Assembly: GCF_004369205.1 (NCBI RefSeq)
Contig: NZ_QFGA01000002.1
Location: 930,001-994,000, forward strand
DNA from: Pelotomaculum schinkii
GTDB lineage: Bacteria > Bacillota > Desulfotomaculia > Desulfotomaculales > Pelotomaculaceae
DNA: 64,000 nt
Direction of reading: 5' to 3'
Shown: positions 1 through 64,000 of the stretch, in pieces
Layout: every line of letters starts with the position of its first letter
Position numbering within the stretch: position 1 is the first letter of the stretch
Notes under the pieces: generated by a model
The model's database searches: none
Seen by the model: only the letters and a program-made list of their open reading frames with translations
Told to the model about the DNA's origin: nothing
Made by a program: the position numbers and the translations under genes

Positions 1-3000
1 ATGCGCCCAGAGGCCGGACTGCCCTTTTACGTTGACGGTGATACCTAGCTTTCGCTCCTGACTCAGCGGCGGGGTATATAATATCCGGCCCGCCAGCGTT
101 TGGAAAACCGTAGCTTCGGCGGCTGTCAGGCGCAGGTGCCTGAGCTCGATTTGACTGCGATTCCAGGCCAGTTGAAAGGTCCGTTCAACCACCAGCTCTC
201 CAGAAAAACGGCTGACAATGTCGAGCGCTTCTTCCCTTGTGCCTGCCAGGGCTGTGACAGCGAACAGCTGCGCTTGTGCGCCAGGTTCGATGCTTAACCG
301 CCGCCGCATCACAAAAGCGGGATCAGCCACAGAGCCCACCGTGCCATGCAGGCGGGAACGGATTCCCTGCGGCTGTGCCAGCGTATGGCCCCGGCCGATA
401 AAGCACGCCCGGTTGGTCTCGTATTCCACCGGACCAATACTCCGGCCTGTAACCATTAGCGAATGCGCCGCCCATAACGGCTTCTCGTCTTCCCGGCGTG
501 GCCTGCGCCGGGCTAAGAGACACTGGGGCTCCTCCACATAGGCCGTTTTGATGAACAATTTGCTGAAGGCCGGGTGCGCGTCGTCGGCGCCGGGAGGCGC
601 CAGGGCCAGTTCCTGAAACGTGGTAACTTCGATAATCCGCGCTTCAAGCCCGGTGTTGGTTAGTGTCAGCCTGCGTACTTCCGCATTCCATTCCGGGGAC
701 ACGCAGATTTCAAGGCTCGTCTGCACATCCCCGTCCACACGCATGAAGGTGGCCCGGTCAAGAGAGAATTGCGCCCGCTGTTGTGCAGAACGCACCCGGC
801 ACGGCTGAAACGACGGCGACCATACCTTGTCAAGCGTAACGTCACGGATATACAAGTAGCTCCCCCAGTTGTCCCGCACCGGATCTTCCTGCCAGCGCGA
901 GACAGCCAGGCCTTCGTACCGGATAAGCCCGCTGCCGCTGTTGGTCAAAATGGTCGTCAAGGTCCCGTTGGACAGGATACAAACCTCCGGCGCAGGCGTG
1001 TCCACGCTGAGGAATTCGCGGACACCACCTGTCACCGCCGGCCCCGGCTCAGGAGCATGCGCGCAGCTCATGGCGGGATGTTTCATGATTGTTGGCCGTG
1101 GCGGAATACGTTCCTGCAGCAGCAGTTCCGCCGCCTGCACGCGCCTGTCACGGTGAAAGCGTTCGTATATTTTTTGCGGCGTCAGCAGGTTGGCGAGGGC
1201 CAGCAGGCTCATGCCCTGGTGATGGGCCATGAAACTCCGGATGACTACGCTACCCTGCTCCCTGGGCAGCCGCTCGGAGGTGAAATCTATGGCTTCAAAG
1301 TAGCCGTATGCGCCACGGGCGCCTAGCTCCTCCAGTTTGCGCAGATCCTCCAGCCCTTGACGCATATTAAATGGTAAGGCCAGGATGGTCGCGTACGGCG
1401 CCACAACCAAATCCTGTTCGAGTCCGCGCTTGAAGCCGAGGCCGGGGACGCCAAACGCCCTGTACTGGTAGTTCATCCGGTAATCAAAAGCGTAGTAGCC
1501 GGATTCGGAGATTCCAAACGGGACCCCTCTTTGGTGCGCGTATGCGATTTGCCGCCGGACAACGGCACGGTAGGTGCTGTCCCAGACGGTGTTCCGGTAG
1601 GTACGCAAGAATAGCCAGGGCATTAAATATTCAAACATGGTGCCGGACCACGAGAGCAGCGTGACTCGCCGCCCTACCCTGGTCATGGTCCGCCCAAGCG
1701 CATGCCAGTGAGATACGGACACTTGACCGAGGGCGATAGCAATAAAGCTTGAGAGTCTCGCTTCTGACGCCGCGAGGTCATACAGGATCTGGTCAGTTTC
1801 ACGCAGCCCGGTATGGTAGCCCAGAGAGAACAATTTGGCTTGATGATTGTAGAGCGGGCGGAAATCTGTCCCGCTAACCAGCGCCTCGATCCGGTCGATC
1901 AGCCTTTGTCCGCGCCTGTGCCAATCCTTTCCGGCACATTCTGACGAATCCTTCAGATCAGGCGCCAGTTCCACGGCGAAGGCGACATCCAATGCTTCCA
2001 AATGCTTGATGCTCGCCCGTTCGGAACCCCGCTGACCGGACCCGGCAGGGTCCGACCGGAGCCATTCCGCCAGCCCCTCTTTGACTGTCATCAAACAGCC
2101 GACAAAGTTGCCGGAATCCACCGTTGACACATACTTTGGAGGCAGCGGTTCGAGAGTTGCCGTGTCGTACCAGTTGTAAAGATGGCCCTTCCACTGCTCC
2201 ATTCGCTCTACCGTACTGATTGTCCGCTCCAAGCGCTCCACCAGGCCGGGTGTATCAATAAAGCCGAAATCCCGGGCAGCCAGCGCGCAGGCAAGATAAA
2301 GCCCGATGTTGGTGGGCGAAGTGCGGTGGGCGATCCCGTTAGGCGGCTCAAATTGCACGTTATCAGGCGGCAGCCAGTGATCTGTTTCAGTAACGTAGTC
2401 CTCGAAGAAAGCCCAAATCTGTTCCGCCAATTTGCGCAGTTCCGCCTCCTCAGCCGCCGCCGGCGGGCGCTCCGGCCGCTGCGCCGGCCGGTCCATCCAG
2501 CGTACTAAAAGCGGCGCCGCTGCCCAGCCGGCGCAAAGCGTCCAAAGCGCCCACCGCAGCGCCGGAACGGCAGCGGTGGCCGCTGCCAGCGCCTGGAGGA
2601 TTATCAGCGCGTAACCTCCAGACATGCCCAGCAGCGCCGGATAGCGCCCAACACGGCTGCGCCGTTCAACTTCCGCGGCGCTGACCCATTCGAGCAAATG
2701 GCGTTTTGTTACAAACAAGCGGTACAGGGTCCTGCCGATGGCGTCCAGCAACAGAACGCTTTGAAACGGCAGAGTAATAATGGTTACTAAAACTTGACCG
2801 GCTGTCGCCAAAAGGCTCTTGGGACGCCAGAACGTCTTTCTAATCGCCACCAATTGGCGGAATAGCGGCAAAAACAAGGTAGCCAACACAACAGCAAGCC
2901 AGCGCCCGGGAGAACCCGGCAACACGCTTACACCAAACAGCAGCAGCGCCAACAGGACCGGCGGAAGCAAGCTGCGCCGCAGGTTGTCAATCATCTGCCA

Positions 3001-5454
3001 GCGGGTGAAAGGAGATAAGTCAACCGCCCTAAGCATGCCCTTCCGGTCGCGAACACGGCGCCACAGCCATGGAAGCAATTGCCAGTCACCGCGCACCCAG
3101 CGGTGCATCCTCTTTTGATAAGCGCTGAACGTTGCCGGGTGCTCATCGATTAATTCGATATCCGACAAGAGGCCCGCGCGTAAAAATCCACCTTCCAGCA
3201 AATCGTGGCTGAGCACACGGTTTTCCGGGATACGTTCACACAGAACCTTCGCAAAGGCCTCAACATCGAAGATTCCCTTACCTGTAAAAATACCCTGCCC
3301 CAACCCGTCCTGGTATGGATCGGAGACGGCAAAGGCATACGGGTCGATGCCCGGATCGGCCGACCAAAGGCTTGCAAATCGCGAGCGTAAAGAAGCCCCG
3401 TGGCTAATGCCGATGTGCGGCTGCAGCACGCCGTAGCCCTCCACCACCCGGGTCTGCGTGCGGTTTAACCGTGGCCGGTTGTAGGGCAAATGCATGGTAC
3501 CAATCATCCGCTGCGCGCTGCCCAGCGGCAGTTGCGTATCCGCGTCAAGGGTGATGATGTAGCGAATGCCCGGCAGGACGGAGCTGTCCCCTGCTATCAG
3601 GTCATAAGTCGTACCGGCCCGTCCTTTAAGCAGATCTACAAATTCCACCAATTTACCGCGCTTGCGCTCCCAACCCATCCATACTCCCTCGGACGGGTTC
3701 CATAACCTGCGGCGCTGAAAGAGGTGAAAGGTACTCCCGCCAGGGAGGGCGTACCTGCAGTTTAACTCCTCTATGCCGGCCCGGGCGGCGTCAAGGACGG
3801 CGGCATCCTCCGGCAGTTTCTCCGATGCCGCGTCAACCAGATCCCCCAGGAGGGCGAAGTGAATATTTGCGTCGCGGTTGGCCAGGTAATGCAGTTCCAG
3901 CCGGGCCACCATTTCCTGCACTTCTCTGACTGAGGACCAGATGACAGGTATGACGACCATAGTGGCAGCCTCAGATGGAACCCCGCGCGAGAAATCGTAT
4001 CTCAACAGCGGCTGTGGCTGCCTGACGCACCCGATAAGCCAGTGGACCGCGGTTATTGCCCACTCACTCGCAGGCAACGACAGCGCAATCACTATCAACC
4101 CCCACTGAGCTGTCGAAAAGCTCGCGCCCTCTCCTATCCACACTGCAAAACCGAACAGGGCTATCGAGAACAATCCAGCAAGGATGGTAAAATACGTGCC
4201 GGTGGCGCGACGCAAAACTCCTATTTCCGGCAAATAACGGGTGGCGCTGCCGCACACTTTCAGCGAACGCTGCAGTTCTTTGATCCCGTCAGGTTCGAGC
4301 AGGTAGTATGAGACAAAGGCATGGCGGGGCAATTCTTCTAAATGCGCCGGACAGCCGCCAGCCCCACCCGCCTGCGCTCGATCCGCAGAGACCGGCCCGC
4401 ACCCCTTGGCCGCAAGCTCGACAGCGTGCTGCGCGACCAGGTTTTCCGGCACACGCAAGCGGCGGGCCAATTTTTCAACCTTCCTTCGCAATACGTCACG
4501 GCTTGAAAAATCAAGCAGGAGGTAGACACCTGCGCTTTCTTCGCAAAGCGTCCTCTCAACCATGCAAATCTGCTCGAACCGGTCTTGCCAGTTAAGGCGC
4601 GATATTTTTCGCAGGCTGCCGATCAGGTTGCCTGTTGTAACTTGATAGGCAGCCTGTAGCTGAAACTCGTAAGAGACGATTTGATCAAGGCTCTCGGGGC
4701 CATTTTCCAGTTTGCACATCAGCCATTCCCGCACGGTGGCCGAATCCTCCGCCCACTCGCGCAGGCTCCTGATCAGATTGACGACCAGCGGGCCGGAGAG
4801 CGGCATCTCTTGCCCCGCTGCTTCAAGCGCTTCATTAAGCAGATCCGGACTCAACTTCGACGGCTCTATGCGCGACAATAACCGTTCGACTAACACGCAC
4901 ACCTCTCGTCTTTCGCGAACCAGCTCCATGACTTCGGCCAGGCGCCGGATTAAGGCAATGCGTAAGATTAGCGGGATCGCCCATACCTCGGCAATGGTTA
5001 AAATAGATACTTCCTGGTACGAATTGGTATATGAAACCAGTGCGTCCTCGTCCAGCAGCCCGTCCACATGTTCAAGATAATCGGCACAGATAGACAGCAT
5101 CCTAGCCTTGCCGGATTTGCGCAGGTGCGGCAAATCCCGTAAAAATTTACCGGAGAGCTGGCGCCGGATGACCAATACCTGTTCTTCGATAAACTCAGCA
5201 TGGTCAAGCAGCCATTCTTCAGCGGGCTGGGAGCAGCTTGCGGAGCCGTCCTGCAAAGAGCGTATCAAGGCGCGCAATTCTTTTACATCTGCATAAAAAT
5301 CACGCCAGAGGCGATTGGATGGCCTGCGTCTCAGGTATGGATCATGGGTCAAAGCAATTTCATGAGCTTTTTGTTGGAGTTGTTCAGTATTTAAAATCAG
5401 AAGGTCCCCCCGAAGAGAATCAAAAATTGCAAGGGAATCCAGGATCATTGCCAT
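1..5454 (-). CDS. Cyclic beta-glucan synthase-like protein (NdvB/GT84 family), 5' part, runs off left edge
   Basis: The minus frame is open from the ATG at 5454 to base 1 (1818 codons) without a stop, so the 3' end lies outside the window. The family (NdvB/Cgs, about 2800 residues) builds and processes cyclic or linear beta-glucans at the inner membrane. Seen: an N-terminal all-helical region; a hydrophobic segment near residues 410-460; a GT2/GT84 core with the acidic motif LDADTQLP near residue 637 and HRWVRGDWQLLP near 782; more membrane segments near 820-900; then a glycoamylase-like domain with GISESGYYAFDYRMNYQYRA near 1313. The last visible residues resemble the start of the GH94 phosphorylase region. 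No convincing Shine-Dalgarno precedes this ATG, so a slightly upstream start is possible. A glucan synthase fits the sequence well; the actual product is unknown. Confidence 0.9.
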   Translation of the reverse strand, partial: MAMILDSLAIFDSLRGDLLILNTEQLQQKAHEIALTHDPYLRRRPSNRLWRDFYADVKELRALIRSLQDGSASCSQPAEEWLLDHAEFIEEQVLVIRRQLSGKFLRDLPHLRKSGKARMLSICADYLEHVDGLLDEDALVSYTNSYQEVSILTIAEVWAIPLILRIALIRRLAEVMELVRERREVCVLVERLLSRIEPSKLSPDLLNEALEAAGQEMPLSGPLVVNLIRSLREWAEDSATVREWLMCKLENGPESLDQIVSYEFQLQAAYQVTTGNLIGSLRKISRLNWQDRFEQICMVERTLCEESAGVYLLLDFSSRDVLRRKVEKLARRLRVPENLVAQHAVELAAKGCGPVSADRAQAGGAGGCPAHLEELPRHAFVSYYLLEPDGIKELQRSLKVCGSATRYLPEIGVLRRATGTYFTILAGLFSIALFGFAVWIGEGASFSTAQWGLIVIALSLPASEWAITAVHWLIGCVRQPQPLLRYDFSRGVPSEAATMVVIPVIWSSVREVQEMVARLELHYLANRDANIHFALLGDLVDAASEKLPEDAAVLDAARAGIEELNCRYALPGGSTFHLFQRRRLWNPSEGVWMGWERKRGKLVEFVDLLKGRAGTTYDLIAGDSSVLPGIRYIITLDADTQLPLGSAQRMIGTMHLPYNRPRLNRTQTRVVEGYGVLQPHIGISHGASLRSRFASLWSADPGIDPYAFAVSDPYQDGLGQGIFTGKGIFDVEAFAKVLCERIPENRVLSHDLLEGGFLRAGLLSDIELIDEHPATFSAYQKRMHRWVRGDWQLLPWLWRRVRDRKGMLRAVDLSPFTRWQMIDNLRRSLLPPVLLALLLFGVSVLPGSPGRWLAVVLATLFLPLFRQLVAIRKTFWRPKSLLATAGQVLVTIITLPFQSVLLLDAIGRTLYRLFVTKRHLLEWVSAAEVERRSRVGRYPALLGMSGGYALIILQALAAATAAVPALRWALWTLCAGWAAAPLLVRWMDRPAQRPERPPAAAEEAELRKLAEQIWAFFEDYVTETDHWLPPDNVQFEPPNGIAHRTSPTNIGLYLACALAARDFGFIDTPGLVERLERTISTVERMEQWKGHLYNWYDTATLEPLPPKYVSTVDSGNFVGCLMTVKEGLAEWLRSDPAGSGQRGSERASIKHLEALDVAFAVELAPDLKDSSECAGKDWHRRGQRLIDRIEALVSGTDFRPLYNHQAKLFSLGYHTGLRETDQILYDLAASEARLSSFIAIALGQVSVSHWHALGRTMTRVGRRVTLLSWSGTMFEYLMPWLFLRTYRNTVWDSTYRAVVRRQIAYAHQRGVPFGISESGYYAFDYRMNYQYRAFGVPGLGFKRGLEQDLVVAPYATILALPFNMRQGLEDLRKLEELGARGAYGYFEAIDFTSERLPREQGSVVIRSFMAHHQGMSLLALANLLTPQKIYERFHRDRRVQAAELLLQERIPPRPTIMKHPAMSCAHAPEPGPAVTGGVREFLSVDTPAPEVCILSNGTLTTILTNSGSGLIRYEGLAVSRWQEDPVRDNWGSYLYIRDVTLDKVWSPSFQPCRVRSAQQRAQFSLDRATFMRVDGDVQTSLEICVSPEWNAEVRRLTLTNTGLEARIIEVTTFQELALAPPGADDAHPAFSKLFIKTAYVEEPQCLLARRRPRREDEKPLWAAHSLMVTGRSIGPVEYETNRACFIGRGHTLAQPQGIRSRLHGTVGSVADPAFVMRRRLSIEPGAQAQLFAVTALAGTREEALDIVSRFSGELVVERTFQLAWNRSQIELRHLRLTAAEATVFQTLAGRILYTPPLSQERKLGITVNVKGQSGLWAH

Positions 5455-5521
5455 TGGAGATGAAACCGGAAACAGTTTAAATATTTCCCTTTTGGAGAAT
5501 AATTATTTATCTTCAACTAAT

Positions 5522-5576
5522 GAAAAACAAAGAAAGGGACGGCATTCGGCAAAAGCAAGCCGAACACCGTCCCTTT
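5522..5576 (-). terminator. Rho-independent terminator of the lipoprotein gene
   Basis: Inverted repeat AAAGGGACGG..TTCGGC / GCCGAA..CCGTCCCTTT around an 8-base loop. On the minus strand it is followed by TCTTTGTTTTTC. It lies between the lipoprotein gene and the glucan synthase start, so the two are probably separate transcripts. Confidence 0.75.
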
Positions 5577-5603
5577 AATAAACAAATTCCTCGGATTATA
5601 TGG

Positions 5604-5803
5604 TTAAAAGCTATATGATCCCTGTCGTGTCATTAAATACCCAAACACAGCGATAAGAACTATCAAAACTCCAGAAAAAACCCATGACGCTATAGCCACA
5701 ATTTCCCGATGGGAGCCACAAACAAGCCAAGTGCTATGGCTTGCGACATTAGGCTCGTGACTATTGAGAACACACGCCCAAGGGCGATAAAAGCTCCTTT
5801 CAC
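5604..5803 (-). pseudogene. Possible frameshifted small membrane protein
   Basis: Two overlapping minus frames each give a hydrophobic stretch. The first, from a GTG at 5803, reads VFSIVTSLMSQAIALGLFV and stops soon after. The second continues as IVAIASWVFSGVLIVLIAVF and ends at TAA 5604. Joining them at a GGGAAA run near 5705 would give one protein with two membrane helices. There is no good ribosome binding site. It could be a decayed gene or chance hydrophobic frames. Confidence 0.3.
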
Positions 5804-5822
5804 ATGGTAAGCAATGTTGGAA

Positions 5823-6710
5823 TTATTGTAATTCTTTGATAACGTTATCACGGTATTTCTCTACTTCATTGGTTAGCTTATAGTTGTTATCTTTTAGCAA
5901 ATCCAAATATCCACCTAAAGTCTTGAGAAACTCGCTGTTGCCCGCATTGGCGGCCGCATTTTCATAAACCTCCCTGGCCTTGGGATCCAAAGCCTTTGAT
6001 TCATAGCTGAAAAGCGGAGTATTGTTTAAGCCATACAGGGTGAAAGTAAGGTATTTTTTATATAGTTCCCTGACTTCATCAACTTTCATGGAATCCTTGT
6101 ATGCGTTAATGAACTCCTCCTGGTTTAACGCCCTCCTGAGGACCTCATCCCAACCAATAACAAGAGCTGCGTCTTTAGCCGGAACTTGATCAGATTCTTC
6201 AGCCATGATATCAATATAGTCTTTCATATCGGGAGTTACAAAGGCGCTAAACTTTTTATAGAAACTGTAATCAATAATTGGGAAGAACATACCTTCGGCA
6301 GTTTCCACCTTGTAGCCGCTGTTTTTTGTGCTGGCTAATAGTTCTTTCAGCTCATTGTCTTTAACATCCGCTTGCGCAGTAATAGATTTATACTCAGTAT
6401 TTATTTTGCTTTGTATGGCGTCTTCAGCAAACATGCTTTCAAACTGCGGAAGTTTTTTCTGCTGTATTTTTTCGAACTCATCTACCAGCTTTGAAGCATC
6501 TTCTTTTGAGACGCTTGCAATGTTGTTGTTTATGAAATTGGCGACTTCTTCCACGCCGGCATCCTCTTGCGTGAGTATTTGGAAGTCATTCATTACCGTA
6601 TTAGCTTTCGGTTCTGCCGGTGGTTTGGGTTCAGTCTGTTTTTTCGCAGTACATCCGGCGGCAACAACAACTAATAAGCAAAGTATGATGGGAGTCAGTT
6701 TTTTGAACAA
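5823..6710 (-). CDS. Secreted lipoprotein of unknown function
   Basis: Starts with TTG at 6710 because AAGGAGG sits 8 bases upstream; longer in-frame starts would place this site inside the gene. The 295-residue product has a lysine-rich N-terminus, a hydrophobic core and a lipobox VVVAAGC, so it should be lipid-anchored on the outer face of the membrane. The mature part is rich in Lys, Glu, Asp and Ala, mostly helical, with no catalytic motif I recognise. It has its own terminator (5522-5576) and appears monocistronic. Function unknown. Confidence 0.85.
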   Translation of the reverse strand: MFKKLTPIILCLLVVVAAGCTAKKQTEPKPPAEPKANTVMNDFQILTQEDAGVEEVANFINNNIASVSKEDASKLVDEFEKIQQKKLPQFESMFAEDAIQSKINTEYKSITAQADVKDNELKELLASTKNSGYKVETAEGMFFPIIDYSFYKKFSAFVTPDMKDYIDIMAEESDQVPAKDAALVIGWDEVLRRALNQEEFINAYKDSMKVDEVRELYKKYLTFTLYGLNNTPLFSYESKALDPKAREVYENAAANAGNSEFLKTLGGYLDLLKDNNYKLTNEVEKYRDNVIKELQ

Positions 6711-6835
6711 TTCAAAGACCTCCTTATTAATGGGAAAGAGGTATGCCACCTTTCCTCACCAATTAGACGATTGATGAAGTGAGGCGGTTCATGTTTAATT
6801 CATGGCAATTAGAGTTGGCAGGCTGGAAGCCGGCC

Positions 6836-6863
6836 AAAAAAGAACCTCCCATTCAGAGGTTCT
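6836..6863 (-). terminator. Rho-independent terminator of the DDAH-like gene
   Basis: AGAACCTC / GAGGTTCT stem with a 7-base loop, followed on the minus strand by a run of T. It lies 20 bases past the stop of the gene at 6883-7668. Confidence 0.8.
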
Positions 6864-6882
6864 CTCTCCCAAGCCCTATTGG

Positions 6883-7668
6883 TTAAAATATGATTGACAG
6901 GCACGTCAGGCCCCCGTTTCCTTTCCTGAATTCTGAAATGTCCACCTCGACCGTGGCAAACCCTTCTTTTTCAATACACTCCCTGGTACGGGGGTAACCG
7001 CCGGGGACCACAACCTTGCCGTTGACTGCCAGACAATTGGCGCTATAGGCTTCTTCCCCGGAGACAATAACTTTTCTGTATCCGGAAAAGATATTATGGT
7101 CAAAGTGGCCGGGGGCCATTATAACACAGCCATCCCCAAGGTAAGTGCAGACTGTTTTAAGATGCAGGGTTCCCTTGATTTCAACCGGTATGACCTCGTA
7201 GCCATTGTCCGCAACCAGGGCTTTAACCTGTGCAACCGCATGCTGGTTGGTGCGTTCGGACAGTCCGATGTATAGTTTGTTGTTAATTCTCAGTACATCC
7301 CCCCCGTCGATAAAACCGGGAGATGTAATTTCTCTTGTAGTTTTATAACTTGCAAGCAGCTTCTTGACTGCAGCCGTTTCCAAAACCCTTGATGGGGCTT
7401 GCATACGGGTGATAATCGCAGTTTCGCCCGCTACGATGGTTGTATCTTCAACAAAGCAACAGTCAGGCAATCTATCGTCGGCATCCACTTGCAGCAATGT
7501 CAACCCCAATTGCTGCAAGGTTTGACAGTACCGCCGGTGCTGTTCCCTGGTTAGTTGAATATCGATCCTGCCATTATTGCCCTTTGGCTTGATACACTGG
7601 TCATAATTACCGGATACGCCGCGGACAACGGCAAAATGAACTTCTTTAGCATTAATCAATGTTTGCAT
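6883..7668 (-). CDS. Dimethylarginine dimethylaminohydrolase (DDAH)-like amidinohydrolase
   Basis: 261 residues, the usual length of bacterial DDAH in the guanidino-group-modifying superfamily. These enzymes hydrolyse methylated arginine or related guanidino compounds to citrulline-type products through a covalent cysteine adduct. Visible landmarks are PDCCFVEDT (residues 68-76), DGGD (121-124), the likely catalytic His169 in GTLHLKT, and the likely nucleophile Cys256 in GGLTCLS near the C-terminus. The start has a purine-rich AAGGAAG directly before ATG, which is rather close. Flanked by its own terminator and by an acyltransferase gene 42 bases upstream that may share its transcript. Citrulline/ornithine metabolism would suit an amino-acid fermenter, but the substrate is not proven. 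Confidence 0.85.
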   Translation of the reverse strand: MQTLINAKEVHFAVVRGVSGNYDQCIKPKGNNGRIDIQLTREQHRRYCQTLQQLGLTLLQVDADDRLPDCCFVEDTTIVAGETAIITRMQAPSRVLETAAVKKLLASYKTTREITSPGFIDGGDVLRINNKLYIGLSERTNQHAVAQVKALVADNGYEVIPVEIKGTLHLKTVCTYLGDGCVIMAPGHFDHNIFSGYRKVIVSGEEAYSANCLAVNGKVVVPGGYPRTRECIEKEGFATVEVDISEFRKGNGGLTCLSIIF

Positions 7669-7710
7669 CTTCCTTTTTATTTGAGTTTAAGATTCAAAAG
7701 TCACTTTTCT

Positions 7711-8847
7711 TTATTTGCCCGGTATGGGACCTATCAAGAACTTACCCCCGGGGATCTTGCTTATCAGCATAACAACTGCAATTGTGCCCAGCGCGCACAG
7801 AATGAAGGAGTAAACGCCGGCCAAAAGGTGGTGAGAGGTTAGTGAGAACCTGTCTACCATTCCCACAGCATATATCAACAGGAACGCATGAACAAGATAA
7901 ATCCCATAGGAGTATTTCCCGGCCAGGTTAAAAAACTTGAATATAACCGAACCGCTATTTGCAATGACCATTGAAACTCCGTAGAGAAATATGATTTCAG
8001 ACACTGTATAAAAGAACATCGACGGCTTTAATGATGTAGAATAGTTTAAGTTAACCAGCCCGCCGGATACTCCCTGCATCAACTCGAAACCTATCCATAT
8101 GAAAAGCGCCGCCAGTACATAGGTGTTCCAGATACAGGACCTTGCTACGAATTCGCGCCAGCGTGGCAATATCAAACCGGCTATCCCGCCAAGCATAAAA
8201 TAAAAGAAAAAGTAGATAAAATTCCGGTCGCGCAGTTCGATAAAAATGACTTGCACCGCTTTTGAGCCTGCATGTAAATCAGCTGACGGAATATAGCTGC
8301 TGGAAAACCACATTATGAACGTATAGATGGCTGCGAGAAGGCCCACCGCTGCAGCAAAGCGGAGCTTACTGTCAAGTATAGCCGGGGCTTTTCTAAACAA
8401 CGATCTAAAGACAGGATAAACGAGGTAAAACTGAAATATCATCACCACAAACCAGAGGTGGTAAAAGGCGTTCCCATATAAAAGATCTTTGGCTAAACCC
8501 CTCAACCATAAATAATTAGTTGCTGGAAGACCATTAGAATAGATTTCGTAGGCGATCGACCAGATTAAGTATGGAAGCAGGATATCCTTAACTCTTTTCC
8601 ATAAGAATTTTGGATAATCCAGGTTATCATAATAGTTATAGACGAGAGCTGCGCCTGTCACGAATACAAAAGCCGGCACGGCAAACTTGGTGATATTAAA
8701 GAGCATGCCGATCATGGCGGCATCGGCAAATTGTATTTCCGGCCTGCGAATAAAAACACCAAGGGCATGCTGGAGTATTACCGACAGGATGGCCATACCC
8801 CTCAAAACATCAAGCTCGTCAATTCTCTCTTTTCGCCTGGCTGTCAT
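7711..8847 (-). CDS. Membrane acyltransferase, acyltransferase family 3 (OafA/WecH type)
   Basis: 378 residues with about ten hydrophobic segments. The N-terminal motif RIDELDVLRGMAILSVILQH carries the conserved Arg-Gly and the His of acyltransferase family 3. Such proteins move acetyl or other acyl groups onto cell-surface sugars or lipids from the cytoplasmic side. No strong Shine-Dalgarno is visible at the ATG 8847. It lies 42 bases upstream of the DDAH-like gene on the same strand. The acceptor cannot be told from the sequence. Confidence 0.88.
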   Translation of the reverse strand: MTARRKERIDELDVLRGMAILSVILQHALGVFIRRPEIQFADAAMIGMLFNITKFAVPAFVFVTGAALVYNYYDNLDYPKFLWKRVKDILLPYLIWSIAYEIYSNGLPATNYLWLRGLAKDLLYGNAFYHLWFVVMIFQFYLVYPVFRSLFRKAPAILDSKLRFAAAVGLLAAIYTFIMWFSSSYIPSADLHAGSKAVQVIFIELRDRNFIYFFFYFMLGGIAGLILPRWREFVARSCIWNTYVLAALFIWIGFELMQGVSGGLVNLNYSTSLKPSMFFYTVSEIIFLYGVSMVIANSGSVIFKFFNLAGKYSYGIYLVHAFLLIYAVGMVDRFSLTSHHLLAGVYSFILCALGTIAVVMLISKIPGGKFLIGPIPGK

Positions 8848-8980
8848 CAGATGCTTTGAACTGTTGCCATTCGACAGTTTCCCCCAAACAACGCTATGAA
8901 ACGATTATAACAAAAATATTAATAGTAATACAAATGATACCTTTCATACGCGCTATGACCTCATAGATACACAGCATCTG

Positions 8981-9011
8981 AAAAAGAAAGAAACCCTCTT
9001 CGTTAGAGGGT
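8981..9011 (-). terminator. Terminator-like hairpin in a divergent intergenic region
   Basis: ACCCTCT / AGAGGGT stem with loop TCGTT, followed on the minus strand by TTTCTTTCTTTTTC. It lies upstream of the acyltransferase and in the region divergent to the thioesterase gene, so it terminates no gene seen here. It may be an attenuator in the acyltransferase leader or a relic of a lost gene. Confidence 0.5.
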
Positions 9012-9138
9012 CCTTCTGTAAATTAAAGTGTCAATGCCGTCTGGTAATCTTTTCACTTCTTGACTTGTCATATATACTTAAATAGTACCTGAATTATCAA
9101 ATACTGGTGTTTTTAATATATAGGAGGCAGGAAAATAA

Positions 9139-9591
9139 ATGAAGAATGAAATGGTTGAGACCGGAAAAAGCATCTCCAATGAGCAGGAAATGGAGGTCCG
9201 CTGGGGAGATTGCGATGCCGCGGGAATTGTGTATCATGCCAGGTATTTTGATTTGTTTACAGACGGCCGGGTGGCATTGCTTAGACAAATTGGACTGCCC
9301 TATCAACAAACCTTTCACGAACAAGGTATCGTGGTCGTCGCTGTAGAAGCAACCTGCCGCTACCGGAGCAGTCTCAAACCCGAAGATAAGTACATACTCA
9401 CTACGAAACTAACCCATCTGGGGCGTACCCGCATGAATTTTGAATATGTTATTACCAAACCGGAAACCCATGCGGTCGCGGTCGAGGGAAGAACAATGCA
9501 CGCCTTCGTGGACAATCAGGGTAAGCCTTTCGACCTGAAAAAGAGGCGTCCTGACTTATGGGAAAAACTAGAAGAACGTATCAGGCAGTGA
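9139..9591 (+). CDS. Acyl-CoA thioesterase, 4HBT/YbgC hotdog family
   Basis: 150 residues, single hotdog domain. The 4-hydroxybenzoyl-CoA-thioesterase signature is clear: VRWGDCDAAGIVYHARYFDL with the catalytic Asp, then a long central helix. Members hydrolyse short- or aromatic acyl-CoA thioesters in the cytoplasm. AGGAGG lies 11 bases before the ATG at 9139. The gene faces away from the acyltransferase and converges with the large activase gene. Nearby acyl-CoA radical-type dehydratase activation hints at acyl-CoA metabolism, but there is no operon link. Confidence 0.88.
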   Translation: MKNEMVETGKSISNEQEMEVRWGDCDAAGIVYHARYFDLFTDGRVALLRQIGLPYQQTFHEQGIVVVAVEATCRYRSSLKPEDKYILTTKLTHLGRTRMNFEYVITKPETHAVAVEGRTMHAFVDNQGKPFDLKKRRPDLWEKLEERIRQ

Positions 9592-9628
9592 GCGGGCAGC
9601 AGCAAGATCGCTAACCGCATGATTTTAG

Positions 9629-9745
9629 TTAAATTATTGGACCAAGAAATCTTTTAATTCTGATCAGCAAGGTGATAAGGAAAACTATAGTTGAAAAAAA
9701 GGTACCAAAAGCCCTAACCTGTTCTGCAGTGAATGCCTCAGCCAT
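9629..9745 (-). CDS. Small single-pass membrane protein (38 residues), unannotated type
   Basis: A short ORF from ATG 9745 to TAA 9629, preceded by GGAGGGGTCTAT, a strong ribosome binding site. The peptide starts MAEAFTAEQVRAFG, then has one hydrophobic helix (TFFSTIVFLITLLI) and a basic tail RIKRFLGPII. It lies 126 bases downstream of the large activase gene on the same strand. The good SD and clear amphipathic-then-membrane layout support real translation. I do not recognise a family. Confidence 0.55.
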   Translation of the reverse strand: MAEAFTAEQVRAFGTFFSTIVFLITLLIRIKRFLGPII

Positions 9746-9870
9746 ATAGACCCCTCCGTAACAGCAAATTATATGATTAGCATATGCTTCCAACCGGAGA
9801 AGGTTCCTGTTAAGGAGTCCTCAGTGCTTCACCTATATTGAAAAATCCCGCAATGGATTATGTAACCTTA

Positions 9871-12800
9871 TTAATCTTGCATAAGCAAGTTATCACCAGG
9901 TAATTGGTATACAGATGTCCTGGGCAGGCTAAGGGCAGGGTAAGACTCGCCTGCGGCCTTCATATTTTTAAATGCAACTGACAGCATCAGTTTAAGGCGA
10001 TTTAATTGATTCACTTCGCTGGCGCCGGGATCATAGTCCAAGGCGGTTATATTAGCTTGCGGGAAATTCCTCTTTAGTTCCTTAATCATCCCTTTGCCGG
10101 TAACATGGTTGGGAAGACAGCCAAAAGGCTGCACACACACGATGTTGGAAACCCCGCTTTTAATCAGATCAATCATCTCCGCTGTCAAAAACCATCCCTC
10201 ACCGCAATGGTGTCCCAGCGACATGATTTTGCTCGCCAGGGAGGCCTTATGGTAGATGGAACTCGGAGTATTAAACCTGTGACTTTTAGCCAACAGCGAA
10301 TTCATTACCTTGCGACTGTTTTCCAGATAATGAATAAAGAACTTCCCGAGGAACAAATGGCTGGTTTTCCCGGTTAGATACTGATATTTGTAAATTAAAT
10401 CATAAGCGCAATAAAGGAAGAAATCGAGCAAGTCCGGCAAAAGCACTTCTGCCCCTTCATTTTCTAAGATCCTCACAATATTGTTATTGGCGGCAGGATG
10501 ATATTTGACCAGTATTTCCCCCACCACACCCACCCGTGGTTTTCGCGCCGGTGTTATTTCGAGCTGGTCAAACTCTTCAACAATTCCACGCAAGTTGTCT
10601 TTATAATCCTGTTTGTTGCCAGTGATAATTTGCGCTTTACAGCGCTTAACCCATTTTTCATAGAGCAAGTCGGCCGCACCTGAAACTCTTTCATACGGCC
10701 TGACCCGGTGCAATACCCGCATCAGTAAATCACCATAAACAACCGCTTTAATCGCTTTTTTGATGAGGCCGACAGTAATTTTAAAGCCGGGATTTTTTTC
10801 TGTGCCATAAAGGTTGGCCGATAACACCGGTATGTTTTCAAACCCGGCCTCATTTAAGGCTTTTCTTAAGAGACCAATGTAGTTGGTTGCGCGACACCCG
10901 CCACCGGTCTGACTGATAACTACCGAGGTATGGTTAAGGTCATATTTGCCTGACTGCAGGGCCTCCAGCAGTTGTCCAATTACGATGATGGCGGGATAGC
11001 ACGCGTCGTTGTTAACATATTTGACCCCTTCATCCACCGCGTGCTTTTCTACTGTGGGCAGTAATTCGATATTATAGCCATCTGTTTTAAATACTTCTTG
11101 CAGAAATTCAAAATGCATAGGAGACATCTGAGGGCACAGTATTGTATGGTTGTTCTTCATTTCTTTAGTAAACACAATTCTCTTCGGAGAGCAAGGAGGC
11201 TCCTCTTTTGCCACCCCATTTTTTCCATTATCACCCATTACTGCCATAAGGGAGCGGAGTCTGATTTTTGCAGCTCCGAGATTGGTACCCTCATCTATTT
11301 TCAGGATGGTATAAATCTTGCCCTTGGAGCTAAGGATCTCCTGTACCTGGTCGCTGGTGATGGCGTCCAGGCCACAGCCAAAGGAATTAAGCTGCACCAG
11401 TTCCAGATGGGCTTGGGTGGTTACGAAGCTGGCCGCCGCGTACAGCCGCGAATGATACATCCACTGGTCAACTACCCTGATCGGCCTTTCGACTTTTCCC
11501 AGGTGGGCAACCGAGTCTTCCGTAAGGACGGCCATTCCAAGGGAATTAATAATCTCGGGCAGCCCGTGGTTAATTTCCGGGTCCAGGTGATAAGGCCGGC
11601 CGGCCAGCACAATTCCTTTTTTCCCCGTTTCCGCAAGATAAGCCAGTACTTCCTCTCCTTTTTGTCTAATATCTTCTTTGAAGCGCCGGTCTTCCCGCCA
11701 GGCGCTGTCGACGGCGCTAACAATTTCCTTTTTGGGAATTCCCCAAGCGCTGAACTCCTGATACAGCCGCACGGCAAGCTGCTTCTTATTGTCGTAGGGG
11801 AGGAATGGGTTAATCAATTGCACATCATGCTCCCGGAGCATATCCATGTTGTTTTTAATTACGTCGGGATAGGAAATGACCATGGGACAATTAAAATGGT
11901 GGTTAGCCTCTTTTTGTTCCAGACGCTCATGAATAATTGAGGGATAAAAAATATACTTGACTCCTTGTTTGATCAGGGAAGCAATATGCCCGTGCACCAG
12001 TTTGGCGGGGAAACAGGCCGTATCGGAAGGGATGGTCTCACTGCCCAGTTCATAAACAGCCCTTGATGAACGAGGGGAAAGCGCCACCCTGAAACCCAAA
12101 CCGGTGAAAAAGGTAAACCAAAAAGGATAATTTTCATACATGTTAAGGACCATAGGGATGCCGATGGTACCCCTCCCGGCCTCTTTTTCCGGCAAAGGTT
12201 CATAGCTGAGGAGGCGTTTATATTTATACTCATACAGATTAGGGAGAGAATCATGGTTATTGTCTTTCCCTGTGGTTTTTTCACAGCGGTTGCCGGATAC
12301 AAATCTGCTGCCGTCCTGAAACTTATTGATGGTGAGCAAACAATTGTTGCCGCACCCGCCACAGCGGTTTAATTTGGTCGCAATGGAAAACTGGTTTAAC
12401 TGGTCTTTTGACAGAAGGGAACTATGTCGCCCTTTTTGCCTGCGATTACGGGCTATGAGTGCTGCTCCGAAAGCCCCCATCAGGGGAGCGATATCCGGTC
12501 TAACCACATCTTTTCCAGTGATGATCTCCAAGCTTCTCAGCACGGCATCGTTTTGGAAGGTCCCGCCCTGAACCACAATTCTTTCACCCAGTTCCCCCGG
12601 GTTTCTCATCTTGATAACCTTGAACAAGGCATTTTTGATCACCGAGTAAGAAAGCCCGGCTGAGATATCTCCTATTGTGGCGCCTTCCTTCTGTGCCTGT
12701 TTCACCATAGAGTTCATGAAGACGGTACACCGGGAACCTAAATCTACCGGAGCAGCCGCGGTCAAGGCCAGCCCGGCAAAATCCTGTACCGGAATATTCA

Positions 12801-14178
12801 ATGAATGAGCAAAACTCTCAATAAAGGAACCACACCCGGAAGAGCAGGCCTCATTCAGCATTATATTCTCAATGCTTCCATCCTTAATCTTGAGGCACTT
12901 CATGTCCTGGCCGCCGATATCCAATATTAAATCTACTGCGGGATCAAAAAACTGCGCGGCCGTATAGTGCGCCACTGTTTCCACTTCCCCCACATCAACA
13001 TGCAGGGCGGCTTTTAAGAGCCCTTCACCATACCCTGTTACAGCCACATTGGCGATTTTTGCTGCGGCAGGCATACGGCTGTATAGCTCTTTCAATATAT
13101 TTACGGCCGAATTCAAGGAACTGCCGGTATTATTATGATAGGAAGAATACAGGAGGCATCCGTTTTCATCTATCAGAGCTGCCTTGGTAGTGGTTGAACC
13201 GGCGTCAATGCCCAAATAGCATTCTCCGGCAAAAGACTCCAAAGCTCTTTTATTTGTTTGATGAGCGTCATGTCTCTTCCGGAAATTATTAAGATCACCT
13301 GCATCCTTAAATAGCGGCTGCAGCCGGGAAACCTCGTGAAAGCCGGTTATATCCAAATCTTTTAACCGGTTAATTAAGCCGGGTAAATCAATTGCATTTT
13401 CGGAGCCGGATGCTAAAGCGGCGCCTATAGCGACAAAGAACTGACCCTGTTCAGGAAATATTGCCTGATTATCATTAAGTTTCAGGGTAGCTTTAAACCT
13501 TTGCCTTAGTTCAGACAGGAACGATAGTGGTCCACCCAGAAAGGCGACATTGCCCTGAATCGATTTTCCGCAGGCCAAGCCGCTGATAGTCTGGTTGACA
13601 ACCGCTTGAAACACAGAAGCCGCGATATCTTCCTTCCGCGCGCCCTCATTTAAAAGTACCTGGATATCGGTTTTAGCAAAAACCCCACAGCGAGCTGCCA
13701 CGGGATATATGGTGGAATACTGTTTGGCCAGTTCGTTTAAGCCGTGGGCGTCTGTCCCCAGCAGGGCAGCCATTTGATCTATAAAGGCCCCGGTTCCGCC
13801 GGCGCAGATCCCGTTCATCCTTTGGTCCAGTCCGCCCTGGAAAAAAGTTATCTTGGCGTCTTCTCCTCCCAGTTCGATAGCTACGTCGGTTTGGGGAATT
13901 AATTTATCCACGGTGTTGTTACAGGCAATTACTTCCTGGATATGTTTGATTCCCAACCAGGAGGAGAGCGCGAGCCCTGCTGAACCGGTTACCATAACCG
14001 TAAGCGGCCTGCTGCCTACCTGCTCAAATGCATTGATTATGAGTTCAGCAGTGAACCTTTTTGTTTCCGCATAATGCCGCCGGTAGTTTTTGTAAATTAT
14101 GGTTCCTTTGTCATCCAGAATGACTAACTTGACCGTAGTTGATCCCACGTCCAAGCCCATACGCAGTATATCCTTCAC
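9871..14178 (-). CDS. 2-hydroxyacyl-CoA dehydratase activase-related protein with two BcrAD/BadFG ATPase domains
   Basis: 1435 residues, the normal length for this fused family. Two ASKHA-type ATPase domains stand in tandem: [18 protein letters not shown] near residue 8 and [20 protein letters not shown] near 320, each followed by the Cys-containing CAGGTGAF / CSSGCGSF loops that can hold a [4Fe-4S] cluster. Then comes CGGCGNNC, a DUF2229 region, and a C-terminal half related to HgdB-type dehydratase subunits. In characterised relatives, ATP hydrolysis drives a low-potential electron into a dehydratase or reductase. GTG start at 14178 is chosen from AGGAGGGAACGGG just upstream. No partner dehydratase is adjacent, so it is a stand-alone form of unknown target. 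Confidence 0.88.
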
Positions 14179-14236
14179 CCCGTTCCCTCCTAATCCAAGC
14201 CATGTTTATAACATTGTTTGAAACGGTAGTAACTTT

Positions 14237-14265
14237 AGGATAAATTTGAAACAAATTATTGTCAA
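14237..14265 (-). promoter_or_regulatory. Sigma-A type promoter for the activase-like gene
   Basis: TTGACA (14265-14260) and TATCCT (14242-14237) on the minus strand, 17-bp spacer, about 60 bases before the GTG start at 14178. Confidence 0.6.
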
Positions 14266-14471
14266 CGGTTTAGTGGATTTATGTAATCAAGAGATATGAC
14301 AAATGCACACCGAAATGTTTCTGGAAAATGTTGGTGGAACTTAACGAGACACCCGAAATCATATTTATTTTTCGTGAAGACTTCACTATCTGTTCACACC
14401 ATGTTCACAATAGCCGCCTATAATTCTAACCATAGACCAACAAAAAATTATCGAAGGGAGTTTTAGAAAAG

Positions 14472-14531
14472 ATGAAAAAACAAACGTTAAAATTCTTCAG
14501 GACCATTCTATTAGGCGGATTAGTTTACTGA
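14472..14531 (+). pseudogene. Truncated leader-like ORF (19 residues)
   Basis: GAAGGGAG precedes ATG 14472, giving MKKQTLKFFRTILLGGLVY and then a stop. It looks like the first membrane helix of a larger membrane protein, and the text after the stop carries no continuation in any frame. Probably a gene remnant, or a very small peptide gene. TATAAT-like text about 50 bases upstream could be its promoter. Confidence 0.35.
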
Positions 14532-14567
14532 TATTCTAACCAGAACACCTGTTTGGTGTCAATGGAG

Positions 14568-14807
14568 TTATTCCATTTTCCACGCACGATCACAATCCGT
14601 ACATCGCAGCATCCCTCTATTAAAAAGGCTTACGAAAGCAAACAAAAGAAATAGCGCCGTACCTATCCATAGAAATTTCAGGTACAGATAACCCACCAAG
14701 AAAAACAGTCCTGCAATGATCAGCAGTGTGCATATTACGTTAAATTTACTCATTTGCCGGACATTTTTTGAACCACAACCCGGACAGGTATACTTATTTT
14801 CCCCCAT
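14568..14807 (-). CDS. Small membrane protein flanked by two CxxC zinc-ribbon halves
   Basis: 79 residues from ATG 14807, chosen because GGGGTGG lies 9 bases upstream; a TTG 51 bases earlier would lengthen it without a binding site. The peptide starts MGENKYTCPGCGSKNVRQ, has two hydrophobic helices (about residues 22-60) and ends MLRCTDCDRAWKME. The two CxxC pairs would lie on the same side of the membrane and could together bind one zinc. No named family is recognised. Possibly single-gene; its role is unknown. Confidence 0.65.
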   Translation of the reverse strand: MGENKYTCPGCGSKNVRQMSKFNVICTLLIIAGLFFLVGYLYLKFLWIGTALFLLFAFVSLFNRGMLRCTDCDRAWKME

Positions 14808-14941
14808 GTAACTATACCACCCCATTTTTGTCTTGATTATATAAAAAAAGCCTCTCAAGCGCTATGCACAAACTAAAATATAAAAAGACAAAAAGCGAAT
14901 AATGGAAGAAGCAAAGTTGTGGAAGGAGTACTGGCTCATAT

Positions 14942-15082
14942 AAGAAACCGAATGTGCTGTTCGGAACCATTGCCGCCGCTTTCGCCGGAGCGATAACCAT
15001 GCTTGCAAACATTATCCAGTGGGGGGCTATTTTCGGCATGGGGTCCGGCGAATCAAAACCCCCCTATCAGCAAGAGGGTTAA
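14942..15082 (+). CDS. Possible small membrane protein with unclear start
   Basis: Open frame KKPNVLFGTIAAAFAGAITM continuing with a second hydrophobic stretch and ending in a Gly/Ser/Pro tail at TAA 15082. A good ribosome binding site (GGAAGGAG) lies at about 14920, but no ATG/GTG/TTG follows at the right distance; the first GTG is at 14954. The start codon may have been lost or be non-standard. Hydrophobicity pattern is like small holin- or transporter-subunit-like proteins, but I cannot assign it. Confidence 0.35.
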   Translation, partial: KKPNVLFGTIAAAFAGAITMLANIIQWGAIFGMGSGESKPPYQQEG

Positions 15083-15114
15083 GTGGTTGGGCAAAATGAA
15101 GATATAAACGCGAG

Positions 15115-15147
15115 TCCGGGACAACCTCTTATTCTGGTTGTCCCGGA
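15115..15147. repeat. Perfect 12-bp inverted repeat (hairpin)
   Basis: TCCGGGACAACC / GGTTGTCCCGGA around a 9-base loop, about 110 bases past the TSUP permease stop on the minus strand and 33 bases past the small + ORF. No T run on either side, so it is more an RNA-stabilising or weak termination hairpin than a canonical terminator. Confidence 0.6.
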
Positions 15148-15257
15148 TCATAATATCCAGCAACAAAATTTTCCTTGTTATTTACTGATTACTTCAGAAA
15201 TCGGCCATGCTATTCTATCGCCTCGAATTTTTTATTACCTGTCTTGACCAATGGGGT

Positions 15258-16175
15258 TTACCTGGGATTTAAAGTTCCAGCACCAGCTATTTCTACTGTT
15301 TTCTCTTCAGATTCCTTATTTTTAAATGCCGAACGCAGCATGCTGACAGCGGTGTAAAGAATTACACACACTACAAGCCATTTTAAAATTTCAAGCGGCA
15401 TCTCTTTAACGATATACGCTGCAATCAAAACACCAACCGTACCGGCAATAGTGATGGTTATAGAGGCCTTGATGTCATAAGCAGCTTCCTTGATAAACTT
15501 GACGCCGGCTGCCGGCATCAAAAACGCGCAGGACGCCATCATAATTGGGAAGGCAACTTTCGGGCTCATGCCTAAAGCGTAAACAAGCGCCATGCAAGGA
15601 GCGTACAGGCCGATACCGATGGTCATCAGCGCGCCTAAAATAAGGTTGGCGACTACGCCGATAATCAGCTTTGTACCTTCAAGAGCGATCGCCTCGCCGC
15701 CAACCGGCATCCACTTCAAAAGACCTGCTATAAACACAAAATCAACAACCAGCAAAGCAATGCCCATACCCATCTGAATTTTTTTCTCAGGTAAATGTGC
15801 TACTATACCGGCGCCAACGACAGCACCGATAACGGAGGCGGCCACCATAGCAATCAAAGTTACGATACCTACTTTAATAACGGTAATAAAGATTAATGCT
15901 TCCACAATTACGCAAATCGTCATGCTGACATTCAAGGTGCCGGGGATGAGACGATCAGGAACCAATTTAAAAAATCTAAATAACGCTGTAGAAGTCGCAA
16001 AACTGCCGATGCCGAGGGTATCAAAAAAATTGCAGATAAAACCTGTTCCGGATAACTTTGCCAGGCTGGCTTCTGAAAATTTGTCTTTGTTCTTGACGGC
16101 ATTTGAGAAAAAAACATATGAAAACCATACGGCTACAAGCCCGAGAGCGCCCTGAACAGCGTTAATTATACTCAT
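15258..16175 (-). CDS. TSUP (TauE/SafE) family permease, last gene of the prd operon
   Basis: 305 residues with about eight membrane segments, organised as two repeats typical of TSUP (sulfite exporter TauE/SafE) permeases, e.g. GTGFICNFFDTLGIGSFATS in the first half. Family members export sulfite, sulfoacetate or other small organic anions. AAGGAGGAATAAAG precedes the ATG. It lies 38 bases behind prdF on the same strand with no terminator between, so it is probably co-transcribed with the proline reductase genes. A role in exporting 5-aminovalerate or another product of proline fermentation is a guess from position only. Confidence 0.85.
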   Translation of the reverse strand: MSIINAVQGALGLVAVWFSYVFFSNAVKNKDKFSEASLAKLSGTGFICNFFDTLGIGSFATSTALFRFFKLVPDRLIPGTLNVSMTICVIVEALIFITVIKVGIVTLIAMVAASVIGAVVGAGIVAHLPEKKIQMGMGIALLVVDFVFIAGLLKWMPVGGEAIALEGTKLIIGVVANLILGALMTIGIGLYAPCMALVYALGMSPKVAFPIMMASCAFLMPAAGVKFIKEAAYDIKASITITIAGTVGVLIAAYIVKEMPLEILKWLVVCVILYTAVSMLRSAFKNKESEEKTVEIAGAGTLNPR

Positions 16176-16213
16176 CTTTATTCCTCCTTGTATAATGGCA
16201 GCTAATGTTTTAA

Positions 16214-17221
16214 TTAACCAACCATAAACCCATATTTCACCGGATCATTGGGGTCAATTACATATTCATTAAACCCGGTAATGTACGCGCTGCCTGTAAT
16301 CTCCGGTATAACTGCTGAAAATTCGCCTACCCTGGTTGCTTCGACCAGTCTGCCTCTGAAAATGGTGCCAATAATGCTCTCATAGACAAACTCCTGGTTA
16401 AGAGATAATTTCCCTTTGGCATAAAGCGTAGCCATCTTAGCGCTGGTGCCGGTACCGCAAGGTGAACGGTCCAACTGGCCGTCACCGAAGACAACGGTGT
16501 TTTTGAAGTTTGCCTCAGGATGGGTTGGCTCATCAAAAATTTCGACCAGATCAATGGTCCTGATATGCTCCAATTCCGGATGCTGTACTTTAATCTGTTC
16601 GTTCGCCGCCTTTTTAATTGCCATCCCAACTTTTATAAGTTGGTTAGTATTGGAGGTTGCAACTTTCAGGGATAAGTCTTTGGCATTCACGATGGCGAAG
16701 AAACTGCCGCCAAAGGCTATATCCAGCATAACCCTACCAATTCCAGGGACATCTAATTTGATATCGGATTTATACAGAAATGCCGGGACATTACGGATTG
16801 TTACCGACTGAACCGTTTTTTCCTTGACATTCGCCCACGCCTCAATCAAACCGGCCGGAGCCTCAAATTTCACGTGGGTTACAGGTTCAACCGCCGTAAC
16901 CATACCGGTCTCTATTGCTACGGTAACAGCTCCAATTGAACCATGCCCGCACATGTTTAGATATCCGCCGCCATCCATAAACACGATGCCAAAATCCGCA
17001 TCCTCTTTAACGGGGCTGGTCATAATCGACCCGAACATATCCCTGTGCCCGCGCGGCTCATGCATCAGCGCGGTACGGACATAGTCAAAATTCTCTTCCA
17101 GATAAGCCTTTTTTGCAGCCATATTCTTACCTGGAATATTAGGAAAGCCACCAACAACAACCCGTGTAGGTTCACCCATGGTATGTGAATCAACGGCCAG
17201 AATTGAACGCGTAAATCTCAT
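16214..17221 (-). CDS. prdF: Proline racemase
   Basis: 335 residues. Converts L-proline to D-proline in the cytoplasm, the substrate form needed by proline reductase. Both catalytic cysteines are visible: Cys91 in NMCGHGSIG and Cys255 in DRSPCGTGTS, which act as the paired acid/base of a cofactor-independent two-base mechanism. The CGHG context and not a Ser/Thr favours a true proline/hydroxyproline racemase over dehydratase relatives, and the position inside the prd operon favours proline. GGAGGGGGTCGTC precedes the ATG; the gene overlaps prdE by 4 bases (ATGA), indicating translational coupling. Confidence 0.95.
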   Translation of the reverse strand: MRFTRSILAVDSHTMGEPTRVVVGGFPNIPGKNMAAKKAYLEENFDYVRTALMHEPRGHRDMFGSIMTSPVKEDADFGIVFMDGGGYLNMCGHGSIGAVTVAIETGMVTAVEPVTHVKFEAPAGLIEAWANVKEKTVQSVTIRNVPAFLYKSDIKLDVPGIGRVMLDIAFGGSFFAIVNAKDLSLKVATSNTNQLIKVGMAIKKAANEQIKVQHPELEHIRTIDLVEIFDEPTHPEANFKNTVVFGDGQLDRSPCGTGTSAKMATLYAKGKLSLNQEFVYESIIGTIFRGRLVEATRVGEFSAVIPEITGSAYITGFNEYVIDPNDPVKYGFMVG

Positions 17222-17691
17222 GACGACCCCCTCCGTTTTAGAGAAATCCGTTTTTTAAGTGTCTTTAATGCTTTTATCACGTCGGCAGCATTGACTGCGT
17301 TCTGTTCAACAATTTCAGTTTCCATCCCCTGACCGGATTTATCCAAATCGATTACATCTTTCATATATTCATTTTCCAGTACCATACCGTTCGCGGTAAA
17401 AGTAAGACCAACTGCCGGAATCCTTCTTTCCCCAAGCTCTTCCATGTGTGCGGCAAAATCGATATGCTGATTGCCAAATCCCTCGGCATAAATCAATACC
17501 CCATCCACACCGAGCGCCTCAGCCAGCATGCCAAGCCGGCCGGCAACATAAAATTTTTGGCTGTTATCCTGGGGGCTTCCTACTACCGCCACACCCACGA
17601 GATCAAACTCAGGATCGTCCCGTATCATTTCCACCAGCGGATCACGGAAATGATGCAGGGTTGTTTCCTTGGTTGATGGACCTACACCCAT
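17218..17691 (-). CDS. prdE: Proline reductase-associated protein PrdE (matches the C-terminal part of PrdA)
   Basis: 157 residues aligning with the part of PrdA that follows its processing cysteine: here MGVGPSTKETTLHHFRDPLV, in PrdA CIGPASKENTRHYFREPLV. The shared VGSPQ..., EALGV and EGFGN.HIDFA.H motifs are easy to see. PrdE begins exactly where PrdA would be cut, with Met in place of Cys. AGGAGTTGAAAGC precedes the ATG; prdD ends 11 bases earlier. PrdD/PrdE pairs occur in clostridial prd operons with undefined biochemical roles; a non-pyruvoyl accessory or scaffold for the reductase is an inference. Confidence 0.9.
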   Translation of the reverse strand: MGVGPSTKETTLHHFRDPLVEMIRDDPEFDLVGVAVVGSPQDNSQKFYVAGRLGMLAEALGVDGVLIYAEGFGNQHIDFAAHMEELGERRIPAVGLTFTANGMVLENEYMKDVIDLDKSGQGMETEIVEQNAVNAADVIKALKTLKKRISLKRRGSS

Positions 17692-17702
17692 GCTTTCAAC
17701 TC

Positions 17703-18569
17703 CTAGGTCATGGAATGAATTGCGCCGTCTTTCACCTCATTTGGCGACAAAACAACCGGCATATTGCCCAAGTCGATAATCGATTTAGCCCCTCGTACTC
17801 CGCCCGGTTCAGCCGGCAGCAGCAATTTTTCATGCATGGCGCCCTGGCCGCCCACTTCTTTTACGATCAGAATACGTGGTTTACCAGGCCTTCTAACGTC
17901 CCGGAAAGTGTCAACCCGCGCAGCCTGCCGTGCTGATAGTTTAGACAACAATCTGCGAATATCTTCGAGAATAAAATCACAAACTTGGTGTGCAGCAAGC
18001 GGACCCCTGCGCTCCATCCCAGTACCCGCTTCAAGAACAACATCAATACGAAGAATGATATCCCGGGCACCTGGTGTGCCCGGCATACCAAACTTTACCT
18101 TTTCAGCCAGTATCCCGTGGGACGACCCGAATTCAGATATCTGTTTGCCCTGTTCGTCCGTACCGGTTAAAACGACTACGACTCCGCTTAAACAGTTGGT
18201 TATTCCTTCACCGAGCGTACCTTTGACCTTGGCCGCAACCGGCAGTATGTCCATCATGGAGTGTGTTGGAACATTTCGCTGGTGTGGCTCAATCAGATCC
18301 ATGGCAACTTTTTTGACCAGCGGACTAACCGACAAAGCTTTTTCGGCCAGCGCCATATCAACGGTCAATGTAGTACCATTAATTTCCGTCCGTTCTCCAA
18401 GGATAATTTTGTTAATGCAAAACTCCCGGATTTCCAACGTTCGAAGCTCCTGCTCCTCCGTAATTGACGGCGCCGCTTGCTTAATAGCCCGAACTTGTGT
18501 GGCTTTCAGAAATTTTTCCGGGGCCTCTATCACGACCCCTTTGGCCTGGGACACGGCCAGTTTAAACAA
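17703..18569 (-). CDS. prdD: Proline reductase-associated protein PrdD (matches the central part of PrdA)
   Basis: 288 residues from a TTG at 18569, chosen because AAAGGGGGG lies 7 bases upstream; an ATG at 18590 would add seven residues but has no binding site. The sequence parallels PrdA between its variable N-terminal domain and the processing site: EFGSSHGILAEKVKFGMPG versus PrdA EFGSCEGYLDEKIRYGRPG, GMERRGP, and the end NEVKDGAIHSMT versus PrdA NEVRDGGIHALTC. It stops right before the cysteine that PrdA converts to a pyruvoyl group, so it cannot make one. Followed after 11 bases by prdE. Function not established. Confidence 0.9.
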   Translation of the reverse strand: MFKLAVSQAKGVVIEAPEKFLKATQVRAIKQAAPSITEEQELRTLEIREFCINKIILGERTEINGTTLTVDMALAEKALSVSPLVKKVAMDLIEPHQRNVPTHSMMDILPVAAKVKGTLGEGITNCLSGVVVVLTGTDEQGKQISEFGSSHGILAEKVKFGMPGTPGARDIILRIDVVLEAGTGMERRGPLAAHQVCDFILEDIRRLLSKLSARQAARVDTFRDVRRPGKPRILIVKEVGGQGAMHEKLLLPAEPGGVRGAKSIIDLGNMPVVLSPNEVKDGAIHSMT

Positions 18570-18653
18570 AAAGTTCACCCCCCTTTCCATTAATATTTGA
18601 AATTATCACTGCTTCAAAGCCTAAGGCTGCGGGCAGCACCTTCGCGTTACAGA

Positions 18654-19379
18654 TTACACTTTTGCCCTGTATTCATAAGGCAGCGGTACGACTTTACCAA
18701 ATGAATCGATTTCTTCCAATGCTTTCAAGGCGTCTTTCAACACGCCCGTTTGCATAGCAATATTGTGGGGTTCGCCGACATTGGCGCCCATCGGCACCAG
18801 CGGAGCGGCAACCCGGGGCGATCCTTGCTGTTTGGCAACCGGAGGGAGTGCAGCAATGATGATGGTTGGAATTCCTGCAGCCTCAATCGCTCTCTGCACA
18901 ATCACGGCAGAGCGGTGGCAGGTGCCTCACCCGGCGGTTAAAATAGCCATGTCGACGCCGTCCTCTTTCAGAATCCTGGTGATGTTCGGACCAGTTTCCT
19001 CTTCAAATTTTTTAACATTCCCGCCACCGCCCATAAAACCGATAAACCTTGGCGCAATTTGACCAATAAATCCTTCCTGGGCGAGTTCACGCAGACGGTC
19101 AATGGGAAACATGGAATTAATGTCTTTATTCACATCGCTGTTATCGTAGCCGCCATGGGTAACCATCAACTGCTCGGCAGCGGTATCGCTGGGTATTTCC
19201 CGAAAGCTAAAGTCGCCGGCCAGGTTGAAGGGTGTTTGTGTCTTTAAATGCACGCCGCCGGCAGTCAAAAATGCAATCACACTGTCCTTAACCGGTTTGG
19301 TAACCGGGGTAAATACCGCAGGCGGTGTAATCGGAACATAAATCTCTGATTGCAGGCCCTCTACAACCGTGAGTTTCAT
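18654..19379 (-). CDS. prdB: D-proline reductase selenoprotein subunit PrdB (in-frame UGA)
   Basis: 241 residues when the UGA at 18929-18927 is read as selenocysteine (residue 151); plain ORF calling breaks the gene here. Before it the frame reads KEDGVDMAILTAG, after it GTCHRSAVIVQRAIEAAG, giving the U-G-T-C redox motif of glycine/proline reductase B subunits. Together with pyruvoyl-PrdA it cleaves the C-alpha-N bond of D-proline, producing 5-aminovalerate in Stickland fermentation. AAGGAGGTAATTTT precedes ATG 19379. A hairpin just downstream of the UGA (see separate entry) fits a bacterial SECIS. No other stop interrupts the frame, and the C-terminal half matches the family, so this is recoding and not decay. 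Confidence 0.95.
18886..18929 (-). promoter_or_regulatory. UGA selenocysteine codon with downstream SECIS-like hairpin
   Basis: UGA at 18929-18927. Fourteen bases later a stem CTCTGC (18912-18907) / GCAGAG (18897-18892) closes a 9-base loop CGTGATTGT, extendable by an outer CG/CG pair after a bulge. The distance from UGA to loop (20 bases) is in the range used by bacterial SECIS elements bound by SelB. Confidence 0.75.
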
Positions 19380-19401
19380 AAAATTACCTCCTTCAATCGG
19401 G

Positions 19402-19605
19402 TTATTTATCACTGGGGGACACAACTTGAATATAGCTGAAATACAATTCAACTTCGTCGTCAACAGCCAGAGGCTTATCGGTAAAAACCATTCTAAGGGG
19501 AACACTCAAAATTCCAAGCCGGCCGGAAAAGGCAATCTTGACGCCGACATCTGTTACCTCAAGAATTTTCCCCCTTATCAACCGGGGTGTCATATCAATA
19601 TTCAT
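19402..19605 (-). CDS. Small conserved-looking protein between prdA and prdB
   Basis: 67 residues, beta-rich (RGKILEVTDVGVKIAFSGRLG), with the look of a small barrel: alternating hydrophobic residues, two glycines per turn. It sits 11 bases after prdA and 22 bases before prdB, so it is surely in the same transcript. Its binding site is weak (AGGTTG). Small genes are known at this place in other proline reductase operons; I recall them only as uncharacterised. A chaperone- or assembly-type role for PrdA/PrdB is speculation from position. Confidence 0.75.
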   Translation of the reverse strand: MNIDMTPRLIRGKILEVTDVGVKIAFSGRLGILSVPLRMVFTDKPLAVDDEVELYFSYIQVVSPSDK

Positions 19606-19616
19606 GGCTGAACAAC

Positions 19617-21410
19617 CTACCCGATCTGGTCATCAAGCACTTTTTGGTTGTGTTGAATGACCGATTGATCCCACTTGCGGCCGGGCGCTTTGAGTTCCAC
19701 GCCGGCCATCTTGTTTTTCAGCATAGTCAAAGCCCGTCTGGCATCCCATTCGCACAGTGTGTTATCGCCTAAAATCTCAGATTCAAAGCCATTGGCATCC
19801 TTGTTCAGTTCGATCATCGCGTCCATGTACTTGTTGCCCACTACCAATGCGCCCTGGTATGCGGAGTAAGTCACCCCGACAACAGGCACGCCGCGTTTAC
19901 CAATTTGCTCGATGTGGCTGGCAAAATCGATGTGGTTGTTGCCGAAACCTTCGGTAGTGACAATAGCGCCTTCCACGCCGAGAGCTTCTACCATTGCCCC
20001 GACGCGGCCCGAAACATAGTTTTTCTCATTATTGATTTGCGGGCTTCCGACGAACACCACACCCACCAGGTCAACCTCCTCATCGCTTGCCATCAGGTTC
20101 ACCAACGGCTCCCGGAAATAGTGGCGGGTGTTTTCTTTGGAAGCAGGCCCGATGCAGGTCAACGCATGGATACCGCCGTCACGCACTTCGTTCGCTGAAA
20201 GGACAACCGGCACATTGCCCAGGTCAACGTTAGGACGGCCGCCGAATACGCCGGCAGGCTCATTGGGCAGGATGACGTTGTCGTGCATTGCCCCCTGACC
20301 CATGATTTCTTTCACCAGGACTACGCGAGGCCGTCCAATACGGCTGATATCCTGATACTCCACTTCTGAAACTGCCGCCTCAGCAGGCGCTTTTTTCAGA
20401 ACCTCGCGGATTTCCTGGATAATAACGTCGCACACTGTATGGGAAGCGTAGGGTCCGCGGCGCTCCATACCCTTACCTGCTTCGATGGTAGTCATGATGC
20501 GAAGCAGAATATCGTTTTCATCCGGGCAGCCGGGACGTCCGTAACGGATTTTTTCATCAAGATATCCTTCGCAAGAGCCGAATTCATGTACTTGCAGGCC
20601 GCTTTCGTCCATACCGGTCAGCATTACGACCATACCCCTAAGGACGTTGGTTACCCCTTCGCCCAGCCGGCCTTCAACTTTTGCAGCCACAGGAATAACG
20701 TCCATAATGGTGTTGGTGTAAACATGTTTGTTGTCCGGCGTAACGATGTCCATTTCAATTTTCTTGACCAGCGGGTCGGCTTTCAGAGCTTCTTCACACA
20801 GCGCTTTGCGAATGGTCAGCACACCGTTTTCAAAACTTGTTTGCTCGCCCAGTGCTACCTTTGTCACTGCGTATGCGCGCCTTTTCAGGGTGCGGCGGAT
20901 TTTATCCTCAGCCGCTATCGCCGGCGCATCCGGAACCGCTGCCGGCGGAACCACCGGGACAGGCGCTTGGGCCACGGACGGAGCGCCACCATACACGACA
21001 ACCGTCGGAAATTCCAGATTGATGCCTTTTGACTCTTCGATGCGAATACGTACCACACCGCCTGTAACGGCCGGTTGTTCGCCGCCTGCCGGTACAGTAT
21101 CTGGCGGAGCCATCTCCTCTGTCGCGGTTTCCGGTGCGACAACCTCACTTTCCACTGTCTGCATCCCTTCCAACATATCAGGGGTCAGCGGGGTCAGCGC
21201 GTCCACCGTTTTAATTAGTTTTGCGCCTAATGCCTGACCGATTTTAACCACATTGCCAGGTACCGTCAGAAGGCCCGAGTCCTCTAGATCAGGCAATAAA
21301 TCAGGATCTTCCAGATCGGCCGGCGCAATCACCATTCCCACCTTGGCCAGACAGCATACCACCGCCGGATCGTCTTTATGGCGAGCTGCTGTTTCCGGAG
21401 TTATAGACAT
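19617..21410 (-). CDS. prdA: D-proline reductase proprotein PrdA (pyruvoyl precursor)
   Basis: 597 residues. In the characterised enzyme PrdA is cut in front of an internal cysteine, which becomes the pyruvoyl group that binds the amino group of D-proline. Here that residue is Cys419 (TGC at 20156-20154) in the context GIHALTCIGPAS. Residues 1-150 form a variable domain with a Pro/Ala/Val-rich linker (about 125-190); the centre carries EFGSCEGYLDEKIRYGRPGC and GMERRGPYASH; the 179-residue C-terminal part holds VGSPQINNEKNYVSG and EGFGNNHIDFASH. AAGGAGGGTAAGCAAAC precedes the ATG. Follows prdC by 52 bases and works with PrdB and PrdC. Confidence 0.96.
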   Translation of the reverse strand: MSITPETAARHKDDPAVVCCLAKVGMVIAPADLEDPDLLPDLEDSGLLTVPGNVVKIGQALGAKLIKTVDALTPLTPDMLEGMQTVESEVVAPETATEEMAPPDTVPAGGEQPAVTGGVVRIRIEESKGINLEFPTVVVYGGAPSVAQAPVPVVPPAAVPDAPAIAAEDKIRRTLKRRAYAVTKVALGEQTSFENGVLTIRKALCEEALKADPLVKKIEMDIVTPDNKHVYTNTIMDVIPVAAKVEGRLGEGVTNVLRGMVVMLTGMDESGLQVHEFGSCEGYLDEKIRYGRPGCPDENDILLRIMTTIEAGKGMERRGPYASHTVCDVIIQEIREVLKKAPAEAAVSEVEYQDISRIGRPRVVLVKEIMGQGAMHDNVILPNEPAGVFGGRPNVDLGNVPVVLSANEVRDGGIHALTCIGPASKENTRHYFREPLVNLMASDEEVDLVGVVFVGSPQINNEKNYVSGRVGAMVEALGVEGAIVTTEGFGNNHIDFASHIEQIGKRGVPVVGVTYSAYQGALVVGNKYMDAMIELNKDANGFESEILGDNTLCEWDARRALTMLKNKMAGVELKAPGRKWDQSVIQHNQKVLDDQIG

Positions 21411-21462
21411 GTTTGCTTACCCTCCTTATGACATTTATCAACCTTAAATTTGAGATTTAACA

Positions 21463-22755
21463 TTATTCAATCTTCAGCCGGCGCACCAGACGATGTCCCA
21501 CGGCCCGCATGATATGGTCGGTATGGTGATAAACCGGCAACTTCAATTTGGGAGCGACACCCATAACAGTATTGGAACAGTCGCTGCAGTTACTTATAAG
21601 CAGCACTTCAGCGCCATTTTTTTTCAGTTTTAATACCTTCTCAGCCTGACCGGGGCAGTTACCGGGATTTTCGCATTTAATGCTGTTTTTTACATCCACG
21701 ACTTGTTTGCATCTTTCAACACTCACAACTTCGGCGCCCATTTTTTGCGCCAGTTCCCGTAAGCGGACCTCGCCGGCGCCGCATGCGCAAACCAAGAGCC
21801 CCATTTTGCGTTTTTCTTTAGGCAGCGGCAAAGTCACTAAAACGCCACCCGTCGTCTTTTCAACCACACTGTCAATATCAACGCTTTTACCGGTAAAGGG
21901 ACCGCCCATTATGATCTCGCCGTAGTCGCCTTCGATACCTCCGGCTTCTGCAATGAGATCCTTAATTGGCGTGCCGATGGGAACATTCATAAAAATGTTG
22001 GCCTCACGCCCGCTTTTCAACCTGCCGATTACGGTCAGATTCTTGGTCATTACCGGTTTCTTTAATTCAACCGCCTCACAAACAGCCGCGAGGGTTTCCA
22101 CATTACAGACTACGGCATTGGCCGCCGATGGCAGTTGCTCAGGCTTTAACAGCTGTCCCAGCACCTCACGAATAATCGCGCGTTCCTCACCCATCGGATA
22201 GAGGTCAGGCAGAGTCGCGACCTCAATCCGTGCGTCGTCTATTACTGACTTCATACTGGCAATGGCTTTTGTGTTTTTACTTTTTATGGCAATAATTCCC
22301 CTGGCGGCATTAGTGGCCCGCATGGCGTAAATCAGCCCCCTATAGACTACCGCCGGGTTTTCTTGTATTTGTTTGATGTTGTGTGCCAACAACGGCTCGC
22401 ACTCAGCGCCGTTGGCGATAACCACACCCCCTTTAATGTCAATATCCATTTTGACGTGGGTTGGGAAACCGGCGCCGCCCATTCCGACAATCCCTGCCGC
22501 TTTAATCATCTCCACAATGCTGTCACTTGCGGGTATTGGCTGGAAGGTATCCGGTTGAACCTCATCAGCCTCAACCACGATTTCTTTTTCATTCACATCA
22601 ATAACCGTACCGGATACACTGGCGTGAATATTAGCTCCCAATCGTACCGGTTCGGCGATAAGTGCCCCTCTTTCCACTCTGTCACCAATTTTGACCAACG
22701 GACTGTCCGGCGCGCCCAAGTGTTGCTGAAGCAAAATTTTATAAAGCTTTTTCAT
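21463..22755 (-). CDS. prdC: Proline reductase-associated electron transfer protein PrdC (RnfC-like)
   Basis: 430 residues, RnfC/NqrA-related. The N-terminal half has a barrel-sandwich domain (KIGDRVERGALIAEP) and the nucleotide-binding-like GIVGMGGAGFPTHVKMD. The C-terminal part carries cysteines LLVCACGAGEVR, ERCKQ, KCENPGNCPGQ and SNCSDCSN. It is thought to pass electrons from NADH or the Rnf system to proline reductase. Some relatives carry selenocysteine; here the candidate positions read as cysteine, with no in-frame UGA. First gene of the reductase operon, 40 bases from a textbook sigma-54 promoter, with GGGGGTGAAGGC before the ATG. Confidence 0.93.
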   Translation of the reverse strand: MKKLYKILLQQHLGAPDSPLVKIGDRVERGALIAEPVRLGANIHASVSGTVIDVNEKEIVVEADEVQPDTFQPIPASDSIVEMIKAAGIVGMGGAGFPTHVKMDIDIKGGVVIANGAECEPLLAHNIKQIQENPAVVYRGLIYAMRATNAARGIIAIKSKNTKAIASMKSVIDDARIEVATLPDLYPMGEERAIIREVLGQLLKPEQLPSAANAVVCNVETLAAVCEAVELKKPVMTKNLTVIGRLKSGREANIFMNVPIGTPIKDLIAEAGGIEGDYGEIIMGGPFTGKSVDIDSVVEKTTGGVLVTLPLPKEKRKMGLLVCACGAGEVRLRELAQKMGAEVVSVERCKQVVDVKNSIKCENPGNCPGQAEKVLKLKKNGAEVLLISNCSDCSNTVMGVAPKLKLPVYHHTDHIMRAVGHRLVRRLKIE

Positions 22756-22792
22756 GCCTTCACCCCCTTTGCGATTTTCTTAACATAATTAG

Positions 22793-22808
22793 TGCAAACA
22801 TTGTGCCA
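22793..22808 (-). promoter_or_regulatory. Sigma-54 promoter of the prdC operon
   Basis: On the minus strand TGGCAC-AATGT-TTGCA, an exact match to the -24/-12 consensus TGGCACN5TTGCA, 38 bases before the prdC start. It matches the need for the sigma-54 activator PrdR encoded just upstream. Confidence 0.93.
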
Positions 22809-22951
22809 AAGAATACAAACTCTTTCTAACAATTAATATTACGTTCTATTATCTAGCATTTAACCGTCTTAAAACCAAACAAATACAGCAATAACAACAC
22901 TAATGCTGTCTCCGAATTAGATTTGAGGATTTACGGCCTTTTTATTACAAA

Positions 22952-22990
22952 AAACCTCCATGTGTCAAAACTACTGACACATGGAGGTTT
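22952..22990. promoter_or_regulatory. Long palindrome: prdR copy 1 terminator and/or activator site
   Basis: Perfect 16-bp arms AAACCTCCATGTGTCA / TGACACATGGAGGTTT with an 8-base spacer, 144 bases upstream of the sigma-54 promoter. On the minus strand it is followed by TTTTTTG, so it can terminate prdR copy 1. Its core TGTGTCA..TGACACA recurs at the second sigma-54 promoter (30449-30492), which suggests it is also the upstream binding site of PrdR. Both functions may be combined. Confidence 0.75.
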
Positions 22991-23042
22991 TATAATATTT
23001 GAGGGAAAGCATATTTAATAGTTTTTATTGGTACTAATGACA

Positions 23043-23078
23043 TGTCCAACAAACTGACATAGGTCAAGATGTTGGACA
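23043..23078. promoter_or_regulatory. Second dyad upstream of the prdC promoter
   Basis: TGTCCAAC / GTTGGACA, perfect 8-bp arms 20 bases apart, with internal TGACA and TGTC-like half sites. The corresponding place before prdR copy 2 (30565-30588) carries CTGACAGATGTCAG and TGTTGACACA. These may be additional enhancer half sites for PrdR. Confidence 0.4.
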
Positions 23079-23168
23079 CAATGATTTGCAAATAACTATA
23101 CAAATAACTATATATGATGGTTCTATCTTATATGGTCGTACAAATTATTTTATCAAGCAGCTATATCA

Positions 23169-24620
23169 TCAATATGAATTTGCATCATAGACAATGTTTA
23201 GTTTCTGCAATTTATAATAAAGAGTGCTGCGCGGTATTCTGAGCATTTTGGCGGCTTTGGCCTTATTGTTTCCGGTAAGCGTCAGAACATTGATAATTGT
23301 CCGCCGTTCAGCTTCAATGATGGCTTCTTCCAGCCGTATCAAGGTTTCAAAATTAGCCGTGATTTTATTATCACCTTGCTTTTGATTAGAATTCTTAATC
23401 ACTAATGGCAAATACTGCGCCGTAATCATATTGTCATCTGCCAAAACCACCAACCGTTCCACCACGTTTTTAAGTTCCCGGACATTTCCCGGCCAATGAT
23501 AATGCAGCAGCATAGCCATGACTTCAGGAGCAATTTTGTCAATCAATTTGTGATTGACCACAGAATGTTTTTTTAAGTAATAATCAATCAAAATAGGTAT
23601 ATCTTCAGGCCGCTCTCTGAGAGCAGGCAGCTTTAGCGAAAATACATTTAAACGATAAAATAAATCCTGGCGGAAAGTACCGTTTTTTAACATTGTTGCC
23701 ATCTCACGATTGGTTGCCGCAATAACTCGAATATCCACTTTAATAGGCTTGACTCCGCCCACCCGGTAAAATTCATGGCTTTCCAAAACTCTGAGCAGTT
23801 TGGACTGCATCTCCAGCGGTAATTCGCCAATCTCATCCAGGAAAACAGTCCCGCCGTCGGCAATTTCAAACTTGCCGGGCTTTCCCTTCTTTTGCGCGCC
23901 GGTAAACGCGCCAGACTCATAGCCGAATAGTTCGCTTTCGATCAGGCTTGATGGAATTGCACTACAGTCGACTACCACAAAAGGTTGGTCGCGGCGCATG
24001 CTTTCTTCATGAATGGCGTAAGCAAACAGATCTTTGCCGGTACCGCTTTCCCCGACAATCATAACCGACACGTCACTCTCAGCCACTTTTTTTGCAATCA
24101 TAATCAGGTCATACATCTGCTTGCTTTTATATACAATCCTCTCAAAACCGCAATTGCCATGAATTTGTTTTATGACCTCTTCGGCACGCTCCAAATATTT
24201 TATCCGGTTTTTGGCTTCCTGCAGTTCAAAACTCATTCGTTGGATTTCCGTAACATCATGGTCAATAGAAACTACCCCGATGACATGATCGCCATCACGA
24301 ATCGGGATACAACTTATTATAACCACATTGCCCTCCCGAGGCCGGTGTTCAACATATTCAACGGGATTGCCATTACGCAAAACGTCCAGACACAAGGCGT
24401 TGGGGAAAAATTGTGCAATATCGGCGCCGACAATCTCCATACGGTCAACGCCGTAAAGCTTCTCTGAGCGGTTATTCCAATAAGTAACGACGCCATGTTC
24501 GTCTATTACGCAGATAGCCTCGTTAACATTTTCCAGGATTTTCTCAAAAGATATCCCCATCCGTATCTGAATCAAGTTTTCTGCAGCAATTTTTTTAGTG
24601 GCCTCATCCGCTTTCATCAT
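23169..24620 (-). CDS. prdR: Sigma-54-dependent transcriptional activator PrdR, copy 1
   Basis: 483 residues. PAS sensor domain about residues 25-130, AAA+ domain with Walker A GESGTGKD (190-197), the sigma-54 contact loop GAFTGA (237-242), Walker B GGTVFLDE, and a Fis-type HTH at the end ([20 protein letters not shown]). PrdR activates the proline reductase genes in response to proline; the PAS domain is the likely sensor. Nearly identical to copy 2 at 28613-30082: eleven substitutions fall in residues 39-123, none in the rest of the AAA+ domain, two before the HTH. Near the end a two-base deletion relative to copy 2 changes the tail to YDANSY. The start overlaps the stop of a small upstream ORF. 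Confidence 0.93.
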
Positions 24621-24746
24621 ATAACACCCTTCCTCACTTGTCGCATATCCCGGTACTCCGGTTCAGTAAGCAGAGGGATGCCTAGCGCTTCGCTTGAATA
24701 TATTCCGGCCGCTTGTTGAAATGCTTGAGCACTTGCGGCTATTGTA
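23169..24746 (-). repeat. Direct repeat carrying prdR, copy 1
   Basis: About 1.57 kb nearly identical to 28613-30208, offset 5462 bases, same orientation. It covers the 3' part of the coupled small ORF and all of prdR; similarity ends abruptly near ...GCGGCTAT on the upstream side and just after the stop on the other. Confidence 0.9.
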
Positions 24747-24784
24747 CGTTCACAATCTATCGACAATATTCGACAATTATGCAT
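24617..24784 (-). CDS. 55-residue ORF translationally coupled to prdR copy 1
   Basis: ATG 24784 follows AGGAGGGAATC, a strong binding site. The peptide begins MHNCRILSIDCERTIAASAQ and continues AGIYSSEALGIPLLTEPEYR before ending at a TGA that overlaps the prdR ATGATG start. prdR itself has no other clear binding site, so translation probably re-initiates from this ORF. Most of the peptide recurs unchanged in front of prdR copy 2. I know no family for it; it might be a leader peptide or the remnant of a larger protein. Confidence 0.6.
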   Translation of the reverse strand: MHNCRILSIDCERTIAASAQAFQQAAGIYSSEALGIPLLTEPEYRDMRQVRKGVI

Positions 24785-24877
24785 GATTCCCTCCTAATTA
24801 TAGCGACAATTAACCAGATAATTCTGGCTGACTGTTGTTACGCATTATTTCAAAAAGAAGACCCCATCAATTTCTGC

Positions 24878-24917
24878 AATATTGGAAAAGCCCTCCTGTA
24901 AGGGCTTTTCCAATATT
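24878..24917 (-). terminator. Rho-independent terminator of proS
   Basis: AATATTGGAAAAGCCCT / AGGGCTTTTCCAATATT, perfect 17-bp arms with a 6-base loop, 15 bases past the proS stop. It ends the prdR2-putP-proS transcript before prdR copy 1. Confidence 0.85.
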
Positions 24918-24931
24918 TATAGGATTCTAAC

Positions 24932-26677
24932 TTAGATTTTAATCATGTTGGCTTCAATGAAAGCATTAATTTCATCAACCACCCGGTCAATATCGACCAG
25001 GCAAGCTTCCCCGGTCTTGCGTACTTTGAATTCCACCTTGTTTACCACCAGATACTTCGGACTAACCGTAATCCGGAGCGGAATTCCAATTAAATCTGCG
25101 TCTTTGAACTTGACTCCCGGTCGCTCATCACGGTCATCAAGTATGACTTCTACGCCGGCTTTCCCTAAGCGGGTATAGATTTCCCCGGCTATTTGCTTTT
25201 GTTCGGGCTCTTTAATACTGATCGGAGTAATAATGACGTGATAGGGCGCGATCGGCGCCGGCCAGATAATCCCATTTTGATCATAATTTTGCTCAATGGC
25301 AGCTGCCATCGTACGGCCGATTCCAATCCCGTAACAACCCATGGCAATCGTCTTTTCCTTACCGTCCTCGTCTGTGTAGATCGCATGCAGCGATTCACTG
25401 TATTTGGTCCCCAGCTTAAAGATGTGGCCGACTTCAATGCCGCGCGCCGAATTCAGTGTTTTCCCACAGCGCGGACACGGTTCGCCCTTTGCCGCCATTC
25501 GGACGTCAGCCACCTCAATATCAAGATTCTTAAAATCACGAAGTGGGGTAATATGTATCCAGTGATGGTCAGTTTTATTGCCTCCGCATTCACCGTCTAT
25601 GATTTCATACACCCAAGGGTCGGCGATAATCTTGATTTTTTCCTTGAGGCCGATTGGGCCGGCATAACCCACATCGGCTCCGGTTACCTGGTTGACAACT
25701 TCCTCTCTGGCTAAACTAAGGTAGAGGCAGTCAAGCAGGTTCTTGACTTTAATTTCGTTAACCTGATGGTCACCGCGCACCAAAACGAGGACTACAGGAT
25801 ATTCCTCTTTTTCCGTTTCATAAATAACCGATTTTACAGCCTTATCCGCGGTATGATGGAGATACAGTCCAACATCTTCAATCGTCCGGCAATTCGGTGT
25901 ATAGACCAGTTCTCTTTCCGCCAATTGCCTGAAATCAATATCCTCATGCTTTGTCGGTAAAATCACCGCTTTTTCGACATTGGCGCCGTATTCACATCCA
26001 TCACAGTAGAGAATTTCCGCTTCGCCGTTATCCGCCATAACCATGAATTCGTGGGAACCACCCTTGCCGCCAATTGCACCGGGGTCAGCCTCAACCACAC
26101 GAAAGGTCAAGCCGGCTCGCGTGAAAGCTCTCGTATATCCCTCATGCATTTTCATATAACTTTCATGTAAGCCGGCCTCATCCCGGTCAAAGGAATACAG
26201 GTCTTTCATGATAAATTCACGGGCCCGCATCAAGCCGAAACGTGGACGAATTTCATCCCGAAACTTCGTTTGAATCTGATACCAAAGTTGCGGTAGTTGG
26301 CGGTATGAGTTAATCTCGTTATGGGCAATCGTGGTGATAATTTCTTCATGCGTCGGACCAAGGCAATAATTCCTTCCCTGCCGGTCACACAACCTAAAAA
26401 GTTCGTCACCGTAGACATCCCAGCGGCCGGTCTGCTGCCATAATTCCGCCGGATTCAAGACCGGCAGCAGGAATTCTTGACCACCCTGACGGTTCATTTC
26501 TTCCCGCATGATCTGCTCAATCTTTCTGATAACACGGTAACCCATGGGCAAATAGGAGTAAACCCCGGCAGCTGTCCTTCTGACTAAACCGGCACGCAAC
26601 ATTAGTTTGTGACTGATGGTTTCAGCTTCCGTCGGTATTTCACGTAATGTAGGCAAAAACATCTTGGAAAGTCTCAC
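24932..26677 (-). CDS. proS: Prolyl-tRNA synthetase (bacterial type with INS domain)
   Basis: 581 residues from a GTG at 26677; AAGGGGGAGACAAG precedes it and the product begins VRLSKMFLPTLRE, the usual ProRS N-terminus. An upstream in-frame ATG at 26761 would overlap putP and has no family support. Class II synthetase: motif 1 region GVYSYLPMGYRVIRKIEQIM, motif 2 FRDEIRPRFGLMRAREF, then the editing (INS) domain from about 220 to 410, and motif 3 GIGIGRTMAAAIEQ. Charges tRNA-Pro. Its place between putP and prdR means it is probably expressed with proline catabolism, perhaps to keep charging going while proline is consumed; whether another ProRS exists elsewhere cannot be seen. Confidence 0.95.
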   Translation of the reverse strand: MRLSKMFLPTLREIPTEAETISHKLMLRAGLVRRTAAGVYSYLPMGYRVIRKIEQIMREEMNRQGGQEFLLPVLNPAELWQQTGRWDVYGDELFRLCDRQGRNYCLGPTHEEIITTIAHNEINSYRQLPQLWYQIQTKFRDEIRPRFGLMRAREFIMKDLYSFDRDEAGLHESYMKMHEGYTRAFTRAGLTFRVVEADPGAIGGKGGSHEFMVMADNGEAEILYCDGCEYGANVEKAVILPTKHEDIDFRQLAERELVYTPNCRTIEDVGLYLHHTADKAVKSVIYETEKEEYPVVLVLVRGDHQVNEIKVKNLLDCLYLSLAREEVVNQVTGADVGYAGPIGLKEKIKIIADPWVYEIIDGECGGNKTDHHWIHITPLRDFKNLDIEVADVRMAAKGEPCPRCGKTLNSARGIEVGHIFKLGTKYSESLHAIYTDEDGKEKTIAMGCYGIGIGRTMAAAIEQNYDQNGIIWPAPIAPYHVIITPISIKEPEQKQIAGEIYTRLGKAGVEVILDDRDERPGVKFKDADLIGIPLRITVSPKYLVVNKVEFKVRKTGEACLVDIDRVVDEINAFIEANMIKI

Positions 26678-26723
26678 CTTGTCTCCCCCTTGATTTATTT
26701 GTTCTTCCAGGAATTTCTCTCGA

Positions 26724-28217
26724 CTACCGAAGCTCTGCCCGATTAACCCGCTCAAATTCATCCATAATTTCCTTAGACGGTTGTTTACTCATCATGCTAA
26801 CAACAATAATGGCAAAAACGGACATTATAAAACCGGGAACTATTTCATATAATGCAAAGATGCCGCCAAAATGGGCTAATTGTTTCCAAACCAATACCGT
26901 AATACCCCCTGCAATAATTCCAGCAAGAGCTCCGGATTTAGTCATTCTCTTCCAGAACAAAGACATCACCAGGGTTGGACCAAAGGTTGCCCCAAATCCA
27001 GCCCAGGCATAGGCTACAAGATCCAGCACCAGATTATCAGGTTTAATGGCTAAGAGCCCAGCAACAATCGCAACGCCAATCACCGTCCAACGACTGATCG
27101 AGACCAACTCTTTCTCCCCTGCCTCTTTACGAATCAAGGATTTATAAAAATCCTGACCGATAGCTGAAGCAGTAACCAACAATTGAGAAGATGCCGTACT
27201 CATAATAGCAGCCAGAATTGCTGATAAGATAATCCCGGCGATAAAAGATGCAAAAATATCATTCGTCATAACCATAAACACGGTTTCACTGGCTGCTCCC
27301 TCGAGTGTCTGAGGAAGATAGACTCGTCCAACCATCCCAACCAGAACAGCGGCAGCTAGGGACAGAATAACCCAAACCATTGCTATATGGCGTGCCGGCT
27401 TGATCTCATCTGCCGAATGAATGGCCATAAAACGAACCAGGATGTGGGGTTGACCAAAGTAACCAAGGCCCCAGGCCATCAGGGACACAACAGCGATGAG
27501 AGAAAGAGCGGTTCCGTCAACGCTTGTAAAAGGGTTAAGAAGCTCAGGATTAATATTCTTCAAAGCAGCCAGTGTATCAGCCGGCCCACCACTCAGAAAC
27601 ATACCGGTAATAGGAACAATCAGGATAGCAAAAAACATGAGTATTCCCTGAACAAAATCAGTCCAGCAAACAGCCATAAAGCCCCCCAAAAATGTATAGG
27701 TGACAACCACTGCAGCTCCAATTAACATTGACCAGATATAAGGCAAACCAAAAACAGTGTTAAACAATTTGCCTCCGGCAACAAACCCGGAAGATGTATA
27801 AATCAGAAAGAAGATTAATATAAAAACTGCAGCAACACTACGTAATATTTTTAAGCTATCCCTGAACCGGTTCTCCAGGTAATCAGGCAAAGTCAGGGAG
27901 TCATTGGCAATTTGGGTGTAGTTCCGCAGGCGTTTGGCAACAAATTTCCAGTTTGCATAAGTACCGAGAGCAAGACCCAAGGCAATCCACGATGCCTCCA
28001 TCCCTGACAGATACGCATAACCCGGCAATCCAAGCAGCAACCAGCCACTCATATCAGATGCCTCAGCGCTAAGAGATGTAACCCACTTATTCAGACCACG
28101 ACTGCCAAGTATATAATCAGAAACATTTTCAGTTCTGTTAGAAAAGTTCACCCCAATCCATAACATCCCGGTTAAGTATAATATGGAAGCAGCAATAATG
28201 CCAAAACTATGCGACAT
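26724..28217 (-). CDS. putP: Sodium/proline symporter PutP
   Basis: 497 residues from ATG 28217, preceded by AAGGAGGGAAAGTC; an earlier in-frame start lacks this. Sodium:solute symporter family with about thirteen membrane helices. The N-terminus (ILYLTGMLWIGVNFSNRT), the SDYILGSRGLNKWVTSLSAE segment and ASDMSGWLLLGLPGYAYLSG are typical of PutP. Imports proline with sodium, supplying the substrate for PrdF and proline reductase. 46 bases before proS and behind the TIGR04076-like gene, in one transcript starting at the sigma-54 promoter at 30336-30351. Confidence 0.95.
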   Translation of the reverse strand: MSHSFGIIAASILYLTGMLWIGVNFSNRTENVSDYILGSRGLNKWVTSLSAEASDMSGWLLLGLPGYAYLSGMEASWIALGLALGTYANWKFVAKRLRNYTQIANDSLTLPDYLENRFRDSLKILRSVAAVFILIFFLIYTSSGFVAGGKLFNTVFGLPYIWSMLIGAAVVVTYTFLGGFMAVCWTDFVQGILMFFAILIVPITGMFLSGGPADTLAALKNINPELLNPFTSVDGTALSLIAVVSLMAWGLGYFGQPHILVRFMAIHSADEIKPARHIAMVWVILSLAAAVLVGMVGRVYLPQTLEGAASETVFMVMTNDIFASFIAGIILSAILAAIMSTASSQLLVTASAIGQDFYKSLIRKEAGEKELVSISRWTVIGVAIVAGLLAIKPDNLVLDLVAYAWAGFGATFGPTLVMSLFWKRMTKSGALAGIIAGGITVLVWKQLAHFGGIFALYEIVPGFIMSVFAIIVVSMMSKQPSKEIMDEFERVNRAELR

Positions 28218-28312
28218 TGACTTTCCCTCCTTATACTTATATGCATCCCCCAAATCGCGCTAGGAGGTATTATCGTAACACCTTTTTAGCTATGCTAACC
28301 CTCTTAAGAGCA

Positions 28313-28591
28313 CTACTCCGTAAAAGGACTTACAGTGAAAATCACCGGTGCGCAATAATCCGGGCACTGAACTGTAACCTTTCCGTCAAACCCCATGGCT
28401 TCAGGGCTGACTCCTTTGCGCATGGCAAAAATAAAAGGATATATCGCATGCAGGGCAGTGACACAAACACGGTCGGTCCGGTCAAAATCGATCATGGGAC
28501 CATCAATGGTGATGCAATCTCCCGGTTGGTATAATTTACACTGTGATTGTAGAACTTCAATTCTAATCTTCTGTTCTGCGAACATAGTCAT
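28313..28591 (-). CDS. Small TIGR04076-like protein
   Basis: 92 residues from ATG 28591 (GGAAGG five bases before). The layout fits the small TIGR04076 family: an N-terminal strand region IRIEVLQSQCKLYQPGDCIT, a middle CVTALHAIYPFIFAMRKG, and a C-terminal VQCPDYCAPVIFTVSPF. The cysteines at DCIT, VCVTAL and QCPDYC are suggestive of metal or redox function. Family function is unknown. Stands between prdR copy 2 and putP in the proline uptake transcript, which makes a link to proline metabolism likely but undefined. Confidence 0.75.
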   Translation of the reverse strand: MTMFAEQKIRIEVLQSQCKLYQPGDCITIDGPMIDFDRTDRVCVTALHAIYPFIFAMRKGVSPEAMGFDGKVTVQCPDYCAPVIFTVSPFTE

Positions 28592-28612
28592 TTTCACCTT
28601 CCTTTTATTTAA

Positions 28613-30082
28613 TTAAGTAGTTAAATCATCAATATGAATTTGCCCATCATAGGCAATGTTTAGTTTCTGCAATTTATAATAAAGAGTGCTGCGCGGTATT
28701 CTGAGCATTTTGGCGGCTTTGGCCTTATTGTTTCCGGTAAGCGTCAGAACATTGATAATTGTCCGCCGTTCAGCTTCAATGACGGCTTCTTCCAGCCGTG
28801 TCAAGGTTTCAAAATTAGCCGTGATTTTATTATCACCTTGCTTTTGATTAGAATTCTTAATCACTAATGGCAAATACTGCGCCGTAATCATATTGTCATC
28901 TGCCAAAACCACCAACCGTTCCACCACGTTTTTAAGTTCCCGGACATTTCCCGGCCAATGATAATGCAGCAGCATAGCCATGACTTCAGGAGCAATTTTG
29001 TCAATCAATTTGTGATTGACCACAGAATGTTTTTTTAAGTAATAATCAATCAAAATAGGTATATCTTCAGGCCGCTCTCTGAGAGCAGGCAGCTTTAGCG
29101 AAAATACATTTAAACGATAAAATAAATCCTGGCGGAAAGTACCGTTTTTTAACATTGTTGCCATCTCACGATTGGTTGCCGCAATAACTCGAATATCCAC
29201 TTTAATAGGCTTGACTCCGCCCACCCGGTAAAATTCATGGCTTTCCAAAACTCTGAGCAGTTTGGACTGCATCTCCAGCGGTAATTCGCCAATCTCATCC
29301 AGGAAAACAGTCCCGCCGTCGGCAATTTCAAACTTGCCGGGCTTTCCCTTCTTTTGCGCGCCGGTAAACGCGCCAGACTCATAGCCGAATAGTTCGCTTT
29401 CGATCAGGCTTGATGGAATTGCACTACAGTCGACTACCACAAAAGGTTGGTCGCGGCGCATGCTTTCTTCATGAATGGCGTAAGCAAACAGATCTTTGCC
29501 GGTACCGCTTTCCCCGACAATCATAACCGACACGTCACTCTCAGCCACTTTTTTTGCAATCATAATCAGGTCATACATCTGCTTGCTTTTATATACAATC
29601 CTCTCAAAACCGCAATTGCCATGAATTTGTTTTATGACCTCTTCGGCACGCTCCAAATATTTTATCCGGTTTTTGGCTTCCTGCAGTTCAAAACTCATTC
29701 GTTGGATTTCCGTAATATCCTGGTCAATAGAAACTGCCCCGATGACATGGTCGCCATCGCAAATCGGGATAGAACTTATTATAACCATATTTCCTTCCCG
29801 GGGCCTGTGTTCGACATATTCAACGGGATCGCCATTACGCAAAACTTCCAGACACAAGGCGTTGGGGAAAAATTGTGCAACATCGGTGCCGACAATCTCC
29901 ATACGGTCAACGCCGTAAAGCTTCTCTGAGCGGTTATTCCAATAAGTAACGACGCCATGTTCGTCTACTACGCAGATAGCCTCGTTAACATTTTCCAGGA
30001 TTTTCTCAAAAGATATCCCCATCCGTATCTGAATCAAGTTTTCTGCAGCAATTTTTTTAGTGGCCTCATCCGCTTTCATCAT
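28613..30082 (-). CDS. prdR: Sigma-54-dependent transcriptional activator PrdR, copy 2
   Basis: 489 residues with the same PAS, AAA+ ([14 protein letters not shown]) and Fis-type HTH layout as copy 1. The catalytic core is identical in amino acids to copy 1; differences sit in the PAS domain (e.g. A66T, D79E, N85D, C104S, R108C, V116A, H121Q relative to copy 1) and in the tail, which here runs on as [12 protein letters not shown]. This tail is the likely ancestral form, since copy 1 shows a two-base loss at this point. It is preceded by a coupled small ORF and, 250 bases upstream, by its own sigma-54 promoter, so it may activate its own operon. Confidence 0.93.
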
Positions 30083-30208
30083 ATAACACCCTTCCTCACT
30101 TGTCGCATATCCCGGTACTCCGGTTCAGTAAGCAGAGGGATGCCTAGCGCTTCGCTTGAATATATTCCGGCCGCTTGTTGAAATACTTGAGCATTTGCGG
30201 CTATGATT
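28613..30208 (-). repeat. Direct repeat carrying prdR, copy 2
   Basis: Partner of the repeat at 23169-24746. The segment between the two copies carries proS, putP and the TIGR04076-like gene, which could be lost or amplified by recombination between the repeats. Confidence 0.9.
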
Positions 30209-30228
30209 CCTCTTGTGAAAACATTCAA
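30079..30228 (-). CDS. Small ORF coupled to prdR copy 2, altered start
   Basis: Same C-terminal 40 residues as the ORF before prdR copy 1 (AGIYSSEALGIPLLTEPEYR...), ending in a TGA that overlaps the prdR start. The N-terminal end differs: the ATG of copy 1 is missing. A TTG at 30228 is in frame without a binding site; AGAGGAATC precedes an ATA codon at the homologous place. Either ATA/TTG is used or this copy is damaged. Confidence 0.4.
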   Translation of the reverse strand: MNVFTRGIIAANAQVFQQAAGIYSSEALGIPLLTEPEYRDMRQVRKGVI

Positions 30229-30335
30229 TTAAATAATTTTGGCTAACTGCCGCCTATTATGCTTATTATATCAAAAGAGATTACTATAGTTTTTCAGTAA
30301 ACTTGACAAAGCCGGCATTTCTTTAATATTATTAG

Positions 30336-30351
30336 TGCAAACTTTGTGCCA
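30336..30351 (-). promoter_or_regulatory. Sigma-54 promoter of the prdR2-putP-proS operon
   Basis: Minus strand TGGCAC-AAAGT-TTGCA, exact consensus, and the same flanks as the prdC promoter (ATTAGTGCAAA on the plus strand). It lies about 110 bases before the small ORF and 254 before prdR copy 2. Confidence 0.9.
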
Positions 30352-30448
30352 AACATCACAAACAATTACACCACTTTTACGTTTAATCAAACCTGAATAC
30401 GGCTTAACGAAGTCATAAAGTAAATTTATGACTTGCGAATTTTGTCAT

Positions 30449-30492
30449 AAGAAACCTTCAAGTGTCAGATAACTGACACATGAAGGTTTCTT
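30449..30492. promoter_or_regulatory. Palindrome upstream of the second sigma-54 promoter
   Basis: AAGAAACCTTCAAGTGTCA / TGACACATGAAGGTTTCTT, 19-bp arms with one mismatch and a 6-base spacer. Core GTGTCA..TGACAC equals that at 22952-22990, and its distance to the promoter is alike (about 100-145 bases). No gene ends just before it here, so a pure terminator role is less likely than an enhancer-binding role. CTGACAGATGTCAG at 30565-30578 is a further dyad. Confidence 0.65.
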
Positions 30493-30620
30493 ATTGTTTA
30501 AAGGAATTAGTAACATTCTCTGTTAGGAAAAAGAAAACGGTTTAATTTTACGCATTCTAATTAACTGACAGATGTCAGGATGTTGACACAATAAATCTAC
30601 AAACAATTCCCGTCTGCATA

Positions 30621-30776
30621 TCATAATTTATTGATAAATATTTCATTCATCCCTGTCATTGAAGGAAGCGCCACAAGATCGTCCGTATTGATACCCGGCA
30701 TAATTTCAACCAGTTCATCACCAGATAAACTTTTTGTGCCAGAATTTATATTTTCCAACCTTCCACCAGGAATACT
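30621..30776 (-). pseudogene. Possible C-terminal gene fragment (about 50 residues)
   Basis: Minus frame ...SLSGDELVEIMPGINTDDLV... ending NEIFINKL at TGA 30621. It looks protein-like (regular hydrophobic spacing) but has no start with a binding site; a stop precedes it at 30779-30777. Probably a leftover of a truncated gene. Family unknown. Confidence 0.3.
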
Positions 30777-30935
30777 TCAACTGTTACAAGAATAAGATAA
30801 TAAATTGATATCTTTTTTATGACCTCTAAAAAATATATTATAAAACCTGCCTCCTACAGTTGACCATTTCTGTTTGATTATGCCGGGTTGGTGAAAGAAT
30901 AGTAGCAAATCAAGGGGAAAGGGAGGGGATACAAA

Positions 30936-31091
30936 GTGGAAATAGCCACGGTAAAAGAACTCTACGCACAGAAGGAAAACTACCTAAATAAAAAAATTCA
31001 AATAAACGGCTGGGTAAGGACAGTCAGGGCTTCCAAGACTTTTGGCTTTATAGAGCATGTACGAATATTGAAAGAGCTCTGTCCTTTGTAA
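30936..31091 (+). pseudogene. asnS: 5' fragment of asparaginyl-tRNA synthetase gene
   Basis: GGGAGGGG precedes GTG 30936. The first 40 codons (VEIATVKELYAQKENY..., IQINGWVRTVRASKTFGFIE) match the N-terminal anticodon-binding fold of AsnRS, then homology ends and a stop follows at 31091 after 11 unrelated codons. A full AsnRS has about 430-465 residues, so this is a truncated copy with intact translation signals, directly followed by a strong hairpin terminator. Confidence 0.8.
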
Positions 31092-31128
31092 AAACCGTTG
31101 CAGGACTTTATGTCCGGCAACGGTTTTT
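31090..31128. terminator. Bidirectional rho-independent terminator
   Basis: AAAAACCGTTGC / GCAACGGTTTTT with an inner AGGAC/GTCC pairing. T runs on both strands; it serves metQ on the minus strand and the asnS fragment on the plus strand. Confidence 0.85.
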
Positions 31129-31148
31129 GACAGAACAACCATACTCAT

Positions 31149-31973
31149 CTAAAAGGCAGGAACTACACTGCCCTTGTAATTGTCTTCAATGAATTTCTTG
31201 ACTTCGGGCGACTGCAGGGCCTGGCCCAGCTTTTTGATGCTGTCCTTGTCTTTATCCTCGGGCCTGACCGCCAGGATGTTGGCGAAAGGAGAATCCTTTG
31301 CTTCCATGAAGATGGAGTCCTTTACAGGATTGAGGTTCGCTTCCAGCGCGTAATTGCTGTTAATGACGCAGAGATCCAGATCCTCCAGCGCTCTTGGCAG
31401 CATTGCGGCGTCCATCATCTGGATCTTTAATTTTTTCGGGTTCTCAACGATATCCCTATCAGTGGCGGTTACGCCGGCGCCATCCTTGAGTTTGAGCAGT
31501 CCGGCCTCCTGGAGGACCGCTAAGGCCCGCCCACCGTTGGTCGCATCATTGGGGATGCCTACACTGGCGCCGTCGGACAGCGCGTCAAGCTTTTCAACCT
31601 TTTTGGAGTACACGCCCATAGGTTCGGTATGTACCTTGACTGTATAGGTCAGGTCAGCGTTATTCTTGGCGTTGTAATCCTCCAGATATGGCGTGTGCTG
31701 GAAGAAGTTGGCGTCAATCTGCTTGTCCTTCAAGGCAGGGTTTAAGAGCACATAATCGGTAAACACCGTGATTTCTAAGTCCACATTTTCCTTTTGCAGG
31801 ATGGGCTTTACTATCTCCAATATTTCGGCGTGCGGTTTGGCGGTAGCGCCAACCACCAACTTGGCGGGAGTATTTGAACTCCCGGCGTTTTCCTGGGCCG
31901 GCTTGCTGCCGCAGCCCGCTAAAACACCTGCAGCAAATATTAGACAACCTACGAGTACCAAAAACCTTTTCAC
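31149..31973 (-). CDS. metQ: Methionine ABC transporter substrate-binding lipoprotein
   Basis: 274 residues from GTG 31973; AAAGGAGGTAAAAAGC precedes it, while the longer frame overlaps metI needlessly. Signal peptide KRFLVLVGCLIFAAGVLAGC with lipobox LAGC, so it is anchored to the membrane outside the cell. NlpA/MetQ family: the segments ATAKPHAEILEIVKPIL, FFQHTPYLEDYN and NDATNGGRAL are characteristic. Binds methionine (or a derivative) and delivers it to MetI/MetN. Last gene of the metNIQ operon. Confidence 0.92.
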   Translation of the reverse strand: MKRFLVLVGCLIFAAGVLAGCGSKPAQENAGSSNTPAKLVVGATAKPHAEILEIVKPILQKENVDLEITVFTDYVLLNPALKDKQIDANFFQHTPYLEDYNAKNNADLTYTVKVHTEPMGVYSKKVEKLDALSDGASVGIPNDATNGGRALAVLQEAGLLKLKDGAGVTATDRDIVENPKKLKIQMMDAAMLPRALEDLDLCVINSNYALEANLNPVKDSIFMEAKDSPFANILAVRPEDKDKDSIKKLGQALQSPEVKKFIEDNYKGSVVPAF

Positions 31974-31978
31974 GCTTT

Positions 31979-32656
31979 TTACCTCCTTTTGTTCGCTATC
32001 TTGCCGGCGAGATTGTCGCCTAACATTTGGACCCCCTGGACAAGTATGATGAGGACTATTACAGTAATCCACATCACAGTGTCCTCATAACGCTGGTAGC
32101 CGTAATAATAGGCCAGGGTACCCAGTCCACCTCCTCCCACGATTCCCGCCATAGCTGAATAACCAACCAGGTTAATGGCAGTTATGGCAAACCCCAGCAA
32201 TAAAGAAGGCATTGCCTCGGGCACCAAAACTTTGGATACAACCTGAGAATTGCTGGCTCCCATCGAAACAGCAGCCTCAACAAGCCCCCACTCAATTTCT
32301 TTTAATGAAGTCTCCACCATCCGGGCAACAAAGGGTATGGCCGCAAGAGTAAGCGGCACTATTGACGCCACAGTGCCGATAGGTGTGCCGACCACAAAGC
32401 GGGTAAGCGGTATGAGCAAAATCAGGAAAATAATGAATGGGACGGAACGCGTGGTATTGACTATCGACCCGAGGACCCGGTTTAAGCCCTTGTTTTCCAT
32501 GATATGGTTTTTAGCGGTGGTTACCAGTATGATGCCCAGCGGCAGGCCAAACAGGTAGCTCAAAACAGTGGATATCAGGACCATATAGATGGTTTCCCAG
32601 GTAGCCACCAGTACTTTGCCGACAATCCAGGAATTATCCCCTAAAAGCTCAAGCAT
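31979..32656 (-). CDS. metI: Methionine ABC transporter permease
   Basis: 225 residues, five to six membrane helices, MetI type. The coupling-helix EAA motif is visible as [20 protein letters not shown], and the N-terminal [13 protein letters not shown] is typical. Starts eight bases before the end of metN (GAGGTGTTAACAA before ATG), so the two are translationally coupled; metQ follows after five bases. Confidence 0.93.
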
Positions 32657-33680
32657 TTGTTAACACCTCTATTTCCAGGCCCTGTCCGCGCAGATAATCA
32701 AGCGCCTCTTGCAATAACCCGGGATGCCCGATTATTTCCAGGGTCAGGTTGCCAAACGGGGTATCTTTAATCCGGTCGATGTTACCGTAGATGATGTTGA
32801 CATCAACGTTATAGCGCCGGACCATTGAGGAGATCAGGGGCTTGCCCGCTGAAGCGCCGATAAATGACACTCTGATAAGCCTGGTAGCGGTTTCGCCGTT
32901 TCGCTCCGTGGAACTGTGCAGCAACTCAGCGGGTACCTCATGGCTGATAACCGCATTGACAAAACTGTGTGAGGTAGGTGTCTGCGGGCTTGAGAAAACA
33001 TCCAGAACATCACCGGTCTCTACAATCCGGGAATTGCTGATGACCGCAACCCGGTCGCAAACCTCTTTAATCACGTTCATATCGTGGGTGATCAACAAAA
33101 TCGTCAAATTGAGCTGCCGGTTGATATCTTTTAATAGTTTTAAGATCGAACGGGTCGTCTGCGGGTCTAAAGCTGAAGTGGCCTCGTCGGATAAAAGCAG
33201 CTTGGGGCCGTTGGCCAGTGCCCGGGCGATACCCACCCTCTGCTTTTGGCCTCCGCTCAACTGGCCCGGGTGCATCCCGGCCTTGTCGGTAAGGCCCACC
33301 AGTTCCAGGAGTTCTTGTACCCGCTTTGTTGCTTCCGCGCGCGGCACTTTTGCTATCTCCAGCGGGAACATGACGTTGTCAAAGACGGTTCTGGAAGACA
33401 GCAGGTTGAATTGCTGAAAGATCATGCCGATCTTTTGCCGGGCTAAACGCAGCTCCCCCATGCCGAGCGAGGTAATCTCGCGTCCATCGACCGCAATAGA
33501 CCCCCGGGTGGGCTTTTCCAGCATGTTTATACACCGGATCAGAGTGCTTTTGCCTGCTCCGCTCAAGCCGATAATTCCGAATATCTCACCCTTTTTCACA
33601 GTGAGACTGACATCATCCAGCGCCAGGACTTGTTGACCCGTTGTTGCATAGATTTTGCTGAGGTTCTTGATCTCGATCAT
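32649..33680 (-). CDS. metN: Methionine ABC transporter ATP-binding protein
   Basis: 343 residues from ATG 33680 (GGAGGTATTAGAA before it). Walker [13 protein letters not shown] signature [15 protein letters not shown], Walker [14 protein letters not shown]-loop in LLITHDMN. The C-terminal 90 residues form the NIL domain that in MetN senses internal methionine and blocks transport. First gene of metNIQ. I looked for an S-box or T-box in the leader and saw none, so control may rest on the promoter. Confidence 0.93.
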
Positions 33681-33839
33681 TTCTAATACCTCCACTGAGG
33701 TATAATTTTCTTTTTGTTGACTTATTCCTGCTTTTCTGAAAAAAAAGACCGGGCTCCAAATATTCTCATTAACCAGCCTATTAATACTACAAGTATTTCG
33801 CTATGATATTAATATATAGTACACCAATTAGATTTATTA

Positions 33840-33869
33840 ATATTACCCGTTAAGATATAATTTTGTCAA
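33840..33869 (-). promoter_or_regulatory. Sigma-A type promoter of metNIQ
   Basis: TTGACA (33869-33864) and TAATAT (33845-33840) on the minus strand with an 18-bp spacer, 160 bases before metN. The leader holds TACTATATATTAATA and TAGTATTAATA repeats of unknown meaning. Confidence 0.55.
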
Positions 33870-33942
33870 CAAACAATTATCCCGATACTACCTGATTCAT
33901 CGCAACTGCTTATCACCGGCCAGGTATCCGAATCATTTACAC

Positions 33943-34455
33943 TTACCCATCAATTGGATCTTCCGGACCGGTCAGATCCAATTGATAAAATACCAGGTCA
34001 AGCCACTTGCCGAACTTAAAGCCGGCCCTCTTTATTGCGCCGGAATATTGAAAACCCATTTTTTCATGCATTACAATACTTTTTTCATTGAAAGCATCAA
34101 TGCCGGCAACCAATGTCGCATACTCTCTTTCATTAGCAAGCTTGATTATTTGTTTTACCAGCGCAGTTCCAATGCCGCGTTTCCGATAGTCCCTATGTAC
34201 ATAAACCGAATGTTCTATCGTGTATTTATAAGCCGGCCAGGCTCTAAAAGGTCCAAAAGTGGCAAAACCCATGACCGTATTGTCTTCTTCGAAAACGATG
34301 ACCGGAAAATTGTCCTCATTCTTCTTTTGAAACCACAGCTTTCTTTCCTCTATTGTCTGGACCTTATAGGTGTATACTGCCGTAGTATTTAATATAGCGT
34401 CATTATAAATTTCCATAATCTCACACAAATCCTTTTCAACTGCCTGCCTGATCAT
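33943..34455 (-). CDS. GNAT N-acetyltransferase, phosphinothricin acetyltransferase-like
   Basis: 170 residues from ATG 34455 (AGGGAGGTATGGGTTGC upstream). PAT-type GNAT: MIRQAVEKDLCEIMEIYNDA, then TFGPFRAWPAYKYTIEHSVY, acetyl-CoA loop HRDYRKRGIGTALVKQ and MHEKMGFQYSGA. Such enzymes acetylate phosphinothricin, methionine sulfoximine/sulfone or other amino acids. Stands alone next to metNIQ but with about 160 bases of metN promoter region between. The natural substrate is unknown. Confidence 0.88.
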   Translation of the reverse strand: MIRQAVEKDLCEIMEIYNDAILNTTAVYTYKVQTIEERKLWFQKKNEDNFPVIVFEEDNTVMGFATFGPFRAWPAYKYTIEHSVYVHRDYRKRGIGTALVKQIIKLANEREYATLVAGIDAFNEKSIVMHEKMGFQYSGAIKRAGFKFGKWLDLVFYQLDLTGPEDPIDG

Positions 34456-34544
34456 GCAACCCATACCTCCCTGCATTAGCTTAACATCGATTTCAATTAA
34501 GAGCCACTCAAAAAGCCAACTAATAAAAATTTCAAACTATCCAA

Positions 34545-34581
34545 AAGGGTGAGACAGAGAACCGTCCCCCGCCTCACCCTT
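34545..34581. repeat. Inverted repeat with 9-bp arms
   Basis: AAGGGTGAG / CTCACCCTT separated by 19 bases, between the GNAT gene and the tetR promoter. Weak terminator-like hairpin, no gene ends here. Confidence 0.4.
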
Positions 34582-34603
34582 ATTGGGCGTTCACATAGGA
34601 AGT

Positions 34604-34625
34604 TTGACATTGTTTTTAATGTCAA
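34604..34625. promoter_or_regulatory. TTGACAT dyad upstream of tetR promoter
   Basis: Perfect 7-bp arms TTGACAT / ATGTCAA, 8-base spacer, 18 bases before the -35 box of the tetR promoter. Possible binding site of another regulator. Confidence 0.35.
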
Positions 34626-34642
34626 GGTAAAGTAACCAGCTC

Positions 34643-34693
34643 TTGACTAAAGTAAAAATTCGCCGTAAAATTGTTCCAGACCGACCAGTCGGT
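34643..34693 (+). promoter_or_regulatory. tetR promoter with overlapping operator
   Basis: TTGACT (34643-34648), 17-bp spacer, TAAAAT (34666-34671). Nine bases later lies ACCGACCAGTCGGT (34680-34693), 6-bp arms two bases apart, placed where a TetR dimer would block transcription. Supports autoregulation of tetR and control of the efflux genes. Confidence 0.65.
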
Positions 34694-34714
34694 TTGTTAG
34701 GGGGGCTGATAATT

Positions 34715-35299
34715 GTGGATAAAGCATTAAAAAAGGACTTAATCGCAGATGCTGCCTTAGCTTGTTTTTTGTCCTCCGGTTATAATTGTACTACTATGGA
34801 TGAGATTGTAAAGGCATCGGGAATCAGTAAGGGGGGAATTTACTGGCATTTCAAAAGCAAAGATGAAATTTTTTTGTATATAATTGAAAAACGCCTGAGT
34901 GAATGGAACAGGGAATTCACGGCCCGGTTAAAAAGTGACGATTCAGCGAAGGAGGCTCTTGGCAAATTTGTAGATCTCTACCTTGAAGTAATAGCGGCGC
35001 CTTTTTTGGCATTAACCCATGAATTTTTACTGCATATCAAGGATAAAGAAATATTGAACAGAGCTTTGTCCCATATCAATAACTCAAATAGAAACAATAT
35101 CATCAAGAATGTTATACGGGACGGTATAACTAAAGGAGAGTTTAAAGCATTAGGCCCTGAAACAGCTGCAAATATCTTTATCGGCACTTTCGAAGGTATC
35201 GGCGTTCAGTGGCTCAAGCAGCACAATGATAAAAAAGTCTTGGAGCACACCGCTAAAACCGCTTTAGATATCTTTTTGGAAGGTATTTCAAATAAATAA
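34715..35299 (+). CDS. TetR/AcrR family regulator of the RND efflux operon
   Basis: 194 residues from GTG 34715; GGGGGG lies nine bases before it, and the longer ORF would start inside the promoter. N-terminal HTH: IADAALACFLSSGYNCTTMD and ISKGGIYWHFKSKDEIFLY. The C-terminal ligand-binding part is helical and variable. Likely represses itself and the downstream membrane-fusion and RND genes until a drug-like ligand binds. 57 bases before the membrane fusion gene, same strand. Confidence 0.9.
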   Translation: MDKALKKDLIADAALACFLSSGYNCTTMDEIVKASGISKGGIYWHFKSKDEIFLYIIEKRLSEWNREFTARLKSDDSAKEALGKFVDLYLEVIAAPFLALTHEFLLHIKDKEILNRALSHINNSNRNNIIKNVIRDGITKGEFKALGPETAANIFIGTFEGIGVQWLKQHNDKKVLEHTAKTALDIFLEGISNK

Positions 35300-35356
35300 T
35301 TAGTTAATATGCTTTTTAGTATTGATTGAATAGCTTATAAAGGAGAAGATATCAAA

Positions 35357-36475
35357 TTGAAACGTTTAACAGTCCTGGCCATATTATTGTTAATTGCGCT
35401 GGTACTAGGGGGCTGCGGCAAGAAAACCACGCCTGAAGAAGAAGTACTGCTCCCGGTTGAGATCACCAAAGCTCAAGTTGCAGATCTGGCCCACACATTA
35501 AATACCAGCGGGGAAATTATGCCCGGCGCCGAGGCGGCTGTAGCCCCGAAGGTTTCCGGCCGGGTAACGGCAGTGCATGTTAAGGTGGGAGATAGAGTTA
35601 GCAAGGGGCAAGTTTTATTCGAGCTAGACGCCACAGAAGCCCTCAATGCAAAAACCCTGTCAGAGGCCGGGGTGGGTGTAGCAAGAGCCGGTCTACATAA
35701 AGCTGAACAGGAAGTCACTGACGCCCAGTTGAACTATGACCGCATCAAAGCGCTTTATGAGGCGCAAACAGTGTCTAAAACACAATTTGAGCAGGCGGAA
35801 AGCAAGCTCAATAATGCCCTCATCGGCAAGCAACTGGCGGAGGAGCAACTTATACAATCACAGGCTACCTATCAAAACGCACTGGAAAATTGCAACAACT
35901 TCACAGTGGCTTCGCCATTAACAGGATTGATAGCATCGGTAAGTATAGAAAATGGTGAAATGGCCGGCCCTCAGGCTACCGCGCTAACAATAGTGCAGTT
36001 GGATACAGTTAAAGTTAAAGTACCACTATCAGAAAATGTTGTCGTTTCCATTAAACCGGGGGTCGAGGTTCCAGTAATCATTAACTCTTTGAATAAAACC
36101 GTGACCGGTACCGTAGTCTCGGTAGCGCCTCAAGCTGACTCTTCCACCCGGGCTTTCCCCGTGGAAATTCAAGTAAACAATGATCAAGGTGATCTTAAAG
36201 CCGGCATGGTGGCCCAATTAGACCTTGAAACCGGCATATCCAAGGGAGCGATAACACTGCCGGTAGACGCCGTGTTGGAACGCAACGGGCAATTTTATGT
36301 CTATGCGGTAGAAGACGGTAAAGCCAAAGAAATAACGGTCAAGAAGGGGGTCTCGACCGGGGATCTGGTTGAAATAACCGAAGGTATTCAGGAAGGACAG
36401 GAGATCATTGTCAAGGGCAATCACCTGGTGACTGACGGCCAGGCAGTTGAAGTGGTCAATTCTGAAAGGGGGTAA
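35357..36475 (+). CDS. RND efflux membrane fusion lipoprotein (HlyD/AcrA type)
   Basis: 372 residues, TTG start with AAAGGAGAAG upstream. Signal peptide LTVLAILLLIALVLGGC with lipobox LGGC, so it is lipid-anchored. Lipoyl half-motifs GRVTAVHVKVGDRVSKGQVL and TVASPLTGLIASVSIENGEM frame a coiled-coil hairpin (about residues 105-180); beta-barrel and membrane-proximal domains follow. In Gram-negatives it links pump to outer-membrane channel; no outer-membrane factor is encoded nearby, consistent with a monoderm host. Followed immediately by the RND pump. Confidence 0.92.
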   Translation: MKRLTVLAILLLIALVLGGCGKKTTPEEEVLLPVEITKAQVADLAHTLNTSGEIMPGAEAAVAPKVSGRVTAVHVKVGDRVSKGQVLFELDATEALNAKTLSEAGVGVARAGLHKAEQEVTDAQLNYDRIKALYEAQTVSKTQFEQAESKLNNALIGKQLAEEQLIQSQATYQNALENCNNFTVASPLTGLIASVSIENGEMAGPQATALTIVQLDTVKVKVPLSENVVVSIKPGVEVPVIINSLNKTVTGTVVSVAPQADSSTRAFPVEIQVNNDQGDLKAGMVAQLDLETGISKGAITLPVDAVLERNGQFYVYAVEDGKAKEITVKKGVSTGDLVEITEGIQEGQEIIVKGNHLVTDGQAVEVVNSERG

Positions 36476-36482
36476 ACACGAA

Positions 36483-39400
36483 TTGAAAATAACTGATGTA
36501 TCTGTCGAACGCCCTCTTGCCATAACCATGTTGATTTTGGCCCTGGTTGTTTTGGGGCTGTTTTCTCTGCCCCGCCTGGCTGTCGACCTTTTCCCCAATA
36601 TGGAGCTGCCGGTGGCGGCAATTGTTACCTCCTACGAAGGCGCCGCCCCGGCTGAAGTAGAGAAACTGATCACCAAACCAATTGAGTCGTCGGTGGCGAC
36701 TGTCAGCAACGTTACGGAACTCAGGTCAATATCCCAGTTCGGGCGTTCGATGGTAATCGTAATATTCGACTGGGGCACCAGTGTGGACAACTCCGTTAAT
36801 GATTTGCGTGATAAGGTCGAAATGATTAAAGGCTCGCTGCCATCAGATGCCGGCTCACCCATGACCCTGAAAATGGACCCCAATAATATGCCGATTATCA
36901 TGCTCTCCGTTGAGGGGAAAGATTTGGTGCGCCTTAAGACAGTTGCTGAAGATACTATTAAACCCCGCCTGGAAAGAATCAGCGGGGTCGCCTCGGCTAC
37001 AATTAACGGGGGCAAGGAGCGGGAAATAAAGATCCAACTGGACCGGGCCAAAATGGAGTCCTATGGCTTGAGTGTCTCTCAAGTGGTACAAAATATTGCC
37101 GGGGATAATATTGCAGGTTCAGCGGGAACTGTTGACAGCGGTTCCAGCGAGATGACCATTAGAGTTTTAGGTGAGTACAATACTCCCGAATCCTTAAAAA
37201 ATATCAGGATTAGTCTTTCAGGTACAGGAAACACCATTGCCCTGGGTGATATTGCCACTATTGAGGACTCGTTTAAGGACGAGACCACCTACACTTCCAC
37301 CAACGGCGAACCGTCCCTGGGTATTGACGTCATGAAAGCGTCGGACGGCAACACCGTGCAGGTGGCCAGGAAAGTACACGAGGAAGTTAACGAACTCAAC
37401 AAGGTGCTGCCGGCAGGCATGAAGATAGAAACCGTAATGGACCAGTCCACATTCATCCAAAGTTCCATCGACGGTGTCACCCATCACGGTCTTTTGGGCG
37501 GCATATTTGCGATGATCGTACTTTACTTCTTCTTGCGTAATATTCGCAGCACTCTGGTCGTGATGATCGTAATACCCATTTCCATCATAGCCACGTTTGC
37601 CATGTTGTATTTCGGCAAGCAGACCATCAATATGATGTCCCTGGGCGGTCTGATGCTGGGACTGGGCTCCCTGGTGGACTTTTCCGTGGTAGTGCTGGAA
37701 AGTATCTATCGCTACCGGCAAAACGGTTTCGGGATTATTGAAGCAGCCAAGCTGGGCTCGGCTGAAGTGGGAAGCGCCGTGACGGCGTCAGCCATGTGCC
37801 AGGTACTTGTCTTTATGCCCATCGTCTTTGTGGAAGGGCTGGCCGGCATATTGTTTAAACCCCTGGCTTTAACCGTGAGTTTTTCCCATATCGCCGCTTT
37901 ATTTGCCGCTTTAACGCTGGTGCCAATGCTTTCTTCAAAGCTATTGCAAAGTGTCCCCCCGCCTGAAGCGGTTTTTGAAGGAAAAAGCAAAAACCCTGCC
38001 GTCCATTTTGGACGTCTCTTGCACAGGCTGAACGAACGTTACGGAAAACTTCTGCGGTGGGCTTTGGACCACAGAAAGAGAGTCGTCGGGTTAGTTGTTT
38101 TGGCACTGGCCTTGAGCCTGGCCGCCACGCCATTAATCGGGACCGAGTTCATACCCAATATGGACCAGGGCGAACTGACCGTAGACGTCAAACTGCCGGC
38201 CGGGACCAAGCTGGAAGAAACAAAACAATTCGCTGAAAACATTGAAGACCTGATCAGGCATGAAATCAGTGATGTCGACCATATCTTTGCCACAGTCGGC
38301 GGCGGCGGCGCCTATTCCATGAGCAGCGGAGGCTCCCGGGAGGCTTCTTTGCAGGTAAAACTGAAGCCCTTGGACGAACGCCGGATTACAACCACTGAGG
38401 CCGCGGAACAATTACGCCGGATTCTGGCCAAGGTGCCGGGAGCTGAGATAAATGTAACTACCGGGTCGGCAATGTCAACCGGCAGCGCGATTGATATTTC
38501 CATACGCGGCGATGACCTGGAGGTATTAGAAGAGCTGGGCGACCAGGTGCTCAATATCGTTAAAGAAACCGCCGGGACTAGAAATGCCGTAAACTCCCTG
38601 GCCGATGCCAGTTATGAACTGCAGGTGGTTGTAGACCGGGAGCAAGCCGCCCGCTATGGCCTTTCCGCCAGCCAGGTGCTGTCCGCGGTCCGCAATTCTT
38701 TTGACGGACAGGTTGTCAGCCGGATGCGCACCGGCGATAACGAGGTGGATATCAGGCTGGAAACCACCGACAGTTTAACCGCCACATCAGATACCCTGGC
38801 CAACCTGACCATTGTATCTCCCACCGGCGCCAGGGTGCCGGTAACCTCAGTGGCGCAGATCGTAACCGACAAGGCCCCGCAGCAAATTTCCAGGTACACC
38901 CAAAACCGGGAGGTCAGTATTACCGCTGACATTGCCGGCCGGGACCTGGGCAGTATTAATGCGGAAATCCAGGCAAAGCTGGACAACCTTGCTGTCCCTG
39001 AAGGTTACCTGGTTGAGTTTGGCGGCCAGGCCGAGGATATGGCGGAATCGTTCGGCTCCCTGGGGCTGGCCTTGCTGCTGGCTATTGTGCTGGTATATAT
39101 GTTCATGGTTGCCCAGTTTGAATCTTTGTTCCAACCCTTTATCATTATGTTTGCCCTACCCCCCACCTTTGTCGGGGTGGTCCTGGGATTGGGCTTGACC
39201 GGACACCACCTGAGCGTGCCGGCTTTGATCGGCGCTATTATGCTGGTTGGCATTGTTCTAAACAACTCCATTGTGCTGGTTGATTACATTAACACCCTGC
39301 GCAAAAAGGGTTACGATCTCAGGGAGGCTATTCTGGAAGCCGGACCGGTCAGGCTGCGCCCCATCCTGATGACCGCGCTTACCACCATCCTGGCGCTCCT

Positions 39401-39593
39401 GCCTCTGGCTTTCGGTACTGGTGAAGGCTCCGAAGGACAGGCGCCGATGGCCGTGGTGGTGGCCTTTGGTCTAACCCTGTCGACGCTTATCACCCTGGTT
39501 TTTGTGCCCGTTGTGTATACTATTTTTGATGATTGGGGCAAAAAAATAAGCCAGAGGCTCAGCAGGAAGGCAAACGCCCAGGTGACCTCATAA
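36483..39593 (+). CDS. RND family efflux permease (AcrB/HAE-type)
   Basis: 1036 residues from TTG 36483 (AAAGGGGGT before it), full RND length with twelve membrane helices and two large extracytoplasmic loops. Typical sites: N-terminal VERPLAITMLILALVVLGLF, ERISGVASATINGGKEREI, GLMLGLGSLVDFSVVVLESI with the helix-4 acidic residue, and the repeated second half ending VAFGLTLSTLITLVFVPVVY. Proton-driven export of drugs or lipophilic compounds. Seven bases after the membrane fusion gene, so one operon under TetR. Confidence 0.94.
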   Translation: MKITDVSVERPLAITMLILALVVLGLFSLPRLAVDLFPNMELPVAAIVTSYEGAAPAEVEKLITKPIESSVATVSNVTELRSISQFGRSMVIVIFDWGTSVDNSVNDLRDKVEMIKGSLPSDAGSPMTLKMDPNNMPIIMLSVEGKDLVRLKTVAEDTIKPRLERISGVASATINGGKEREIKIQLDRAKMESYGLSVSQVVQNIAGDNIAGSAGTVDSGSSEMTIRVLGEYNTPESLKNIRISLSGTGNTIALGDIATIEDSFKDETTYTSTNGEPSLGIDVMKASDGNTVQVARKVHEEVNELNKVLPAGMKIETVMDQSTFIQSSIDGVTHHGLLGGIFAMIVLYFFLRNIRSTLVVMIVIPISIIATFAMLYFGKQTINMMSLGGLMLGLGSLVDFSVVVLESIYRYRQNGFGIIEAAKLGSAEVGSAVTASAMCQVLVFMPIVFVEGLAGILFKPLALTVSFSHIAALFAALTLVPMLSSKLLQSVPPPEAVFEGKSKNPAVHFGRLLHRLNERYGKLLRWALDHRKRVVGLVVLALALSLAATPLIGTEFIPNMDQGELTVDVKLPAGTKLEETKQFAENIEDLIRHEISDVDHIFATVGGGGAYSMSSGGSREASLQVKLKPLDERRITTTEAAEQLRRILAKVPGAEINVTTGSAMSTGSAIDISIRGDDLEVLEELGDQVLNIVKETAGTRNAVNSLADASYELQVVVDREQAARYGLSASQVLSAVRNSFDGQVVSRMRTGDNEVDIRLETTDSLTATSDTLANLTIVSPTGARVPVTSVAQIVTDKAPQQISRYTQNREVSITADIAGRDLGSINAEIQAKLDNLAVPEGYLVEFGGQAEDMAESFGSLGLALLLAIVLVYMFMVAQFESLFQPFIIMFALPPTFVGVVLGLGLTGHHLSVPALIGAIMLVGIVLNNSIVLVDYINTLRKKGYDLREAILEAGPVRLRPILMTALTTILALLPLAFGTGEGSEGQAPMAVVVAFGLTLSTLITLVFVPVVYTIFDDWGKKISQRLSRKANAQVTS

Positions 39594-39746
39594 AGTAGAT
39601 ACAGGCGCAAAACATACAAATTAGTTTCTCACGCTTATCACTGGCCGGTAGAGGACAAAACTAAGCAATGTGGTTGAGAACTTTGTGTTCTCGCGAGTAG
39701 TTGCCCACGCCGCTATCGCGGGGCCACGCGTCATGAAAACACCGGC

Positions 39747-39840
39747 GATGTAGGCGCGATTTCAATCGCACACGGCGCGCCAGCGCCGGACTTGTGGCAG
39801 CCAATGCTGCATTTGTGCGAATGAATTCGCACCTACATTT
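39747..39840. repeat. REP-like double hairpin repeat
   Basis: GATGTAGGCGCGATTTCAATCGCACA and, 40 bases on, its mirror TGTGCGAATGAATTCGCACCTACAT (written in parts: TGTGCGAATGAATTCG then CACCTACAT). Each half folds alone (e.g. GTGCGAAT/ATTCGCAC) and the outer ends TGTAGG/CCTACA pair with each other. This is the style of dispersed REP/MITE-like elements mobilised by RAYT/TnpA proteins. No transposase is inside it. Confidence 0.75.
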
Positions 39841-39868
39841 TCAGAATTAGATAACACTGCAAATAAAT

Positions 39869-39912
39869 AAAAGGCAAAGAGTTATCGCGTTGGCGCAGGC
39901 TCCTTGCCTTTT
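39869..39912 (+). terminator. Terminator-like hairpin after the RND operon
   Basis: AAAAGGCAA / TTGCCTTTT with a 26-base loop, followed by ATCTTG. About 275 bases beyond the RND stop; a moderate candidate. Confidence 0.4.
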
Positions 39913-39930
39913 ATCTTGCCCTTATTTCCG

Positions 39931-40108
39931 TTACCTTCTTGCCCTTTTTCCCATAATAATATGGTATTGGATACTGGTGTCCCTTAATTTCCTTGTAAGA
40001 ACCTCTTTTTCACCCAGGTCCTGGCACTCGGCTATGGATTTTTTCCAGAGACGCTATTTCTTTTTTCAGGTTAACCTCATCGGGTACCCCCATTTGGAAG
40101 GGAAATTT
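39931..40108 (-). pseudogene. Decayed short gene with a frameshift
   Basis: Minus frames give VPDEVNLKKEIASLEK and, after a one-base shift near an AAAAAA run, SIAECQDLGEKEVLTRKLRD ending at TAA 39931. The joined text is a credible coiled, charged protein piece but lacks start and end. Likely the remnant of a gene disrupted near the REP element. Family not recognised. Confidence 0.35.
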
Positions 40109-40125
40109 TTTACAAAATGACATTA

Positions 40126-40157
40126 CTCGACAACATATCTAAAGGATATATGTCGAG
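40126..40157. promoter_or_regulatory. Imperfect dyad upstream of the histidine kinase
   Basis: CTCGACA..CATATC / GATATATGTCGAG around TAAAG, about 110 bases before the kinase start. Could be an operator or a hairpin in the leader. Confidence 0.4.
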
Positions 40158-40266
40158 CGGCAACTAAATATACAACCTCCACTTCTTACAACAGAAAAGC
40201 CACTATTAAAAACTCAAATATTAGGAAACCCAAAAATTAAGTCAAATGGGAGAAGATATTTTAATT

Positions 40267-42246
40267 ATGGATTACCGATTTTCAGATCTTATAGACATGC
40301 ATCATCTCCATAAATTGATGAGTTCATTTTATGAAGCGACCGGGATTCTCTCTGCCATCGTTGATATCGATGGCAATATCTTAAGCGCAGAAGGTTGGCA
40401 GGATATCTGCACCAAGTTTCATCGCATCTGCCCGCAGAGCGAGTACAAATGTAAGCAAAGCGACAGCTTCATATCTGACCATTTGCACGAGGGACCTTTC
40501 ATTGGGTATAGGTGCTTGAACGGACTCATGGATTATAGCACTCCTATTATCGTGGAAGGCCGGCATATGGCTACACTCTTTACCGGGCAGTTGTTGCACG
40601 AACATCCCGATGAAGAGTTTTTCCGCCGTCAGGCGAAAGAGTACGGCTTTGACGAAACAGCCTACATTGAGGCACTTCGCCGGGTTCCAATCATCTCTAA
40701 AGAACGGGTAGAATTCGTTATGATATTTTACTCACAGCTTGCCCAGCTTCTGGGTGTGATAGGGCTGGAGCGTAAACATCAATTGGAAGCGGCGGATAAG
40801 GTCTTAAAAGAACGGGAAGAACGTTTGAGGCTGGTTTTAGAGGAGAGTAACGACGGCTTTTGGGACTATAACGTTGAGACTGGGGAGGTTTACTACAGCC
40901 CGGGCTGGATTAAGATGCTTGGTTATTCGCCGGAAGAAATTGAACCGCACAGACGTACATGGGAAGAATTGCTTCACCCCGATGATAAGCCTAATGTAAT
41001 GAAGGTGCTCAACGAGCATTTAGAAAGACAAACGACGCGATATGAAGTCGAACAACGCCTGTTGGCCAGTTCTGGCGAGTGGAAATGGATACTGGCTCGC
41101 GGTGAGGTTGTAGCGAGGGACAAACACGGCAGGCCACTACGTATGGTCGGTACACACACCGATATAACTGAACGAAAGCAGTCAGAGGCAGCATTGCGGG
41201 AAAGCGAAGAACGCTATTGTTTGTTATTTAACAACAGTATCGATGCAGTCCTTCTTGCCGATCCTGATGGAGTGATCTATGCAACCAACCCCGAAGCCTG
41301 CCGTATTTTTAGGAGAACAGAAGATGAACTTTGCCAAGCCGGTATAGACGCCATTATTGATACAGCTGATCCCAGACATACCGCTGCTTTACAAGAGCGG
41401 ATCCGAACCGGGAAATTTAGAGGAGAACTTACTTTTATACGTAAAGACGGTTCTAAATTTACCGGCGAATTATCCAGTGCTGTATTTAAAGACAAAGACG
41501 GTCTTGATAAATCAAGCATGATCATTCGTGACATTACCGAACGGAAACAGTTTGAAAAAGAAATGGCCCGCCTGGACCGGATGGAGCTTGTGGGGAAAAT
41601 GGCCGCAGGTATCGGCCATGAAATCAGGAATCCGATGACCACCGTACGCGGGTTCTTACAAATACTTGCAAGAAAACAGGACTGCAGTCATTATCAAGAT
41701 TTCTATAATTTAATGATATCTGAACTGGACAGAGCCAATTCAATCATAACGGAATTCCTCTCTCTGGCTAAAAACAAGAAGGTGGAATTGAAACCACAAA
41801 ACCTTAACCGTATCGTTGACGCTTTATTTCCATTAATTTCAGCTGACAGTATGCTTGCAGATAAGTACATTGAAATAGAACTGGGGGATATTCCAGACCT
41901 CGCAATTGATGAAAAAGAGATCCGCCAGTTAATCCTAAACCTTGTACGTAACGGAATTGAGGCGATGTCCCCTGGTGGGAAATTGACAATTAAAACGCTT
42001 CAGGACGGCGATCAGGTTGTCCTGTCTATACAGGACCAGGGCAATGGCATAAAACCTGATGTACTTGAAAAGTTGGGCACACCCTTCTTCTCCACAAAAG
42101 ATAGTGGTACCGGCCTGGGACTGGCGGTTTGTTACAGCATCGCCAACCGTCATAACGCATACATGAAAGTGGAAACCGGACCTGGCGGCACAACTTTTTC
42201 AGTCAGATTTACACAGGACCGGTTAGAACATCTTGACAACAATTAG
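40267..42246 (+). CDS. PocR-PAS-PAS sensor histidine kinase
   Basis: 659 residues from ATG 40267, which has GGGAGAAG 11 bases upstream; an ATG at 40246 would add seven residues without a binding site. Domains in order: PocR sensory domain (about 1-165; DIDGNILSAEGWQDICTKFH, CKQSD, LFTGQLL), two PAS domains (about 190-310 and 320-440, each ending DITERKQ), HisKA with phospho-acceptor His in GIGHEIRNPMTTVRGF, HATPase with NLVRNGIEAM, DQGNGI, GTGLGL. No response regulator is adjacent, and there is no membrane segment, so it senses a cytoplasmic signal. PocR domains often detect small hydrocarbon derivatives. Its end overlaps the convergent DUF362 gene by 24 bases. Confidence 0.9.
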   Translation: MDYRFSDLIDMHHLHKLMSSFYEATGILSAIVDIDGNILSAEGWQDICTKFHRICPQSEYKCKQSDSFISDHLHEGPFIGYRCLNGLMDYSTPIIVEGRHMATLFTGQLLHEHPDEEFFRRQAKEYGFDETAYIEALRRVPIISKERVEFVMIFYSQLAQLLGVIGLERKHQLEAADKVLKEREERLRLVLEESNDGFWDYNVETGEVYYSPGWIKMLGYSPEEIEPHRRTWEELLHPDDKPNVMKVLNEHLERQTTRYEVEQRLLASSGEWKWILARGEVVARDKHGRPLRMVGTHTDITERKQSEAALRESEERYCLLFNNSIDAVLLADPDGVIYATNPEACRIFRRTEDELCQAGIDAIIDTADPRHTAALQERIRTGKFRGELTFIRKDGSKFTGELSSAVFKDKDGLDKSSMIIRDITERKQFEKEMARLDRMELVGKMAAGIGHEIRNPMTTVRGFLQILARKQDCSHYQDFYNLMISELDRANSIITEFLSLAKNKKVELKPQNLNRIVDALFPLISADSMLADKYIEIELGDIPDLAIDEKEIRQLILNLVRNGIEAMSPGGKLTIKTLQDGDQVVLSIQDQGNGIKPDVLEKLGTPFFSTKDSGTGLGLAVCYSIANRHNAYMKVETGPGGTTFSVRFTQDRLEHLDNN

Positions 42247-43362
42247 CTCATACTCCTTGGTTCCTAAGCCAATCTTCTCGGCATGTTCCAGACAGCTCCG
42301 CCATTCCGATTCCGGAGTAGAATTGGTAAAGGGGTCGTGATGATCCACAAAATCCGGTTTTGCCATGTTATTGGCCAACTGGCTTCCCGATATGGGCGTA
42401 GCCGACAGGCAGGCATCCACGCATGCCTGATCCAAAGCCAGCGGATCAAACGAGGCAAACATGCCGATATTCGGAAGGATAGGCACATCATTTTCCCCAT
42501 GGCAATCGCAGTTCGGTGAAACATCCATCACCAGTGAAATATGAAAATTGGGGCGGTCAAATACAACAGCTTTCGCATACTCCGCCATACGGCAGTTCAG
42601 CAATTTACTGGCAGCGCTATAATCAACTACGATCGCGTCGAAATTGCATGCGCCCAGACAGCGGCCGCAGCCTACACAATTATCCTGGTTTAAATGCATC
42701 TTTTTACTTTCACTGTCAAATTCCAATCCGCCGTTGGCACACTCCCGCTGGCATCTTCTGCAGCCACGGCACAGTTTCGTCTCGACATGCGGCTTGCCGT
42801 TGCAGTGCTGCTCTAACTTGCCAGCGCGGGAGCCGCACCCCATACCGATATTTTTAATGGCGCCGCCGAAGCCTGCCACTTCATGTCCCTTGAAATGAGT
42901 CAGGCTGATAAAGACATCTGCATCCATGATGGCATGTCCGATCCTGGCCTCTTTTACATACTCACCGCCCACCACCGGTACCGCAATATCATCAGTACCT
43001 TTCAGCCCGTCTCCGATCAGGACGGGACACCCAACAGTCAGCGGAGTAAACCCATTTTCCCAGGCGCATCGAAGATGCTCCAGCGCATTTTTCCGGCTGC
43101 CAGGATACAAGGTATTACAGTCTGTCAGGAACGGCTGACCGCCCAGCTCCTTCACCACATCGGCTACTGCTTTGGCGTAGTTCGGACGCAGATAACCCAC
43201 GTTGCCAAGCTCACCAAAGTGCATCTTAATGGCAACAAATTTCCCGTCCATGTCGATTTGACCGATGCCCGCCGCCTTGATCAACTTTTTCAGCTTGGCG
43301 GGTAAACCGTCGCCATACGCTACTGTGTGAAAATCTGTAAAATAGACTTTTGCTTTTTCCAT
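42223..43362 (-). CDS. DUF362 protein with ferredoxin-type 2[4Fe-4S] domain
   Basis: 379 residues. The N-terminal two-thirds is the DUF362 domain (AIKMHFGELGNVGYLRPNYA, SLTHFKGHEVAGFGGAIKN). The insert CRGCRRCQRECANGG and NCVGCGRCLGACNFDA supplies two [4Fe-4S] sites. An electron-transfer or oxidoreductase-accessory role in the cytoplasm is likely. AGGGGTGTATATAA precedes the ATG. A MerR-type promoter with a perfect dyad lies 127-157 bases upstream, the same kind as that before the alcohol dehydrogenase operon, so both probably answer to the MerR protein at 45691. Confidence 0.88.
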   Translation of the reverse strand: MEKAKVYFTDFHTVAYGDGLPAKLKKLIKAAGIGQIDMDGKFVAIKMHFGELGNVGYLRPNYAKAVADVVKELGGQPFLTDCNTLYPGSRKNALEHLRCAWENGFTPLTVGCPVLIGDGLKGTDDIAVPVVGGEYVKEARIGHAIMDADVFISLTHFKGHEVAGFGGAIKNIGMGCGSRAGKLEQHCNGKPHVETKLCRGCRRCQRECANGGLEFDSESKKMHLNQDNCVGCGRCLGACNFDAIVVDYSAASKLLNCRMAEYAKAVVFDRPNFHISLVMDVSPNCDCHGENDVPILPNIGMFASFDPLALDQACVDACLSATPISGSQLANNMAKPDFVDHHDPFTNSTPESEWRSCLEHAEKIGLGTKEYELIVVKMF

Positions 43363-43488
43363 TTATATACACCCCTGTTTGTCAAATTGATTGCCCATTT
43401 CGTAGGCTTCTTTCAAAGCGGAAGGAATATTCCGAAGTTTACTCCTCCGATTTTTTATGTTGACGCTGACTTATGCCTGTGGTAGATA

Positions 43489-43519
43489 ATCGTACACCTT
43501 AAAGTTAACTTTAAGTCAA
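43489..43519 (-). promoter_or_regulatory. MerR-type promoter upstream of the DUF362 gene
   Basis: Minus strand TTGACT (43519-43514), 19-bp spacer, TACGAT (43494-43489). The spacer holds CTTAAAGTTAACTTTAAG (43498-43515), a perfect 18-bp palindrome. The long 19-bp spacer with an internal dyad is the hallmark of promoters twisted open by MerR activators. Confidence 0.8.
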
Positions 43520-43547
43520 GAGCTTATTGATATTTTTTTGAGGAGTG

Positions 43548-43629
43548 AAATCAAGCATATACGATCGACGAGGCGGCCAAAAAACTGGGACTCACCGTAC
43601 CCACTGAAGCTAGAAAAAATCAATGTTAA
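43548..43629 (+). pseudogene. Remnant of a second merR gene
   Basis: Frame reads AYTIDEAAKKLGLTVPTEAR and stops at 43629; this resembles the first helix-turn-helix of MerR proteins. The start codon is not in frame (GTG 43545 is one base off). It lies just beside the MerR-type promoter, in the same divergent arrangement as the intact merR and its promoter at 45617-45691, so the layout was probably duplicated. Confidence 0.55.
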
Positions 43630-43645
43630 GGACCTCCATAAAACA

Positions 43646-43671
43646 CAAAAGCACCCTTATAGGTGCTTTTG
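43646..43671. terminator. Rho-independent terminator after the alcohol dehydrogenase gene
   Basis: CAAAAGCACC / GGTGCTTTTG with loop CTTATA; T-rich on both sides. Ends the minus-strand alcohol dehydrogenase transcript. Confidence 0.8.
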
Positions 43672-43763
43672 TTTGCTAACTTTCTTGCACAGCATTTCCC
43701 CAAAGGAAATTCCTACAGCAATTCTACGCTATTGCCCCAAACAAGTTGCTTATATAATTTTCC

Positions 43764-44939
43764 TTATTTAAAAGATTTTCTTAATACTTCTACAACATCC
43801 TCGTGCTTCATCTCACAGGGATTGGCCGTAAACAGACCGCCCATCGTTTCTCTTGCGTTGCGGGCAATCTTGTTGAATTCATCCGGTTTGATGCCATAAT
43901 CGGACATTTTCAGATTGTCAACGCCGCAGTCTTTCTGCATCTGCACCAGCATGGTAATGAAATCCTCCGGCCTGGAAGCGTCCTTCATGCCCATAGCTCT
44001 CGCCATATTAATAAACTTATCATCACAGGCATGACGTTCAATAAAGAACTCGTAGAATGCCTTGGAGATCATGATCAGCCCCGCGCCGTGCGGCAGATTC
44101 GGGTGGTAGGCAGACATAGCGTGTTCAATGGAATGCTCTGCTGTCGTTACACTGATCGTCATAACTGCACCGGACAGCGTGTTGGCAAAAGCCATGTGCT
44201 CCCTTGCTTCCATATCGCTGCCATCCTTATAGGCACGGACAAGATATTTGCCCACGTTTTCAATAGCAGTCAGCGCATACATATCGCTCATCAGACTTGC
44301 GTAGGTGGAAATGTAGCTTTCGGTGGAATGAAACAGCGCGTCAAAGCCCTGATATGCCGTGAATGCCGGCGGAACGGATTTCATCAGCTCTGGATCAACA
44401 ACAGCCAATACGGGAAACAGGGAATCATATCCGCCGAATCCGATTTTCTCGTTTGTCTCCTCATTGGTAATAACTCCCCACTGGTCGACTTCGCTTCCTG
44501 TTCCTGCAGTGGTCGTGATGCAGATAACAGGCAGCGGTTGGTTCTGCATGGGCATTTTCTTGCCCGTGCCGCCATTGATATAATCCCATACGTCGCCGGG
44601 GTTGGTTGCCATAAAAGCGATGGCCTTGCTTGCGTCCATAACGCTGCCGCCGCCGAGCGCCACAACAAAATCGCAGCAGTTTTCTTTTGCAGCCGCCGCT
44701 CCGTCCATAACGACTGTTTTTGTGGGATTTGCCTGAATCCGGTCAAACAGGATCGTTTCCACTCCGGCTATATGCAGTTCCTCTTCCGTTCTGGCAAGCG
44801 CACCGCTCTCCTTTGCGGATTTGCCGTTGGTGATGACAAGAAGGGCCTTTTTGCCCGGCATATTTTGTTTGTGCAGTTCATTCAGTCTGCCGCGGCCGAA
44901 AACGATTCTTGTGGGTACATACATATTGAAGTTACTCAT
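43764..44939 (-). CDS. Iron-containing alcohol dehydrogenase
   Basis: 391 residues, group III (Fe) alcohol dehydrogenase. NAD(P) loop ALGGGSVMDASKAIA, substrate/metal region TTAGTGSEVD, and metal-binding His in TTAEHSIEHAMSAYHPNLPHGAGL. Interconverts aldehydes and alcohols or detoxifies reactive aldehydes. GGGAGGAATTTCAC precedes the ATG. Sits 23 bases behind the cyclophilin-like lipoprotein gene, both under the MerR-type promoter at 45617-45647. A C-terminal fragment of a close paralogue lies at 46196-46438. Confidence 0.92.
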   Translation of the reverse strand: MSNFNMYVPTRIVFGRGRLNELHKQNMPGKKALLVITNGKSAKESGALARTEEELHIAGVETILFDRIQANPTKTVVMDGAAAAKENCCDFVVALGGGSVMDASKAIAFMATNPGDVWDYINGGTGKKMPMQNQPLPVICITTTAGTGSEVDQWGVITNEETNEKIGFGGYDSLFPVLAVVDPELMKSVPPAFTAYQGFDALFHSTESYISTYASLMSDMYALTAIENVGKYLVRAYKDGSDMEAREHMAFANTLSGAVMTISVTTAEHSIEHAMSAYHPNLPHGAGLIMISKAFYEFFIERHACDDKFINMARAMGMKDASRPEDFITMLVQMQKDCGVDNLKMSDYGIKPDEFNKIARNARETMGGLFTANPCEMKHEDVVEVLRKSFK

Positions 44940-44962
44940 GTGAAATTCCTCCCTGATAATGA

Positions 44963-45562
44963 TTAATTAATAGACCTTGATGAAAATGTAACTGTGACAT
45001 CTCCGCTGCCCAGTGCGGAGGCAAGTTCGCCGGAATCGCTTATGTGTCCGATCTTCACATAATTGTACGTGGTGTTGACGAATTCATAAAACACCACGAC
45101 ACAGTTACCGCCGTACAGCATGATATCGCCGGCTTCAATTGTACCGGGGCAGGACGATGTATCCTTACGGATGCTGTCCGATAAGTAACAGTATTTTTCG
45201 TTTCCGTTCAGTTCCGACATATCAAGCGTTAACGGTAATTTGGCAAGAAACGCTTTTGCAGTATCGTTGTCCTCAATCGCTGCTGTGAAATCCTTATTGT
45301 TAACTGTAATTGTCAACATAGCCTCTTGATCAGGTATAGCCATAGTTTCATTTGTTTTAGTATCTTTCGATACTATCTCGGTATTCTTTGTTTCTCCTGT
45401 AGAAGAAACGATAGGTTCCTGCGTCCTTACGGATTCACCCGTAGATGGTACATTTTGTGATTCTATATTGGATGCCTGTTCCGAACCGGACGGTTCTGTT
45501 GTACAGACTGAAAGAGTAAGAACCATCAAAAACGCCAGAGCCAAAGCCGCTGCATTTTTCAT
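44963..45562 (-). CDS. Lipoprotein with cyclophilin-like domain
   Basis: 199 residues. Signal peptide with AFLMVLTLSVC as the likely lipobox region, then a Ser/Thr/Glu-rich linker (about 25-80), then a cyclophilin-like fold domain: KAFLAKLPLTLDMSELNGNE, YLSDS, GDIMLYGGNCVVVFYE. These domains commonly accompany flavodoxins and aldehyde reductases in MerR-regulated Firmicute operons. GAGGTGAGATT precedes the ATG. First gene behind the MerR-type promoter, 23 bases before the alcohol dehydrogenase. Confidence 0.82.
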   Translation of the reverse strand: MKNAAALALAFLMVLTLSVCTTEPSGSEQASNIESQNVPSTGESVRTQEPIVSSTGETKNTEIVSKDTKTNETMAIPDQEAMLTITVNNKDFTAAIEDNDTAKAFLAKLPLTLDMSELNGNEKYCYLSDSIRKDTSSCPGTIEAGDIMLYGGNCVVVFYEFVNTTYNYVKIGHISDSGELASALGSGDVTVTFSSRSIN

Positions 45563-45616
45563 AATCTCACCTCGACTTACAGAAAAATTTTCTTTGGCAG
45601 CCCCACTTTAAGTTGT

Positions 45617-45647
45617 ATAATAAAACTTAAAGTTAGGTTTAAGTCAA
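45617..45647 (-). promoter_or_regulatory. MerR-type promoter of the lipoprotein-alcohol dehydrogenase operon
   Basis: Minus strand TTGACT (45647-45642), 19-bp spacer, TATTAT (45622-45617). The spacer contains CTTAAA-CCTAAC-TTTAAG, the same arms as the DUF362 promoter dyad. merR starts 44 bases away on the other strand. Confidence 0.85.
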
Positions 45648-45690
45648 GAGGTATCATGGAAGTTTTCAAAAAATGTGGAGGACAATATAG

Positions 45691-46143
45691 ATGTACTACT
45701 CTATTGGTGAAGTTGCCAATAAAATGGGAATCGCAGCATCGACACTGCGCTACTATGACCGTGAAGGACTTTTTCCCGATGTTGGACGCAGCAGCGGAGG
45801 CATTCGCGTGTTCACTGATACAGAAATCGAAACGCTGAAAATCATTGAATGTCTGAAAACAACCGGGATGCAGATTAAGGATGTCAAACAGTTTCTGGAT
45901 TGGTGCAAAGAGGGTGATACAACCTTGCAACAGCGCAGAGATATGTTTTACGAACGCAAAGCTGCTGCTGAAAAGCAGTTGGCAGAAATAGAGAGGGCTC
46001 TGATCATGATCAAATTTAAATGCTGGTATTACGATACTGCTTTGGAAGCCGGTACGGAAACGGTGCCGAAAAATATGCCTATTGAAAAGATGCCGGATGA
46101 GGTCAAAGAATATAAATGTACATTATCAGATATTAACTATTAA
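45691..46143 (+). CDS. MerR family transcriptional regulator (AdhR-like)
   Basis: 150 residues. N-terminal winged HTH YYSIGEVANKMGIAASTLRY and YDREGLFPDVGRSSGGIR, then a long dimerisation coiled coil (about 75-125) and a short C-terminal part with KCWYYDTALEAGTE. One cysteine in the effector part (FKCWYYD) could sense aldehyde or thiol stress, as in AdhR-type regulators. GGAGG precedes the ATG by nine bases. Divergent from the lipoprotein-alcohol dehydrogenase operon. Confidence 0.92.
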   Translation: MYYSIGEVANKMGIAASTLRYYDREGLFPDVGRSSGGIRVFTDTEIETLKIIECLKTTGMQIKDVKQFLDWCKEGDTTLQQRRDMFYERKAAAEKQLAEIERALIMIKFKCWYYDTALEAGTETVPKNMPIEKMPDEVKEYKCTLSDINY

Positions 46144-46163
46144 ATAATTAGACTCAAATTGAC

Positions 46164-46189
46164 GAATTATGTAAAGCTTTACATAATTC
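46164..46189. repeat. Perfect 26-bp palindrome without spacer
   Basis: GAATTATGTAAAG / CTTTACATAATTC, joined at AAGCTT. It lies between merR and the alcohol dehydrogenase fragment. Too tight for a terminator loop; an operator or a rearrangement joint are options. Confidence 0.8.
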
Positions 46190-46195
46190 ATCCGC

Positions 46196-46438
46196 ATGGC
46201 GAAAGCGTTAGGACTCGAGGAGGCAAAAGAGCCAATGGATTTCATCAGGGCGCTTACTAAATTGCAGGAGGACTGTGGCGTTGCCGATCTAAAAATGTCC
46301 GAATACGGTATCCAGCCGGACGAATTCATGACTTTGGCGAAAAACGCACGTGCCACGATGGGCGGGTTGTTTGCAGCCGACCCTGCTGAGTTAAGCAACA
46401 AGGACTGCGCCGCTATCTATGAGAAATCCTATCGTTAA
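46196..46438 (+). pseudogene. C-terminal fragment of an iron alcohol dehydrogenase
   Basis: 80 codons, MAKALGLEEAKEPMDFIRAL ... NARATMGGLFAADPAEL, matching the last 80 residues of the intact enzyme at 43764-44939 (ARAMGMKDASRPEDFITML ... NARETMGGLFTANPCEM) at roughly 60% identity. No start signal and the catalytic domain is missing. A relic of a duplicated alcohol dehydrogenase. Confidence 0.85.
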
Positions 46439-46453
46439 AGAGAGGTGAATTTA

Positions 46454-47167
46454 TTAATCTTTAATTATTTCCTTATAGCCCATTCCTGGTTGGGCTGTAC
46501 CTGCTGTACTTAAAGGAATGCTTTCAATAATACTGCGCACATTGAAAAATGGAACACTAAAAATAAGATCTGAGTCTTTAAATCCTTTAACCAGATGCCG
46601 GCTGGAAGGGTCAATAAAAGTAACATTAACGCGACCTTTAGAAAGAGGTTGGGTAATTGCTCCTGAACAAGTAGAGCCGGATAATTGTGCCTTCAAAGGA
46701 ATCCCAGTTTCATAAGTTGATAATAAGACAAGACGGCTAGCCTGACCAGGGTTACATAAAAACAGTACTAAATCAGGTTTCAACTCGAATGTCTCCAATG
46801 GACCAATGACAACATATTTTGATACACCAAACGGGGGTTGTCCTTGACTCAGGGACCGCATCCGAAAAAACGACGCATTGCAGGAAATAAATTTTTCTCC
46901 TTCAATAAGAAATTTTTTCGTTAACGCAGCCTTTTCAGGAGTAGGAATAGATAAACCCAATGATGTAAGCCCCCCGGGGCAAGTACAATTTTCAGCACAA
47001 ATGTTAAACGTGAAACCTTTTCGGGCTGCTTGGTAAATCGCAGTACAGGGCATGATCCGATTTTCTTTACCGTTACTCGCAGGAACATCACTAAACGATA
47101 CTCCTACAGGACTACCATCCAAGGCTAAAACCTCTTGAAGCTGTCTGGAGTATTCTTGCCAAATCAT
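46454..47167 (-). CDS. DUF169 family protein
   Basis: 237 residues. The DUF169 pattern is visible: DGSPVGVSFSD near the N-terminus, CTAIYQAARKGFTFNICAEN, CTCPGGLTSLGL in the middle, and CSGAITQPL later. The four cysteines in CAENCTCPGG suggest metal or cluster binding; family function is not known. AAAGGAGTGATGAA precedes the ATG. Apparently monocistronic. Confidence 0.85.
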   Translation of the reverse strand: MIWQEYSRQLQEVLALDGSPVGVSFSDVPASNGKENRIMPCTAIYQAARKGFTFNICAENCTCPGGLTSLGLSIPTPEKAALTKKFLIEGEKFISCNASFFRMRSLSQGQPPFGVSKYVVIGPLETFELKPDLVLFLCNPGQASRLVLLSTYETGIPLKAQLSGSTCSGAITQPLSKGRVNVTFIDPSSRHLVKGFKDSDLIFSVPFFNVRSIIESIPLSTAGTAQPGMGYKEIIKD

Positions 47168-47343
47168 TTCATCACTCCTTTATATTTTTTTCTTGTAACT
47201 TTTACACTTACATCTTGTGATATGTGGTGAGACTCATTCCGTTTGTTAATCTACTCCCCAAATCTCAAACCATAAATTTTTCTAAGACCATGTTACAATA
47301 ATGCTCGTTGTCTGTGAAGAGCAAGCAAGAACTCGCCTTAATA

Positions 47344-47703
47344 TTATTTCTTCCTATGTATAACGCCTTCTTGAAATACAGTTCCATCACCTGGTCCAAA
47401 TAACAACAACTGCCGTCCATCTAAGTCAGTCAGGCATTGTTTATTTATATACCACAACCTGCATAGCAGGTCGTTTTTCAAAGCAGACAAAAAAAATAGA
47501 CTTTCGTCTCCCCTCTTTGACAATTGTATTACCTTTGCAGTAAAAAGTATTCCGGAAAATCTCAACCAATGAAATCCGATTAGACCGCCAGCAACAGTTG
47601 CACCTGCAGGACAGACACGATAAGGTTGTGCGCATCTCCTGTTTCGGTAAAAGCCTGTCGTGTTTCCTGATCTATCATCTCCTGGCTGCCGAAAATACTC
47701 CAT
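47344..47703 (-). pseudogene. Uncertain 119-codon ORF, possibly a gene remnant
   Basis: Open minus frame with RVCPAGATVAGGLIGF and a plausible C-terminus GRQLLLFGPGDGTVFQEG. The amino acid make-up of the first 40 codons is unlike its neighbours, and no ribosome binding site precedes the ATG. It may be the 3' part of a broken gene fused to a chance frame. No family recognised. Confidence 0.3.
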
Positions 47704-47812
47704 TCAAAACAGCCGCTTCAGAGGGTGGGAGTGAATAGGTTGTAGCGGCCAAAAGCTTCTGCTTGACCCACAGGGTGAAAGCGTTTTAAATGAGATGCGT
47801 TCGAATGAACCG

Positions 47813-48142
47813 TTATCGACTCACATAATGCAGGGATAACATAACAGCCAGGCCCAGACTCATGGTGGCCAGCACGTTGCGGGTTTTATAGGCTGCCAGA
47901 GCAGCGGCACAACCAGCCAGTAAGTAATGGTTGTTCAAGCTCAAATCCAGCTTTCCTCCGGGTAACAACAGGACTGGTATAATCAGTGACGTCAACATGG
48001 CCGTGGGAACATGCTTTAACCATTTCTCCAGCCACACCGGCACCCCGTTCCGCCGAAAAAGGGCCAAACAAGCAAACCGGGTGAAAAGGGTGGCTATGGC
48101 CATGCCGGCAATAATCAAAAAAATCTCACTGCGCATGTTCAC
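47813..48142 (-). CDS. azlD: AzlD family branched-chain amino acid exporter subunit
   Basis: 109 residues with three to four membrane helices, e.g. IFLIIAGMAIATLFTRFACL and PTAMLTSLIIPVLLLPGG, typical of AzlD, the small partner of AzlC in export of branched-chain amino acids (or analogues). GGAGG lies five bases before GTG 48142 and eleven before ATG 48136. The upstream azlC is truncated (next entry), so the pair is probably not functional. Confidence 0.85.
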   Translation of the reverse strand: MNMRSEIFLIIAGMAIATLFTRFACLALFRRNGVPVWLEKWLKHVPTAMLTSLIIPVLLLPGGKLDLSLNNHYLLAGCAAALAAYKTRNVLATMSLGLAVMLSLHYVSR

Positions 48143-48341
48143 TCTCTCCTCCCATCATTCCGCCTACAACAGCGGCCGCCAGGCAGGCAAGAATAATGTA
48201 CCATTTGCCGGGCAGATACAGGGCGCCCCATACGGCTACCAGCGCAGACACGACACAAACGCAAAAACTTGCCCTGTCGGTTAATTGAGGCAGGGGCCGG
48301 TTCTCCTTCTTAATTATAAAGCGACCCCCATCATTTTCGCT
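48126..48341 (-). pseudogene. azlC: 3' fragment of azlC
   Basis: Open minus frame ending SEHAQ at TGA 48128-48126, overlapping azlD. It carries the last two hydrophobic segments VCVVSALVAVWGALYLPGKW and YIILACLAAAVVGGMMGG, as in the C-terminus of AzlC, preceded by RFIIKKENRPLPQLTD. Upstream, a stop closes the frame and the other 170 residues of AzlC are absent. Confidence 0.65.
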
Positions 48342-48482
48342 TTAAAGTGCCATCCAATAACAAGTGTAAATTAATTTGTTCCTATTCCCTAAAGGTATTC
48401 ATCCCGGCAATTTACGGACGCCTTTTCTTCTTAATGTGCAATATTTACCGACTGAGTGCTTGAAATTAAATAAAAACAACTA

Positions 48483-48504
48483 TATATTAGAGTAGCCTAA
48501 TATA
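48483..48504. promoter_or_regulatory. Operator-like dyad before the Bcr/CflA gene
   Basis: TATATTAG / CTAATATA, perfect 8-bp arms with spacer AGTAGC, 35 bases before the efflux gene start. Likely regulator binding site. Confidence 0.5.
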
Positions 48505-48538
48505 TATAATTGCTAACTATTCTAAGGTGGAGATAAAA

Positions 48539-49816
48539 ATGCAAAAAACAAGCGCTGAAGTTGATATGAACAAAAGACAAAAATACCTCGGGCAAAAGGG
48601 CCTGATAGCGCTTATAACATTCTTAAGCGCCTTTATACCACTGTCTACGGACCTTTATCTTCCCGCCTTACCTGGTATGGCGGTGTATTTTAAAGCCCCT
48701 ATAAACCTGGTCAACCTCACTTTAATACTATTTTTTATCTTTTTCAGCGCCGGAATGTTATTCTGGGGACCGTTAAGTGATAAGTACGGGCGTAAGCCTG
48801 TTTTGCTCACCGGTTTGACTGTATATATATTGGCAAGCTTATTTAGCGCATGTGTTGTAAACGTATACCAACTGATAATATTCCGGGTATTTCAAGCAAT
48901 TGGCGGTGGAGCTGCCGCTTCTGTTGCAATGGCTATGGTTAAGGATACTTATGATGGTAAAAAGCGGGAATCCATTCTGGCCTTGGTTCAGTCAATGACC
49001 ATGATATGTCCAATAACCGCCCCGGTTCTAGGAGCGATTCTATTGAAATTCATTTCATGGCGGGGTATATTCTGGACTCTTACCGGTATCGGCATTTTGG
49101 CCCTGGCGGGCGCCCTTGCTCTGGAGGAAACTATAGGGAAGCGTTACACCGGAACGATAGGACAGACTATGGGCCGGCTGGGAGTTGTGCTCAAGAATCC
49201 TGGCTTTTCTTCCCTGCTCAGTGTGTTTGCTTTGGCCGGTATACCCACATTTGCTTACTTGGCCTCATCATCCTACATCTATATTGATGGATTTGGTCTG
49301 AGTGAACAGACATACAGCTACTTTTTTGCCCTGAATGCAGTGTTTTTACTGCTTAGTCCGATGCTATACCTGATTTTGTCCAGGCGATTCAACCGCGGTT
49401 CTATCATTATAACCTGTTTTGCAGTGGTAGCCATGAGCGGAGCACTAATTGGCAGCCTGGGTAATCTCGGTCCCTGGCTATTTGCTGTCACCCTGATACC
49501 TTCAACCATAGCTTCCAATTGCGTGCGTCCTCCCGGCACCAACCTGATGCTGGAGCAGCAGCAGGAAGATACCGGTTCAGCTTCAGCCCTGATGAGCTGC
49601 GTCAGCCTTTTGATGGGCAGTGTCGGGATGCTTCTGATTTCTTATGACTGGAGCAACATCATTTTAGCCCTGGGTATCTTGAATCTCATTGTCGGGCTGA
49701 CTTGCGGAGTACTCTGGTTGTTGATTTCAAAAAGATCTTTTATTAAACAAGTCCCCCAGATGCAATTGCTGCAGCAACATCAAGCGAAACACAAAACAAC
49801 GATTGCAGACCAGTAG
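48539..49816 (+). CDS. Bcr/CflA family multidrug efflux MFS transporter
   Basis: 425 residues from ATG 48539 (AAGGTGGAG six bases before). Twelve membrane helices. Bcr/CflA features: N-terminal ITFLSAFIPLSTDLYLPALP, motif A GPLSDKYGRKPVLLTGL, and the PITAPVLGAILLKFISWRGI segment. Exports drugs such as bicyclomycin or chloramphenicol, or sulfonamide-type compounds, using the proton gradient. Single gene with an operator-like dyad upstream. Confidence 0.93.
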   Translation: MQKTSAEVDMNKRQKYLGQKGLIALITFLSAFIPLSTDLYLPALPGMAVYFKAPINLVNLTLILFFIFFSAGMLFWGPLSDKYGRKPVLLTGLTVYILASLFSACVVNVYQLIIFRVFQAIGGGAAASVAMAMVKDTYDGKKRESILALVQSMTMICPITAPVLGAILLKFISWRGIFWTLTGIGILALAGALALEETIGKRYTGTIGQTMGRLGVVLKNPGFSSLLSVFALAGIPTFAYLASSSYIYIDGFGLSEQTYSYFFALNAVFLLLSPMLYLILSRRFNRGSIIITCFAVVAMSGALIGSLGNLGPWLFAVTLIPSTIASNCVRPPGTNLMLEQQQEDTGSASALMSCVSLLMGSVGMLLISYDWSNIILALGILNLIVGLTCGVLWLLISKRSFIKQVPQMQLLQQHQAKHKTTIADQ

Positions 49817-49902
49817 AACGCATCCTAGATGACCTTGGTATTTAATGGCATTCATCAGCATTTCCACACTGAGTAGCTGTACCCAATAATAAAATTATTA
49901 AA

Positions 49903-50352
49903 TTAATTCCAATTTTGCACTTCTACAATGTTCCCTTCGGGATCCCTTGCATAAGCAATAGTCAAAACACCGACACCCGATATTTTTATTTTAGCAATCT
50001 CACCTAACATGCTGCCACCGTTTTTTAATAGTTTATCGCAGATCAACCTGATATCCTCGACCAGGAAAGCTATATGGGCAAACCCTGGTTTATTAATAGA
50101 AGTTGCCTCATTTCTTTCAATTTGCTTGTTATAGGTAAATATTTCCAAAGTCGGACCATCCACATATCCAGGTAAGCGTAAATGCACACCCCTTACGCGG
50201 GCACTTTTTAAGTTTGTAATCTGATCGAACCATGCCCCGCCAAAATCCCGTTCTGGATATACGGGTTCACACCCAAAAACATTAATATAAAACTGAGCTA
50301 GCTTTTGCCAATCTTTTGCAACGATATTCGTATGGGCAAACTTTACATCCAC
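49903..50352 (-). CDS. VOC (glyoxalase/bleomycin resistance) family protein
   Basis: 149 residues from GTG 50352 (AGGGAGGATTTGAC before it). Two beta-alpha-beta-beta-beta repeats: HTNIVAKDWQKLAQFYINVF and HIAFLVEDIRLICDKLLKNG, ending ARDPEGNIVEVQNWN. Metal ligand candidates are the two His (FAHTN, GFAHIAF) and the Glu residues in TLEIFT and IVEVQ. Could be a lyase, dioxygenase or sequestering protein; the substrate is unknown. Single gene. Confidence 0.88.
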   Translation of the reverse strand: MDVKFAHTNIVAKDWQKLAQFYINVFGCEPVYPERDFGGAWFDQITNLKSARVRGVHLRLPGYVDGPTLEIFTYNKQIERNEATSINKPGFAHIAFLVEDIRLICDKLLKNGGSMLGEIAKIKISGVGVLTIAYARDPEGNIVEVQNWN

Positions 50353-50627
50353 GTCAAATCCTCCCTATTAAGTATTTAATCAAAAGATTACAAAAACACT
50401 TGATCAATGGTTTGGCATTATTGAAACTTGATTACTCGGCGCCTTGTTGCCAGAGTTGCCAGGTGAAAAAACCTAATAGATATGAAAAAGATGTAACTAA
50501 GTATCTAATACATATATTACACTAAAAGGGGCTTAACCTTAAATAGGCAGAAATGTTAATCACCAAAAAAACACACAAGTTCGGTGAAACCCCAATCATG
50601 TATACTTAGATGGCTGTGAGCGTCAAT

Positions 50628-50657
50628 AATCCCCACCATGCAGGCCGGGTGGGGATT
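50628..50657 (-). terminator. Hairpin terminator for the 50752-51201 gene
   Basis: AATCCCCACC / GGTGGGGATT with a 10-base loop, about 95 bases past the stop of the minus-strand unknown gene. The rest of 50353-50751 shows no gene. Confidence 0.6.
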
Positions 50658-50751
50658 TAAATAGTCCTATTTAATTATTCGACAGATACTTGCTTTTTTC
50701 CTTTGAGGTTTTTTCAGAGACTCTACTAAACCACAACGATTATAGTTTAGT

Positions 50752-51201
50752 TTACAGACTTAAGACAGATTTCAATAACTCCCTAAAATGAGATCTTGTC
50801 AAAATTTCTAAACTCAAAGGTGATTTGGAAATAACTTGTTTCCAAATTCCATCAATATCCCTAATAAAACATATATTGCATTTATTTGTTTTCATTTCGA
50901 TTTTTCCGGTTGTCCCCACAGCAAACCTTTCTTTTGGTATGAAATCAATTTCATACTCACCTGTTTTCAGCTTAAATATCTTGGATTTATAGTTAACCAA
51001 ATTTTTTTTATTTATTGTTAAAACCTCATACGACGTTGATATTATTTTTTCTTCAATTAAATCTGAAAGCCAATCTTCAAGACGTTCAAAGAATGCTTTT
51101 ATTACCAAAGGACATAGTTCTTTAATAGCAATTACCTTTTCTTTTCCTTCTTTCTGCAACTGTTTCTTTTTCCTTAAAAAAATAGCTAAATCATCATCCA
51201 T
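50752..51201 (-). CDS. Hypothetical protein, AT-rich
   Basis: 149 residues from ATG 51201, which has AGAGGTG nine bases upstream. Lys/Ile/Glu-rich: a charged helical N-terminal half (DDDLAIFLRKKKQLQKEGKE) and a beta-rich second half (GEYEIDFIPKERFAVGTTGK). Base composition is clearly lower in GC than most neighbours, which fits a transferred gene. I recognise no family. Confidence 0.65.
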   Translation of the reverse strand: MDDDLAIFLRKKKQLQKEGKEKVIAIKELCPLVIKAFFERLEDWLSDLIEEKIISTSYEVLTINKKNLVNYKSKIFKLKTGEYEIDFIPKERFAVGTTGKIEMKTNKCNICFIRDIDGIWKQVISKSPLSLEILTRSHFRELLKSVLSL

Positions 51202-51263
51202 CTTATCCATCACCTCTTAAATTCGCTGAAACAAATTTCTTGAAGTTCTAGTTAAAATCTTTA

Positions 51264-52679
51264 TTATAAGCCGTGTGGGCTTGTGGATTCAATTTTGTTA
51301 CGTTTTGAAAACATACTTATTAGTAAAATTGCCAAGAAGCTGGCTAACAGGCCTACATATAGAGGGTCCAGCCCTTTTGGAAAAGCGAAGTGCCATATTA
51401 GGTCCACCAGTGGGCCTATCAGTGCAGCTGCGATTCCAGCCGGCGGCGTTACATGATGGGGGAAGAACGCCGCCCCCAGCAATGGGAAAAGCACAGCGCA
51501 ACCTCTGAGACCCATGGATAAAAAGCTCCAACCCATTATCATAGACTTTAAACTGCCGGCAACAAAAAAGATTGCAAGAACACTTATAACAAAGATTAAT
51601 ATACGTTGTACTTTCAATACCTCTTGGTCACCAGCATGAACTCGAATAAACCGTTTATAGATATCCTTGGTAAGCATGGTGGAGACACCAAGTGTTAAAC
51701 CTGCCCAGGTACCTATAATAGCAACTAATAATGTTGCCAAGACTACCCCTGCTAAAAAAGGAGACAGATAATTCATAACAAAGATAGGCAAGACTTGTTC
51801 GGATGGTGTATTTGGAAAATTAGCCCGCATAAATAAACCAACCAATATGCCTCCTATACCAAGCGGGGGAATCATAAAAGCAGAAATTAATGCTCCAGTA
51901 CGGGCTTTAGCAAGGCTCTTGGCGGAAAGAACAGCCTGAATATAAGTTTGGGTAGAGAGTACTCCTACCAGTAGTGAAAACCCCGCCGCAAAATCCTGGT
52001 TGAAACTACGGCCAAACAGTGAAAACCAGGGGTATATTGGGAAATGAGCTGTTAACCCGGCCCAACCACCTACCATTTTATAAGCAAATACACCACAGAC
52101 AATGGTAGCCAGGTAAAGTAAACCCAATTTTGCCACTCCAACTAGTCCCGCACCCCAAACTCCACCGAAAAATACATAAGCTAGTACCAATAACACACTT
52201 ATCAAGGCAGCCAAGCTCGGATTAATTTGCAACATAGCAGTAAGCAGCGCTACTGCCGAAAGTCCTTGCGCAACAATATTCAGAAAAATACCGGCGGAAG
52301 ATAAAATACTTGAAATTGGACCAATACGATGGCCATATACACTAACAAGGTACTGGGGCATTGTTTCTATATTTCTATCATATAACTTCCAGGCTAAGCC
52401 AAGCCCAAGCACGGCGCAAGCAATACCTCCACCCAGGGTGAACCACCAGGCGCAAAAACCAAAATTGAAAGCCAACTGTGCCGTACCTATAGTAGAGGAA
52501 CCACCGACCATAGTACCCATAATCGTCCCCGCCACCACTGCCTCATTAACCCGGCCTCCACCAAGGGAAAAATCCTTTGGGGATTTAACCATACTACCGG
52601 CGTATATTCCGATTGCGATGATTGCTAAAAGCGTAATTACAATCCCGGCAATGTGACCGGCCGTCAGTAACAAATTCAT
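51264..52679 (-). CDS. Sodium:solute symporter family protein
   Basis: 471 residues, about thirteen membrane helices, SSS family: SPKDFSLGGGRVNEAVVAGT, GTMVGGSSTIGTAQLAFNFG, and TMPQYLVSVYGHRIGPISS. Closer to pantothenate/organic-acid-like members than to PutP by eye. Likely sodium-driven uptake of an organic acid. The binding site AGGGAAGGG is rather far from the ATG. Divergent from lysR with three LysR-type dyads between, so it probably supplies the substrate of the downstream hydroxylase cluster. Confidence 0.88.
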   Translation of the reverse strand: MNLLLTAGHIAGIVITLLAIIAIGIYAGSMVKSPKDFSLGGGRVNEAVVAGTIMGTMVGGSSTIGTAQLAFNFGFCAWWFTLGGGIACAVLGLGLAWKLYDRNIETMPQYLVSVYGHRIGPISSILSSAGIFLNIVAQGLSAVALLTAMLQINPSLAALISVLLVLAYVFFGGVWGAGLVGVAKLGLLYLATIVCGVFAYKMVGGWAGLTAHFPIYPWFSLFGRSFNQDFAAGFSLLVGVLSTQTYIQAVLSAKSLAKARTGALISAFMIPPLGIGGILVGLFMRANFPNTPSEQVLPIFVMNYLSPFLAGVVLATLLVAIIGTWAGLTLGVSTMLTKDIYKRFIRVHAGDQEVLKVQRILIFVISVLAIFFVAGSLKSMIMGWSFLSMGLRGCAVLFPLLGAAFFPHHVTPPAGIAAALIGPLVDLIWHFAFPKGLDPLYVGLLASFLAILLISMFSKRNKIESTSPHGL

Positions 52680-52906
52680 TCTTTAACCATATCCCTTCCC
52701 TGTAATCTAATATTCTTAAAATGCTTGTTGTTAAACTTTTCATAACAACTGCAAACATATTGAACCGGTTTAAAAGATAATTTCATGGATTTTTACCTCT
52801 TCTTAAAGAGACGAGTTTAACTTTTGTTCTTAGAAAGTTGAGTTAATAATAATATATCTATGCATATTTTTCTAATGCATGTTATTGAGATGTTTCGGGC
52901 TATTTC

Positions 52907-53070
52907 ATAGTTAATATCTATATTTTAATATAACCCATAGTAATTTATATGGTTTATATGGATTAATATGGACGTATTTATAGATAATATCTATGGATAA
53001 AACTCTTTATATTCGCTATATGCATGCCCCTTGGTTATTTCAGTTGATTATATGGGCAATATCTATAGAT
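52907..53070. promoter_or_regulatory. LysR-type operator cluster between symporter and lysR
   Basis: ATAGATAATATCTAT (52980-52994), a dyad with the T-N11-A layout of LysR sites; near copies ATAGTTAATATCTAT (52907-52921) and ATCTATAGAT (53061-53070). The same dyad recurs at 62999-63013 in front of the hydroxylase operon. Confidence 0.75.
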
Positions 53071-53118
53071 TTTGATATACTTAATTTAGACTGAATTTCA
53101 TGCTAAAGGGTGAGCAAA

Positions 53119-54081
53119 ATGAATCTTTACCAGCTTTACTATTTCAGAACTCTAGCTAAGCTAGAGCACTACACAAAAGCTGCCGAAAAGCTTTCCTTAA
53201 CCCAACCCAGTCTTAGTCATGCAATTTCAGCTTTAGAAAGTGAGCTAGGAGTTCCATTATTTAAAAAGCAAGGTCGTAATGTTGTATTAACAAAACATGG
53301 GAAGTTATTTTTGCCATATGTGGAAAATGCATTAAGGGAGGTGGAAGAGGGCACTAAAAAAATTAAAGAAATGTCTAGCGATACAAACGGTATAATTAGT
53401 ATAGGATTTACCTATACAATTAGCTCTCATTTCATACCCAACTTAATCACCAACTTTTTAAAAGTTAATGAGCATAAGAATATAAAAATTTTTTTACATG
53501 AAGGCGGGACTACGAAGGAAGACTGTACTTCTGATTTAATCAACGGTTTGAAGGATGAAAAATTCGATCTGATTTTTGTTTCTTTAAAACATAAAGATCT
53601 GAACGTAGAGTTTATTCCTATATATGAGCAAGAATTCGTTGCCCTTCTACCATATGATTGTCCTCTTGCTGGTAAATCCACGATTGATTTAGAGGATACA
53701 AAACCCTATCAGTTAATACATTACGCAGCAAAAAATGGGTTAAAACAAGAGATTAACCGTCTTTTTTCAATGGTTAATATGGTTCCCGAGGTTTGCTGTG
53801 AGGTAGAAGATGAAACCTCTATGGCTGGGTTGGTTGCAGCCAGTATTGGCATAGCCATTGTTCCATATAGCCCGACTTTCAATAGCTTTCATATTAAAAT
53901 TCGTCCAATTAGTAATCCTTTGGTTACAAGACTGATTTATCTTGGCTATATAAAAAATCGTCACCTAACATTGCCTGTTGAGCGATTCAAAAATTATATT
54001 CTTAATAATTGCATGAACAAAAAGTTTCGTGTGAATAGGTTAAACTGGTCTTATTACCCAGATAATGAACAAGTCAAATAA
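53119..54081 (+). CDS. LysR family transcriptional regulator
   Basis: 320 residues from ATG 53119 (AAAGGGTGAG before it; the GTG at 53110 is inside this site). N-terminal HTH LYQLYYFRTLAKLEHYTKAA and LTQPSLSHAISALESELGVP; effector domain begins ISIGFTYTISSHFIPNLITN, similar to CynR/GltC-type members. Probably activates the symporter gene and the hydroxylase operon, judged from shared dyads. Ends in its own strong terminator. Confidence 0.93.
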   Translation: MNLYQLYYFRTLAKLEHYTKAAEKLSLTQPSLSHAISALESELGVPLFKKQGRNVVLTKHGKLFLPYVENALREVEEGTKKIKEMSSDTNGIISIGFTYTISSHFIPNLITNFLKVNEHKNIKIFLHEGGTTKEDCTSDLINGLKDEKFDLIFVSLKHKDLNVEFIPIYEQEFVALLPYDCPLAGKSTIDLEDTKPYQLIHYAAKNGLKQEINRLFSMVNMVPEVCCEVEDETSMAGLVAASIGIAIVPYSPTFNSFHIKIRPISNPLVTRLIYLGYIKNRHLTLPVERFKNYILNNCMNKKFRVNRLNWSYYPDNEQVK

Positions 54082-54119
54082 CCTGATAGTGTTCGGTTAA
54101 CTAGTTTGTTATTATAGTA

Positions 54120-54164
54120 AAGGTGGAGATTTTCCAGCAGTTTATGCAGGAAAATCTCCACCTT
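54120..54164 (+). terminator. Rho-independent terminator of lysR
   Basis: AAGGTGGAGATTTTCC / GGAAAATCTCCACCTT, perfect 16-bp arms, 13-base loop, 39 bases past the lysR stop. Confidence 0.85.
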
Positions 54165-54349
54165 AATCTTTACGAACCCTAATTACACATAACATAAATA
54201 TCAAAATATACTTGCGACGGTTTAAACAGACCCCATCTGCTAATTTTACCACACCCAGTTAGCCACTCACTCTAATAGTGAGATCGGTTTAAGCCAGATG
54301 CGGCAGTGCCCTCCTCATTACTTTCCTACTTTAGATTCCCAGGGGGTTA

Positions 54350-54444
54350 ATGCAAAGCAACTGGAGTATTATCCGGCATTTATGAATAATTTCCAAGTTT
54401 GCTTTGCATAACGGATACTTTGCATAAGAGGGGGGATGCAAAGC
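54350..54444. repeat. Four ATGCAAAG octamers in 95 bases
   Basis: ATGCAAAGC at 54350 and 54436 on the plus strand; its complement GCTTTGCAT at 54401 and CTTTGCAT at 54418. The first two form an inverted repeat (TGCAAAGCAA / TTGCTTTGCA). The region 54165-54625 holds no gene; it lies downstream of both lysR and the MFS gene, so the role of these sites is open. Confidence 0.6.
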
Positions 54445-54625
54445 TTAGCATATTCGCCCTGGGTCCCTTTTAGCCAGCCTATCGGATATCTTTATATTAT
54501 TGTTTTTGGACAACTAAAATATGTTCTCAATTTCACTAATAAGGTTATGTACGGTGAAGTATTCAAGGCTATTTTAGATAGGAAAACTTGGTTGATATTC
54601 ATTACTTGAACCAACACTTTCTTTC

Positions 54626-55867
54626 TCATGCAATACTTTCTTTTTCTTGCAACACTTTCTTTTGCATGGTTTCCGGCAAAAGGGCTACGGCTATTAACCC
54701 CAATGCAAACACCGCCGGCGTAATTTCCAACCCAACTTTCAAACCATAATACTGCCCTATAAGACCCACTGTAAAAGGAGCTAAAACCGAACCCAATCTT
54801 CCTATATTGAAGCAGAATCCTCCAGCCAGTGCACGAAATCTTTCCGGGAACAATTCACCATAATAAGCGCCCATAACGCCAAACACACCACCGAAACCAA
54901 AACCGACCACAGCGCCCCACCAAAATAGTACTTCGTTGGGTAATATCAGATACATAATAACGGAGACCATATCAAACAAAAAGCAAATCGCCATAACTTT
55001 TTTTCTACCAATTTTATCAGCTAGAGAAGACCACGCTTGATAACCTATAAACATTCCAATGTACATGACAATTGTGAAATTTGCCATTCTCTCAACGCTT
55101 AATCCTCTAACTGTCTTTAAATAAGTTGGAACCCATGAACTAACACCCCAGTAACCTCCCATATTGGCTACATTCAACAAGGTTGCCAAAATGGTGATTT
55201 TTGCAATCCCTCCTTTGAAAAGAACACCAACGCCAATTTTTTCTTTTACTACGTTTTTTTCAGCATTTAGTTCATCAGTTTCGTCAGCCGGGATTGCAAA
55301 ATAACAATAAATAGCCACAAGAATCGATGTTGAACCCACCAGGAAAAGAATCCGCCAGTCTACACTTAAAGAAAATCTTCCTAGAATTGCCGCGGCAATT
55401 CCTCCGAGTGCAAATGTACTTAACATGAAAGAGTTTGCTCTTGCACGGTATTCTGCATTCCAGTGTTTAGTTAATAGTGCGACTGCAGGCCCCCAGACGC
55501 CCCCAATACCAAAACCTGTAAAAAACCTTAATACCATCCAACTACCAAAGTGCGTAATAAAGATAACAGGGAATGTTGCAATTCCAAACCATACTAAACT
55601 CAAGATTATGGCGAATTTTCTCCCTTTATTTTCAGCAACTACTCCCAGTACAATACTGCCTACCATGGCGCCGATCATACTTACAGAAGACAATAAGCCC
55701 CCTTGGGACAATGAAATCCCAAGTACGTTGATGATGACGGGCATCGCAATGGACAGAATAATCAAGTCATAACTATCATAAAAATAGGAAAGAAATGTAG
55801 CCGCTAAAACCTGCCATCTTTGCGGTGTCCCAGATTGACTTTGCGAGACATTTACAGTATCTTGCAT
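54626..55867 (-). CDS. MFS transporter, aromatic/organic acid:H+ symporter-like
   Basis: 413 residues, twelve membrane helices. Begins WQVLAATFLSYFYDSYDLII, with the DxxD-type acidic helix 1 seen in aromatic acid:H+ symporters and related sugar-acid carriers; motif A GVVAENKGRKFAII and the second-half copy LADKIGRKKVMAI are clear. AGGAGGAAAGATATAA precedes the ATG. It follows the unknown gene at 55940 by 72 bases. Likely uptake or export of an organic acid linked to the ThDP enzyme and hydroxylase. Confidence 0.88.
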   Translation of the reverse strand: MQDTVNVSQSQSGTPQRWQVLAATFLSYFYDSYDLIILSIAMPVIINVLGISLSQGGLLSSVSMIGAMVGSIVLGVVAENKGRKFAIILSLVWFGIATFPVIFITHFGSWMVLRFFTGFGIGGVWGPAVALLTKHWNAEYRARANSFMLSTFALGGIAAAILGRFSLSVDWRILFLVGSTSILVAIYCYFAIPADETDELNAEKNVVKEKIGVGVLFKGGIAKITILATLLNVANMGGYWGVSSWVPTYLKTVRGLSVERMANFTIVMYIGMFIGYQAWSSLADKIGRKKVMAICFLFDMVSVIMYLILPNEVLFWWGAVVGFGFGGVFGVMGAYYGELFPERFRALAGGFCFNIGRLGSVLAPFTVGLIGQYYGLKVGLEITPAVFALGLIAVALLPETMQKKVLQEKESIA

Positions 55868-55939
55868 TTATATCTTTCCTCCTACTAAATTTTTGTAATA
55901 ACAGCAGATAAGGAATTTTTCTAAAGAGCCTGGCAATTC

Positions 55940-56704
55940 TTATCTCTCGTCATTGTAACGTAGAAGTCCTATATTTTGCAGTCCTCTGATAAACTCATCC
56001 GGAATAAAGAACTTTAGTCCATAATTGTCCCGGAAAAACCAATCAATGTAAGTGAAAAGTTCTCCTTTACTAATATTCATTTTTTGACAACACCAGGGGT
56101 CAAAGTAAGCTGTATAGTTTCTAAACTCAGGATATTCATAGTAACGAAACATTTTTAGCCAATTTTGAGCTGCAAAAGGCCCTAAAATAGCTACATAGCT
56201 GTTTTCCGCTGCAGCTTCTTCTGCCGCAGCCGGCAACCATGCAGGAGAAAAAGCCAATTGCAACCGGTACTTTTTCCCCGACCATACTAAAAGATACTCT
56301 GCTCCATCTATCGCTTCAGCCACGACTAAGCCGGAAACTTTTTGTTTTAGATAGGCAACCAATTCCTTCAGAAATATACCAGCTGTTTGCTCTTTATCGG
56401 CTAGAGCCAGCTTTAAGTTTTTTTTCAGTTGCCTAATGAGATCAGACACCAGAGGCAACACTTCATTATTAAGAGAAATCCCTTCTTCTGTTCGTTCAAG
56501 AATTACCATTTCTTCAAGGTTTTTTATTTCCTTTTCCGTCGCCTCCTTACCATGCAAGGAAGCTATATCTTTCAAAAGAGGGGCAGGTATCATGCTCGTC
56601 CCGCTTCTCCGGCAGCAAACGACGGCCGATTCAAGAACATTCAGGCAAGGGTAAGGGTTTCGTTTCTTCAGGTAATTTACTAAAGTTATTGCAGAAACCA
56701 TCAT
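55940..56704 (-). CDS. Hypothetical protein in the hydroxylase cluster
   Basis: 254 residues, AGGAGAAAA before ATG ATG. First 110 residues are helical with VVCCRRSGTSMIPAPLLKDI; the rest has alternating strands (GKKYRLQLAFSPAWLPAAAE) and several aromatic residues near the end (YEYPEFRNYTAYFDPWCCQK). No membrane segment or known motif. Its place between the ThDP enzyme and the MFS carrier suggests a cluster-specific job, perhaps regulatory or sensory. No family recognised. Confidence 0.7.
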   Translation of the reverse strand: MMVSAITLVNYLKKRNPYPCLNVLESAVVCCRRSGTSMIPAPLLKDIASLHGKEATEKEIKNLEEMVILERTEEGISLNNEVLPLVSDLIRQLKKNLKLALADKEQTAGIFLKELVAYLKQKVSGLVVAEAIDGAEYLLVWSGKKYRLQLAFSPAWLPAAAEEAAAENSYVAILGPFAAQNWLKMFRYYEYPEFRNYTAYFDPWCCQKMNISKGELFTYIDWFFRDNYGLKFFIPDEFIRGLQNIGLLRYNDER

Positions 56705-56768
56705 TTTTCTCCTATTTATAATCTTTAAAATTCAATCCACATCCATATGACCTCTGGTTTTTTAAAAC

Positions 56769-56797
56769 GGGACGGTCAGAAAGAATCTAACCGTCCC
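56769..56797 (-). terminator. Terminator after the ThDP enzyme gene
   Basis: GGGACGGT / ACCGTCCC stem with a 13-base loop, followed on the minus strand by GTTTTAAAAAA. Lies 14 bases beyond the stop of the gene at 56811. Confidence 0.7.
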
Positions 56798-56810
56798 TGC
56801 TTTCACAGAC

Positions 56811-58625
56811 TTAGCGTATTTTAATCTTGCCAAAAGTAGGCAATGCGGGAGGAATAGGAGGCATTTGCCACGTACTGGTAAGAGGAACTGGAATATCCCG
56901 GTTAATGATCACATCAATGACAGTGGGCTTCTGGCTCTTGATTGCTGCTTCCACTGCAGGAGCAATGTCTCCGGGATTTTCTACGCGCACGCCTTCGCCA
57001 CCCATGGACTTAGCCATTGCTGCGAAATCCGGGTTCCAAAGTTCACCATCGTGATATTTTGTGCCTTCATAGGTTTCGAAGTTGGTGCCAATCTGACGTC
57101 CGCCAAAGTAGAATCTCTGCAAGTCACGAATTGCGCCGATGGCATAGTTGTTCATAATAATCCAGACAGCAGGTAGATTATATTGAACAGCGGTTGCTAC
57201 AGCATGAGGCATCATTAAGAAGCCGCCATCACCACAAACATTAATACATGTTGTTTCAGGTCTGGCTAATTTAGCACCGAGAACACCACAAACGCCAAAT
57301 CCCATAGCAGCAAATCCACCGGCCGTAAAGTGGGTTCCCGGGACTTCAGAACCCCAGAACTCCTCAATCCAAGGCTGGTTGTTTCCTACATCTGAGAACA
57401 TGATGGCATCCTTCGGTGCAACCTTGCGAATATCGTAAATCAACCGTCTTGGATCAATGGGTTTGTCATCACAAGTTTTAAACGGTGTTACAAAATCATC
57501 CCATTGCTTCTTGTATCCATTTAATTCTTTAAACCAAACATCATATTTACCAGGCTCATTAAGTTCCTTAGCTTTTTCAATTAACTGACCAAGAACGGTC
57601 TTGATATCACCTACAACTCCCATATCGACCGGATAGTTTCTGGCGATTTCGGAAGCATCAATATCAATCTGGATCAGTTTGGTAGCCGGGATGTTGTAAG
57701 CAAAACCAGGCTGCCAGGAAGCAGTATGCAAATCGGAGAACCTGCACCCCAGAACCAGAATTACATCGGCATTGCGGGCAGCTTCAACAGCGGGATAATG
57801 CCCCCAGCAACCACAAACGCCTAAATGAAGCGGATGGCTTTCCGCCATAGCGCCCTTACCCATGAGGGAAGTATAGACAGGAATATTCATACATTCTGCA
57901 AATTTTAGCAGTTCATCTCTGGCTTCCGATACGTGGACACCGCCTCCAGCCAAAATCAAAGGTCTTTTTGCTTCCTTTAATTTCTTAAGGATGGCTGTAA
58001 TAACATGAGGTTCTGTACCATGACGCCAGGAAACGGAGTCCGCCCAGTTTTCAGGATCCGGAACTACTGTTTCACCTTCTGTCTGGTAAACATCGTATGG
58101 AACTTCCAGATGAACTGGACCAGGTCTGCCGGTTTGCATCAATTTAAACGCCTTCGGAAGAAATGCTGAAATCTGTTTTACAGTAGTAGCCTGATAACTT
58201 TGTTTCACATAATTTCTTACTACTGAGGGAAAATCTGCCGGGTGTTGACGATAGGGTTCCTGCAGGGCACCAGTGTCAAATTGATCGGTGGTCACTTCTC
58301 CGGTAATCAGCAAAAACGCGGAAGAATCATAATATGCGTTAGCCACGGCACATGTTGAAAGTGCTGGACCAGGTCCAGTTGAAACATAAACGGGAAGCGG
58401 CACTTTTGTAAGACGGTAATAAGCATCAGCCATAAATCCCGCTGCCGTTTCTATACGGGGCCAAACTATTTTGATCTGATCTTGTTTGTCATAAAAAGAA
58501 TCTAAAAGGCCGATCGCCCCATGTCCGGCATATCCAATCATATAAGGAATTTTTTCTTTTAACATATACTCAGCAACGACATCCGCACCTTTGTATTTAC
58601 CTAATTTGTCCGCGGTGTAAATCAT
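56811..58625 (-). CDS. Thiamine diphosphate-dependent enzyme, acetolactate synthase-like
   Basis: 604 residues with the three domains of the ALS/benzoylformate decarboxylase superfamily. The ThDP-activating glutamate is probably in RIETAAGFMADAY (about residue 59); central domain with PLILAGGGVHVSEA; C-terminal ThDP/Mg motif GDGGFLMMPHAVATAVQYNL ... NN. FAD-type central-domain sequences are ambiguous. Candidates are a C-C lyase or hydrolase of 2-oxo acids or cyclic diones (cyclohexane-1,2-dione hydrolase is a member), a carboligase, or a sulfoacetaldehyde acetyltransferase-like enzyme. AAAGGAGGATGTCAT precedes the ATG. Transcribed after the hydroxylase genes, 265 bases downstream. Confidence 0.85.
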   Translation of the reverse strand: MIYTADKLGKYKGADVVAEYMLKEKIPYMIGYAGHGAIGLLDSFYDKQDQIKIVWPRIETAAGFMADAYYRLTKVPLPVYVSTGPGPALSTCAVANAYYDSSAFLLITGEVTTDQFDTGALQEPYRQHPADFPSVVRNYVKQSYQATTVKQISAFLPKAFKLMQTGRPGPVHLEVPYDVYQTEGETVVPDPENWADSVSWRHGTEPHVITAILKKLKEAKRPLILAGGGVHVSEARDELLKFAECMNIPVYTSLMGKGAMAESHPLHLGVCGCWGHYPAVEAARNADVILVLGCRFSDLHTASWQPGFAYNIPATKLIQIDIDASEIARNYPVDMGVVGDIKTVLGQLIEKAKELNEPGKYDVWFKELNGYKKQWDDFVTPFKTCDDKPIDPRRLIYDIRKVAPKDAIMFSDVGNNQPWIEEFWGSEVPGTHFTAGGFAAMGFGVCGVLGAKLARPETTCINVCGDGGFLMMPHAVATAVQYNLPAVWIIMNNYAIGAIRDLQRFYFGGRQIGTNFETYEGTKYHDGELWNPDFAAMAKSMGGEGVRVENPGDIAPAVEAAIKSQKPTVIDVIINRDIPVPLTSTWQMPPIPPALPTFGKIKIR

Positions 58626-58869
58626 ATGACATCCTCCTTTTTTACTAAATCAACATTGCCTTAACTTACCATGGATGCTTTACGTAACTTATTTTCGTCG
58701 TTATCTTTTTTACATCATCTCTTTTCAAAGTGAAGCTTCCCTTGGTACGGCTTGCTGTCACTTATAGTCACTACACATTTCGGGTAACACAAAGAGATAG
58801 AAATCTCCTAAATCTGCCTAACAAAGCCGGCGTGTTTTACCCTTTATTATCCGTATTATGGCCTGTTTC

Positions 58870-58889
58870 AGTATTCCGGTGAGAATACT
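58870..58889. repeat. Hairpin just past the hydroxylase operon
   Basis: AGTATTC / GAATACT with loop CGGTGA, directly behind the stop at 58891. No clear T run; may slow transcription or protect the mRNA end. The rest of 58626-58869 carries the leader of the ThDP gene and no other gene. Confidence 0.4.
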
Positions 58890-58890
58890 C

Positions 58891-59889
58891 TTATTTCCCT
58901 TTTTCCTCTAATAAACGTAAAATCTTTTCCGGAGTAGCCGGAATTGATTCCACCAAAACACCAACTGCATCATAAATCGCGTTAACAATGGCAGCAGGTT
59001 GTGTATTGTTAACCATCTCACCAAGTCCTTTGGCCCCATATGGCCCGTATGGATCATAGCTCTCATGAAACTGTACTTCACTATGTTTGGGCATATCCAT
59101 AAAAGTCGGTATGATATAGTCAGTATAATTGGATGTTTGCATATCAATGCTCTCCGGGTAATTCGGAGTAAGGTCTTCGAACAGGGCCATACCTATACCC
59201 ATGATGTCACCGCCATCAACCTGTCCTTGAGCCGACAGACGATTAATTACCGTCCCAATATCATAGCAGGTATATAAATTTTCTACTTTTACAATACCTG
59301 TCTCATCGTCAACTTCGACATCTGCAACAGTCGCACCCCATCCCACGGTACGGCTTGGAAGCCCCTTGCCTGTTTCCGGATCGTACGGCGCAACCGGGGG
59401 GCGAAAGCCTCCTGCAACAATCAGCGGTACACCACTAGGGTTGGCATCTCCTCCAATGTCTTTCAATGTTACAGCCTGTGAGGGATCGCTTTCTTTAAAC
59501 ACTTTGCCCTTTTCATACTGCACTTCTGAAACATCGCAATGCAGCATACCGGCCCCATAAGACTTTAATAATTCTATGAGTTTTTTTCCCGCATCAATTG
59601 TTGCATTTCCTACTGTGTAGGTTGACCGGCTTCCGGCTGCGCCTATACTATAGGAACAAGTGTCCGTGTTCGTATTATCGTGCGTAAAGTTTTCCAGGCC
59701 AATTCCCAGAGTTTCTGCGGCAATTTGTATCGTCACCATTTTTAGACCTTGACCCAGATCGGAAATAGTATTGGTAATGTCAATACAACCATCCCTTTTA
59801 ACCCGCATGGAAACGGTTTCGGCATCCCCTCCACCATTAAAACCTGTGGGATAGAAAACAGATGCTAACCCTCTTCCTTTTTTAATCAT
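58891..59889 (-). CDS. Molybdenum hydroxylase large subunit, C-terminal half (separate gene)
   Basis: 332 residues matching the second Moco-binding domain of xanthine-dehydrogenase-type large subunits: KKGRGLASVFYPTGFNGGGD at the start, AGSRSTYTVGNA, and GAKGLGEM with the catalytic glutamate near residue 292. The start ATG at 59889 overlaps the preceding gene by eight bases and has GAAGGGGGAGTCCGTA in front, a strong binding site. Together with the 439-residue gene upstream it gives about 770 residues, a normal full subunit. It needs Mo-cofactor and hydroxylates a C-H next to N or a carbonyl. Confidence 0.88.
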   Translation of the reverse strand: MIKKGRGLASVFYPTGFNGGGDAETVSMRVKRDGCIDITNTISDLGQGLKMVTIQIAAETLGIGLENFTHDNTNTDTCSYSIGAAGSRSTYTVGNATIDAGKKLIELLKSYGAGMLHCDVSEVQYEKGKVFKESDPSQAVTLKDIGGDANPSGVPLIVAGGFRPPVAPYDPETGKGLPSRTVGWGATVADVEVDDETGIVKVENLYTCYDIGTVINRLSAQGQVDGGDIMGIGMALFEDLTPNYPESIDMQTSNYTDYIIPTFMDMPKHSEVQFHESYDPYGPYGAKGLGEMVNNTQPAAIVNAIYDAVGVLVESIPATPEKILRLLEEKGK

Positions 59890-61201
59890 TACGGACTCCC
59901 CCTTCCCCAGAGTCTTTAGAGCTCATGGCAAGATATTTTTCAGGAAGTTCTACACCTGCCATTTTCGCCACTTTTTGCAGAACTTCGATGCCTGAAACAG
60001 CTACAAGTGGATTTTGGGCATGCGCCAGGTCCCCTTCCTTAAATGAATTAACAAAGCGAATATCAAAGGGACTGATCCCGACCGTCCTGGCGAGCTTTTC
60101 GGTCTGAAGTTGTTCCGCAAACTGCCCAACATTTACTCCGAACCCCCTCATAGCGCCGCTGGGCATTTTGTTTGTATAAACCAGTGTACCGTCAACCCAT
60201 ACATTCTTGATTTTATTTGGACCCGCTATATAATTCACACTCTTTTCCAAAACATACATCCCCATCTCGGAATACCCACCGCAGTCATGAATAAGTTCTA
60301 CCTGGCGTACGGTAATGACACCATCTTTACGAATTCCATCCTTATACTTGAAGAACCACGGATTACGAACTGAGCTGTGAAGCATTTCATCTTCACGGGT
60401 GAACGCAAATTTCACAGGTCTTCTGGTCTTTAAAGCCAATAAACCCGCGATATGGTCGGTATGAATGCTGAGCATACCGCCGAATCCACCGCCAATGGTA
60501 CCGCCAACAAGCTTCAATTTGCTCAGTGGAATTTGAAATACATTTGCCAAATCCCACTGGGTAAAAAACAGACCCTGAGATTTTGAATGAATAACAAGTC
60601 TGCCTGTGCCGTCAATATATGCAAGTGAACTGCAGGTTTCCAAAGGCGCATGTTCCTGGGATGTCGTCCTATAACTTCCTTCTACAATGAAATCCGCTTC
60701 AGCAAAACCCTCTTCAATATTTCCCTTTCTAATTTTTCTGGTCGGATATTTACCATCAAACAGGTAGCGGTTTCCTTCCGGACGTACTAAAGGCGCTCCC
60801 TCTTTCATAGCTTCACGCGGATCAACTACAGCAGGAAGCTCTTCTATGTCCAGCTTTATTTTGCTCAACGCTTCCAAAGCGGTAGCTTTGTCATCGGCTG
60901 CAACCGCTGCTATATTCTGCCCCTTGAACCTTACCATTTCCTCAGCTAGAACATCCTGATCCGGGTACATGGCAAATTTGTTGTACGGAACATCATCTTT
61001 AGTAATAACTGCATGAACACCTTTTACCTTGAGCGCCTCTGAAATATCAATTGAATGAATCCTGGCCCTCTTGTAAGGAGAACGCAATGTTTTGCATATA
61101 AGCATTCCAGGCATTTTAACATCGCTCGGGTACACTGTTTTTCCGGTTACATGCCCCATAACATCATATTTAGGAATGCTTTTGCCAACATAATTAAGCA
61201 T
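59882..61201 (-). CDS. Molybdenum hydroxylase large subunit, N-terminal half (separate gene)
   Basis: 439 residues: aldehyde oxidase/xanthine dehydrogenase a/b hammerhead domain (DVMGHVTGKTVYPSDVKMPG, LRSPYKRARIHSIDIS), then the first Moco domain (QEHAPLETCSSLAYIDGTGR, GGTIGGGFGGMLSIHTDHI, PSGAMRGFGVNVGQFAEQLQ). It ends DSGEGGVRND exactly where intact subunits continue into GRGLA. GGAAGGAAG precedes the ATG, which overlaps the iron-sulfur gene by eight bases. The product should pair with the protein from 58891-59889 to form one active subunit. Confidence 0.9.
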   Translation of the reverse strand: MLNYVGKSIPKYDVMGHVTGKTVYPSDVKMPGMLICKTLRSPYKRARIHSIDISEALKVKGVHAVITKDDVPYNKFAMYPDQDVLAEEMVRFKGQNIAAVAADDKATALEALSKIKLDIEELPAVVDPREAMKEGAPLVRPEGNRYLFDGKYPTRKIRKGNIEEGFAEADFIVEGSYRTTSQEHAPLETCSSLAYIDGTGRLVIHSKSQGLFFTQWDLANVFQIPLSKLKLVGGTIGGGFGGMLSIHTDHIAGLLALKTRRPVKFAFTREDEMLHSSVRNPWFFKYKDGIRKDGVITVRQVELIHDCGGYSEMGMYVLEKSVNYIAGPNKIKNVWVDGTLVYTNKMPSGAMRGFGVNVGQFAEQLQTEKLARTVGISPFDIRFVNSFKEGDLAHAQNPLVAVSGIEVLQKVAKMAGVELPEKYLAMSSKDSGEGGVRND

Positions 61202-61694
61202 TTATCTCACTTCCTTCCGGGAGGCGGCCGAATTCTCCGCTTACTACAGCCGAAACAGCTTTAACATACTCCTTATATCCACCGCATCTGCAAAGATTTC
61301 CACTTAAGGCATCCTTGATTTCCTCTTCCTTTGGAGTCGGATTATCCAATAGGAACGCAACTGTCGCCATTACCATACCAGGCGTGCAATAACCACATTG
61401 TGGAGCGCCATATTTGATAAATGCCTGCTGAACCGGGTGAAGTTCGGAGCCATTACTGAGACCCTCAACTGTTACAACTTTTTTCCCTTCTGCCGTAAGC
61501 GCCAGAACAGTGCAAGACTTTACCGCTTTTCCATCAAGAATTACCGTACAAGCTCCGCAATCTCCATGGTTACAACCACATTTAGGACTAACCAGATGCA
61601 GTTCGTCTCTTAAAACTTCCAGAAGCGTCGATTCAGGCTTTGCAATCGCTTGCATTTTTGTACCGTTCACATATAAATTTAGAATCTCTGACAT
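61194..61694 (-). CDS. Molybdenum hydroxylase [2Fe-2S] subunit
   Basis: 166 residues, small subunit of the xanthine dehydrogenase/CO dehydrogenase type. Plant-type cluster loop KCGCNHGDCGACTVILDG with a fourth cysteine in KSCTVLAL, and the second cluster motif CGYCTPGMVM ... NLCRCGGYKEYVKA. Passes electrons from the molybdenum site to the FAD subunit. GGGGGAGTAGCCA precedes ATG 61694; three bases behind the FAD gene and overlapping the next gene by eight. Confidence 0.95.
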   Translation of the reverse strand: MSEILNLYVNGTKMQAIAKPESTLLEVLRDELHLVSPKCGCNHGDCGACTVILDGKAVKSCTVLALTAEGKKVVTVEGLSNGSELHPVQQAFIKYGAPQCGYCTPGMVMATVAFLLDNPTPKEEEIKDALSGNLCRCGGYKEYVKAVSAVVSGEFGRLPEGSEINA

Positions 61695-61697
61695 TGG

Positions 61698-62582
61698 CTA
61701 CTCCCCCCTTATTCCTGCTGCCGCTTTGATCGCGCGGGAAACCATTACCGGTGCAGTTTTATTCCGGTACCATGCACTTGCTCTGAGGTCATCGATGGGA
61801 TTGATTTCATTCAGCACTTTTAAGCTGGCAGTTTTAATTACATCTTCCGTAAGCTTTTTCCCGCGCAGAGCAACTTCAACCCGCTCACAACGAATTACGG
61901 TAGGCCCCACAGATCCAACTGCCACGCGCACGGTTTTACATACACTATTCTCCTGCTCCACATAGGCTGCCGCATTAACAACAGAAAGCGTTTCAGCCTG
62001 CCTTCTTCCAAGCTTTTTAAAGGAAGCATGTCCTTTTTTCAAATTGATTTCAATCCTTGTAAGAACTTCATCCGGTTTGGCGACAGTCTTTCCCGGCCCT
62101 GTGAAAAATTCTGAAGCTTTTACTGTTCTCTCTTTTTTTTCCGACTTTAAAATGAAGTTTGCATCCAGTACTATAAAGGTTGGGATGCTATCATTAGCCG
62201 GAGAGGCATTCATAATGTTTCCACCGATCGTTCCAGTATTTCTAATTGTAAGCCCCGCCATTTGACTAATTGTTTCAACCAGAACGGGAAGTTTTTCACA
62301 AATAACAGGATTTTTCATTATATCGTTCAGTTTGCAGCAAGCACCTATAGAGATTATTCCGTCCTTTTCAATAATGGAATCTATGCCAAGGCATCCCAAA
62401 TACATGATTTGCAGGGGCTGTTTTTGTTCGCTTGGGATCATATTCAGTTCAAAATTAAGCCGGGGAACAAAATCCGTTCCCCCTGCCACGAACTTTATTT
62501 CGTCCTTCTCGAAATTGGCTCTGTGCATAATCTCAAAAAGCTCTTCAAACGACTGCGGCGCTTCAAACTTGTATTTTCTCAT
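61698..62582 (-). CDS. Molybdenum hydroxylase FAD-binding subunit
   Basis: 294 residues, medium subunit. FAD motifs VAGGTDFVPRL and IRNTGTIGGNIMNASPANDS; C-terminal CO-dehydrogenase-flavoprotein-like domain with RVAVGSVGPTVIRC. Transfers electrons from the [2Fe-2S] centres to NAD+ or another acceptor. First gene of the operon, GAGGAGGATGATACTTC before the ATG; the LysR-type dyad is about 420 bases upstream, with a small ORF between. Confidence 0.93.
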   Translation of the reverse strand: MRKYKFEAPQSFEELFEIMHRANFEKDEIKFVAGGTDFVPRLNFELNMIPSEQKQPLQIMYLGCLGIDSIIEKDGIISIGACCKLNDIMKNPVICEKLPVLVETISQMAGLTIRNTGTIGGNIMNASPANDSIPTFIVLDANFILKSEKKERTVKASEFFTGPGKTVAKPDEVLTRIEINLKKGHASFKKLGRRQAETLSVVNAAAYVEQENSVCKTVRVAVGSVGPTVIRCERVEVALRGKKLTEDVIKTASLKVLNEINPIDDLRASAWYRNKTAPVMVSRAIKAAAGIRGE

Positions 62583-62729
62583 GAAGTATCATCCTCCTCT
62601 TATACGCAGCATTTCATCAACAGCAATTCTTGTTACAGCTCAGATAGCAATAATTTATTTTATTACTATATTAAATAACCCCCTTTGTTTTCTTAATGTT
62701 ATAATATGGATTTCACCGCGACAAATACC

Positions 62730-62873
62730 TTAAAGCTGGTCAAACAACCGAGGATCTGTAAGCTTCTTTCCGGCTACGATCATTTTCCTCAACGTATCAA
62801 GTTTTTCTTTCAGAAAGGTTTGCAACATAAATTCTTCTTGAGAAACACAAAAATAAGCAATAAACTCATTCAT
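62730..62873 (-). CDS. Small Spo0E-like helical peptide (47 residues)
   Basis: ATG 62873 follows AGAAGGATAAGGATGTA. Peptide MNEFIAYFCVSQEEFMLQTF continues LKEKLDTLRKMIVAGKKLTD and ends PRLFDQL. The LxxKLDxLRKMIxxGKxLTDP pattern resembles the helical hairpin of Spo0E-type aspartyl phosphatases, which dephosphorylate Spo0A~P, but the usual SQxLD segment is not there. Lies between the LysR dyad and the hydroxylase operon on the same strand. Either a small operon leader gene or an independent small regulator. Confidence 0.5.
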   Translation of the reverse strand: MNEFIAYFCVSQEEFMLQTFLKEKLDTLRKMIVAGKKLTDPRLFDQL

Positions 62874-62998
62874 TACATCCTTATCCTTCTTAAACAATGG
62901 CTTTGTCTTATCATATTAAGTCTGCACCTCTACTTATAATTTTAAAGTATGCATATATACTAGTCTAATTCTTAAAATTTAATATATTAGGACATATC

Positions 62999-63013
62999 AT
63001 AGATAACATCTAT
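62999..63013. promoter_or_regulatory. LysR-type dyad upstream of the hydroxylase operon
   Basis: ATAGATAACATCTAT, differing by one base from the dyad at 52980-52994, and followed by ATAGAT as in the other cluster (ATCTATAGAT). Links the LysR regulator to this operon ten kilobases away. Confidence 0.75.
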
Positions 63014-63259
63014 AGATTGCATTCTTAATCCATTTCTACCAATTAAATGGAAACAATAAATGTAAAATCGTAACCATTTAAGGTTGAATCTTTGCTTTTA
63101 CGTATAAAATTTGATCCACCGAATAATAAAGCGGCTATAGACTTATTAAACGTTCATTGCATCCACGGAATACCGCTGTAAATACTTGTCATAGACCAGC
63201 TGAGTAGCTGTTGACAGTAGTTGTCAGATTTGATATAATTTATATACAATTGAATAATG

Positions 63260-63342
63260 AGCTAGGGGCGCCTTGTGGCTGAGAGAGAGGAATCTCGACC
63301 CTCTGAACCTGATCTGGGTAATACCAGCGTAGGGAAGCAGAA
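63260..63342 (+). ncRNA. TPP riboswitch (THI element)
   Basis: Conserved THI-box text: GGGGCGCC, GGCTGAGAG, ACCCTCTGAACCTGATCTGG, GTAATACCAGCGTAGGGAA. It binds thiamine pyrophosphate and acts on a downstream terminator. The gene it should control (thi biosynthesis or transport) is not present in the following 650 bases; an IS607-type element lies there instead. Confidence 0.95.
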
Positions 63343-63376
63343 GCTGTTATTTTTGGAGCAGTAGCAGCATATCAGA

Positions 63377-63402
63377 GGCCTACCCTAACGGGTGGGCTTT
63401 TT
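63377..63402 (+). terminator. Expression-platform terminator of the TPP riboswitch
   Basis: GCC.ACCC / GGGTGGGC with loop TAAC, then TTTTTGTTTG. 35 bases after the aptamer. AAGGAGGTG follows at 63426 but no ORF begins there. Confidence 0.8.
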
Positions 63403-63534
63403 GTTTGTTAAGTTACTTTCATACAAGGAGGTGTGAAGCAGCTACAGATTAATTAAACAAAAGTAAAAATAAACCAATAAACCATTGACACCGAACAAGT
63501 GTTTCTGTTAGGGTGATGGTAAGAGGTGGTGTCA

Positions 63535-63786
63535 ATGGAAAAGCTGTTAACATCTCACCAGCTAGCAAAGTTATTAAATGTATGGCCTCATACGTTGCAT
63601 TGCTGGGAAAGAGAAGGGAAATTAAAACCACTGCTTACACCTGGCGGCCATAGGCGGTACAAGGAATCACAAATAATGACTTCTAGTTTTTCCGCCAGGA
63701 TATACGGTAAGCGTGGCTGGAGAGTGGCAAAAAAGCTGACCTGGCTTATTGAGCAGGAGGTGACTGCCTGTGAAAACCACGGTTAG
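63535..63786 (+). pseudogene. IS607-type serine recombinase TnpA with catalytic domain deleted
   Basis: 83 codons from ATG 63535 (AAGAGGTGGTGTCA before it). The first 45 codons are the MerR-like DNA-binding part LLTSHQLAKLLNVWPHTLHC ... LTPGGHRRYKESQI, as in IS607 TnpA. Then the frame jumps directly to the family's C-terminal end, SFSARIYGKRGWRVAKKLTW. The 120 or so residues with the catalytic serine are missing, without a frameshift. tnpB begins inside its 3' end. The product could still bind DNA but not recombine it. Confidence 0.8.
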
Positions 63787-64000
63787 GGGCGTCATTCTCC
63801 AGCTCACGGAAGTTCAAAAAACCTTCCTCGACAACCTCATGGGACGCTATTGCGCCGCCGTAAGGTGGGGCTTTAAAAGGCTTTTGGATGGTTGGAAAAC
63901 CCAGGACATACGCTTGGCCGTACAAAGTAAATTCAACCTAAATTCCCGCCAGGCCAACGACACGGTGCACGATGCCCAGGCAACTATTTCATCACAAAAA
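63770..64000 (+). CDS. tnpB: TnpB-family RNA-guided nuclease/transposase accessory protein, N-terminal part, runs off right edge
   Basis: GTG 63770 with AGGAGG nine bases before it; 77 codons to the window end. VKTTVRGVILQLTEVQKTFL followed by DNLMGRYCAAVRWGFKRLLD resembles the N-terminal wedge/REC region of IS605/IS607 OrfB proteins. TnpB enzymes use an omega RNA from the element's right end to cut DNA and keep the element in the population. The RuvC residues lie outside the window, so activity cannot be judged. Confidence 0.75.
   Translation, partial: MKTTVRGVILQLTEVQKTFLDNLMGRYCAAVRWGFKRLLDGWKTQDIRLAVQSKFNLNSRQANDTVHDAQATISSQK

Follow-up and report, generated by a model that had tools for sequence, protein, structure and literature searches.

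Two open reading frames for the molybdenum cofactor subunit of a predicted xanthine oxidase family hydroxylase in Pelotomaculum schinkii

Two neighbouring open reading frames (ORFs) of Pelotomaculum schinkii each match one half of the molybdenum cofactor (Moco) binding large subunit of xanthine oxidase family enzymes. They could be the pieces of a single gene interrupted by a frameshift or a sequencing error, or they could be two genes for two subunits. The locus is part of a stretch of 64,000 nucleotides (contig NZ_QFGA01000002.1, positions 930,001 to 994,000), which was analysed as a whole and is called the window below. The initial annotation had described the N- and C-terminal Moco domains as separate ORFs overlapping by eight bases, with a strong Shine-Dalgarno sequence (SD) for the second and a matching overlap between the [2Fe-2S] gene and the first. 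Coordinates, Pfam domains and junction sequences agreed with this description on every point, and the following features were defined.

61698..62582, minus strand: F, FAD subunit, NdhF-like, 294 aa; Pfam FAD_binding_5 and CO_deh_flav_C
61194..61694, minus strand: S, [2Fe-2S] subunit, NdhS-like, 166 aa; Pfam Fer2 and Fer2_2
59882..61201, minus strand: L, N-terminal Moco subunit, NdhL-like, 439 aa; Pfam Ald_Xan_dh_C (hammerhead) and MoCoBD_1
58891..59889, minus strand: M, C-terminal Moco subunit, NdhM-like, 332 aa, with conserved Glu291; Pfam MoCoBD_2
61194..61201, minus strand: overlap of S and L, 8 bases, ATGCTTAA, from the sequence
59882..59889, minus strand: overlap of L and M, 8 bases, ATGATTAA, from the sequence
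59896..59905, minus strand: SD of M within the 3' part of L, GAAGGGGGAG, from the sequence; duplex of -10.8 kcal/mol

Read from 62582 down to 58891 on the minus strand, F, S, L and M specify the subunits of a xanthine oxidase family hydroxylase. Each contains domains of this family above the Pfam gathering score, and F and S are separated by 3 bases. Scores against the NCBIfam equivalogs for xanthine dehydrogenase stayed below the cut-offs, with 174.9 versus 217 for S, 187.9 versus 310 for F, and 88-282 bits for L and M versus 780-916, values set for full-length chains. The term xanthine-dehydrogenase-type, under which the locus had been annotated, is right as a superfamily label, with xanthine as no more than a possible substrate. 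It is highly probable (about 0.92) that F, S, L and M form an operon and specify a molybdenum hydroxylase of this family with four subunits, built like the nicotinate dehydrogenase of Eubacterium barkeri, with L and M forming one Moco site. The flanking genes are of the LysR and MFS families, one without a match, and one for a thiamine diphosphate (ThDP) enzyme. Just upstream of F, a MerR-like helix-turn-helix start and a TnpB-like ORF (63526-63786; L113:1770-3221) look like an insertion element by eye, and a perfect sigma-70 consensus is found on the plus strand at 63211-63239.

The AAGGGGG of the SD of M is located 8 bases from the ATG, and the strength of its duplex with the anti-SD was equalled by only one of 64 control ATGs, the internal ATGs of L and M. 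Three of these controls reached -9.5 kcal/mol and eleven reached -6. The octamer ATGATTAA alone is not rare, with six occurrences in the window and 4.03 expected. What exceeds chance is the combination of start, SD and domain boundary, which recurs in relatives. M would be translated from its own SD, probably coupled to L by the stop/start overlap, and L to S likewise; L and M are predicted to be co-translated.

To determine if the arrangement is kept elsewhere, a check proposed in the initial annotation, 398 genomes of the phylum were searched with M at E<=1e-55, and at most five candidates per genome were scored. Besides the window, 31 matches in 25 genomes were listed. Every one of the 31 lies in a frame of 333-392 aa, a length that could not accommodate a fused subunit. 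A further scan of named genomes revealed two closer relatives, L062 from a Tissierellia metagenome-assembled genome (MAG), with 67% identity in L and 62% in M, and L063 from a Clostridiales MAG, with 60% and 52%. In both, L and M are separate ORFs, with a gap of 14 bases in L062 and an overlap of 4 bases in L063. Separate ORFs were found in 22 out of 22 loci, some with fused paralogues alongside, but these loci were picked by their match to M and are uninformative on how common fused forms are. In alignments, the break point falls in a variable linker; the KKRG-like motif at the beginning of the second Moco domain follows directly.

The junctions between L and M were compared in 48 loci, window included. 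As the start of M, the start codon nearest to that in the window was taken, ATG being preferred. L145, in which the L ORF has no M downstream, was excluded; there the order is reversed and M is located upstream of L. The distance from the stop of L to the start of M ranged from -17 to +54 bases in 47 junctions and was 161 in the last. Overlaps of eight bases were present in 11 junctions, overlaps of four bases in 13, and gaps of at least three bases in 20. An SD duplex of -9.5 kcal/mol or better was detected in all 48. The genes for FAD, FeS, L and M subunits are consecutive in 31 of 46 relative loci; in the remaining 15, a subunit was missing by BLAST in the piece searched, was fused, or was placed elsewhere. 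Two arrangements differ in the FeS part. In L081, an ORF of 580 aa (7124-8866) matches L from residue 169, its first part presumably being FeS, and M is separate (9022-10008), 161 bases downstream. In L152, FeS and L are contained in one ORF (L ORF of 614 aa; FeS match 15-161, L match 194-593), again with M separate.

These data bear on two ways in which a single reading frame could be hidden in the locus. The initial annotation had left room for a frameshift by sequencing or mutation. The gene would then be a fused one of the ordinary kind, misread in sequencing or recently inactivated, and two features of the P. schinkii genome speak for this: the fused form is usual there, since 14 further matches to L are in frames of 773-980 aa without interruption, and a truly broken Moco gene is present as well. 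The nearest relatives, however, are split too, and the position of the SD is the same. In 20 of 48 junctions, moreover, L stops at least three bases ahead of the start of M, in L145 M precedes L, and the SD is kept throughout. With relatives split, gaps between the two genes in some of them and the SD conserved, this explanation is ruled out for practical purposes, and the chance that it holds for the window is minute. Another way would be programmed frameshifting or slippage, yielding some fused L-M protein alongside the separate halves. Upstream of the ATG of M, its frame continues without a stop for 11 codons. The frames of L and M therefore overlap by about 41 bases, and runs of four and five G are found in this overlap. 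The G-rich stretch, however, is the SD of M itself, and the route is closed to those relatives with a stop and a gap before M (20 of the 48 junctions), which makes frameshifting very unlikely. Two genes for two subunits thus remains the preferred reading, and the stable split architecture suggested in the initial annotation was upheld.

Apart from the 14 fused matches, two more matches to L, both fragments, were detected in the genome of P. schinkii, and no intact split large subunit other than L/M of the window was found in it. The broken Moco gene on contig C4 (L114:4653-6301; frames of 398 and 215 aa at C4:304665-305995) lacks its N-terminal part. On the same contig, about 5 kb apart, L002 and L003 have large subunits that are identical over the compared rows, pointing to a recent duplication. 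Of the 113 genomes of the order, the 112 others gave no match to M at E<=1e-55, and at E<=1e-50 none was obtained in the two genomes of the same genus that were examined (94% and 77% complete). Among 60 genomes of the order searched at E<=1e-50, one gave a match (33%, E 1.7e-53), which is also split. This distribution fits loss or lateral transfer, and because of it the locus is unconfirmed by any near relative of the organism.

The solved structure most similar to L and M is that of the nicotinate dehydrogenase from E. barkeri (3HRD), an enzyme reportedly treated in PNAS by Alhapel (2006) and Wagener (2009). The best PDB match of L was 3hrd_A (E 4.1e-62) and that of M was 3hrd_B (E 3.6e-44). 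For S and F, 3hrd_D and 3hrd_C, respectively, were in fourth place, three other PDB sequences scoring higher in each case. The chains correspond in length, with 425 and 330 aa in 3hrd_A and 3hrd_B versus 439 and 332 aa in L and M, and 296 and 160 aa in 3hrd_C and 3hrd_D versus 294 and 166 aa in F and S. An AlphaFold model of M was of only moderate quality (mean pLDDT 73.6, pTM 0.66). Foldseek placed 3hrd_B on top (E 2.8e-24, TM 0.65, rmsd 6.8, 30% identity), with the unsplit 4-hydroxybenzoyl-CoA reductase close behind (E 4.3e-23). Glu291 of M aligns with Glu289 of 3hrd_B, the catalytic residue in the second Moco domain, and every row of the alignment, 49 split and 41 fused, has Glu at this position. 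Gln209 of L aligns with Gln208L, and Gln is found in 46 of the 49 split rows, including the window.

From these similarities, a working model can be proposed. L, with the hammerhead and the first Moco domain, and M, with the second Moco domain and the catalytic Glu, would be made separately and would join into one Moco site that is elsewhere built from a single chain. Enzymes of this family hydroxylate their substrates at the Mo site with oxygen derived from water. Here, the substrate would probably be a small heterocycle or an aldehyde, and electrons would reach the FAD of F by way of the two [2Fe-2S] clusters that S carries.

Searches for L across Bacillota (E<=1e-60) gave matches in 78 of 249 genomes. 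Among the matches listed, the frames formed two classes. Those of one class, with 412-486 aa, could not contain an entire large subunit, whereas the other class has about 720-1000 aa; two frames are intermediate in length (531 and 652 aa), and the 652-aa frame belongs to L152. The description of the split as unusual for the family is therefore not supported in the sense of new, since many of the listed frames are of the short class and the E. barkeri enzyme is split alike. A literature search on gene fission in the context of xanthine dehydrogenase and molybdopterin yielded no paper.

Trees of split and fused subunits revealed an interleaved picture. In a quick tree of 90 rows, the window was contained in a split clade of eight rows (SH-aLRT 100), and 3HRD in a separate split clade of four (99). 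In a more careful tree of 41 rows, the window's clade consisted of seven split rows (100/100), and 3HRD was outside a clade of 16 rows holding the window. At least four changes of state, each of which may have been a fission or a fusion, are needed on the 90-row tree, a quick one with long branches and no fixed root. A single origin of the split, with all split rows in one clade, was rejected by the AU test with p 0.008 for 41 rows and p 0.010 for 77 rows. The split trait had been named as the group before the tests, though a tree had been seen by then. For the 77-row test, 13 of the 90 rows were dropped, six near-identical split rows and seven fused ones, of which three were nested in split clades, three were long branches and one was a duplicate. 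Dropping the three nested rows favours one split clade, but rejection held regardless. These results suggest that genes have been split or fused more than once at a single linker. That the large subunit was split or re-fused several times at this linker in Bacillota, and that the enzyme of the window belongs to a split clade, so far uncharacterised, which acts on a substrate of its own and differs from nicotinate dehydrogenase, we regard as an even bet. The three fused subunits that fall within split clades, and that may have arisen by re-fusion, are located at L127:10091-12367, L140:3491-5863 and L141:10564-12864.

The likeness to 3HRD raises the possibility that the locus specifies a true nicotinate dehydrogenase. 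Both Moco halves have their best PDB match there, and Tyr13M, modelled to bind the ring N of nicotinate (PMC5746545), corresponds to Tyr13 in the window. Tyr13 is not diagnostic, however, being present in 40 of 49 split and also in 13 of 41 fused rows. Because the split clades separate on the trees, the window was not filed as a nicotinate dehydrogenase. Its annotated flanks, with LysR, MFS, unmatched gene and ThDP enzyme, are presumably unlike the genes for nicotinate fermentation, and altogether this assignment is quite improbable. A different source of substrate could be the ThDP enzyme (56811-58625), if it produced an aldehyde that the hydroxylase oxidised in one pathway. Its gene is the next one on the same strand, and 2-oxo acids are the substrates of ThDP enzymes related to it. 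The two genes are, however, 265 bases apart, and a ThDP homologue was found in none of the 46 relative loci (best match, E<=1e-10; pieces of about 5-19 kb). In L160 (genome G191), a ThDP gene with 87% identity is paired with the 254-aa gene, and the contig of 13 kb that carries them has no Mo genes. For these reasons the link was set aside as improbable, and the ThDP enzyme probably belongs to another unit. The 254-aa protein itself (55940-56704) matched nothing in Pfam or NCBIfam at E<=0.001; a homologue (57%) adjoins the ThDP enzyme in L160 too, giving the same pair in both genomes.

The surroundings of relatives were inspected for hints at a substrate of the four-subunit hydroxylase. Near L062 (20-11108), genes for an IlvD-type dehydratase, a 3-hydroxyacyl-CoA dehydrogenase, a UlaG-like lactonase (with a score short of the NCBIfam cut-off), XdhC, a MobA-like protein and a beta-keto acid cleavage enzyme were detected, possibly a catabolic pathway; an IlvD-type dehydratase is also found near L063. 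The genome of P. schinkii, however, contains only a 47% match to the dehydratase, on another contig, and no good match to the lactonase of L062 (25%, E 2.4e-4), and thus the neighbours of relatives give no substrate. TIGR03309 (YqeB), proposed for the maturation of selenium-dependent molybdenum hydroxylases (SDMH; PMC2276186), scored above cut-off three times in the P. schinkii genome, and XdhC_C was detected three times. Together with a probable selenocysteine gene in the window, these hits make a putative Se-Mo site possible.

Elsewhere in the window, two other regions attracted attention. A cluster of the D-proline reductase (prd) type (15258-22755) contains RnfC-like, PrdA-like (597 aa) and PrdB-like genes, a proline racemase, a TauE-like permease, and a pair of ORFs resembling two parts of PrdA (17703-18590 and 17218-17691), separated by an 11-base gap. 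The pair is also reminiscent of PrdD and PrdE. The PrdB-like frame continues through a TGA at 18927-18929, probably specifying selenocysteine. Two sigma-54 activators (23169-24620 and 28613-30082) have near-identical Pfam profiles (PAS, sigma-54 AAA, Fis-type HTH); between them, a class II tRNA synthetase with an editing domain and a sodium:solute symporter are encoded.

For annotation, the L and M ORFs should be treated as the large subunit of one enzyme, neither as a frameshift nor as two xanthine dehydrogenases. The locus also points to a hydroxylase clade without an assigned substrate, and the interleaved split and fused forms are a ready set for asking why the Moco site uses one chain or two.

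Compared with xanthine, glyceraldehyde and CO dehydrogenases, the window locus has the same domains, FeS and FAD subunits and catalytic Glu, but two Moco chains instead of a single one, which in PDB entries has about 700-810 aa or is longer with other domains. L062, L063, L064, L065 and other split hydroxylases of Bacillota share the break point, the SD and a short overlap or gap with the window, L062 differing in its neighbours (UlaG-like lactonase, dehydratase and others). For the nicotinate dehydrogenase of E. barkeri, subunits F, S, L and M, the genes ndhF, ndhS, ndhL and ndhM (PMC10331938) and a split Moco part (PMC10331938; PMC5746545) are described in print. By gene content, the order not being compared, the same four subunits are present at the window locus, with the L/M break at the same linker, similar chain lengths, and Glu289M, Gln208L and Tyr13M kept; the differences are about 30% identity in M and a place in another split clade. 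The window locus is thus a further split hydroxylase of the nicotinate dehydrogenase type, real and stable. Since 3HRD, the best solved match of L and M, has been described in print as F, S, L and M, its architecture is of a kind already known, found in many related bacteria and largely ordinary.
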